Shown one piece after another: positions 1 through 38,461 of a stretch of DNA of 38,461 nucleotides (position 1 is the first letter of the stretch; each line of letters begins with the position of its first letter). The DNA comes from a virus: positions 1-38,461 of IMG/VR virus record IMGVR_UViG_3300014720_004555; one strand, written 5' to 3'. The notes beneath the pieces were generated by a model. It searched no databases. It saw only the letters and a list, made by a program, of their open reading frames with translations, and was not told the DNA's origin. A program made the position numbers and the translations under genes.

Positions 1-3000
1 AGAACTGTAAATTTTACATTTTCATATCCAACATTAAGACAAGATGATGTTCCGTACGAAGAGGTGGACGAGCCTCAAATGCCAAATTTAAGTGGAGGAA
101 TATCCCAAGCCACTAACAAGGTAATTAAGGTTGACAAGAAAAAAATAAAAATAGGACAGGAATACAAACAAGACGGAGTATTATTTGGAAGACCTAATAA
201 TTTTTTCGATGGAGTAAATAAAGCCTTGAATTTTATTCACACTGGTGCTGGAGGAATTTCAGAGATTGCTGATTTTTATGATTTTGCCGGAGATGTTCAG
301 GGATCATCAAAATCAAAGAGCCAAATAATTTCTGAAATCCAATCTAAGAGGGGATTTTTATATGGACAGCTAATTGAAAAATCCGCACTTCCGTGGCTAT
401 TTTTTACCCCAGAAGAAAGAGGAGATAATGATGCAAGAGATCCTTCCAAACTCAAACCATCGTCTTTTAATCCTGACGGTGAACCTAATTCTAATTTTCT
501 TGATTTTTGGGGAAATTATAAGAGCAAATGGGATGAGAGATATCAACAAACTTATAATGCTTTAATAGAGCCCAGAATAAATTCTATAATTTCGTCTGGA
601 AGGTCTGCTGCTGCATTATGCGTTTCAATTGCATCATTAGCAATATCCGGCGCTGAAGAACCTGAAGACTTTGATTTAACCCAATATATTCAATCCAGAA
701 GAAACTCAATTAGATCAAAGATGAATGAGGTTGAGGATCTTTTGATTTTTATAGGAACGAAAATCAATGAACTGAATAATGCTACATCTCCTGAAAAACT
801 TAAAAATGACTTCAATGTGTCATGTTCAGGAGGGGCTCCTGCACCGGGAGGACAAGCTCCTGCTCCATTTCCTAGAAGAAGCCCTTCTTGCCCCCCTCCC
901 TGTTGTGGACCCGCGGGAAGTGACTTCCAGAAGGATAATTATCTACAGTCTTCTTCGGGATCATCGGATTGTCCTACAATTTACCAGGTTTGCTGGTGGA
1001 AAGAATTCTGTAAAAAAGCCACTCTTTTAGGACTTTTGCCGTATCCTAATGGAATTCCACCGGTCGAAGATGTTAATTTCTTTTTAACCCCAGGACCATC
1101 TGTTAGATTTGGATTTAGATATTGGCCAGTGGGATATATCCCACCTGCATTCATCCCGATATCTCCAGCTGTTAACCCGATCGATGGATTACCATACCTC
1201 AGGATTCCTCTTCCTATGATATGGACCATAATAGATCCTATAGTTATACCGCTGCCTTTTGGACTTGGTATACTTGTTATTTTTATTCCTTTTATAGGAG
1301 GGTTCATGCCTACCCCTCTGGTTTATCTTAAAGAAAATCTTTTTGGAACTTCTCTATTTCTGACCGGAATTAGGGGGCCAAGATTTATTCCAAGAAAATC
1401 CGATCCTAAAATAAAGGACATTCTCCAAAAGTTAAAAGAAAAAATAACTCATGGTATACCAGACAAGCTAATTCCTCTTCCCGGATTCGGAAAAGAAATA
1501 TTGGATACCCCAAAAAATATTATGGGTGAAATGAATTCCAATATCAATAAGATTATGGACAGAGTAGAGCCTCTTAAAAACACAAGTATTCTTAATGGAG
1601 CTCAGGAAAAAGAGAAGGAAATTAAAAATTTAATAGACCAAAATCAGAAGGAGTATAAAAAAAGAGCAGCATTATATGATGATGAAAAGCCCATAGATAA
1701 AATCCCGCAGGAAGAGATAGATCAAATAATAAATGCTAGAAAAGATGCCTTATCTAAAACAATAAAGGAATTCTTTGATAAGAAAATGCCATCTCCTAGA
1801 GATATCTATTTTCCAAAGGATAAGGATAAACTTAAATTTGGTATTCCGAGCGCTCTTAATTTTAAGGCCAATAGGGAGAACATAGCGAAAGATTTAAGTC
1901 CAACTGAATGCCCCAAGTTTGTTAATTTAAGAAGTGAGATGAAATCTGTTCTTAGAGAAATGAGGATAGGACTTAACCCCTTATTGTACCCCATAAATAG
2001 AAATTTAACCAATTCAAATTCTGTACTTATTTTATTCCCTGGTGATCCTCAGCAGATGTCCAGAGATGAATTTATTTCTCTTGTTGCTCAGGTTAAAACT
2101 CAAATGGCAGTGACATCTCATAAAATAATGAAGGGGAATAAAAAATCAATTAGTAAAAGACTAAGGGAGGGAGCATTTTCATTGGTGTCCTCCGCTAATT
2201 ATACCGGTATATTTAATTTTCCCGAATTTAAAATAACCGACGGAGCACCAGGAACATTAAAATTTAAGACATTTCCAGATCCCCAATTAGAGGCGATGTA
2301 CCTTAGAATTATGGCCGGGGTCGCGGGAATAGAATTGGAGAGAAATGATTTCGCGGAATACACGAGAAACATCACACCGGAGCTTACCACTATAATTTCA
2401 TCTATACCAGGAGCAGTAGAAAATAACGCACAAGAAATTCTTAATATTCCTTCTTCTGCGGTAGTGATGAGAGTTAAAGATTTTAAAAAGCTTCTGGCTA
2501 AAAAAATGGGTTTAGGCAAGGCCACGAAAAATAATCCAATAGCGGTGGAAAAAGCAGTAAAAGAACCCACTAACCAGAACATAATTACTGCTACTATTCC
2601 TATACTTTCTCCCAAAGATATAATAGACAGGGAGGAGCCTTTAATATCCAAATATCCACATCCTCAGGGGCTGTTTGGATGCTTAGAGCCCGCTTGTATA
2701 AGTTACGGAACTGCATTTATGATGTTTGAGTTCCCTCAGGTTTTTCCACCCAAACAGGATCAGATTTCGCAAACTCTCCTTGCGGGCGGAATTCCAAGGA
2801 TTACTATACCCGGAAGTGTAATAAAATCTTTTCTGTCCAGCTTCATAGAAGAATTTGTCGAGAATAGCATTGAGACCATAATGCCGGAGATTAATGATAT
2901 AGATTCACCTAAATTTATGAATCTTAATTCACAGGATATAGTAAAAATAACCAGAAAGATACTTAATAAGGCTACAGATCCTAATGGAGCTATACCTTCT

Positions 3001-3474
3001 TTCCTCTCAGCTACCCAAATACCTGTAATACCCCCAGCAAGGCCCACTGGAATAGCTGAAATGGCAGTTATGTCTCTTGGTGCTCCTCCCCCAGCGAGAT
3101 TACCTCTAAGCTTATTGTGGAAAAACTGGATGGGATCGCCAAAAATACCTCTGGCTGATATGATAATTAATCCAGTCATAGAGGTTGCTTCAAAAATATT
3201 AAGTTACATTCCATGGCCTATTATTCCCCTATTAGGAAGGCATGTGATTAATCTCCTTAGTCCAATAGCACTTTCTGACGATTTACCAGATTGGAAAAGA
3301 CTCTCCTTAAAAAATGCTTATTTTGTGGTTTACTTGGATGAATTTTTAAGGAGTGCAGCTGACGTTTCTGGACTATTTAAGTTTTGTTTTGGAACCGCAG
3401 ATCCTGTTTATCCTATCCCGGAACTTCCATCGGAGCTTCAAAAAGCTTTTAATGAGGACTATAAAAAATTCTGA
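1..3474 (+). CDS. Large proline-rich virion structural protein, 5' end outside window
   Basis: The reading frame is open from the first base, so the gene almost certainly starts upstream; the GTG at 64 is only the first start-like codon inside the window. About 1157 residues are visible, ending at TGA 3472-3474. A helical N-terminal part is followed near nt 830-920 by a Pro/Gly/Cys-rich linker (APAPGGQAPAPF, then SCPPPCCGPAG). Nt 1190-1330 encodes a very hydrophobic, Pro-rich segment (IPLPMIWTIIDPIVIPLPFG). A charged helical part (about nt 1400-1800) and a mixed C-terminal half complete it. I do not recognise the family. Size and position beside tail genes suggest a virion component. The hydrophobic segment contains many prolines, so it may be a packing or membrane-interacting region rather than a normal transmembrane helix. 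Confidence 0.7.
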   Translation, partial: RTVNFTFSYPTLRQDDVPYEEVDEPQMPNLSGGISQATNKVIKVDKKKIKIGQEYKQDGVLFGRPNNFFDGVNKALNFIHTGAGGISEIADFYDFAGDVQGSSKSKSQIISEIQSKRGFLYGQLIEKSALPWLFFTPEERGDNDARDPSKLKPSSFNPDGEPNSNFLDFWGNYKSKWDERYQQTYNALIEPRINSIISSGRSAAALCVSIASLAISGAEEPEDFDLTQYIQSRRNSIRSKMNEVEDLLIFIGTKINELNNATSPEKLKNDFNVSCSGGAPAPGGQAPAPFPRRSPSCPPPCCGPAGSDFQKDNYLQSSSGSSDCPTIYQVCWWKEFCKKATLLGLLPYPNGIPPVEDVNFFLTPGPSVRFGFRYWPVGYIPPAFIPISPAVNPIDGLPYLRIPLPMIWTIIDPIVIPLPFGLGILVIFIPFIGGFMPTPLVYLKENLFGTSLFLTGIRGPRFIPRKSDPKIKDILQKLKEKITHGIPDKLIPLPGFGKEILDTPKNIMGEMNSNINKIMDRVEPLKNTSILNGAQEKEKEIKNLIDQNQKEYKKRAALYDDEKPIDKIPQEEIDQIINARKDALSKTIKEFFDKKMPSPRDIYFPKDKDKLKFGIPSALNFKANRENIAKDLSPTECPKFVNLRSEMKSVLREMRIGLNPLLYPINRNLTNSNSVLILFPGDPQQMSRDEFISLVAQVKTQMAVTSHKIMKGNKKSISKRLREGAFSLVSSANYTGIFNFPEFKITDGAPGTLKFKTFPDPQLEAMYLRIMAGVAGIELERNDFAEYTRNITPELTTIISSIPGAVENNAQEILNIPSSAVVMRVKDFKKLLAKKMGLGKATKNNPIAVEKAVKEPTNQNIITATIPILSPKDIIDREEPLISKYPHPQGLFGCLEPACISYGTAFMMFEFPQVFPPKQDQISQTLLAGGIPRITIPGSVIKSFLSSFIEEFVENSIETIMPEINDIDSPKFMNLNSQDIVKITRKILNKATDPNGAIPSFLSATQIPVIPPARPTGIAEMAVMSLGAPPPARLPLSLLWKNWMGSPKIPLADMIINPVIEVASKILSYIPWPIIPLLGRHVINLLSPIALSDDLPDWKRLSLKNAYFVVYLDEFLRSAADVSGLFKFCFGTADPVYPIPELPSELQKAFNEDYKKF

Positions 3475-3542
3475 CAATAGTTGAAATTCTTTCCACATTT
3501 CAGGATAAAAAGAAGAACAATAAGTTTATTAAATTAAAAAAA
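3475..3542. other. Leader gap before the S1-like gene
   Basis: The gap is 68 bases. It contains a weak 6-bp stem (TGAAAT with ATTTCA, 9-base loop, near 3483-3503) and then an A-rich tract directly before the ATG. There is no TATATAA element and no Shine-Dalgarno sequence, unlike the gaps that start other units, so the S1-like gene is probably read from upstream or uses a different control. An A-rich leader is the kind S1 proteins bind, so autoregulation is conceivable. Confidence 0.4.
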
Positions 3543-4670
3543 ATGGCAAGAAAAAAGAATTATACCTGCGATGACTACACCTCAGAAGAAAGATCGTTAC
3601 TCGATGAACTCTATAACGAGAGTTTCTCAAGATCTTTCCCCGAAGGAAATTATCACAACGGTAAGGAATTTGACAGCGGAAGCACCGTAAGAGTCAGAGT
3701 TGATCATATAAACAATGGGGTTGCAGTTTGCGAATCATCCATGGGTCAATCCATAGTAATAAACTTGGAGAAAGAACTAAGATCTATTAGAAACTTGGGA
3801 TATACAGAGTATGACCTTAACATAGGCGATGTTATTGATATAGTGGTATTAAAGGATAAGACCGGAACTTATTTTGGGTCACTTTCAGCGGGACACGAAC
3901 AATCAGTCAAGAAGGAGCTTGGAAAAGCTTTAGAAACCAATAATGTTGCTTTCAGTGCAAAAATAGAGTCCCTATGTAACGGAGGATTTATGGTTAATCT
4001 TTCTGGTGTTAGATGTTTCCTTCCAGGTAGTCTTGCGGCAGCCAACAGAATTATGGATTTTTCTTCATATCTTGGTAAGAAGATTAACGTCATGGTTGAA
4101 ATGTATGATGAAAAGAGAGATATTTTTGTGGTTTCGTTTAAGAAATACCTCAAAAAAATTATATTTGAAAAAGTACAAGAACTATCATTTACCGAAAAAT
4201 ATAATGGTGTTGTTACTGGATATGCAGAGAGCTTGGGACTTTTTGTTGAATGGGACGAGATATACACGGGTTTAATTCCTACGGATCAAGTTAACGGGGA
4301 CACATCTTTACTAAGCCCCGGGACTTCTATTGAATTCTGGGTCTCTGATATTAAAAACCCATCCAGAATAGGATTAACACTAAACGAACCCTCTCAGAAA
4401 AACAAATTTCTACAAGAAATGAAGGACATTTCGGTGGAACCTGGAGAAAATAAAATATATAAAGGACAGGTTAGTAAAGTTAAGACCTTTGGTGTGTTTG
4501 TTAAATTAGAAAATGGATTTAATGGACTCATAGAAAGGGAAGAGCTACTCGAGCCTGTCAATGAATATTCTCCGGGACAAGAGGTATCTTGCTCGGTTTT
4601 GAGCGTTGATACATCAACTCTCAAAATACATCTGAGAGAGGCCGAAATTGGAAAATCTACTAGCCAATAA
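3543..4670 (+). CDS. Ribosomal protein S1-like protein with four S1 (OB-fold) domains
   Basis: The product has 375 residues. Four S1-type RNA-binding repeats are visible at about residues 48-116, 135-200, 218-282 and 304-366. Repeat 2 carries the S1 signature GGFMVNLSGVRCFLPGS; repeat 4 reads KGQVSKVKTFGVFVKLENGF followed by GLIEREEL. Bacterial S1 usually has six domains (four to six in some lineages), so this is a short version. S1 proteins bind single-stranded A/U-rich mRNA leaders and bring them to the 30S subunit. The start ATG follows an A-rich leader without a Shine-Dalgarno sequence. The downstream amidoligase-like gene overlaps its 3' end. A role in steering ribosomes to phage mRNA is inferred; virion packaging, RNA protection or transcription antitermination are alternatives. 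The S1-fold call is firm, the biological role is not. Confidence 0.88.
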   Translation: MARKKNYTCDDYTSEERSLLDELYNESFSRSFPEGNYHNGKEFDSGSTVRVRVDHINNGVAVCESSMGQSIVINLEKELRSIRNLGYTEYDLNIGDVIDIVVLKDKTGTYFGSLSAGHEQSVKKELGKALETNNVAFSAKIESLCNGGFMVNLSGVRCFLPGSLAAANRIMDFSSYLGKKINVMVEMYDEKRDIFVVSFKKYLKKIIFEKVQELSFTEKYNGVVTGYAESLGLFVEWDEIYTGLIPTDQVNGDTSLLSPGTSIEFWVSDIKNPSRIGLTLNEPSQKNKFLQEMKDISVEPGENKIYKGQVSKVKTFGVFVKLENGFNGLIEREELLEPVNEYSPGQEVSCSVLSVDTSTLKIHLREAEIGKSTSQ

Positions 4671-6102
4671 TTTCTTTAGTTCCTGTCTGATTGGGATGGA
4701 ATTCGAATTCTATTCCCATTTCACAAAAAAGGAGATCGCTGAGCAGCTTTCCCCACAGATAGGAAAAAAGATTAGGGTATTTAAAAAGTACCATTCGAGA
4801 TTTATTCCCACAAGAGAACAATTTAAAATAGAACCTGATTATTCTGGAGGATCCAAGATGACTGAACTCATCACGGGTCCTCTTCCTTATTTTGAGGCTA
4901 TACCTATCCTAATAAGAATACTGAGATGGATAGAAGAAAATGGGTATACTGATAGTAAATGTGCATTTCAGTTTGGAGTTAGCTTTGATAAAGACGTATA
5001 CCCAAGCCTTCCTAGTATAGAATCCCTCAATTTGTTAAAATTCGTACTTGGTTTTGATGAGGATTATATTTGGGAAAGGTTTCCAAATAGAAAAGGTTCT
5101 CTATACGCTAAATCAATCAAAAAGGTTGTACCTGCGAATAAGTTTTTATCTCCGGGTAAACTTTCATATATTGATAAGAACCAATATAAAGTTCCTGCCG
5201 AAAAAAATAATGGAATTAATTTCACTAAGCTTAAGGATGGATATTTTGAGGTGAGATACTTGGGAGGAAAGGACTATCAAAGAAAGTATATTCAAATCAA
5301 GGAAGTTATGGATCACATAGTTTCCTATACACACCAGGTTCTTCTCTTTAATGAGGAGTTTACCCCGACAGAGGCTTCCAAACTTGAGAAATCCTTAAAT
5401 GACATCTACAAGGAGTCTTCATCGTTTGTTGAACCTGAATTATTTTTTAAGAATTTTCAGGGCCTTAGTGTTTTAGTTGATCTCAAATCCGATCAACAAA
5501 TCATCAAATCATATTTCAACCAAATTAGGGAAGTCCTTTACGATGTCATAGTTGAAAATGAAATAACTAAGGGATATCTGAATTATGACACGCAGCTCAC
5601 TAGATTTCAGCTTAAAGATGCCGAAACCACTAAGGCATATTTATTAAGAGACATGGATCTAATTGAATGTAAGATCGCGGGAAACATATACAATTGCAGA
5701 CTCTTTGGATGTGAAATAGAAAGCGGAAATCTTGAAAATTGTGACGTGATTACGAATAACAAGATCTCAAAGAGCAAGCTCTCTAAATGTGAATTAAGAT
5801 TCACAAACGATATAAATGATTCTTACATAGATAACGGGGAAAAAGAAATTAACTGCTCTGTTAATGGAGGAATAATTAGATCTGGTTTTATTGGCCAACT
5901 TGCTTTTATTTCTGACGAGACGGAAATAGTAGAGGAAAAACCAGATGGAAAGAAGAAAAGTGGAATACAGATATCCCAGGAATTTAAAGATAGAAATTAC
6001 CAGGATGCTAAAAAACCTCAGGGTGCTATGTTTAGGAACTTAAATTCTAAACCAACCGGAATTCCCGGAGCAATGGGACCGATAAATAATCTTAGAAAAT
6101 GA
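4648..6102 (+). CDS. Amidoligase-like (COOH-NH2 ligase fold) protein with pentapeptide/beta-helix-like C-terminus
   Basis: The N-terminal two thirds look like the phage branch of the amidoligase family (glutamine-synthetase/GCS-like fold, ATP-dependent amide bond formation). Visible motifs are GMEFEF (16-21, the G-x-E-x-E metal site), EPDYSGG and TELITGPLPYFEA (62-84), and EVRYLGGKDY (201-210). Where family members usually show a Cys-Gly-x-His-x-His motif this protein has CAFQFGVSFD (105-114), so both histidines are missing and activity is doubtful. Residues 333-425 form a Cys-rich ladder (ECKIAGNIYNC, RLFGCEIESGNLENC) like pentapeptide or short beta-helix repeats, followed by a polar Gly/Pro tail. 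The chosen start is TTG at 4648, overlapping the S1-like gene by 23 bases, because the ATG at 4696 would cut off the Gly of the first motif. That start is uncertain. The substrate is unknown. Confidence 0.6.
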   Translation: MENLLANNFFSSCLIGMEFEFYSHFTKKEIAEQLSPQIGKKIRVFKKYHSRFIPTREQFKIEPDYSGGSKMTELITGPLPYFEAIPILIRILRWIEENGYTDSKCAFQFGVSFDKDVYPSLPSIESLNLLKFVLGFDEDYIWERFPNRKGSLYAKSIKKVVPANKFLSPGKLSYIDKNQYKVPAEKNNGINFTKLKDGYFEVRYLGGKDYQRKYIQIKEVMDHIVSYTHQVLLFNEEFTPTEASKLEKSLNDIYKESSSFVEPELFFKNFQGLSVLVDLKSDQQIIKSYFNQIREVLYDVIVENEITKGYLNYDTQLTRFQLKDAETTKAYLLRDMDLIECKIAGNIYNCRLFGCEIESGNLENCDVITNNKISKSKLSKCELRFTNDINDSYIDNGEKEINCSVNGGIIRSGFIGQLAFISDETEIVEEKPDGKKKSGIQISQEFKDRNYQDAKKPQGAMFRNLNSKPTGIPGAMGPINNLRK

Positions 6103-6875
6103 CGGAACAGCAACTCATACAGGAAGTAAAGGACGAGCTTTCACACTCATGTGCTTTACCTTATAATCTTAATGAGCAGGAAATTAAAAGGATCATCAAA
6201 AGAGCTCGGGCTTTTATGTATGATAATTACCAATATGCTGTGGAAGAGAAAATATTCGTTCTTGGTAGAGAATTATTTCTTTCCCCTTCTTTTGCTGCAA
6301 CTCGTCAGATACAACTTCCTGATTGTGTCAGATCTGTCTATGATGTAAGAGAAGTACAGTCCAGCGGTCTGACAGGAACCCCGGATAGAGACTTCGGTGA
6401 TTCTAAACTTCTAGGATCTGAGCTTATGTTATCTCCATTCGTCGGTGATAATTTAGTTTATAGGACAGTTTTATACTCTTTCTTTGACCTAGCCAAGGCT
6501 TACCTTTTAGAGACGTTTGCGTTCAACTATAACAAAAATACAAAGAGATTAACGATACTCGGAAGAGATCCATCGAGATCGTCTGCTGGAACCGGAAGCC
6601 AAAATTTTCAGCTTATCGGAAAAGATGTTGGAATAAGGGCTTTTATCGACATTCCTGAGGAATCACTATATGATGACGAACTCTTCGTGAGATATGTCTT
6701 GGCCGAAGCCAAGATCAATATTGGACGTCTTTTAGGAATGTTTGAATATAATCTTCCAGGTGGGGTTAGAATCAATTATAATAACATACAGTCTTTAGGA
6801 ACAACTGAGAAGGCTGAGGTGTTAGCTCAGATTAAAGACGAGAATACTCCAAGCTATTTCCTTCAATGGAATTAA
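6099..6875 (+). CDS. Probable virion protein, possibly neck/head-tail connector
   Basis: The product has 258 residues. The gene starts inside the stop of the preceding gene (ATGA overlap, 6099-6102), so translational coupling is likely. It begins with a helical segment (LIQEVKDELSHSCALPYNLN), followed by beta-rich sequence including the phrase IQLPDCVRSVYDV. The middle and C-terminal parts are mixed, with YVLAEAKINIGRLLGMFEYN near the end. It has no signal peptide or membrane segment. The look (short helical N-terminus, then a beta domain with an 'LPDCVxSVYDV' strand) recalls proteins found near neck genes in large marine myoviruses, but I cannot name a family with certainty. It could equally be another minor structural protein. 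Confidence 0.6.
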   Translation: MTEQQLIQEVKDELSHSCALPYNLNEQEIKRIIKRARAFMYDNYQYAVEEKIFVLGRELFLSPSFAATRQIQLPDCVRSVYDVREVQSSGLTGTPDRDFGDSKLLGSELMLSPFVGDNLVYRTVLYSFFDLAKAYLLETFAFNYNKNTKRLTILGRDPSRSSAGTGSQNFQLIGKDVGIRAFIDIPEESLYDDELFVRYVLAEAKINIGRLLGMFEYNLPGGVRINYNNIQSLGTTEKAEVLAQIKDENTPSYFLQWN

Positions 6876-6896
6876 AAAATATACAGATTCTGTAAT

Positions 6897-7961
6897 ATGA
6901 GTTACAAGAATTTTGAAGTTGCAGGACAGATAATAGATGCTATTAGCAAAGCAGCTGGACGTAGCGTTCAATTCGAATCCGGTAAGTCATTAGATATTAT
7001 TAATGGTAAAGTTCACATTACGGGAGTCCCTGTTGATGATGATGCTGCAAGACATCTTCTAGAAAACATGCAGATAAAAAAAGGATTTATTAGAAAAGTC
7101 GGTCCGAACATGGAAAACTGGGATGATGTTAAATCGTCTCTTTGCGGGATGTTTTCTGATCAAGAATTGGCCATGTATGTTGATGATGGAATTATTAGGA
7201 AAGTTAGAACTGTCTCTTCCGTATATAATTCCAATGTATATCATGAAACTGGTAAATCCCTAGCCAATTCTGTTTCGCAGATAACTGATAGAAAGGTCAA
7301 TCTAAGCTCATCCGTTTTTAGTGAGGGTAAGCTGGTGCTTCAATTTACAAATGATAGTTCGCACGAATTACCATATGGCGAGGTTTGGAAGACCGGACAT
7401 TCAGTTACCATAGATCCATTTGGTGTTATGTTAGAGCCATACATGGAAAGGGTAATATGTACTAACGGGATGGTAAGACCAGTAAAAACTAACAAGTATT
7501 CTATTTCTCACGGAAATTGCCCAAAAAAAGCATTTCAGATGAAGCTTGGAACCACCGATTATACTATAGTAGATGATATAAAAGTTGGCATAGTAAGACT
7601 GAAACAGAATAATGCTAGTGTGAGAGAGTTTATGAGATTCAGAAATCTTTTAGAAGAATCTGAATCAACAGAGATTTCAAGAATGCTATCGATAAATCCG
7701 GGAGGTGAACAGGGGGGATTTTCAATTTCGCGCCTGGTTAAGTCATATGGAGAAGATTTCATTGAAAAATCTGACAGATGGCTTTCCACCGCAGATTCCG
7801 GAATAAATTCTTTTGACCTTATCAATTCAGCAACATATATTACAAGTAGGCCACAGGAATTCAATGTGTCTTCCAGCATGGTTCTTAAAATTCAAAGACT
7901 GGCTGCTAAAACCCTATTGGATGAACTTGATCTACAGCACGTTGCTCCTCGTTTAAACTAA
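6897..7961 (+). CDS. DUF932-like protein of unknown function
   Basis: The product has 354 residues. The middle (about 145-205) has a beta-rich stretch ending in VICTNGMVRP (186-195) followed by a His-containing strand, which resembles the 'V-C-T-N-G-M/L' core of DUF932 phage/plasmid proteins. The N-terminus (GQIIDAISKAAGRSVQF) and the C-terminus are helical. DUF932 proteins are common in phages and plasmids but their role is not established. The gene follows a 21-base gap and ends inside a hairpin (7947-7972), so it is the last gene of the S1/amidoligase island. The family label is tentative; that it is a real gene is clear from its length and spacing. Confidence 0.6.
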   Translation: MSYKNFEVAGQIIDAISKAAGRSVQFESGKSLDIINGKVHITGVPVDDDAARHLLENMQIKKGFIRKVGPNMENWDDVKSSLCGMFSDQELAMYVDDGIIRKVRTVSSVYNSNVYHETGKSLANSVSQITDRKVNLSSSVFSEGKLVLQFTNDSSHELPYGEVWKTGHSVTIDPFGVMLEPYMERVICTNGMVRPVKTNKYSISHGNCPKKAFQMKLGTTDYTIVDDIKVGIVRLKQNNASVREFMRFRNLLEESESTEISRMLSINPGGEQGGFSISRLVKSYGEDFIEKSDRWLSTADSGINSFDLINSATYITSRPQEFNVSSSMVLKIQRLAAKTLLDELDLQHVAPRLN

Positions 7962-7972
7962 TTCAAACGAGG
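7947..7972 (+). terminator. Hairpin at the end of the S1-amidoligase-DUF932 cluster
   Basis: An 8-bp perfect stem, CCTCGTTT (7947-7954) with AAACGAGG (7965-7972), has a 10-base loop that includes the stop codon. A T-rich stretch follows (7973-7990, TTATTGGTTTCTTTCATT), interrupted rather than a pure T-run. It fits a Rho-independent terminator separating the cluster from the baseplate operon. An RNA-processing or stabilising stem is an alternative. Confidence 0.55.
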
Positions 7973-7999
7973 TTATTGGTTTCTTTCATTAAAATAAGT

Positions 8000-8031
8000 G
8001 CTCTCTAAATAAAACAAATATATAAGAGAGC
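8000..8031 (+). promoter_or_regulatory. Hairpin directly in front of the gp25-like start codon
   Basis: GCTCTCT (8000-8006) pairs perfectly with AGAGAGC (8025-8031) across an 18-base A/T loop. The right arm ends one base before the ATG at 8033 and contains the only purine-rich ribosome-binding-like bases there, so folding could hide the start. The loop holds the TATATAA element. Whether it works in RNA or as an inverted-repeat protein site in DNA cannot be told from sequence. Confidence 0.4.
8017..8025 (+). promoter_or_regulatory. AATATATAA element, candidate late promoter
   Basis: This is a one-mismatch copy of the GATATATAA element found in other gaps of this window, 16 bases before the gp25-like ATG and just after a terminator-like hairpin. 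It resembles the T4 late-promoter core TATAAATA. Such short A/T words are common in an AT-rich genome, so this is a candidate only. Confidence 0.35.
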
Positions 8032-8032
8032 T

Positions 8033-8404
8033 ATGGCTAGAATGGTAGAAATATATCCAAGAAATCCGGACGATCCTAATTATACTCCGGGATATCTCGA
8101 GACTAACAACGAGATCGAAATCCTTATTGGTATGATCAAGAATGTGATGCTCACCAAACCTGGACAGGTTCTGGGAGATCCTTATTTTGGTATAGACTTA
8201 GAATCTTTAATCTTTGATTTTGAAGTGGATCAGTCGTCTCTTGAACAAGCTATAGCAATGCAGTTAATGACATATGTTCCCTTGTCGAGATCGACATTTC
8301 AAGTGGATTTTAAGGTGGGATTCTTTAAGGGAGATTACAGGGATGCTTGCGTTATAGATTTTGCTATAAAAGGAAACCCAATACTAGGAATAAAAATAAT
8401 ATAA
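8033..8404 (+). CDS. Baseplate wedge protein, gp25/GpW family
   Basis: The product has 123 residues, close to T4 gp25 (132). The family pattern is visible: a short N-terminus, a helix (NEIEILIGMIKNVMLTKPGQ), then GDPYFGIDLESLIFDF, matching the 'F-D-P-x-F-G-x-x-L' block, then a helix and two strands (FQVDFKVGFF, CVIDFAIKG). gp25 sits in the innermost wedge core with gp6 and gp53 and links the wedge to the sheath. The E-P-R motif usually found at the start of the second half is replaced by YVPLS. It is the first gene of the baseplate operon; the next gene starts two bases after its stop. The family call is strong from motif and synteny. Confidence 0.88.
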   Translation: MARMVEIYPRNPDDPNYTPGYLETNNEIEILIGMIKNVMLTKPGQVLGDPYFGIDLESLIFDFEVDQSSLEQAIAMQLMTYVPLSRSTFQVDFKVGFFKGDYRDACVIDFAIKGNPILGIKII

Positions 8405-8406
8405 GA

Positions 8407-10101
8407 ATGGATTTTTTATCTAAAAATAAGGCAAAAATATCGGAGCTACTATCCGAAACCCTAACTCTTGTTCAGAATAGGTATGCACAATCTGCCCAAC
8501 TTTTCACGGTTGCATCGGTTTGGGGACAAATCATCTTCGTCCTGGAAAATTTAGTCCAGTTAGTTCTGTTTTTTATAGAGGACTCAATATCGGAGCTTAA
8601 CATAAATCAGGCGACTAGGGAAGCTTCGGTCTATGGATTAGCAGCTTTGGCGGGACACACGGCTTCCAGAGCAATATCAGCAAAAGGCGAAATAGAAATA
8701 TCATGGAATGGTAAAAATTTTGATGATATTAGAGGGGGAGCAGTTCTTCTGCCCAATTACTCGGAACTTAAATGCTTAAATAATGGATCAAATTATATTA
8801 TTAAGCTGACCTCAGATTATGTCAGAATAAACCTAAATAACTCTTCCAAAATAACTGCTACCATTATAGAGGGCGTTAGAAAAACCCAGCAGTTTACCGG
8901 GACCGGAAGATTTCTTCAGAGTTATAATGTTTCTTCAAGAGGAACATCTAATATAGAGAATTTTGAGGTTGAGGTTTTAGTCAATGGACAAAAATGGAAA
9001 AGATACGAATCTCTATATGATATGCCCCGTAATTCCAACAGCTACATTGTTAAAAACTCGTTGATATCGGGGATAGATATTTTCTTCGGTAATTTCAATT
9101 TTGGTAGAGCTCCTCAACTCGGATCTATCATAGAAGTTAACTATATAGAATCGACGGGGTCCGTGGGAAATGTTAATGTTAGCGACGCATATCTTGCTCT
9201 TATGGAATTTACATCGGATGGAACTGATCTTTTTGGAAATACGGTTACTCTCAAGGACTCTTTAGCAATACAATGTACTATTGCACCTCAATTAGGAGCA
9301 AGCCAAGAGCCAATCGATCTGACGAGAATATTAGCGCCAAAAACATCGAGAAGCTTCGTTCTTGCTAATCCTGATAATTACATTACTTTCTTTGAGAAAT
9401 TTGGTGCTTTTTCAATCATAGAAGCATTTACCACATTTAATGATGATTATTTAGACGATGATAATATAATTTATTTGATATTGGTACCGGACATCAACCA
9501 GAAATTAAAGTCAAATGAAACATATTTTGATATTGGATTGAGCGAATTCAAGCTAACTAATTCACAGAGGGAAAGCATCATAAATCTTTTGGATGAAAGT
9601 GGTCAAATGGTTGTCACCACCGAAGTAAAGATATTAGATCCGGTTATTAGCAGATATGTGGTAAATATAGTTCTAACTATGTTTGAAGGATATAATCCTG
9701 AAACGATTAAAGCGGAGGTTGTTTCATTAATGAGCGATTACTTTTTATCAATCAGAAGAAGAGATAAAATACCTAGATCTGACTTAATCGCCATCATAGA
9801 AAGTGTTTCCGGGGTTGACTCAGTTTCTTTATATTTTGTTGGAGAAAATAACGAGAAAGTCAAAAAAGAAAATGCAAGCGCAGAAGAGGTGGGTTTTGAT
9901 GATTTCGGTGATATTATTATGCAGAAAGACGAGATAGTGATAATATCTGGAGGGTGGGAAGATAGAAATCGTATTTATTATGATTTAGGAGCAGATATGA
10001 ATAATCTTTCTTCAATCAATATAGATATTAGAGGAATAGTACCTCAAACTCACAATACTCAGGTTAATCAGTTTAATAAAAATGCGCTAAAAAACAAGTA
10101 A
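8407..10101 (+). CDS. Baseplate wedge protein, gp6/GpJ (Baseplate_J) family
   Basis: The product has 564 residues from the ATG at 8407, two bases after the stop of the gp25-like gene. An in-frame ATG at 8347 would overlap that gene by 58 bases and is not preferred. The N-terminus is helical (NKAKISELLSETLTLVQNRY). It is followed by the Baseplate_J-type block INQATREASVYGLAALAGHT, then a beta-rich centre. The C-terminal domain has the expected order: strand (VISRYVVNIVLTMFEGYN), helix, then DLIAIIESVSGVDSVSLYF. gp6 dimers form the inner ring of the baseplate and drive the hexagon-to-star change during sheath contraction. Order gp25-gp6 is as in T4-like and P2-like phages. T4 gp6 is 660 residues, so this is slightly short. 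Confidence 0.85.
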   Translation: MDFLSKNKAKISELLSETLTLVQNRYAQSAQLFTVASVWGQIIFVLENLVQLVLFFIEDSISELNINQATREASVYGLAALAGHTASRAISAKGEIEISWNGKNFDDIRGGAVLLPNYSELKCLNNGSNYIIKLTSDYVRINLNNSSKITATIIEGVRKTQQFTGTGRFLQSYNVSSRGTSNIENFEVEVLVNGQKWKRYESLYDMPRNSNSYIVKNSLISGIDIFFGNFNFGRAPQLGSIIEVNYIESTGSVGNVNVSDAYLALMEFTSDGTDLFGNTVTLKDSLAIQCTIAPQLGASQEPIDLTRILAPKTSRSFVLANPDNYITFFEKFGAFSIIEAFTTFNDDYLDDDNIIYLILVPDINQKLKSNETYFDIGLSEFKLTNSQRESIINLLDESGQMVVTTEVKILDPVISRYVVNIVLTMFEGYNPETIKAEVVSLMSDYFLSIRRRDKIPRSDLIAIIESVSGVDSVSLYFVGENNEKVKKENASAEEVGFDDFGDIIMQKDEIVIISGGWEDRNRIYYDLGADMNNLSSINIDIRGIVPQTHNTQVNQFNKNALKNK

Positions 10102-10104
10102 GAC

Positions 10105-10353
10105 ATGGCAGCTAAAAAGAGCATATATGATTTTATACATTCTCAAAATGATGTTAGGCTAAACAAAGGGTTTGACTATGAAGGTAAAATATTTGAGAAC
10201 ACCTTATCAACGCAGGTTTTAAATGGAGATGAGGACAGAAGTGATATACTAGCCAGCATAGAAGCTGTAGTTTATCAGATTTTTGAAACTACCAAATACA
10301 TCAAGAACTATATAAACTATACAGTTCCTAAAAATAACAAGTACGTCAGATAA
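10105..10353 (+). CDS. Small protein of the baseplate operon
   Basis: The product has 82 residues. The gene sits three bases after the gp6-like gene, and its TAA shares one base with the next ATG (TAATG at 10351-10355), so it is locked into the operon and very likely translated. It is polar, with a probable amphipathic helix at SDILASIEAVVYQIFETTKYIKNY cut into pieces here: DILASIEAVVYQIFE and TKYIKNYINY. There is no membrane segment or known motif. Position between gp6-like and gp7-like genes suggests a small wedge or assembly factor; a gp53-like role is possible but there is no LysM-like sequence to support it. Confidence 0.6.
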   Translation: MAAKKSIYDFIHSQNDVRLNKGFDYEGKIFENTLSTQVLNGDEDRSDILASIEAVVYQIFETTKYIKNYINYTVPKNNKYVR

Positions 10354-13300
10354 TGCCATATCAAAATCTTTTATTCTTTAATAAAAAAGGGGAGCAGTAT
10401 AATCTCACATGGAATGGAGATTATTGGGAAGGTACCGTTCTTTTTCCTAAAGTCTCAGAGGAACTCTTTGAGATAGAACACATTTTTGTTCTGGAAAAGT
10501 TTTACGATCTATCTGCGAATCTGGTGTATGGTTTTCCCCATAATACGCCCGCAGTTCCCAGCACAAGCGAATGGAGAGCCAGATGGGATTCTATATACGA
10601 TGGAAAAAAAGACGTCTCTGATATAATTTTCACTTACGATCTTTCTATAGATCCGGATCTGGATAGCCCTGTACTTAATAATATTGATGTGATAAACATC
10701 TATCCTGATGAGGATCCATCTGAGTCTTTTTCCACTCCAGATGGGATTAGAATAACTGGTCTTATAAATTCATCCACTGCCCAAATTAATGTGGCTTTGA
10801 GATCATCAGAGGAGGGAATTTATGACAGAAGGCTTATTCTGGAAGACTGCAGTGACTTAACCAATATTAAAACAATACTTGTTATAGATTTTCATGGTGA
10901 AGTCGAGGGAGAGGATGATAGATTTTCTGTACTGTTATCTAATTTTGGAAGAAAATTCACTGCAGATGATTCCAAATTATTAAGGGAAACTGATCCTAAA
11001 GAGGGACTTCCTGACTGGTTAAAGATTAACGAGAAAAGAAAAGAATTACTATTAGAAGGCGATAAGATATATTCTTATTTAGGATCTTATAAGTCCCTTA
11101 TTAATGCAATAAGATTTTTTGGATATTATGATTTAAGAATAAAAGAGTACTGGCTAAATCTAAAAGCAGACGAGGGAAAAACTCTTACACCATTACAACA
11201 GAATAAAAATTTTCTTAAAAAATATGGTAATCAGAAGTCTGTGCAATCCATCCAGAATATTCTTGAGGATGAAAACCATAGGAAGTACAAACAGATAGAA
11301 ATCTATGGAAAAAAGAAAGACGGAACCTATGGACTTAAAGAGAAATATGAGGAAATATTTCCAAGTGTATCATATAAAAAAACATCCCTTTTTGGACTAT
11401 TCTATGACATAAATAGAACTAAAGAAGATGGATCTGAAGATCAATATGGGTACCCAGAAGTTGAGAATGCCTTTATGTTTTCTCCGGAGGAGGTTCTTTT
11501 AAAACTTTTTGGACTTAAAGAAAGATTAAAGAGGGATTACCTTCCACTAAATGCTAGAATTATAGATATAACAGGGGAAGGAGTTTATTTTGGAATATAC
11601 AAAACGAGGGCGTGGAATGATGAGCTTAAAATAGATGAGGTTAAGCTTGGTATAGAAGTAAAGTTTGACATTCTTCCCGAAAATGGATACGTTGAAGACC
11701 TTAGACCTTTTTATCTTAGAAATAATCCTAATATATTTCAGTACCCAGTTATTGATGGATTACCTGAGACTCCAGAGTTAAGCCATTACGGAAATATAAT
11801 AGAGCCTTATTCATCATTTCAGGAATATCAATATCCTTCTATAAGTTCACTTTCTGAATCTATTAAGCAGTTTTATATTGATGTTGAATATGATAAGATG
11901 CCTAAATTTTTAGGTGATGGCGATTACGATCCGCCTGGATATAAATTATTCAAAAATGGCAATGATTATGTTTTCCCTGCTGGATGTCCTATAGTTTTAA
12001 CTAATACAACATTCGACCTTTCCTGGGATGAAATAAATGGTGATTGGGAGGGATTAAACCCTGTTTATCCAGCAACATCACTAAGTGTTGCTAATTACTC
12101 TTCCACAGTTTCACCCTATCCAGGATATCCATTATCGGTTCAGTCATCTTCAACCAGTGTCACGATTCCCGCTTTGGTTCCCTCGCTTCAGACTTTCTTC
12201 ATTCCAACCGGACAAGATTATTTTTCCACTGTTGGTTCCGAGATTCTTTTTGTCCGAGTGCAAAATCAATCGGGAACTGAATTTATGCTGGGATATGTGA
12301 TCTCAGGGGGATATAACTCCATAACGGGTCAAATTGATATTAATATCATATACACATCGGGAAGTGGGACATTTAACTCGTGGTATGTTTCACCAGTAAA
12401 CGTGTTTAGTGACCCGTACATTTTTGATTGGTATCAGAATTTTGCAAGTCCGGGAGGATCGTATTCTTGGGACAAAATCAAGTATCTAGATTTCTATGAA
12501 ATTGAATGGACTATTTCTAAATCTGATGATCGACCTTACTATTTCACATATAGGGGAAAAATTAATGAACTTGAGATTCTTCCTCACTTCCTACCCTATG
12601 TTGGAAAATATGATGTTCAGTGTCGAGTCTGGGACACCTTGAACTCAATATCATTGGGAATTCAAAAATCCATAATAGAGGTAAAATCCAGGGATATAGA
12701 GCTAAACACAATAACGAGATTTAGGGAGTCGGAAAAGTACGATTGGAACAACACCGTTCTCTCCTGGTCTGATTATGAGTCCCAATGGATTTGGCCGGTG
12801 GAACACAGAGAAAAAGATCAGGAAATATCCCAGTTTATTAGTAATTTTCCGGAATATTCTAATAATTTTAATGAGGGACAAAACTGTGAAATTCTCACGG
12901 CTAAGCCTGAAATAAGAGCAACAGCAGGTTTTGACTATACAGCAATTTCATTTAGTATTGTGCAAATTGTAAGTCCTTCACCTGGTATGCCCGCGGAGGT
13001 ACAAACAACAACCCCTCATGGATATTCTACCGGACAGAATGTTTGGATATACGATCCTCTAGGAAATCCATATGGACTATTTCCAGTTTCGTCAATCGTT
13101 AGTCCCACTATTTTTACTATACCACAATTAATTAACACCGCTATTGTGGGAGGATACGTTTACGGACCGGGCAACATAACCATACAGGCGGATGGTGTAG
13201 AAATAACTAATGTGAATTTTGACGGAAGTCTTAATTCAGTTTCTTCCCTGATTTATCAGGCAATAAATTCATTGGTAACATATCCAGACTATACAGTTTA

Positions 13301-16300
13301 TCAATTAATAGATTCAACAATCAATACAGGGGCTAAAACTTTAATAGTGAGAGCTCCAAATGACACGGGATCTACCTGGAATGGTAAAATCCTTACTATT
13401 ACAACATCGGGATGTATTTCATCATATTCAGCGAATGTGTCATTCTCAGGGGGAGAAAATTCAAAAGATGAGTATGTTGCATACGATTTTACAACTGCAC
13501 CTCCCACGGTTAACGCATCATACTGGGGAACTAAAAAATTATGCTGGGACGTCTTTGAAGATTTTCAATTTGATGGAGCTTATGCTCACACTTGGGACAT
13601 GTATGACTATCACAACGATTGGCTGGGCGGATTTAATATGTATTCCCTGCAATACGGAGACAGAATAAAAGTGGGTAAGGATACAGAGGGAATAATTCTT
13701 GGAGAGACAGATTCCCCACCTAACACCTATTTGGATCTAAAAGAAGCTGCAGACCAGCTTAATGCTTCGAATGATTCCGGAATATCCAAATTCGAGTACA
13801 TAATCAGAAACTATTCAGAGCTTCCTTTTAATTTCGATGTTGCAGGAAATTCTATTTCGCCTGATTTATCAACAATTCCTGGTCCTAGAAATGTTGGATA
13901 TTCACATTTCACAGTTCCGTTTGCAGTCTCTTCGCCATCATCAGGAATTCCATACTCCTTGGCATGGGACTTAAATGGAGATATCTGGATATCTGGAACT
14001 GATCTGGTTAGATTTGATGGACTCAATATGGACGCATTTGATAGCACCAATAGTCCTCTGCCATCTAATGGAATGTCCACATCATTTATAGAGATCACCG
14101 AAAATGGATCAAGGTACATAGGGATCAAAGGAACAGGAACACCATTGGTTTACTGGGATGAAAGAGACTCCAGTCAGAATTTAGTTTATAATATTGGGGA
14201 TTTTACTGATAACGCAGGTAACACTGTGCTCTCATCGTCCATAGTAGATTTCAATCTCATGGAAGAAAATCCATCGACAAATGATCTCTTTATTGCATGC
14301 ACTGAGTATGGATCTCCTGGACAGAATGGGCTTTTATTCTATTGCGCTTCTGAAAAAAGTTGGAGATTATACACGACTTTAAATTCGGACCTTCCCTCAG
14401 GAACGATCCGAGATTTAAGAGTTAGATACTATAGTGACAATGAATGGTATCTTTGGATTGCAACCGATAATGGTGCGGCCAGATTTGATGGCATCGATTT
14501 TAGAGTATACAACTCCAATAACTCGGGTCTGCCTAGCAATGATGTGTATTCTATCGAGATTGATAAACTCGGACATCTATGGTTTGGAACTATGAATAAT
14601 CTTGTTTATTACGATTACAATAGATGGACAGTATGGAACAACGGGACGAATCCTGATCTATATTTAGGTGCAATCACAGACGTTGTTGAAACTCGAAATG
14701 CAAATATCTGGTTTGTTGTTGATTCTGGATCGCCTGGCAATAGGCTTCTTTATTACTTCAATGGATATAATTTCACCAAATATGAATTTAAGGCTGATGG
14801 TATTACGCCTTTAGCTCCATTAAAACTAATGTCAGCCCCATGGAAAACCATCAAAAACGGATTTACCGTTTTTCCTATGAATATACTATTCCTAAATGAT
14901 ACGGAGCTTAGCTTTGTTGATTACATAGTTCCCCATATTCATGCAGTTCCTAAATTTCCTGGATCTGAGGGATATCAATTTATTTATCATGAACCAAAAG
15001 GTCCTCTTCCTTCATTAACATATACATCCACAATGGGGGACGGTTACGGAAATCTAAATTTTAATTGGTCCCCAGGTCCTTTATACGATAATGTCACTCT
15101 AAACTCTGATGGCTTTAGACCAGATCTCCCCAATGTCGACAGATACTCGTGGAGTAAACCAATCTGGCAGAGATATAGCGTGGACAGTCTGAAAAACAGA
15201 TTTCCTTCACTAGATCTCGATCACTCTTTTCTTTATGCTCCATTGAGAGATATTATCAACGGAAAAGCAACTAATGAGTATTATTGGAAGAATCTCCCAA
15301 TCGAAAGAAGTTCCAGCAGAAAACAGAACCTTTTGATCAGCGATGTTGAATGGCTCATATCAATAGGAGATATAAGTAATGACTATCTTTTTTCTAGTAT
15401 AGTGGATAAGGAGGGAGACGTAATTGTCACCGGAAGGTATACAGGAACTATATTTGCAGGTGAAGTAAATAATATTGCAACACAGAATGTTTTTCTAACC
15501 TCGGGTAATTCTGGGGCTAATCAATCTGGATTAGTTTCCAAATACAATTCAGCGGGGGTTCTACAATGGGCAAGATCAATAGACAATTTGTCTCAAAATG
15601 TATCCATATTTAGCGTTAAAACTGATTTATTTGGTAACATATATGTAACAGGATATTACACTGATATAATTACTTCTAATAACGAATATGTGTTTATTAA
15701 CAAGTATTCTAATGATGGTAATTTATTGGTCTCTGGAATAGCCAGCACGGTGGGTACTGGACAGATTCAGTCTTTTGACATAGAGCTGGACAGATTCGGA
15801 AACATTTTTATTTCTGGAAGATTCTCTGGAACAATAACATTAGGAACTCAGTCTTTCACCACATTAGGTGTATCAGTATTTGTTTCTAAGTTGGATGAAA
15901 TTTTAAATTTTGTTTGGACAAAAAGATTTGATTCAGTGTCTGCAGGAACTGATGATATGATCATCATGGAGGATATCTATATCTATTTAACTGGATCGTT
16001 TTCAACCTCGATTGATTTTGATGGCACTGTGTTAACATCCACAGGATCAGATTTATATTTTACCAAACTGAATGCTGGAAATGGAAGCGTTTTATGGACT
16101 AAAAACTTTGGAGCTTCGTTTTCCGATAATTCTAAGATTTGTTATGATCCTAAAGGAAATTTAATTCTTAGTGGATTATATTCGGGTACTATTACAACCG
16201 ATTCCAATTCGATCTCATCTCCATCGACGTCTCTATATCTTCTTAAATTTACTCCAACTGGAAAGTCTATTTGGTCTAAAACCACTAGTGGTGGATTAGT

Positions 16301-17102
16301 ATCTGGTTATGATGTGATTAGTGATTCAGAGGAATATATTTATGTCACCGGGATCTATAGCGGATCTGCAACTTTTTCACCATCGACTGCGAATCCGATT
16401 GGAATGGATGATATATTTCTGGGCAAATGGGACAAGGATGGGGTTTTAATAGATTTAGTGACCATGGGGGGAATCAACATGGACGGGGGAACATCGCTTT
16501 CCATGGATAAGAATGAAGACCTATATCTTTCGGGGTATTTCACAGGGGCAGATTCACAATTTAGCCCATTCGTTACTGCATCTCCACAGCCCGGGGGAAC
16601 AGAAGGATTCTTATTGAAGATACCAAAGAAAAAGTACTACACTGGACTTTCTATTGGAAATATATCATCATGGCTTGGATCGCACTCTTGGTCTTGGAAG
16701 GAATCAAAGTTGTACAAGAATGAGTTTGAGATCCCCCTTGCTTCAACCATATTTATTAATCCGATAGATTCACTTGTACCCGGAAAGAAAAACCACGTAT
16801 GGACGTTATTAGACTCCGATACAGGAGAAATATTATTGAAGGTAAGGAAAACACCTTATTTTATTTATACGTTCACTAAAGAGGGGTTTTATGACGTTAT
16901 ATGCGATCTCGAAGATGCAAACGGAAACCCGGTATCTGTGAAGCACCAGGGAAAAATAAGGGTGATAGATCACAAAAACCCGGATGCTGAAGATCTAATA
17001 CCTGAATTAGTTAATAGTTTTGATTACAGATATAGAACCATCTATGGAGGTCAGAACGACAACCAGAATGCTTTTCAACCTGAAGTGAATATTGTGATCT
17101 AA
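10353..17102 (+). CDS. Giant baseplate wedge protein (gp7/GpI-like region) with two beta-propellers and PKD-like domains
   Basis: The product has 2249 residues. Near residues 214-268 a stretch (GLPDWLKINEKRKELL, then YSYLGSYKSLINAIRFFGYY, then KEYW) resembles the P2 GpI / T4 gp7 region in which a helix bundle joins the wedge to gp6. Position after gp25 and gp6 agrees. Further on are Ig/PKD-like strands (VGKYDVQCRVWDTLNS near nt 12600; TKEGFYDVICDLEDANGNP near nt 16880). Residues about 1200-1480 hold propeller blades of the two-component-regulator type (GHLWFGTMNNLVYYD). Residues about 1676-2094 hold seven SBBP-like blades (GNIYVTGYYT, GNIFISGRFSGT). T4 gp7 is 1032 residues, so more than half looks like an added surface-exposed module, probably for adhesion or sugar binding (inferred). 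The 3' end overlaps phoH by four bases. Confidence 0.75.
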   Translation: MPYQNLLFFNKKGEQYNLTWNGDYWEGTVLFPKVSEELFEIEHIFVLEKFYDLSANLVYGFPHNTPAVPSTSEWRARWDSIYDGKKDVSDIIFTYDLSIDPDLDSPVLNNIDVINIYPDEDPSESFSTPDGIRITGLINSSTAQINVALRSSEEGIYDRRLILEDCSDLTNIKTILVIDFHGEVEGEDDRFSVLLSNFGRKFTADDSKLLRETDPKEGLPDWLKINEKRKELLLEGDKIYSYLGSYKSLINAIRFFGYYDLRIKEYWLNLKADEGKTLTPLQQNKNFLKKYGNQKSVQSIQNILEDENHRKYKQIEIYGKKKDGTYGLKEKYEEIFPSVSYKKTSLFGLFYDINRTKEDGSEDQYGYPEVENAFMFSPEEVLLKLFGLKERLKRDYLPLNARIIDITGEGVYFGIYKTRAWNDELKIDEVKLGIEVKFDILPENGYVEDLRPFYLRNNPNIFQYPVIDGLPETPELSHYGNIIEPYSSFQEYQYPSISSLSESIKQFYIDVEYDKMPKFLGDGDYDPPGYKLFKNGNDYVFPAGCPIVLTNTTFDLSWDEINGDWEGLNPVYPATSLSVANYSSTVSPYPGYPLSVQSSSTSVTIPALVPSLQTFFIPTGQDYFSTVGSEILFVRVQNQSGTEFMLGYVISGGYNSITGQIDINIIYTSGSGTFNSWYVSPVNVFSDPYIFDWYQNFASPGGSYSWDKIKYLDFYEIEWTISKSDDRPYYFTYRGKINELEILPHFLPYVGKYDVQCRVWDTLNSISLGIQKSIIEVKSRDIELNTITRFRESEKYDWNNTVLSWSDYESQWIWPVEHREKDQEISQFISNFPEYSNNFNEGQNCEILTAKPEIRATAGFDYTAISFSIVQIVSPSPGMPAEVQTTTPHGYSTGQNVWIYDPLGNPYGLFPVSSIVSPTIFTIPQLINTAIVGGYVYGPGNITIQADGVEITNVNFDGSLNSVSSLIYQAINSLVTYPDYTVYQLIDSTINTGAKTLIVRAPNDTGSTWNGKILTITTSGCISSYSANVSFSGGENSKDEYVAYDFTTAPPTVNASYWGTKKLCWDVFEDFQFDGAYAHTWDMYDYHNDWLGGFNMYSLQYGDRIKVGKDTEGIILGETDSPPNTYLDLKEAADQLNASNDSGISKFEYIIRNYSELPFNFDVAGNSISPDLSTIPGPRNVGYSHFTVPFAVSSPSSGIPYSLAWDLNGDIWISGTDLVRFDGLNMDAFDSTNSPLPSNGMSTSFIEITENGSRYIGIKGTGTPLVYWDERDSSQNLVYNIGDFTDNAGNTVLSSSIVDFNLMEENPSTNDLFIACTEYGSPGQNGLLFYCASEKSWRLYTTLNSDLPSGTIRDLRVRYYSDNEWYLWIATDNGAARFDGIDFRVYNSNNSGLPSNDVYSIEIDKLGHLWFGTMNNLVYYDYNRWTVWNNGTNPDLYLGAITDVVETRNANIWFVVDSGSPGNRLLYYFNGYNFTKYEFKADGITPLAPLKLMSAPWKTIKNGFTVFPMNILFLNDTELSFVDYIVPHIHAVPKFPGSEGYQFIYHEPKGPLPSLTYTSTMGDGYGNLNFNWSPGPLYDNVTLNSDGFRPDLPNVDRYSWSKPIWQRYSVDSLKNRFPSLDLDHSFLYAPLRDIINGKATNEYYWKNLPIERSSSRKQNLLISDVEWLISIGDISNDYLFSSIVDKEGDVIVTGRYTGTIFAGEVNNIATQNVFLTSGNSGANQSGLVSKYNSAGVLQWARSIDNLSQNVSIFSVKTDLFGNIYVTGYYTDIITSNNEYVFINKYSNDGNLLVSGIASTVGTGQIQSFDIELDRFGNIFISGRFSGTITLGTQSFTTLGVSVFVSKLDEILNFVWTKRFDSVSAGTDDMIIMEDIYIYLTGSFSTSIDFDGTVLTSTGSDLYFTKLNAGNGSVLWTKNFGASFSDNSKICYDPKGNLILSGLYSGTITTDSNSISSPSTSLYLLKFTPTGKSIWSKTTSGGLVSGYDVISDSEEYIYVTGIYSGSATFSPSTANPIGMDDIFLGKWDKDGVLIDLVTMGGINMDGGTSLSMDKNEDLYLSGYFTGADSQFSPFVTASPQPGGTEGFLLKIPKKKYYTGLSIGNISSWLGSHSWSWKESKLYKNEFEIPLASTIFINPIDSLVPGKKNHVWTLLDSDTGEILLKVRKTPYFIYTFTKEGFYDVICDLEDANGNPVSVKHQGKIRVIDHKNPDAEDLIPELVNSFDYRYRTIYGGQNDNQNAFQPEVNIVI
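13957..14788 (+). repeat. Regulator-type beta-propeller blades inside the wedge protein
   Basis: About six imperfect blades can be read. Cores include DLNGDIWISGTDLVRFDG, NEWYLWIATDNGAARFDG, KLGHLWFGTMNNLVYYD and NANIWFVVDSGS. They have the '(G)xLWxGTxxGLxxxD' character of Reg_prop repeats, known mainly from periplasmic sensors of Bacteroidota hybrid two-component systems. A seventh blade may be too divergent to see. Confidence 0.65.
15379..16632 (+). repeat. Seven SBBP-like beta-propeller repeats inside the wedge protein
   Basis: Seven units of roughly 50-70 residues follow a pattern of 'D-x-x-G/E-x-(I/L)-(Y/F/I)-(V/I/L)-(T/S)-G-x-(Y/F)-(T/S)-G-(T/S)' and later '(F/L)-(V/L/T)-x-K-(Y/L/F/W)'. 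Cores: GDVIVTGRYTGT, GNIYVTGYYTD, GNIFISGRFSGT, IYIYLTGSFSTS, GNLILSGLYSGT, EYIYVTGIYSGS and EDLYLSGYFTGA. Seven units would close one propeller. Confidence 0.75.
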
Positions 17103-17770
17103 GACCCGTATTCCTTGTAGACCTCAAGAATAGCAGGAACAACTTCATGTCTATGGTTTTTCTTCAGTGTGAATACTTTTACCCCTGATACTCTTGAAGA
17201 CAAGGTGTTAAGGAAATCAAATCCAGATTCTTTCTTGTTTTTAAGATCTATTTGGGATGAGTCTCCGCAAACAGCCATTTTAGATCCAATCCCAAGTCTG
17301 CCTAATACCATTTCCATTTGGTTCATAGTTACGTTTTGAGCTTCGTCAACTATCACAAATGAATTTACTAGAGTCCTTCCCCTCATAAAGGGAAAAGGGA
17401 GGATTTCTATTAGCTGATCTGCGATCATTTTGTCAACCTTGTCCTTGTCATAAAGCATGTAGAGGTTTGAATAGATCGGCGCCAGCCATGGATCCATTTT
17501 CTCTTTTAGATCTCCCGGAAGAAATCCAATGTCCTCTTTTGCCACTGTAGGTCTTGTGATGACGATCTTCTCGATCTCACGAGTAAACATAAGATCCAAA
17601 GCAACCTGAACAGCTAATAAGGTTTTACCTGATCCCGCTGCTCCTCTTAGAACCGTAACTGGGTTTGCTAAGATGATTGATTTTGCTTCCTTTTGTTCCT
17701 CGTTGAGAGAGATTTTAAACCTAATTGGATTCTTAGGCTTTCTTTTTTGAGTGTTGTTTTGTTTCTCCAT
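17099..17770 (-). CDS. phoH: PhoH-like P-loop ATPase
   Basis: The product has 223 residues and is a standard phage PhoH. Walker A is GAAGSGKT (43-50) and Walker B is FVIVDEAQ (138-145). Between them is the PhoH-specific ITRPTVAKEDIGFLPGDLKE (71-90), and GRTLVNSF precedes Walker B. GSKMAVCGDSSQIDL (162-176) matches the sensor region. PhoH proteins are NTPases linked to RNA metabolism and, in some phages, to phosphate stress; their exact role in infection is unsettled. It is the only minus-strand gene here. Its 3' end overlaps the stop of the giant wedge gene (17099-17102), so each transcript runs antisense to the other unless stopped. Its promoter probably lies in the 121-base divergent gap at 17771-17891. 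Confidence 0.95.
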   Translation of the reverse strand: MEKQNNTQKRKPKNPIRFKISLNEEQKEAKSIILANPVTVLRGAAGSGKTLLAVQVALDLMFTREIEKIVITRPTVAKEDIGFLPGDLKEKMDPWLAPIYSNLYMLYDKDKVDKMIADQLIEILPFPFMRGRTLVNSFVIVDEAQNVTMNQMEMVLGRLGIGSKMAVCGDSSQIDLKNKKESGFDFLNTLSSRVSGVKVFTLKKNHRHEVVPAILEVYKEYGS

Positions 17771-17817
17771 GTTTTTCCACTTGTATGTCGGAACATTTGT
17801 AAGTATCGGATCTTTAA

Positions 17818-17827
17818 GTTATATATC
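17818..17827 (-). promoter_or_regulatory. GATATATAAC element on the minus strand, candidate phoH promoter
   Basis: Read on the minus strand this is GATATATAAC, 57 bases upstream of the phoH ATG and touching the hairpin at 17828-17855. It mirrors the plus-strand copy at 17866, giving a divergent pair around the hairpin. It resembles a T4-type late-promoter core, but no experiment supports it. Confidence 0.4.
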
Positions 17828-17855
17828 AAACCACTCTAAGTTAATTAGAGGGTTT
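17828..17855. terminator. Hairpin centred between two divergent TATATAA elements
   Basis: AAACC-A-CTCTAA (17828-17839) pairs with TTAGAGGGTTT (17845-17855) around a 5-base loop, giving 11 pairs with one bulged A. On the plus strand it is followed by GTTTGTTTCTTTT, so it may terminate plus-strand transcripts that ran through the wedge gene and antisense to phoH. Its placement between the two promoter-like elements also fits an operator. Confidence 0.5.
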
Positions 17856-17865
17856 GTTTCTTTTC

Positions 17866-17877
17866 GATATATATAAC
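17866..17877 (+). promoter_or_regulatory. GATATATATAAC element, candidate late promoter
   Basis: This lies 26 bases ahead of the ATG at 17892 (G to A of ATG), the same distance as for the element before the collagen-like fibre gene at 30134. It contains the TATATAA core shared by the other longer gaps. Position and recurrence support a promoter; no housekeeping Bacteroidota -7 element (TAnnTTTG) was seen. Confidence 0.45.
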
Positions 17878-17891
17878 TAAAAAACTCTCAA

Positions 17892-18794
17892 ATGGCTATT
17901 ACGATAACCGAAATTCTTGGAACTGATTCTATTTCCGGATCGAGACTCACGATTAACTCAAATTTTCTATTGTTAGAGAATTCTTATAATGATCTTGAGG
18001 ACGCATTTAATATAAACGTATTGACTGGATCAATGGACGTTTCTGCTGCTTCGAGTGGACAAATAAAAGCTAAAAGTTTCATTGGAAATAGTTTGGTTAT
18101 GCCTTCTTCTGGTACACCAACTATTCAAGCTTATGGAACTGGAGCTTCTGCGGGAAATATAACAGCTTCCGGAACAATAGCAGGTGGAACGGGATTATTT
18201 TCCACCTTTCTTTCAACTAATGGAATGTCAGCTTCAGGACCTGCAGTATTCGGGGCAACCGCAACCTTTTCCGCTGTCGCTGTTAATGATGGACAATTCA
18301 TTAATGGTGTAAGTGGAACATATATCGAAAAAAATAGAAGAGCATCGGTCGGATCCGCTACTCCTTTTTCTTCTCCCCCTTCCAGCGGGGTAACAGGGAC
18401 ATATGCAAGTCCATATGCTCTCGCCCTAACAGAAAGAGTAATTTATGCACAATGTGATTATGCTAGCGGTGGATATGTCGGATTTTTTATGTATGCAACA
18501 ACAGGAACCGGAGCAACTGCATCCGCTATTCCAGCAGGTTACACAGTCACTATAATTAATACGGGAACAACCCTCGGATACATTCCAACTGGAGTCACCG
18601 GAGCTGCTCCATATTATTACACTGGATTTTCAACAGGCGATGGCCAATATTCAGGAGCACCCGGCATAACCTTAGGGGCAAGTCCTTATAAAAGCTCGGT
18701 AACGCTAATGTGGGAGCCTAGAATTGGACAAGGAGCAGTGACTCAGCAGGGATCTTGGGTGGTTATATCAGACTCTGGATCAATATCATACTAA
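17892..18794 (+). CDS. Gly/Ser/Ala/Thr-rich virion surface or fibre protein
   Basis: The product has 300 residues. The N-terminus (ITEILGTDSISGSRLTINSN, then FLLLENSYNDLEDAF) is helical, and its 'IN-x-NF' phrase recurs in the collagen-like fibre protein at 30134 (KINYNFDQIL), perhaps a virion-docking element. Residues 45-140 are low-complexity beta-type sequence rich in Ala, Gly, Ser and Thr (NITASGTIAGGTGLFSTF). A C-terminal domain from about residue 145 contains strands and ends in GSWVVISDSGSISY. There is no membrane segment or catalytic motif. The composition is typical of decoration or short fibre proteins of tailed phages. It is first in the plus-strand unit driven from the divergent gap. 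The family is not recognised. Confidence 0.65.
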   Translation: MAITITEILGTDSISGSRLTINSNFLLLENSYNDLEDAFNINVLTGSMDVSAASSGQIKAKSFIGNSLVMPSSGTPTIQAYGTGASAGNITASGTIAGGTGLFSTFLSTNGMSASGPAVFGATATFSAVAVNDGQFINGVSGTYIEKNRRASVGSATPFSSPPSSGVTGTYASPYALALTERVIYAQCDYASGGYVGFFMYATTGTGATASAIPAGYTVTIINTGTTLGYIPTGVTGAAPYYYTGFSTGDGQYSGAPGITLGASPYKSSVTLMWEPRIGQGAVTQQGSWVVISDSGSISY

Positions 18795-18804
18795 TTAAAA
18801 AATC

Positions 18805-18809
18805 GGGAG
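18805..18809 (+). promoter_or_regulatory. GGGAG, a rare Shine-Dalgarno-like site
   Basis: GGGAG lies four bases before the ATG at 18814. It stands out because nearly all other starts in this window have only A-rich sequence in this position, so this gene may be less dependent on leader recognition by S1. Spacing is shorter than usual. Confidence 0.35.
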
Positions 18810-18813
18810 ATAA

Positions 18814-21000
18814 ATGGCAAAAACCCCTTTTATAAGACCTTTACAAACTCAGGGCGGAACTTTTTATACGTTTAGCTCTGCTGCGGAAGATCTTTCTTTA
18901 ACTTTTAATAATTCGCTTAGAAAGTTTAAATTTTCCAAGTTTGTTCTTCTCAAAATCCCAGATTTTGCTAGTCCTGTTTATGGAGAAAACTCAATACAGT
19001 TTGATTCAATTGATACTACATTCCTTGATGCTTCTTCAGGAACATACAATCTTTCTAATCCAAGCAACACTACTCCTAGCTTAGAGATATCATTTCAAAA
19101 CTACTGTCTTAATTTTGAGACGACTATACTTAGTGATCCTAACTATGATCCTAATTTAAAAAAGACTGTTTCTGAGAAGGTATTTTGGAAATGGATGAAG
19201 GAGATAGGAGCTGTTAGGTTTAGAGGTGCAAACCAAAATGAGGTTGTTGCTTCCTTGGATCAGGTAAATACATCCATTATTGATGGATTTCCATATTCTG
19301 AAAAAAGATGGACTGAGGAAGATGATTATTTAACGGGCAACGGAACACCCACGCCCAGATATGAAAGAGTCGTAAGATATATCGGTGAATGTGACATAGT
19401 CAACTCGGTTCAGAATAATTTTAATTCATACTCGGAAGTTTATATACACGTTCCAACTAATGACGGGGGAACACCTTATTCACTATTTAAAACTTCCTCT
19501 GATATAAATTACTATCCAGGAAAAACGTGGAAGCATAATCCTTCAGATCCTCTTGACATCGAATATCTTCAGGGCAGAAGCAACACGATAGGTCTTTATG
19601 GCCCAAACGGATTACCAACTTTGGCCATATTCGATCAGGATGTTTTGGGTGAGCCTGGTATTTCAGGAACAGATTCCTTAGGAAATCCTATAACAACAAA
19701 TTGGTACCAACCTAGAGATGAGGCTAATTCATATTTCTCCGAAAATTCATTTTTCGATGGAACAACTGATAATCTCACTAAATATCTTAACGCGTCCGGC
19801 CCTTTTGGTCCATCTGTTTCCTATAAAAGATCTAGGCTTGATGGAGTAGAACTTGATTTTTCTCCAACATCATACAAGCAGATTCAAAACTATGTGGGAA
19901 TATCCACTATAGAGGAATGGAATGGAACCCCAATAACGAAATCGTTTGATTTTAATGCGGTTCTTATTTATTATGATGTGTATGATCCAAACAATGTTCA
20001 GGACTCAGCAACCAACTTGTATGGTATATTATTCTTAGGACCAGCTGAATCCATTTCTATAAACGCTGCAAGAATTCAATCATTTAAAAAATATAAGCCA
20101 GATCCAATAACCAAACTTAATGGTAATTCGTATGGATTAAAGCTTAATATAAAGTTTGATACTGATATAGAAAGCACGGGAGTTGAGCAGGCAATAAACG
20201 ACTACTCATCTTTCTCTCTTTCAATGTTTATGGACTCAGCTACTGTTCTACAGGAAGCTGCTAGAACCCTGAATGATCAAACTCTTGAAATTATCAGAAT
20301 GAAAGAGAGAATGTCAGTACTGGAGGATTTAATTATTAACCAGGATGATAATACTGAGATCAGAAGTAGATTAGAGCTAGTCGAAAATTCTTTACAGGTT
20401 AATCAGGCTCTTTTTGATAACACTCAGGATATTATGATTCTAATAGAAAGGAATTCTGATGATATTCAAAGCATATTGAATAATCAGACGTCCATTCAAA
20501 TGAGTTATAATCTGGATCTTTTGAAATCCGGCATTGGTACTTTTGTTGATAGGTCCGTTCCGAACAGAGTGGCTGTAGATAGCACTACTCAGTCTTATAA
20601 TTTTAATAGCAATTCTATAATAACAATTAATCCTGTTTCCGGAAACACCTATGTGCTCCAACCATTCTCTAACTATATAAAACATAAAAACAACGGATTA
20701 TCAATAACAGCAACTGGAGATATTATTATAAAAATAGACGATTCTGTAAATAAATGGAAAAAGGGACAGACCCTAAGGTTTTCTTTTGGTGATCAATTAG
20801 ATCTAGGAAACTATACCCTAGTTCTTCTTACAGATTCAACTGGTTTATACCCAATTGGAAACCCTGTCGGTAATCCATATTCAACGATAGTTACCTCATT
20901 CAATCAGAATAATTTCGTAAATTCTGGATTTAAGCCAATCTTTGAAATTATATGTACGGATGATGTAAATCTTACTTTTGAAGTTGATCAAATAAAATAA
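18814..21000 (+). CDS. Virion structural protein with coiled-coil region
   Basis: The product has 728 residues. Residues 1-460 are beta-rich and aromatic, starting TPFIRPLQTQGGTFYTFSSA. Residues about 468-580 form heptad-like helices (RTLNDQTLEIIRMKERMSVL, ELVENSLQVNQALFDN, IERNSDDIQSILNN), a probable trimeric or dimeric coiled coil. A small beta domain closes the protein from about 590, ending NLTFEVDQIK. A stalk between two beta domains is a normal architecture for a fibre or baseplate-peripheral protein. The following gene starts five bases after the stop, so they are co-transcribed. The family is not recognised; T4 gp10/gp11/gp12 analogues are possible by position only. Confidence 0.7.
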   Translation: MAKTPFIRPLQTQGGTFYTFSSAAEDLSLTFNNSLRKFKFSKFVLLKIPDFASPVYGENSIQFDSIDTTFLDASSGTYNLSNPSNTTPSLEISFQNYCLNFETTILSDPNYDPNLKKTVSEKVFWKWMKEIGAVRFRGANQNEVVASLDQVNTSIIDGFPYSEKRWTEEDDYLTGNGTPTPRYERVVRYIGECDIVNSVQNNFNSYSEVYIHVPTNDGGTPYSLFKTSSDINYYPGKTWKHNPSDPLDIEYLQGRSNTIGLYGPNGLPTLAIFDQDVLGEPGISGTDSLGNPITTNWYQPRDEANSYFSENSFFDGTTDNLTKYLNASGPFGPSVSYKRSRLDGVELDFSPTSYKQIQNYVGISTIEEWNGTPITKSFDFNAVLIYYDVYDPNNVQDSATNLYGILFLGPAESISINAARIQSFKKYKPDPITKLNGNSYGLKLNIKFDTDIESTGVEQAINDYSSFSLSMFMDSATVLQEAARTLNDQTLEIIRMKERMSVLEDLIINQDDNTEIRSRLELVENSLQVNQALFDNTQDIMILIERNSDDIQSILNNQTSIQMSYNLDLLKSGIGTFVDRSVPNRVAVDSTTQSYNFNSNSIITINPVSGNTYVLQPFSNYIKHKNNGLSITATGDIIIKIDDSVNKWKKGQTLRFSFGDQLDLGNYTLVLLTDSTGLYPIGNPVGNPYSTIVTSFNQNNFVNSGFKPIFEIICTDDVNLTFEVDQIK

Positions 21001-21005
21001 AATAG

Positions 21006-24000
21006 ATGCCAAACACAAAGAATTCTATTTCATCGTTAATTGCACAGTTTTTAAGACTGCAGAAGAATTCTCTGGAGATAATTAATAAATTGTCAGAGAT
21101 AACGACTTCTCCTAATGATAGCGTAGAAGTTGAGTTTATCAATGATAATAATACGGTAGAGTCCATACAAATTCCAAGCCTTGGATTTTTTAAGAATGAA
21201 ATTAGGAGACTAGATCAGAATATTATGGCTCTTTCAGGAATGGAAGATGCCACTGCTAACGTCAAAAAGCCTGATGGAACTGTAGCTAAAATCTATACTG
21301 CTTCACTTCTTAAAGATCCGGATGCTCCTTCATCTTTGCAGGTGCCTTCCACTTTTAAAACTAGAAATAATTGGTTTTTTGAAAGCTTTTTGAATCCTTT
21401 ACTCTATGTTTCAATGAATGTGGAGAATCAAATACCAACTGATTGTAAGAAGGTAGTCGTCAGAAGAGTTATTGCCGATACCCAAACTGATGCGAAAAGA
21501 AATTATTTTGACGCTAATTTAAAAGGAAGAAATGATCTCACCTACGATCAATATATTTCATCCCTAGCTGGCCAGGGTATAGGATACTTCATGGACGAAA
21601 GCATCGTCGATCTTCCTTTACAGGTTATAAGATATAAGGGATCTTTTTCTATCTTAAGAATATTCGACGAAAAAACAACGCTAACTGTTGCAGGGAACAC
21701 CCAGACTTCCACCGTGAGAAAATATAAATTAGACACCCTTAGATATACGGACATTCTTTCTACTACTACCAATTCTAGAACATTGGTTCAGGGGGATTCT
21801 CTAATAACTCAGGATGGAACTAAATTTGAAATCACTGCGATAGACGCCACAGAATCAACTGTTATTCTAAAGAGAGTATTTGGATTTGGTGTCATACAAA
21901 ATGGCGCAAACTCGCTGTCAATTTACAGCAGTGCTCTTTCTCCGAGAACGGTTGATGTAAACGTTGGGCATGATGAGAGACAGGCAATTTTTATTAAAAC
22001 AATTGAAGATAAATTTAATGTTGCAGGAAGCTCGTTCAGCCCAGGTATTTGCATATGGACAAACGAATTAAGAATTAACACCTCAGAGGGAGTTAAAACG
22101 CTGGACGAGTTTTATAAAATGGAAGTTGCTGACTTCGGTCAACAATTTGTAGCATCCGCAAAAGAAAAATTAATTCCTTCCATTTATGGACAGGTACCTA
22201 ATTCTCCTTCTCTTTCAACCAATAATTTTAAGGTTGTACAGATCAATAAACAGGTAACAGATTCCAAAGTAGCAGACACTTTTAAGCAGAAGATTCAGAG
22301 CAAAGTATCATTAAAAAATGAGATTGAAGCTTTGGATAAGTCTATTGACACCGCTAAAAAGCAATTAAATGATCTTGTAACGGCTAATACTAGTGGGGCA
22401 TCTAGCACAGAGTATCAAAAATTAAACTCTAAGATTGATCAGCTTACTAAGACAAAATCAACAAAGACTAATTTACTCTCTTCCACTATTACCGATTTAA
22501 ACAATCTCGTTCAGACTGCACCAGAAATAAAGGAATCTCCAAAATATAGGATCAGGGGATTTTGGCCTATTCCTAGTTCAATAGAAGATCCTAAAACTGG
22601 GTCGCAGGAGATAGTTCAATTTAGAGTTAGATATAGATATCTGAGCAAAGGTGGAAACACCCAGGGAACAGAAGAAATATCATTTGTCGATAATAACGGA
22701 AACGAGAAAAAAGGAGCATTTTCTAACTGGAACGAGTTCAAGACCGATATCAGGAAGAAAATTTTTGATGAAGCCACGGGAAAATATATTTGGAAGGTTG
22801 AAAACGTAGAAGATGCCGACACTCCAAACATAAATCAATTGGATATCCCTATCACTAAGGGAGAAAAAGTTGAGATCAAAGTTTCTTCCATATCGGAAGC
22901 TGGATGGCCTAATAATGCACTAGAATCTCCATTTTCAGAATCAGTAATAATTGATTTTCCTGATGATTTATCCGTTCAAATTGATAATGGATCCTTTCTT
23001 GCACAAAACAATACGGACACAACACTGGTACAAATCCAACAGGATTTGGCAGCCAAAGGATTGGATACTCACTTATCTGGATCCTTTACCTCCGGCGACA
23101 AATATTATTCCCATTCCACAAGCTCTATAGCTTCTGGATTTTTTGATGCCTCCGGAAATGCAATAGATCTATTCCAAAAGCTCATTCAAATAGATCAGGA
23201 ACTTTCATCACTTAAAGCTCTTATCGCTAAGGCTAAAGGAACTCTCGGTGTTTATCTTAGACAGGGATCGAGTACCACTAAAATTAAAAACGGTAGCACT
23301 GTTTCACTCTTTGGCGGGTATTACGATGAGATCATCGATCTTACCAATCCTAGCAATAGGGGTAAAATTGCCACTGTTATCTATTATTTGGAAATCCGAA
23401 ATGATGCCGCAACTCCATTAGAACTTGCCTCATTGATTCCAGGTGGACAATCTTTGCCAGCACCTGAATTTCTTCCTGTTCCTAATAATGACTACGACAC
23501 AAACAGGAAATATGGATTGACACCAATCCAGTTGACCGGAACTACAACAGGAAAAATATCTGATTCTGCTTCATCAACTGTTGATTATGTACAAAGGCCA
23601 CCATTTCAGAGCGTAAATGCTAATTCTCAATTTGTTTATACCAGATATAAGTCAGTTGGATTAAACGAGGATCTTTATTTTGGGCAATTGAATACAAGCT
23701 CATGGACATTGGCTTCGGGAGAATCAGGACTATATCCTATAGCATCTAATGGCCTACTTATACCATTTACTCCAACATCGGGAGCTATTCCCGGATCTGC
23801 AAATCCTAGTATATGGGACGGAACCTATACAGGAACAACACCTGATGGCGGTGGAAAATTAAATGAATTTTGTATACATGTTGGCCACCCGGAAATAGCT
23901 GGTGGCAGTCCTTCATTTGAATCACTAATAAGGCCTACACCTTCTGGATCAACACCCAATTTCACGCTTACTTTTTATCCGGCATTTAGACATGCTCTGG

Positions 24001-24542
24001 GATTCGAATTGGATGCTGCTTCAACAATTTCCGCAGCTAACCAGGGAAACCAAGTTTCTAGCATCCAACAAATAGAATATATTAAACCAGATTTTTATGA
24101 TACTACCACCTTTAGTACCTCTGATCCAAGTGATTCCACAGATCGAATGTTTCCCTCTAAACTTGGATTTCTAAATAGCGATGAATTTTTGGTCGGAAAA
24201 TATTCCTGCGGATCTTATTTATATCTTGCACCCAAAGATCATGCCTCCATACAAGTAGAAGGATCTACTTCCCTTGCCAAAAGAACTTTAGAATTTGGCG
24301 AACAAAATGCCATAGTGGTTCCGGTGGTTTTCCAGTTTAGAGCTCAGGACAAATTAGGATTTATAGGTGGATTTAGAACAGCGGGTACCCTAAAAAACGT
24401 AACCTATACTAAAAAAATAGGAATAGACATCCAAGTTAAAAACGAGGATCTATTCTCATTTGACATTCTATCATCTGGAAGCTATACTAGAACATCGCTT
24501 GTTTCACCTGCATATACACAATCGATAAATACAGTAAGCTAA
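21006..24542 (+). CDS. Large virion structural protein with central coiled coil and fibronectin-like segment
   Basis: The product has 1178 residues. The N-terminal 50 residues are helical (LIAQFLRLQKNSLEIINKLS), which may pair with the neighbouring protein. At about 425-498 a strong coiled coil is visible (SLKNEIEALDKSIDTAKKQL, LNSKIDQLTKTKSTKTNL). It is followed at about 511-651 by a segment with fibronectin-III-like phrases (VQFRVRYRYLSKGGN, EKVEIKVSSISEAGWPN). The C-terminal half is beta-rich with Thr/Ser/Gly. No enzyme motif is seen. The gene is packed between two other structural genes (gaps of 5 and 11 bases). Function is inferred from size, composition and context only; a baseplate-to-fibre connector is likely. 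Confidence 0.7.
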   Translation: MPNTKNSISSLIAQFLRLQKNSLEIINKLSEITTSPNDSVEVEFINDNNTVESIQIPSLGFFKNEIRRLDQNIMALSGMEDATANVKKPDGTVAKIYTASLLKDPDAPSSLQVPSTFKTRNNWFFESFLNPLLYVSMNVENQIPTDCKKVVVRRVIADTQTDAKRNYFDANLKGRNDLTYDQYISSLAGQGIGYFMDESIVDLPLQVIRYKGSFSILRIFDEKTTLTVAGNTQTSTVRKYKLDTLRYTDILSTTTNSRTLVQGDSLITQDGTKFEITAIDATESTVILKRVFGFGVIQNGANSLSIYSSALSPRTVDVNVGHDERQAIFIKTIEDKFNVAGSSFSPGICIWTNELRINTSEGVKTLDEFYKMEVADFGQQFVASAKEKLIPSIYGQVPNSPSLSTNNFKVVQINKQVTDSKVADTFKQKIQSKVSLKNEIEALDKSIDTAKKQLNDLVTANTSGASSTEYQKLNSKIDQLTKTKSTKTNLLSSTITDLNNLVQTAPEIKESPKYRIRGFWPIPSSIEDPKTGSQEIVQFRVRYRYLSKGGNTQGTEEISFVDNNGNEKKGAFSNWNEFKTDIRKKIFDEATGKYIWKVENVEDADTPNINQLDIPITKGEKVEIKVSSISEAGWPNNALESPFSESVIIDFPDDLSVQIDNGSFLAQNNTDTTLVQIQQDLAAKGLDTHLSGSFTSGDKYYSHSTSSIASGFFDASGNAIDLFQKLIQIDQELSSLKALIAKAKGTLGVYLRQGSSTTKIKNGSTVSLFGGYYDEIIDLTNPSNRGKIATVIYYLEIRNDAATPLELASLIPGGQSLPAPEFLPVPNNDYDTNRKYGLTPIQLTGTTTGKISDSASSTVDYVQRPPFQSVNANSQFVYTRYKSVGLNEDLYFGQLNTSSWTLASGESGLYPIASNGLLIPFTPTSGAIPGSANPSIWDGTYTGTTPDGGGKLNEFCIHVGHPEIAGGSPSFESLIRPTPSGSTPNFTLTFYPAFRHALGFELDAASTISAANQGNQVSSIQQIEYIKPDFYDTTTFSTSDPSDSTDRMFPSKLGFLNSDEFLVGKYSCGSYLYLAPKDHASIQVEGSTSLAKRTLEFGEQNAIVVPVVFQFRAQDKLGFIGGFRTAGTLKNVTYTKKIGIDIQVKNEDLFSFDILSSGSYTRTSLVSPAYTQSINTVS

Positions 24543-24553
24543 TATAGATCTCA

Positions 24554-27500
24554 GTGGTAAAGAAAATTTTTAAACAGAATTCTTCATTCGGAGTTTTAAG
24601 AGCAAACCCCAAAATTTCCGGAAACGTCAAGATATCTACGGATTCTAGAGGAGATATTTGGCTCAATTCTATCGATTCAAACGAGGAAATGAGTAAGTCT
24701 CAATATAAGGCCTTTAGAATTTCTCCAGATTCATCATATAATCTAGATCTCTATAATTTCTTCAATAAGGGAGAAACACCAGTGGATTTTGTTTTTGGTA
24801 TAAAAAACGAGATTTCACCACAGAAAACTCAGGTAAACGATCCTAATTTAATTTATGATTTCACCTATGCAACAGGAGTTGAGCCTCTTATATCTGATAA
24901 ATATGATGAGGATTTTAGATATCTAGCTCCCCTATGGATGGGTGGAGATATACCTGAATATTTTGTGATATTTAGATTGTCAGATCCTATTGATTACTCT
25001 TATTCTGTTCCCGTTTCTTCGCTTGTAATTGGTAACTCATACAAAGTTGTACAAAATATAAATGTTGACGCGACAGCCACTGGATATGTTCCATATTCGA
25101 TTACCTCTGGTTCTATTATTTATAATGATGGACAGACCTTTGTTGCCTCCTCTACAACATTCTCGGAAAATGGAGGAGTTGGCAATGTCATTTTACTAGA
25201 TCCACTTTTTAATCTCTCCAATGTAGAGGATCCTTCGAGTCATTTTTTAGAAAAAATTCTTCCAAAAGCAACCATAGTTGCTACATATGACATGGGAGAG
25301 TCATCAAAATTAGGAAAATACCTAAGGGGAATAAAAAACTCTAGAGAATATTCCGAATCAATGATAGATGTTAAATTTGAGGAGAACCTTCTGACTACAT
25401 ATAATGGAGTCAATTATCAGAGAGGAATATTTGATAAAAAAGGAGAATATTTTTATGGTTATGCGTCGGATCCTAAATCCCAGATAGAATTTGAGGAATA
25501 TGTGACAAATGGATTTCAGAGAAATGGAATTATTGGATCCAAACTATTGAATCTTGAGTTCTTTTTTGATGACGAGCAGTCCAACCTTTTTAGCATTAAT
25601 AGATACTTTGGACTTTATGTGAATGCAATAGATCTGGGCAAATTTAAGCTCGATGGCAATGCTCTTTATAGAGACAACGGAAACTCGGGAAACACTCCGA
25701 TTCCAAGTATGAACAACAAGGGATATTATAAAAATTCGGAAGATTACTATCAGTATAATGAGAACGGAGTAAGACTCTTTATAAATTCAGAAGACGCATT
25801 TGGATTTATTCCTAGCTCCGATGACGCCAATGTTCTAGAAGACACCAAGCTATTCTATATTCAGAATAAAAATGGGGAATTTCATTCTCTTAAGAGAGAT
25901 TTCGATTATAGCTCATCATCCCCACGACCATTTCATAGTTCATATGGAATACCTGGATATGAAAATCAATTAGTTTTACAGGATATAAAGGTAAATCTAG
26001 GTGATTTTACGGGCGGAGATCCAACAACCAGAAAACAGTACCCAGCGGGACAAACCGGTGAAAAGGGGAGATCACATTTTGTTATTAGAGTTGGGGGACA
26101 GCTATCGAACACAAATTCAGATTCTTTTATATTTTATCATCCTTTGGGATCCTTGGGAATTCCTGGTGAGAGATATGATATTTTTCTCGCTTCTGATATG
26201 TCTTCTGTTATCGATGAATGGGGCCCAGGAAGTTATTATTCTGAATCCGGAGCTTATTATTTCCATCCATTTGGTACCAATGAACAAATTGCTTCTTCTG
26301 TCGCTGGATTAATAAACGCATATAAATATAATTCATTCGAAGCATTTTCGGACGGAGACGAAGTAGCCATCAGAATCAAGGCAACAGGGTTGAGCCAGAA
26401 CAATTTATATGCTCTGGATTTCTTCCAAAATTTCTCCACACTGACGAGAATGCCCGATACCAGAAGGGGAGTTATATTCTTCAATGATGATGATGTTGCC
26501 GATATAAACTCAAAGAGGATTTTCATTGGTGGATCGGATTACCCTAAGATTCGGGTTAAAATGAAGATAGAGGATTCAAGAAAGATTATTCCCGGAAAAA
26601 CTTACGTAGAAACCGATCTTGGTATTTCCAAAGTGTCGGGAGTTTATAGATTTGTTGATCAATACTCTATCAGAAGGGGTGAAATTTTAGGTCTCAAGGA
26701 TTTCAAAACGCATGCAACGGTAGAACTTTCGGATTTTACCCATAAGGCTTCTTTTGGTGAAGGATTAATATCAGCATATGAAATATATGAGATTCCAACG
26801 GGATTATTCTCTTTTCTTGGACTTAGAGAAGTTGATATGGATTTTTGGAGTAGTGATTATGGATACACACCAACCGAAGAGTATTACAAATATCTAGACG
26901 CTCAGCCTGATGGAAAATCTCTAATTGTTCCTGGAGTAACTTATTTCGTTACCGACGGAACAGTGATAAATTATAATAGCTCAGTTATAACCGGACCGGA
27001 TTTTTTTGAAGGAGTTGTGGGTGTAGAAAGCTATTCCTTAATAACTCAATCATCCGTTTCTGAAGTTGGAGTTATACCAACCAGATTTACGAGAAATAGT
27101 CCAACACAAAACACAATTGCATCACCCTCCCTTTTTGATGGAAACATCTATCCTGATTTGGATAAATTCCCGGGTTTTTATGGTGTACAGGATTTTAAAT
27201 TTTACGATGATTCTCTAGCCATTACTAAAAAATATGATCAGATGTTTTTTGGTAAATTAGATTCTGAATATGAATACACTAAGGATAATTATTTAAAAGA
27301 GTATGTCCTTAAAAGTAGGATAGAACCATACATTACAAAATGGGCCTTGAATGGAGGGACAGACGCCAGAGGAAACGGATACAGATTAAATTCAAATTCA
27401 GCTTTTAGCCCTTTGAATTTTTCCCCTAGTTTTTTTAGAAGAACCCAGGATCCCAAGTATTTTACTCATGAATGGTACACCTTACAGACTCCCCCAGAGA

Positions 27501-30091
27501 TTCTGCCCGAGGAGAATATGCACAAGGATAAATCCTATGGATCTTCCCTCTTTTCACTAACTGATATTAAAGATGCAGACCCTAATAGAAGAGATTATTT
27601 CGTGGATTATTTTGTTCAGGAAGGTGAGGATTTTGTGTCTTTTTATCCTAATTCATCCACGATAGAGAATGTCAATTTAACTGAGAGATTTACTTTTATT
27701 AAATTCAATGATGAGTCTGGATTTTGTGAAACCCTTTTCAGAGGAGCAAGAGTTAAATTCAAAAGGAAGTTAGAAAATTTTACTGGAGAACAGGGAGCTA
27801 AGTTTTTCACAGATGACAAATTTTTCGACGGATATAAATTTTCTTGTATTTTAAAGGTTATTCAAAATATAGACGACCAGATCCAGACTCCCACTAAGCT
27901 TAGAATAATTGAAAACAGAACTTTCAAGACGATCACATTTGTTGCTGAGGTTCTTATCGATGAGCTAAGAGCAGAGAATCTGTACGACTCCAGTCCAGCC
28001 CAAATGGGAGCTCTTGACTATTTTCTGCTATATTCGTTAACCGATAAATTGAAAAGGAGCGATGTCTCCTATTCCTCCCCATCATTTATTCAATTACCTG
28101 TAATAGGGGATGTCAAATTAAGCTGCGGGTTAAACATAACTTTCATCCCCACAACGGGTGGTCAGGTTTCCAATGTTAACTCCGGTACTCCTCTTGATAA
28201 CGGTAAGATATACATAGTTGAAAATCCTGATTACGATGTGGACCTTAGAGAGGAGATTTTACTTGTTTATCCTAAAACTACTTTGCCCTCTACTGTTTCA
28301 TCGACCGGACCGGGATCTTTCTATGGAATCCCATCTTTTAGTGGTACATATACCCTTCCTTGGCCAACCGGAGTACAGCAGGATGTGTTGAACTTTAGAG
28401 AAACCGAGCCAGCATACTTCTTTGATTTTTCAGCGATAGGATATACCGCTCCGCAGGACGTCCCCGTTCCAGCGAGTTATCCGACTATATCCCAAATCCC
28501 TATCTATCAGGTTGAGGGAGGTTTAGGGCATATGAAGCCATTGATGGAGAAGCTTTCTTTTGCTAGTATCTCGATTCAGGTCAATACGGAGAATCCATTT
28601 ATAGAATATACCACATGCGTTTGGAACGAGGCTTCACAGTCTACGAATCAGCTACCAAATAAATTTAACCTTGAGTTTTCTAGTCCTTCCTTAATAGAAC
28701 AAAACACCTATGCTATTCCTCGTTTAGACGCAAATAAGCCATCCGAACTAAATGTTCAAGATATTGGATATACCATCAATAAAATAAGCGCTAGAACTGA
28801 ATTATATAGGTATGGCGGAGGCTATAATCCTATCTTTAGAGATGTTCTTAAGTTTGAAAGAACCAAGACGGATTATTTATTATCTTATGTTCCAAACGGA
28901 ACAACATTTAATGTGAAATTCGATACTAAAAGCACGGAAAACGATCTTTATGATCTGGGATCAACTAAATGTTTTTGGATTGATGATGTGGAGGCGGATG
29001 ATATAAATCTCATAAGAGGAAACACATATTATTTCGATCTCAGCGATCCGTCCAATGTCGGGAATCTTCTTTATTTCTCAGACTCTGAGATAGGATCTGG
29101 AATATCTGGAAGTTTCATAACGTATGGATACACTTCATCCGGAAATCCTGGATCCCCATCTTCTTATGTTTCCCTGTACGTTGGATATAATTTACCGGAT
29201 GAAATATTTTACGTTTCTGCAGGATCTAAATATGCGGGAGGAAAAATTAACATCATAGATCCGTTGCATTATGCTCAGACTTCTTTTGGTCCTCATAAGG
29301 ACAATTTTGGAGTGGTTAAAAATGTAAACTATAATAAGTATTCACTCAGCTATATTTTTGCTATATCACAGAATTCATCATATTCTCTGGTCTATCCTCT
29401 AGTTAATCAAACTCCTATAGATAAAAGAGATCTTTCGCTCTTTTTGAGTTCTTGGGATCCTGGTTTTATTCGCGAATATGTGAATTCCTCCAACTATAAT
29501 TCTCTGCCGGGAACCAGAAGTATGAAGGAATCTAAAAGCTTCTTTGGCAGCAAAATTATGAAAACACCAGAGCTGTTCACCCAATCAAAACAGAATCTAT
29601 ATGGAACACCGGTTATAGATGTGTTAAATCAGGATCCTGCTAATTTCCCATCCTATGAAATACTATTCGAGGAAACTCTCGATGAGATCAGAGGAATTGT
29701 ATTGCTGGATAGAATGCTAGTGAGATTCTTTAATGAAAATGGGGCGGATAAAATATTCGAAAAGATTATAATTCCTGAATTTGGATTTGGATCATTAAGC
29801 ACTGTTTCTGATGATGTTGAGGAATATATTTCTCAGAACATTATTCAAACCTACGAAGCTAAAGAGTTAAGGGCTTATGTGAGAAAAATTCCAATTGCCA
29901 ATGCAGCAACTAATCCTTATGGAGCTGTTGTTGCTAACCTTGCAGATTATGAGAAGGTTGTAAATGGATTTATACCTACGGCTGATGCAAGATTTGTTAA
30001 AAGAACAGAACGGGTTTATGAATTCTATTTGACCAAGGATCCGTCTTTTGATTACTCCATAGCATTTTCTTTTCAAATTGGAAAAATTTAG
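24554..30091 (+). CDS. Very large virion structural protein
   Basis: The product has 1845 residues from a GTG at 24554, 11 bases after the preceding stop. The N-terminus then reads KKIFKQNSSFGVLRANPKIS; starting at the next in-frame Met (residue 45) would lose this well-ordered stretch. The rest is aromatic- and Asp/Ser-rich beta-type sequence without low-complexity tracts, membrane segments, or enzyme motifs. I do not recognise a family. Its length, its place between a coiled-coil structural gene and the collagen-like fibre gene, and its composition point to a distal baseplate, long-fibre or adhesion component. A TATATAA element and a 42-base gap follow it. Confidence 0.65.
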   Translation: MVKKIFKQNSSFGVLRANPKISGNVKISTDSRGDIWLNSIDSNEEMSKSQYKAFRISPDSSYNLDLYNFFNKGETPVDFVFGIKNEISPQKTQVNDPNLIYDFTYATGVEPLISDKYDEDFRYLAPLWMGGDIPEYFVIFRLSDPIDYSYSVPVSSLVIGNSYKVVQNINVDATATGYVPYSITSGSIIYNDGQTFVASSTTFSENGGVGNVILLDPLFNLSNVEDPSSHFLEKILPKATIVATYDMGESSKLGKYLRGIKNSREYSESMIDVKFEENLLTTYNGVNYQRGIFDKKGEYFYGYASDPKSQIEFEEYVTNGFQRNGIIGSKLLNLEFFFDDEQSNLFSINRYFGLYVNAIDLGKFKLDGNALYRDNGNSGNTPIPSMNNKGYYKNSEDYYQYNENGVRLFINSEDAFGFIPSSDDANVLEDTKLFYIQNKNGEFHSLKRDFDYSSSSPRPFHSSYGIPGYENQLVLQDIKVNLGDFTGGDPTTRKQYPAGQTGEKGRSHFVIRVGGQLSNTNSDSFIFYHPLGSLGIPGERYDIFLASDMSSVIDEWGPGSYYSESGAYYFHPFGTNEQIASSVAGLINAYKYNSFEAFSDGDEVAIRIKATGLSQNNLYALDFFQNFSTLTRMPDTRRGVIFFNDDDVADINSKRIFIGGSDYPKIRVKMKIEDSRKIIPGKTYVETDLGISKVSGVYRFVDQYSIRRGEILGLKDFKTHATVELSDFTHKASFGEGLISAYEIYEIPTGLFSFLGLREVDMDFWSSDYGYTPTEEYYKYLDAQPDGKSLIVPGVTYFVTDGTVINYNSSVITGPDFFEGVVGVESYSLITQSSVSEVGVIPTRFTRNSPTQNTIASPSLFDGNIYPDLDKFPGFYGVQDFKFYDDSLAITKKYDQMFFGKLDSEYEYTKDNYLKEYVLKSRIEPYITKWALNGGTDARGNGYRLNSNSAFSPLNFSPSFFRRTQDPKYFTHEWYTLQTPPEILPEENMHKDKSYGSSLFSLTDIKDADPNRRDYFVDYFVQEGEDFVSFYPNSSTIENVNLTERFTFIKFNDESGFCETLFRGARVKFKRKLENFTGEQGAKFFTDDKFFDGYKFSCILKVIQNIDDQIQTPTKLRIIENRTFKTITFVAEVLIDELRAENLYDSSPAQMGALDYFLLYSLTDKLKRSDVSYSSPSFIQLPVIGDVKLSCGLNITFIPTTGGQVSNVNSGTPLDNGKIYIVENPDYDVDLREEILLVYPKTTLPSTVSSTGPGSFYGIPSFSGTYTLPWPTGVQQDVLNFRETEPAYFFDFSAIGYTAPQDVPVPASYPTISQIPIYQVEGGLGHMKPLMEKLSFASISIQVNTENPFIEYTTCVWNEASQSTNQLPNKFNLEFSSPSLIEQNTYAIPRLDANKPSELNVQDIGYTINKISARTELYRYGGGYNPIFRDVLKFERTKTDYLLSYVPNGTTFNVKFDTKSTENDLYDLGSTKCFWIDDVEADDINLIRGNTYYFDLSDPSNVGNLLYFSDSEIGSGISGSFITYGYTSSGNPGSPSSYVSLYVGYNLPDEIFYVSAGSKYAGGKINIIDPLHYAQTSFGPHKDNFGVVKNVNYNKYSLSYIFAISQNSSYSLVYPLVNQTPIDKRDLSLFLSSWDPGFIREYVNSSNYNSLPGTRSMKESKSFFGSKIMKTPELFTQSKQNLYGTPVIDVLNQDPANFPSYEILFEETLDEIRGIVLLDRMLVRFFNENGADKIFEKIIIPEFGFGSLSTVSDDVEEYISQNIIQTYEAKELRAYVRKIPIANAATNPYGAVVANLADYEKVVNGFIPTADARFVKRTERVYEFYLTKDPSFDYSIAFSFQIGKI

Positions 30092-30107
30092 GAGAGGTTG
30101 AAAATCT

Positions 30108-30117
30108 GATATATAAA
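30108..30117 (+). promoter_or_regulatory. GATATATAAA element, candidate late promoter of the collagen-like fibre gene
   Basis: GATATATAAATGA begins 26 bases before the ATG at 30134, matching the spacing at 17866. It contains TATAAATG, one base from the T4 late-promoter consensus TATAAATA. Downstream AAGAAGAG gives a weak purine-rich ribosome-binding region. Confidence 0.45.
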
Positions 30118-30133
30118 TGAACTAAAAGAAGAG

Positions 30134-33100
30134 ATGCCACAAATCAATATTTTAAATCTATTAGAAGGTGATAACCAGTCTAATTTAGTTGACAAGATTA
30201 ATTATAATTTTGATCAGATTTTATCTGCAGGTGGAGGACCACAAGGAGCAGTTGGACCCGCTGGACCAACTGGACCTATCGGACCTCAGGGACCTCAAGG
30301 ACCCCAGGGGGTTCAGGGATTACAGGGATCAAAATGGTTTGTTCAGGATGGACCATCCGGACCATCAGGATCTTCTGGACCTTTAGGCCCAACATCCATA
30401 ACGGGGGGAAACCCGGCTTCTTTTCCTAATGTTGGAGATTACTGGTTGGATATTAACTCATCAAATCAGGACGTATACATTTATCTTGGCGCAACTGCAG
30501 GATGGACTTTTACTGGATATGGATTAGCGCAGGGAGATGTTTTTCAGAGAATTAGTCCCGTTCAATTCCAAGGGGGTGGTGTTGGAACTGCTATTATGAT
30601 TGCGGGAACTGGAGCTTCTAACGACACCGTTATTCTTTCTGATCATAATATAGTTGACTATGCAACTCCTTCAGTAACAGGGCTTAATTATGAAAACTCG
30701 AAATTTAAAATCACAACAGATAGCAGGGATAAACTTATTTCTTTTGGAAAAAGTCAATTTGAATCATCTGGAGGCGGATCAGGTGGAGCCCAATCCCTTT
30801 TTAATCCTTACATTGGATGGGATTCTATCTCTTCCTCCTATAATCTATTAATAGACAATCCAACCGGTTCCGTTAGAATATCTTCAAGCTCCTCTGCTAC
30901 AGGCGGGCAAGGAGTTAATATCATTGCAATTGGTCCTACCGGAGAAGTAAGCTTAACATCTACCCAATCTTATATTATAGCTTCCCCCGCCGGAGGACAT
31001 GGGGTTTATGCCGATGTGGGATCTGCAGGAACTGGATGGCTAGAAGTTTCTAATCAGCCATCAGGAACCCCTTCTCCTCAATCGGGAGCTTATCTATATG
31101 TGGATTCGAGTGGTGCTGGAATTGGTTTCGGGAGAACCAATTTAACCACAAATAGGAGAAAGCTATCAGTTAATGGAAATCTTGCTGTTGGAGGTGATTT
31201 ATCATGGCATAACACTGCAACATCCGGATCGTCCAATTCGGGATTAATATTTTCAGCAACATCCAATAGTGGCGTTGGTGGATCCGTTGGTTCATATTCA
31301 ATACTTTCACAGGGATATTTGGGAGTTGGATCCTTGGGTCCCGGAGCAAGAAACGGGGTTACCCCTTCTGTTTCCTCTAATTCATATAACTACGCCAATC
31401 CTAGGATGTGGGTAGTTACACAATCTAACTCCGCATCGAATCCACAAGCTGCTGCAGATTTCAGATCTGAGGATTCGTGGACTACTAATTACCCTGGAAG
31501 GGTTCAGATAGGAATAGGAAGTCCAATTTTTAATGATGATAAGGGATTATCATCTAGAATAGCGCAGGATATCTTTTTCGGAACAACCGGGATCTCTCCA
31601 GTAGAGCTGGGAATGCTTTCATCTGATCATAGAATTTCTAATTCTGGTTCACAGCTTTCTCGAGTTTTTTCATCAACCACCTACTTTCAGGGAACTGGAC
31701 CATCAAGATCGGTCATAAATACCACAGGAGCTAATAAATTCTTGGATATAAGGGCAACCCCATCCTCCACCGGTGGACAGGTTAGGATAGGGGTCAACGG
31801 AGGAACATCATCCGAAGGACCTATTATTTTAGCTGCTGGTGGATCAGGAGCGGGAGTAAGCGGTCCTAATTCTGTGGCTATAGGGGAAAATGCACAGAAC
31901 TTCTTTTCCCCGAACACCACAGCTCTTGGATATAGAGGTGGTGCACAACCTAATCAGAAATATCACAGACTTTCCGTTCAGGGTGGGGTCTCAATAGGAG
32001 AGAAAGACACATTGACGTCGCCAGAAACCCTCATTCCGAACATACTTCCTCATGATAACTCATCGCCAGTTGGAATATTTTCAATGCTGAAGGTCCACCG
32101 TGATCGTGATACTACCACCAGCAGGGCAAATAATTATCCGAATGGTATAGAAATAAGCATAGGAGGAAATTCTAACACCGGTGCGGCAACGGGAGCTAAA
32201 AACAACAGCTTAGCTCTTTGTGTTTGGGATACGGACCTTAATAGCAGGGGATTTTTTGCGCTTTCCCCCGGATTTAGTGTTTCAGATAGCGGAGAAAAAG
32301 TCAATATAGGGCCCGGCTTTCCAACGAGAAATAATCTTTCTGTTGTAGGTAATGCCTGCTTTGGAGATTATTCCTTTGTACAAACTAATGGATTTACTGG
32401 ACCAACCAATGGTATTAGGGTGCAGGGAAATTCCGTCATGGGAAGTACAGGACTCGGTGGAACAGCAGGATGTCCAAAATTGACTATATTTGATGATGCA
32501 CAATCCAGCGGAGGATTATTAATTAGTACGGGAGTAAATCTCAATATAACTAACAACGCAACTCCTAAAGGATCTTTGGGCGTGGAGGGACAAGCTTGGA
32601 TAGGAGGACCACTTGCCTATATCATTGGAGGGTTTGGAGCCGGAGCCAGGGTCGTAATAGCCGGAGGAACTGGAGGTAATGGGCCCTCTGTAGGAGCAAC
32701 AGCTTTATATACTGCAACATCAATGAACGGTCTTCCTGCTGGCTCGGTGGCAGCTAATTCAACATTTGTTTCCACAGATACTAACATAAGCTACCAAACA
32801 GCAATAAATAAAAGGACCGGCTCTGGAAATAAACATGAATGGAGAGCAATACAGGTTAACGATGATGCTGGATATACTTCTGGAACATTAGCTCCTATTC
32901 CCTCAGGTAATACGATATTTCAAGTGGATGGGGTTGGAAACACATTTTCTGAGAGATCTGTAAGAACCAGAGAATATCACAAGAAAAATGATGCGGATCA
33001 ATATGTCAGCTATCAAAACACGGGAACCTCTACTGGAGGATTAGTTAATGGTAAGGTACAATTAGGTGAAAATGAAATATATGGAGTAAAAAAGAATGAA

Positions 33101-33703
33101 GAACTAATCTGTTCTGGCGTTGTATATCTAAAGGCTGGGTGGGGAGAGCTACCATACGCTGGACAATACATGACATTTCCGTCGGGACAATCTCAAATGA
33201 GAGTAAAAGTAAAAAATGCTCTAGGCCAATATACTACCAGAGTTAATGGTGTACCTAATAGTTTTGGCGGATCAGAAATATCTGGACCCGTAGGTCCTGG
33301 CTCGAAATTTGATTACTTAGAGGGATTTATTATGTGGAGTAGGGTTGGAGCTATGGTCAATTGCTCATTGATTCTTAATCGGTTTTATGGAAGGTTTAAT
33401 GGAGGAATAGGAAAAGAGGCTTTGATATTTTTCCCCGTCGTTCTTGTTCAAGATTTTGGATCGACCGAAGCCACTAATATAATATATCCAGGCAGACCCT
33501 CAGATTCCTTTAGTGGTATAGCTGGAATTGGAGGTGGAAACGGATACTATTGTATTGGATCCGGAACTTCATTTAGAGGAGGGCCTCATTTTGTAGAAAT
33601 AAAATCAGCCCCTGATAGCTTCCCGTATTTTTCTTTATCCGATTCTGGTCCTAATGGCACGGACGGAGCAGTTAGAGCAACATTTCAATATCTATTATAC
33701 TAA
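30134..33703 (+). CDS. Collagen-like tail fibre protein
   Basis: The product has 1189 residues. A short helical N-terminus (QINILNLLEGDNQSNLVDKI, then NYNFDQIL) probably docks to the virion. Two collagen-like Gly-X-Y tracts follow (residues about 33-65 and 73-86), then a long Gly/Ser/Thr-rich shaft. In the shaft the phrase '(K/R/N)-L-S-V-x-G-(N)' recurs near residues 341, 611 and 733 with weaker copies near 781 and 813 (for example KLSVNGNLAVGG). This resembles the 'kLdVnG' phrase common in tail fibres that carry an S74 domain; I do not see an S74 catalytic dyad. The last 200 residues are a compact beta domain ending VRATFQYLLY, likely the receptor-binding tip. Trimerisation is inferred from the collagen-like tract. 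Confidence 0.8.
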   Translation: MPQINILNLLEGDNQSNLVDKINYNFDQILSAGGGPQGAVGPAGPTGPIGPQGPQGPQGVQGLQGSKWFVQDGPSGPSGSSGPLGPTSITGGNPASFPNVGDYWLDINSSNQDVYIYLGATAGWTFTGYGLAQGDVFQRISPVQFQGGGVGTAIMIAGTGASNDTVILSDHNIVDYATPSVTGLNYENSKFKITTDSRDKLISFGKSQFESSGGGSGGAQSLFNPYIGWDSISSSYNLLIDNPTGSVRISSSSSATGGQGVNIIAIGPTGEVSLTSTQSYIIASPAGGHGVYADVGSAGTGWLEVSNQPSGTPSPQSGAYLYVDSSGAGIGFGRTNLTTNRRKLSVNGNLAVGGDLSWHNTATSGSSNSGLIFSATSNSGVGGSVGSYSILSQGYLGVGSLGPGARNGVTPSVSSNSYNYANPRMWVVTQSNSASNPQAAADFRSEDSWTTNYPGRVQIGIGSPIFNDDKGLSSRIAQDIFFGTTGISPVELGMLSSDHRISNSGSQLSRVFSSTTYFQGTGPSRSVINTTGANKFLDIRATPSSTGGQVRIGVNGGTSSEGPIILAAGGSGAGVSGPNSVAIGENAQNFFSPNTTALGYRGGAQPNQKYHRLSVQGGVSIGEKDTLTSPETLIPNILPHDNSSPVGIFSMLKVHRDRDTTTSRANNYPNGIEISIGGNSNTGAATGAKNNSLALCVWDTDLNSRGFFALSPGFSVSDSGEKVNIGPGFPTRNNLSVVGNACFGDYSFVQTNGFTGPTNGIRVQGNSVMGSTGLGGTAGCPKLTIFDDAQSSGGLLISTGVNLNITNNATPKGSLGVEGQAWIGGPLAYIIGGFGAGARVVIAGGTGGNGPSVGATALYTATSMNGLPAGSVAANSTFVSTDTNISYQTAINKRTGSGNKHEWRAIQVNDDAGYTSGTLAPIPSGNTIFQVDGVGNTFSERSVRTREYHKKNDADQYVSYQNTGTSTGGLVNGKVQLGENEIYGVKKNEELICSGVVYLKAGWGELPYAGQYMTFPSGQSQMRVKVKNALGQYTTRVNGVPNSFGGSEISGPVGPGSKFDYLEGFIMWSRVGAMVNCSLILNRFYGRFNGGIGKEALIFFPVVLVQDFGSTEATNIIYPGRPSDSFSGIAGIGGGNGYYCIGSGTSFRGGPHFVEIKSAPDSFPYFSLSDSGPNGTDGAVRATFQYLLY
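30236..30328 (+). repeat. Collagen-like Gly-X-Y tract 1
   Basis: The tract encodes consecutive triplets such as GPQGAVGPAGPTGPIGPQ. Codons repeat as GGA-CCN-CAR. A second tract of the same type (30350-30391, GPSGPSGSSGPLGP) follows after a seven-residue break (SKWFVQD). Such tracts form triple-helical or similar shafts in phage fibres and can change in length by slippage. Confidence 0.85.
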
Positions 33704-33707
33704 AAAT

Positions 33708-33998
33708 ATGATACACCCGAGAATATTTGAATTTATTGCGACCTATCAGGGAATCTGGAATTCGATCGAGTTGCTAGAAAATGAGCTTAAATCTGAAAAG
33801 TATACTCCTGGAGCTATAGATTCCTACGAGGAAGCAGATCAAAAACTCGATGAGATCCAAAGCATCTCTCAAAAAATCAAAGATAAACTAAGCGAGCTTG
33901 AAGAAACAAGAACCCAAGAAAGAATTTTTCTGAACGATCTGGTTAACCAACATGGTGAGGAGTACGTTCAAGAAATGCTTGAAGAAATAAAAATCTAA
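33708..33998 (+). CDS. Small helical protein following the fibre gene
   Basis: The product has 96 residues from the ATG at 33708, four bases after the fibre stop; a longer in-frame start at 33654 would overlap the fibre gene by 50 bases and adds nothing convincing. The sequence is almost all charged helix (YEEADQKLDEIQSISQKIKD, KLSELEETRTQERIF), a probable coiled coil, ending EEYVQEMLEEIKI. Its position directly behind a trimeric fibre gene would suit a fibre-assembly chaperone of the T4 gp57A kind, but no sequence motif supports that. The next gene starts two bases after the stop. Confidence 0.65.
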   Translation: MIHPRIFEFIATYQGIWNSIELLENELKSEKYTPGAIDSYEEADQKLDEIQSISQKIKDKLSELEETRTQERIFLNDLVNQHGEEYVQEMLEEIKI

Positions 33999-33999
33999 T

Positions 34000-34797
34000 A
34001 TGGATTACAAACAAAAATTAAAGGATTTCTCAATAAGGAAGGATCTCTGGTATATTCTTATTATTGCAATCACGATCATGCTTCTTCTGAGACAGTGTGA
34101 TGCAACTAAAAAGGCGGAGATTAGAGAGAAAATGTCTAATGTTAATATCGAGGCTTTAAAAGATTCAGTTAGGACGGAAAAGAACAAAGTTGGAGACCTA
34201 ATCTCTGTGAAAAAAGCTCTGCTAGCTGATAATGATAATCTTGCCATTCTTAATAAAGATTTGGATGCCGAAGTCAAGAAGTTAAAAGGTAAAATTATTA
34301 CCATTCAGAAAATCGGGGGTAGCATAACAATCCCTGATCCTATTACAATAACTAATGAGGTCATCAAATATAGAGATGGTGTATACGGACTTGCCTGGAA
34401 CTATGACACAGTTTATTCAGAGGGTAATTACAGAAAATTCTCTGGTGAAACATCGGTTCTGGTCGATTCCGCCAGGAATATCTCATCTAAGGGAACAACA
34501 ATCAAGCAAGATGAATTGGCTCTGACCCTCGTTACCGGACTAAGAGAAAAGAACGGAACACTTGAAATATATGTGGATCCTCAATATCCGGGTATGTCAA
34601 TAACTAGGATCGACGGGGCAATTATAGAACCACAGAAGTCGGATGTGATTAAAAAATATTTTCCACAGAAAAAATGGTCAATAGGTCCGATGTTAGGAGT
34701 TGGAATGTCAGCAGGATATGGTATCAACGGACAGCCTATCTTTGGACCCACAGTTACCTTTGGAATCGGTATAAGCTACGGACTCTTCAAATTCTAA
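34000..34797 (+). CDS. Membrane-anchored protein with coiled coil and beta-strand C-terminus (Bacteroidetes-phage DUF6808-like)
   Basis: The product has 265 residues. One N-terminal transmembrane helix lies at about 15-30 (DLWYILIIAITIMLLLRQC) behind a Lys-rich cytoplasmic end. A charged helix follows (about 36-100; LLADNDNLAILNKDLDAEVK), then a beta domain. The C-terminus is two Gly-rich strands (WSIGPMLGVGMSAGYGIN; TVTFGIGISYGLFKF) ending in Phe, the pattern of an outer-membrane beta-strand signal. The layout resembles a family often seen in Bacteroides and other Bacteroidota phages. Cys33 in LLLRQC lacks the small residue required before a lipobox Cys, so a lipoprotein is unlikely. A protein tying inner to outer membrane (spanin-like) is a possible reading. 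No lysin or holin is adjacent in this window, so the lysis role is uncertain. Confidence 0.7.
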   Translation: MDYKQKLKDFSIRKDLWYILIIAITIMLLLRQCDATKKAEIREKMSNVNIEALKDSVRTEKNKVGDLISVKKALLADNDNLAILNKDLDAEVKKLKGKIITIQKIGGSITIPDPITITNEVIKYRDGVYGLAWNYDTVYSEGNYRKFSGETSVLVDSARNISSKGTTIKQDELALTLVTGLREKNGTLEIYVDPQYPGMSITRIDGAIIEPQKSDVIKKYFPQKKWSIGPMLGVGMSAGYGINGQPIFGPTVTFGIGISYGLFKF

Positions 34798-34814
34798 AGG
34801 ATCCTAAAATATCC

Positions 34815-34823
34815 GATATATAA
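34815..34823 (+). promoter_or_regulatory. GATATATAA element ahead of the 795-residue structural gene
   Basis: An exact GATATATAA lies 12 bases before the ATG at 34827. If it were a T4-type late promoter the transcript would start almost at the ATG, giving a leaderless or very short-leader mRNA. Alternatively the element works at the RNA level as an A/U-rich translation enhancer. Confidence 0.35.
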
Positions 34824-34826
34824 GGC

Positions 34827-37214
34827 ATGCCATATACAACCTCACAAAGATTTGTACAGATTTCTCCATATTTGCTTGTAGAGTACCTATACGCTGCAGC
34901 ACCCAACCCCGAACAATATTTTGTTAATACAGGAGTACCTAGCATTGGATTTGAAAAAATAACCAATGGGTATTTTGATGGAGCATCTCAGGTTCTTAAT
35001 AGAATTCAAGATGTAGGAACCACTGGTAACACACGAGATAGGAGTGTGGTTCAAACTGGAAGAAGTAGATTTGTTACTCTGGACATAGACAGGTTAACGC
35101 AATATCTAGACTTTGATTCTAACCTCACCAACACCTCAAATCTTGCGGTGAATTTTCCCTATAATATTGGGGTTTATTATGATACTATTAAATATCATTT
35201 TGTCTCTGGTTATAATTTCGATGACCTTGATGGTGTTATTTTACAGGTACAGTTCACCGAAAGAAACGGAAAGAAAACCACAGTATCACAGATTCTATTT
35301 GAAAAGGGGGATATAAGCACGCCAATTCTTAATCCCAATCCAATATATCTAAATGGAGCTATTTATGACAGATATATTGAGATTAAGATTCCTTCTTATG
35401 CAAACACAACATTTGAGTTCGATCTTTTAAATGGGCAGTCACTACAGTCTTCAACATTAGCGGCCAAGATATCATCCGACGGGAATGGATATGTGAGAAA
35501 TGCACCGATCAACATATCTTTATATGAGATCAGAGAAACCTCTCTGGTTAATGGATATGAAAATTACATAGCAGATCTAAGAAATTCTCTTTCGCTGAGT
35601 TCTTCCGATGAATATGGGGATTTGGTTGCAGTTGTACAGGAAAACACAACATACGATTACATTGAATATTATCCAACTTGGCAGGGAAACTTCATAGAGG
35701 ACTTTATATTCACAGAGAATTCCCTGGGAAATATCTATTATGTTATACATGAAATAGAAGTGAGAGAACAAGTGGGACTGGGAATTTTCACTAGTTCAAG
35801 ATTTAGTACAATACAGGAAACAGGTTTTGAATCCCCGTATCTTTTTAGGCCTATTCTTCAGAATCCACTGGTAACATCATTTACTGTTAATTATACCCTC
35901 AGGTTATTTAATAAAACAAATTCCAATCAGACTATTAGAAGATCCTCGGTGACTTCTATGAATGTTAACAGGTACGGAAAACAAAATAATTTGATCAGCG
36001 TTTTACAGGGGGTACTTCCACAAAAAGTATACAATAAGGTAGTTGAATCACCTAGACTAACATCAAATTACTCCACATCCAGCGGACCTTCGATAATTAA
36101 GGACAGAAAGATTCCTGTTTTCTATAAGGATATGAATATAGCCGTTTCGAAGGAGAATCTTTTTGTTGATCTCAATGGCAATCTAACATCTGAATCTGGG
36201 GTATCGCAAACTGCAACCATTTATGGGCAGGGACTTGCCAACATCACTGTGGATCCTTTTGATAACTTCTATAAGTTCACGGTGTATGAGAAAAAAGGAA
36301 ATGGAAATCCACAGATATTAGATCTTGGGAACTCCCTATCCTACTATTTAGTTTTCCTTGATTCAGGAAATCAAAGCGTCAAGATTGAAAACCTAAAGAA
36401 TAATGTTTCCATTTCTAATCCTAATTTTGGACAGATAGCTTTCAAATGTGTGGAGCAAAATTCCAAAAAAATACTGGGATTCACCAATAGAGATTTTTAT
36501 ATAGTTTCTAAAACCCCAGACTCAGTTGAGACTAAATTATATCAGGGAAAATGGCAGACAGCAGCAGAGTTTTCTGCTAACGCCGATACCGGACCAGCAG
36601 GAACAACAGGAACTGGAGGATCTACGGGAACTACAGGGTCTACGGGGACAACCGGAGCAACTGGAACGACCACGGTATCTGTTGTTACTTCCCCTACACT
36701 AATAAAGGGTGACCAGGTAATTAGTTCGGTTCCTCAATCAAATGCTGAAACGATTAATTCAGATATTATACCTTTGTCAGGAAGAGATTTTTATGAATTT
36801 GGAACTGGCTCTGTTTCTGCACAGCTACCTAAAGCTGTTATTCTTGGACAAGTATTAACGACTGCATCTAATGCAACTGGAACATCCTCAACATCCGTGG
36901 CTGCATCAGGAACACAAATAAAGAAAAGCTGGACGATAACTTCATTGGCTCAGTCTATAGCAGGCAACGAAGGATTAGGAATGGTAACCGATAAAATAGT
37001 TGACTATTATTTTAAACCTGGTAATCCGGGAAATAGTTTATTTAGTGGGGTAACATCAACAGATTTTCTAAAGGCTGCTTTGGAAATACATCCTAAGAAA
37101 TCGAATGGTAAATATGATGACCAATACCTGGCTTACGCAAATTATTTGAATTTTCCTCCCTATGAGAATTCAGAATTAGAAGCGGGCAAATCGAAATTTA
37201 AAAAGAAGAAGTAA
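34827..37214 (+). CDS. Virion structural protein with Gly-Thr-Thr tract and basic tail
   Basis: The product has 795 residues. It starts SQRFVQISPYLLVEYLYAAA and is beta-rich and aromatic to about residue 580. A Gly-X-Thr tract follows (residues 589-616, GTTGTGGSTGTTGSTGTTGA), like a collagen-type linker but with Thr instead of Pro. After it comes a domain with helices (SWTITSLAQSIAGNEGLGMV) and a strongly basic end (KSKFKKKK). No membrane segment or enzyme motif is recognised. The LAQSIAGNEG region could be a small independent domain exposed beyond the flexible linker. The tail-tube-like gene starts four bases after the stop, suggesting that this is a tail-associated protein. Confidence 0.65.
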   Translation: MPYTTSQRFVQISPYLLVEYLYAAAPNPEQYFVNTGVPSIGFEKITNGYFDGASQVLNRIQDVGTTGNTRDRSVVQTGRSRFVTLDIDRLTQYLDFDSNLTNTSNLAVNFPYNIGVYYDTIKYHFVSGYNFDDLDGVILQVQFTERNGKKTTVSQILFEKGDISTPILNPNPIYLNGAIYDRYIEIKIPSYANTTFEFDLLNGQSLQSSTLAAKISSDGNGYVRNAPINISLYEIRETSLVNGYENYIADLRNSLSLSSSDEYGDLVAVVQENTTYDYIEYYPTWQGNFIEDFIFTENSLGNIYYVIHEIEVREQVGLGIFTSSRFSTIQETGFESPYLFRPILQNPLVTSFTVNYTLRLFNKTNSNQTIRRSSVTSMNVNRYGKQNNLISVLQGVLPQKVYNKVVESPRLTSNYSTSSGPSIIKDRKIPVFYKDMNIAVSKENLFVDLNGNLTSESGVSQTATIYGQGLANITVDPFDNFYKFTVYEKKGNGNPQILDLGNSLSYYLVFLDSGNQSVKIENLKNNVSISNPNFGQIAFKCVEQNSKKILGFTNRDFYIVSKTPDSVETKLYQGKWQTAAEFSANADTGPAGTTGTGGSTGTTGSTGTTGATGTTTVSVVTSPTLIKGDQVISSVPQSNAETINSDIIPLSGRDFYEFGTGSVSAQLPKAVILGQVLTTASNATGTSSTSVAASGTQIKKSWTITSLAQSIAGNEGLGMVTDKIVDYYFKPGNPGNSLFSGVTSTDFLKAALEIHPKKSNGKYDDQYLAYANYLNFPPYENSELEAGKSKFKKKK
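36591..36674 (+). repeat. Gly-X-Thr codon repeat
   Basis: A run of GGN-ACN-ACN-like triplets encodes about 28 residues of Gly/Thr/Ser. Codons vary at third positions, so this is protein-level low complexity more than a pure DNA microsatellite. It probably forms a flexible or triple-helical linker. Confidence 0.75.
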
Positions 37215-37217
37215 AGA

Positions 37218-37769
37218 ATGCTACTGAATTCCCGGCAAAACGGTTTTATATTTAACTTTCCTAAGGGGTTTTTCTATCCCGAGGTGGAAGAAAAGTATGC
37301 CCCGTACATCAAAAGAATGCCCATTCCGTATGATACTATTCTGGACTTCATGAATTCGACTATTCAATCCGTGACCTTCCCCACCCTTAGAACAGTGGAT
37401 AGTGTGGAACAGATCAGACCTGGTGGATTTAGACAATCATACAAAAGCGCAACAACCATACAAAACCTCATTCAAAGAGAATTCAACGTCACATTTAAGC
37501 TTGGAGAGGGATTCATTAATTATTGGGTGATGTATGAGAATTTAATTAAATTTTTAGACTTTCAGAATAAGGAAGAATATTTTCCGGATCTCACTTTAAG
37601 ACTTTTAGATAACGAGGGTATTATTATGGCATCAGTTGCATTTCAACAGGTAATCGTCACAAGCTTGGGAGAGGTCCAGTTAAACTATTCGTCCACAACC
37701 CCACAGTTTGCAGCTTTCACTGTTGGGTTCAAATGTAATTATGTCAATGTCAAACTCGAAATCGGATAA
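37218..37769 (+). CDS. Tail-tube-like protein (T4 gp19/gp54-type fold)
   Basis: The product has 183 residues; T4 gp19 has 163. The order of elements agrees with gp19: an early strand (SVTFPTLRTVDS), a loop with a Gly (RPGGFR), a strand (REFNVTFKLGEG), a helix (YWVMYENLIKFLDF), a strand pair (DLTLRLLDNEG, SVAFQQVIVTSLGEVQLNYS), then a final strand (QFAAFTVGFKCNYVNVKL). The phrase SLGEVQLNY parallels the VGELQLDW of gp19 as I recall it. This fold is shared by tail tube and baseplate tube-initiator proteins (gp48/gp54), so which one it is stays open. It could be one of several tube-fold proteins in this phage. The resolvase gene starts inside its 3' end. Confidence 0.65.
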   Translation: MLLNSRQNGFIFNFPKGFFYPEVEEKYAPYIKRMPIPYDTILDFMNSTIQSVTFPTLRTVDSVEQIRPGGFRQSYKSATTIQNLIQREFNVTFKLGEGFINYWVMYENLIKFLDFQNKEEYFPDLTLRLLDNEGIIMASVAFQQVIVTSLGEVQLNYSSTTPQFAAFTVGFKCNYVNVKLEIG

Positions 37770-38451
37770 TTTTAAATATATCGGGGTAGATTTCAGTTTG
37801 AATTCGCCAGCCTTCTGTGTCTTATCGAATGGTGAATCCCATATTGGTTCTCTCCATAGAACATCTGATCATCCCGATAAGGTATGGAAGAAAAAGAATT
37901 CTGCTTTTAAAGAGCTGGAATCGATCGGTGCTGCTATCGAGGTTTACCAAAAAGACAATATAGATGGTGAGTATCACGTCAAGGAGGCAATGAAAATGCG
38001 GGCATTCATTCATTTGACCGACGAATTTTTTTCACTGATAGAACCCCACATAGATGATAACACAATCATAGGAATGGAAGGGCTTTCTTTTGGATCTAGC
38101 GGGAATTCTCTGATTGATATCTCAATGGCAACTTCTCTTTTGAGACTTAAAATTCTTGGAAAGATCCCGGATAATCGATTCTTTGTTTTCTCCCCATCAA
38201 CCATCAAAAAATTTGCAGTCAAGGGAAACGCCAAGAAAGATGAATTGTATAGAGCTTTAATAGAAATAACTAAAAAAGAAGGTAGGGAGGACCTTAAAAA
38301 ATTTACGGAAACACTTGAAACAAATCAGGACCTTTGGATTAAAAAATCGAAGACAGTGGAGACTCCTTGTTCGGATATGATAGACGCAACTTGGATATCT
38401 TTGTTTTTAGAGAGAAATTCAGAGAAACTTTTAAACCAACCAATGGTATAA
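37741..38451 (+). CDS. RuvC-like Holliday junction resolvase (RNase H fold)
   Basis: The product has 236 residues from the ATG at 37741; an ATG at 37747 is equally possible, and one at 37708 would overlap the tube-like gene further. The RNase H-fold acidic residues can be seen: YIGVDFSLNSPAFCVL with Asp17, IIGMEGLSF with Glu113, and DMIDATWISLF with Asp212 and Asp215. SPSTIKKFAVKGNAKKDEL (151-169) is the RuvC-type basic segment before the last acidic pair. Such enzymes resolve branched DNA before packaging, the role T4 gp49 has with a different fold. The gene overlaps the structural gene by 29 bases, so expression is late or coupled. Substrate preference cannot be read from sequence. Confidence 0.82.
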   Translation: MSMSNSKSDNFKYIGVDFSLNSPAFCVLSNGESHIGSLHRTSDHPDKVWKKKNSAFKELESIGAAIEVYQKDNIDGEYHVKEAMKMRAFIHLTDEFFSLIEPHIDDNTIIGMEGLSFGSSGNSLIDISMATSLLRLKILGKIPDNRFFVFSPSTIKKFAVKGNAKKDELYRALIEITKKEGREDLKKFTETLETNQDLWIKKSKTVETPCSDMIDATWISLFLERNSEKLLNQPMV

Positions 38452-38461
38452 ATTGGGAACA

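Follow-up and report, generated by a model that had tools for sequence, protein, structure and literature searches.

Host recognition by contractile phages is usually credited to the fibres and spikes that the baseplate carries. The viral DNA discussed here raises the question of why a protein of the baseplate wedge itself should carry two beta-propellers of bacterial surface type. The window that we analysed is the whole 38,461-nucleotide stretch of IMG/VR virus record IMGVR_UViG_3300014720_004555. A first-pass annotation, made from the letters alone, had placed a GpI-like region and both propellers in a single protein of 2249 residues, and this reading held up: the open reading frame is intact, the motif is recovered by profile comparison, and Pfam and AlphaFold2 (AF2) both support the propellers. 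The gene, its parts, and the two genes ahead of it are arranged as follows.

8033 to 8404, + strand: gp25/W-like protein (hhalign against P2 W, 21.1 with a null maximum of 17.3)
8347 to 10101, + strand: gp6/J-like baseplate wedge protein, directly upstream of the 2249-residue gene (PHROG 219, E 3.6e-22)
10353 to 17102, + strand: putative GpI/gp7-type wedge protein of 2249 residues with two inserted beta-propellers, from the ATG at 10353 to the stop at 17102
10353 to 11717, + strand: conserved N-terminal core, residues 1-455, common to Bacteroidota isolate phages, Lak phages, and huge phages (PHROG 28177)
10998 to 11165, + strand: GpI-like wedge motif, residues 216-271 (hhalign against the P2 gpI family)
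12420 to 12800, + strand: beta-rich (Ig-like) middle domain, residues 690-816, with beta-strands in the AF2 model and also present in propeller-less relatives
12843 to 13877, + strand: variable beta domain and conserved adapter ahead of the propellers, residues 831-1175
13893 to 14951, + strand: propeller P1, Reg_prop type, probably seven blades, residues 1181-1533 (PF07494, PDB matches to HTCS, AF2, Foldseek matches to BT4673, BT4663, and PorZ)
14952 to 15341, + strand: linker, residues 1534-1663, well conserved inside the clade and poorly predicted by AF2
15351 to 16622, + strand: propeller P2, SBBP type, seven predicted blades, residues 1667-2090 (PF06739, seven motif strands, AF2, Foldseek)
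16689 to 16967, + strand: C-terminal PKD-like domain, residues about 2113-2205, ancestral, with HMM matches in more than 20 propeller-less relatives

The Pfam PKD match in the window protein itself is weak and under threshold. An antisense PhoH-like gene (17099-17770, - strand) directly follows the wedge gene and overlaps its stop codon, a position kept in related loci.

Assignment of the protein to the baseplate wedge draws on a pairwise profile score and on gene order. The GpI-like motif (KR...GT/GS...LG...E) scored 27.9 against the P2 gpI family by hhalign, with a null maximum of 14.7 over 60 column shuffles, and the order W-J-I (gp25-gp6-gp7) in the window is the same as in P2. Homologues in Tenacibaculum phage PTm1, PAU, and Chryseobacterium phage MA9V-1 likewise lie shortly downstream of a gp6-size gene, which in PTm1 is annotated as a wedge subunit. 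The gp25 and gp6 Pfam families gave no match in the neighboring genes, the gp25-like gene included. Direct homology to T4 gp7 was considered and rejected: the T4 gp7 domains PF21427, PF21428, and PF21456 are absent from the window protein by hmmscan, though detected in T4 gp7, and the hhalign score of T4 gp7 against the window protein fell within the null. We therefore call the protein a probable GpI-type wedge protein and not a T4 gp7 orthologue. The AF2 model of residues 1-1175 was unusable over the core (pLDDT <50 over 190-433), and its Foldseek matches included no wedge protein. P2 gpI, XM1 gp17, and T4 gp7 have in common with the window protein the GpI-like motif, the W-J-I order, and presumably one copy per wedge. 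They differ from it in length (176, 242, and 1032 residues, respectively, against 2249), and among these proteins only the one in the window has two propellers. In XM1, gp17 corresponds to T4 gp7; it is present in one copy per wedge and binds tail spikes through flexible parts (PMC10457771).

The first-pass annotation had set the propellers at residues 1200-1480 and 1676-2094, with about six Reg_prop blades and exactly seven SBBP-like blades. Two propellers are indeed there, with better boundaries at 1181-1533 and 1667-2090. In Pfam searches, Reg_prop (PF07494) matched residues 1392-1415 at 21.8 bits (gathering score 20.4, E 1.7e-4) and SBBP (PF06739) matched residues 1750-1768 at 21.9 bits (gathering score 20.5, E 1.8e-4), while phmmer against PDB sequences found the HTCS periplasmic domains 4a2l and 3v9f at E 4e-12. 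SBBP-type inner strands number exactly seven, at residues 1689, 1762, 1817, 1876, 1936, 1995, and 2056 with a spacing of ~60 residues, which bears out the earlier count for P2. An AF2 model built from 21 clade members predicted both regions as propellers, and the Foldseek comparison agreed, with pLDDT mostly 66-92 in P1 and mostly 60-89 in P2 and a poorly predicted linker between them. By strand counting on this model, P1 and P2 probably each have seven blades closed by an N-terminal strand, so that seven is a more probable number for P1 than the six proposed earlier. The top Foldseek matches were BT4673, BT4663, BT3049, PorZ, and CylK, with E values of 5e-13 to 2e-19 in the comparison with PorZ and the HTCS proteins BT4663 and BT4673. 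PorZ (T9SS, Porphyromonas gingivalis) and these two HTCS proteins also have two seven-bladed propellers per chain, but they are cellular, the HTCS proteins signaling across the membrane, whereas in the window protein the second propeller is of SBBP type and both reside in a phage wedge protein. Pfam found no Y_Y_Y domain, membrane anchor, or kinase domain of HTCS in the window protein, which places it outside that family. Matches in BFVD to cyanophage and giant-virus proteins had low TM-scores and were set aside as general propeller resemblance only.

The presence of an enzyme on the Foldseek list brings up the idea that the propellers are catalytic and degrade or modify surface polysaccharide during penetration. 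CylK (7roo) was among the top matches for P2, at 22-23% identity over about 445 columns, and propeller folds do occur in phage endosialidases (PMC4901313). CylK, however, is a specialised alkylating enzyme, and Pfam matched no glycosidase or lyase family in the window protein; we consider a catalytic role very unlikely.

A fusion of this kind could in principle be a chimera, with a phage gene joined to a bacterial one during assembly, and one independent assembly of the same phage (3300013132) does split at 14383-14400, inside P1, its contigs overlapping by about 18 bp. Against this break stand 36 other full-length copies from 33 metagenomes, of 2252-2266 residues, which share the architecture and align end to end, as well as an independent MAG contig colinear with the window protein over 2221 residues without a gap. 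On these grounds the chimera was rejected, and we give it practically no credence. One contig in a 'Bacillota' MAG (L099, JAKPAB010000039.1) is a close relative of the window phage, with a core 88% identical, and so looks misbinned.

A scan of viral contigs, which gave 80 loci, also shows how the propellers are distributed. All 37 full-length proteins with propellers, the window protein among them, belong to one clade: in the core tree a single branch (98/87) separates the propeller-bearing proteins from the rest, of which a truncated protein (L063) comes next and a propeller-less one (L070) lies outside. The adapter within residues 831-1175 is weakly detectable in L070 as well. Propeller-less relatives are 892-1783 residues long when complete on viral contigs, 853-1035 in isolate phages, and up to 1983 in huge phages. 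The deeper ones, from Tenacibaculum, Flavobacterium, and Chryseobacterium phages, Lak phages, and huge phages, all keep the N-terminal core, and most of those on viral contigs retain the C-terminal PKD-like domain together with some of the Ig-like middle. The HMMs of P1, the linker, and P2 matched none of the relatives with a more distant core. In LR756500 the propeller-less relative has 998 residues and ends in the same PKD-like domain. Because relatives lack the propellers and the copies that bear them form one clade, the most plausible reading of the region is an insertion specific to this clade, placed between the wedge part and an ancestral PKD-like C-terminus, in agreement with the first-pass view that host-type modules had been added to a wedge protein.

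The gp7-like proteins of PHROG 28177 (PAU gp21, PTm1 ORF177), of LR756500, and of the Lak phages thus have a homologous N-terminal core and often the Ig-like middle and PKD-like C-terminus, but unlike the window protein, none of these proteins from Bacteroidota or huge phages has Reg_prop or SBBP propellers. Proteins of these two types were also not found elsewhere in the LR7565xx, LR745206, and Lak-B7 genomes. Other modules have been added instead: CBM_5_12 in the LR756502 homologue (sub-threshold in LR745206) and DUF5977 in PAU. Four huge-phage homologues (L005, L011, L012, and L013) have about 900-1500 extra residues before the GpI-like core, and two of them have CBM_5_12-like matches after it. 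Two Lak-phage homologues (L006 and L014, code 15) are extended at the C-terminus by about 1200 residues, in which Pfam gave no confident match. The 'moraphages' (PMC12619734) may be related to the clade.

As for the source of the insertion, profiles of the two propellers were run against 248 genomes in the phylum of a Paludibacteraceae MAG (Bacteroidota), with 150 genomes in the phylum of a Rickettsiaceae MAG as comparison. At E<=1e-3, P1 matched in 172/248 and P2 in 82/248 of the Bacteroidota genomes. At E<=1e-10, P2 matched in 55/248 (best 1.5e-45) versus 7/150 in the comparison phylum (best 2.5e-18). The best cellular matches are proteins of secreted type, about 400-1400 residues long, many with a signal-like start; several have at the C-terminus a 'YPNPFNP...' tail of the kind typical for Por/T9SS-type sorting domains (tails and signals were recognised by eye). 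Open reading frames of kinase size (900-1390 residues) come lower in the P1 match list. The earlier suggestion of a cellular origin thus survives without its glycan-sensing kinase as the source: among the sampled genomes the nearest matches are secreted Bacteroidota proteins, and both propellers were probably acquired from surface proteins of this kind. One apparent phage match to P1, MT836126 (L009, MT836126.1), is labelled 'Bacteriophage sp.' but was discarded as probably bacterial DNA, since it encodes GH2 and seven Reg_prop repeats. The secreted Bacteroidota matches and the hosts from which phages of the core family were isolated together make a Bacteroidota host likely. The host on record for PAU is Sphingomonas, and the MAG placements of related contigs look misbinned.

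Comparison of near-identical phages indicates that the propellers can be exchanged as part of a larger block, whose equivalent in the window is the following segment.

12750 to 16682, + strand: segment matching a recombination-exchanged block, residues about 800-2110 (L022 against L021/L023)

Two members, L021 and L023, are identical in the wedge gene. In the codons for residues 1-800 and in the C-terminal domain, the DNA of L022 and L023 is 98-99% identical; over residues 801-2095 identity drops to 76-84%. Over 36 kb, most windows of this pair are 93-100% identical and the propeller cassette is 70-87%, the most diverged colinear block of the alignment; farther upstream, at 3501-5500 of the aligned contigs, identity falls as well, to 86-88%. 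Within residues 801-2095, 619/1301 codons differ (415 synonymous and 204 non-synonymous), compared with 27/804 in residues 1-800 (24 and 3) and 10/152 at the C-terminus (9 and 1). So many synonymous changes point to replacement by a diverged allele and not to fast local selection, and we read residues ~800-2110 as a block replaced by recombination between near-identical phages. For part of its P1, L023 has its nearest relatives in L050/L054/L067 (88%), a sign of a mosaic. Distance correlations over 20 clade members, the window left out, show the propellers varying together: P1 and P2 correlate with each other at r = 0.89, but their correlations with the core are no more than 0.50 and 0.53, whereas domains 456-830 and 831-1060 track the core (0.91 and 0.88). 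Strong hypervariability of the propeller loops was considered and found not to be general, as loop entropy is only slightly above that of strands and the window-L099 pair lies near the core rate. The 36-kb alignment also has an insertion near 12-13 kb that, by eye, encodes an endonuclease-like open reading frame, and an insertion at about 5900-7300 of L022, absent from L023, holds a 404-residue endonuclease-like open reading frame adjoining the gp25-like gene.

The replacement could be no more than ordinary homologous recombination at a variable gene, unrelated to host recognition. Substitutions in exchanged blocks are largely synonymous, as in the other exchanges within the wedge gene (L026/L082 and L050/L067, the former almost entirely), and the lowered identity upstream fits the same explanation. 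Among 28 near-identical pairs, a small sample with many duplicates, one clear whole-cassette replacement was seen. Within the clade, the propellers have diverged no more than the neighboring domains 456-830 and 831-1060, and the exchanged block takes in residues 801-1175 too, so the propellers are not uniquely its target. On the other hand, the L022/L023 block carries 83 non-synonymous differences in P1 alone (with 110 synonymous, in 361 codons), its divergence stands out along the 36 kb, and P1 and P2 covary. We find recombination without a bearing on the host rather unlikely and favor the reading that the block, of which near-identical phages hold different versions, probably aids host recognition.

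What the cassette would do beside dedicated fibres depends on what else the window encodes. The first-pass annotation had proposed a baseplate that reads the surface without a separate fibre, and this part of it is not supported, as the stretch 24554-37214 holds genes for collagen-type and tail-fibre-like proteins, among them the following.

24554 to 30091, + strand: separate large fibre-like protein of 1845 residues (PHROG 30742, tail fibre)
30134 to 33703, + strand: collagen-containing tail-fibre-like protein (PHROG 366; weak Pfam collagen)

With such genes present, the propellers more likely supplement fibres than replace them. They might also be purely structural, forming rigid wedge platforms that hold fibres or neighboring baseplate proteins and never bind the host directly. 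Propellers often bind proteins, fibre-like genes lie downstream, the architecture is conserved in all 36 other full-length copies, and the substitution rate is close to that of neighboring domains; the spike-binding flexible parts of XM1 gp17 (PMC10457771) supply a precedent. Yet a docking surface would be expected to stay matched to its partner, and L022 and L023, which differ by the block replacement, share 93-99% identity in the fibre-like protein encoded at 24554 in the window. Relatives, moreover, dispense with the propellers entirely. We regard a solely structural role as possible but somewhat unlikely.

Precedents argue instead for recognition at the rim of the wedge. PorZ is a cell-surface protein with two seven-bladed propellers that binds A-LPS polysaccharide (PMC8545088), a propeller in the receptor-binding protein of phage phi11 probably holds GlcNAc, and phiKZ gp131 places a seven-bladed propeller at the baseplate periphery (PMC4901313). 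Along with XM1 gp17, these cases lead us to favor, at a probability of roughly 60%, the propeller block as a surface-recognition cassette within the wedge protein that works beside separate fibres and is replaced as a block between near-identical phages. In such a mechanism, two seven-bladed propellers would have been inserted in one phage clade between the wedge part and the PKD-like domain. The N-terminal GpI-like core would assemble with gp6 in each of the six wedges of a large contractile-tailed phage, and the propellers would sit at the wedge periphery and act jointly as a cassette touching the cell surface. By analogy with PorZ, the ligand would most likely be polysaccharide or LPS, bound alongside the separate tail fibres. 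Recombination would swap the cassette and leave fixed the regions in contact with other baseplate components. A bolder proposal is that the wedge protein itself reads the receptor, with ligand binding by the propellers moving the GpI core and contributing to the contraction trigger and the double propeller acting as a host-range cassette; this we hold to be doubtful.

Large wedge-region proteins with lectin-like additions are already known. Cyanophage S-ShM2 encodes a structural protein of 6198 residues (L111:1319-19915) that is similarly placed, between gp6 and gp7, and has a baseplate-wedge domain (PF23786). Its additions, however, are lectin-like Laminin_G_3 domains, and unlike the window protein it has no Reg_prop or SBBP match. 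The CBM_5_12 addition in LR756502 is comparable. Propellers displayed at a tail or vertex, with receptor binding proposed, are found in phi11 gp45, phiKZ gp131, and PRD1 P2 (PMC4901313), but these are separate receptor-binding or peripheral proteins and not wedge scaffold. In the part of the literature that we covered, we found no Reg_prop or SBBP propellers in a phage baseplate wedge protein; as far as our searches show, this combination, its clade-wide conservation, and its block replacement are new. That a wedge scaffold carries propellers of bacterial surface type throughout a clade, and that near-identical phages differ by their replacement in one block, suggests that the baseplate core may itself incorporate recognition, and L022/L023 offer a natural allele pair for testing that idea. 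The propellers also provide a sequence marker for host-range studies of uncultivated large phages that probably infect Bacteroidota. The S-ShM2 gene annotated as gp7, which adjoins the 6198-residue gene, encodes a YHYH-domain protein, so its gp7 label is doubtful.
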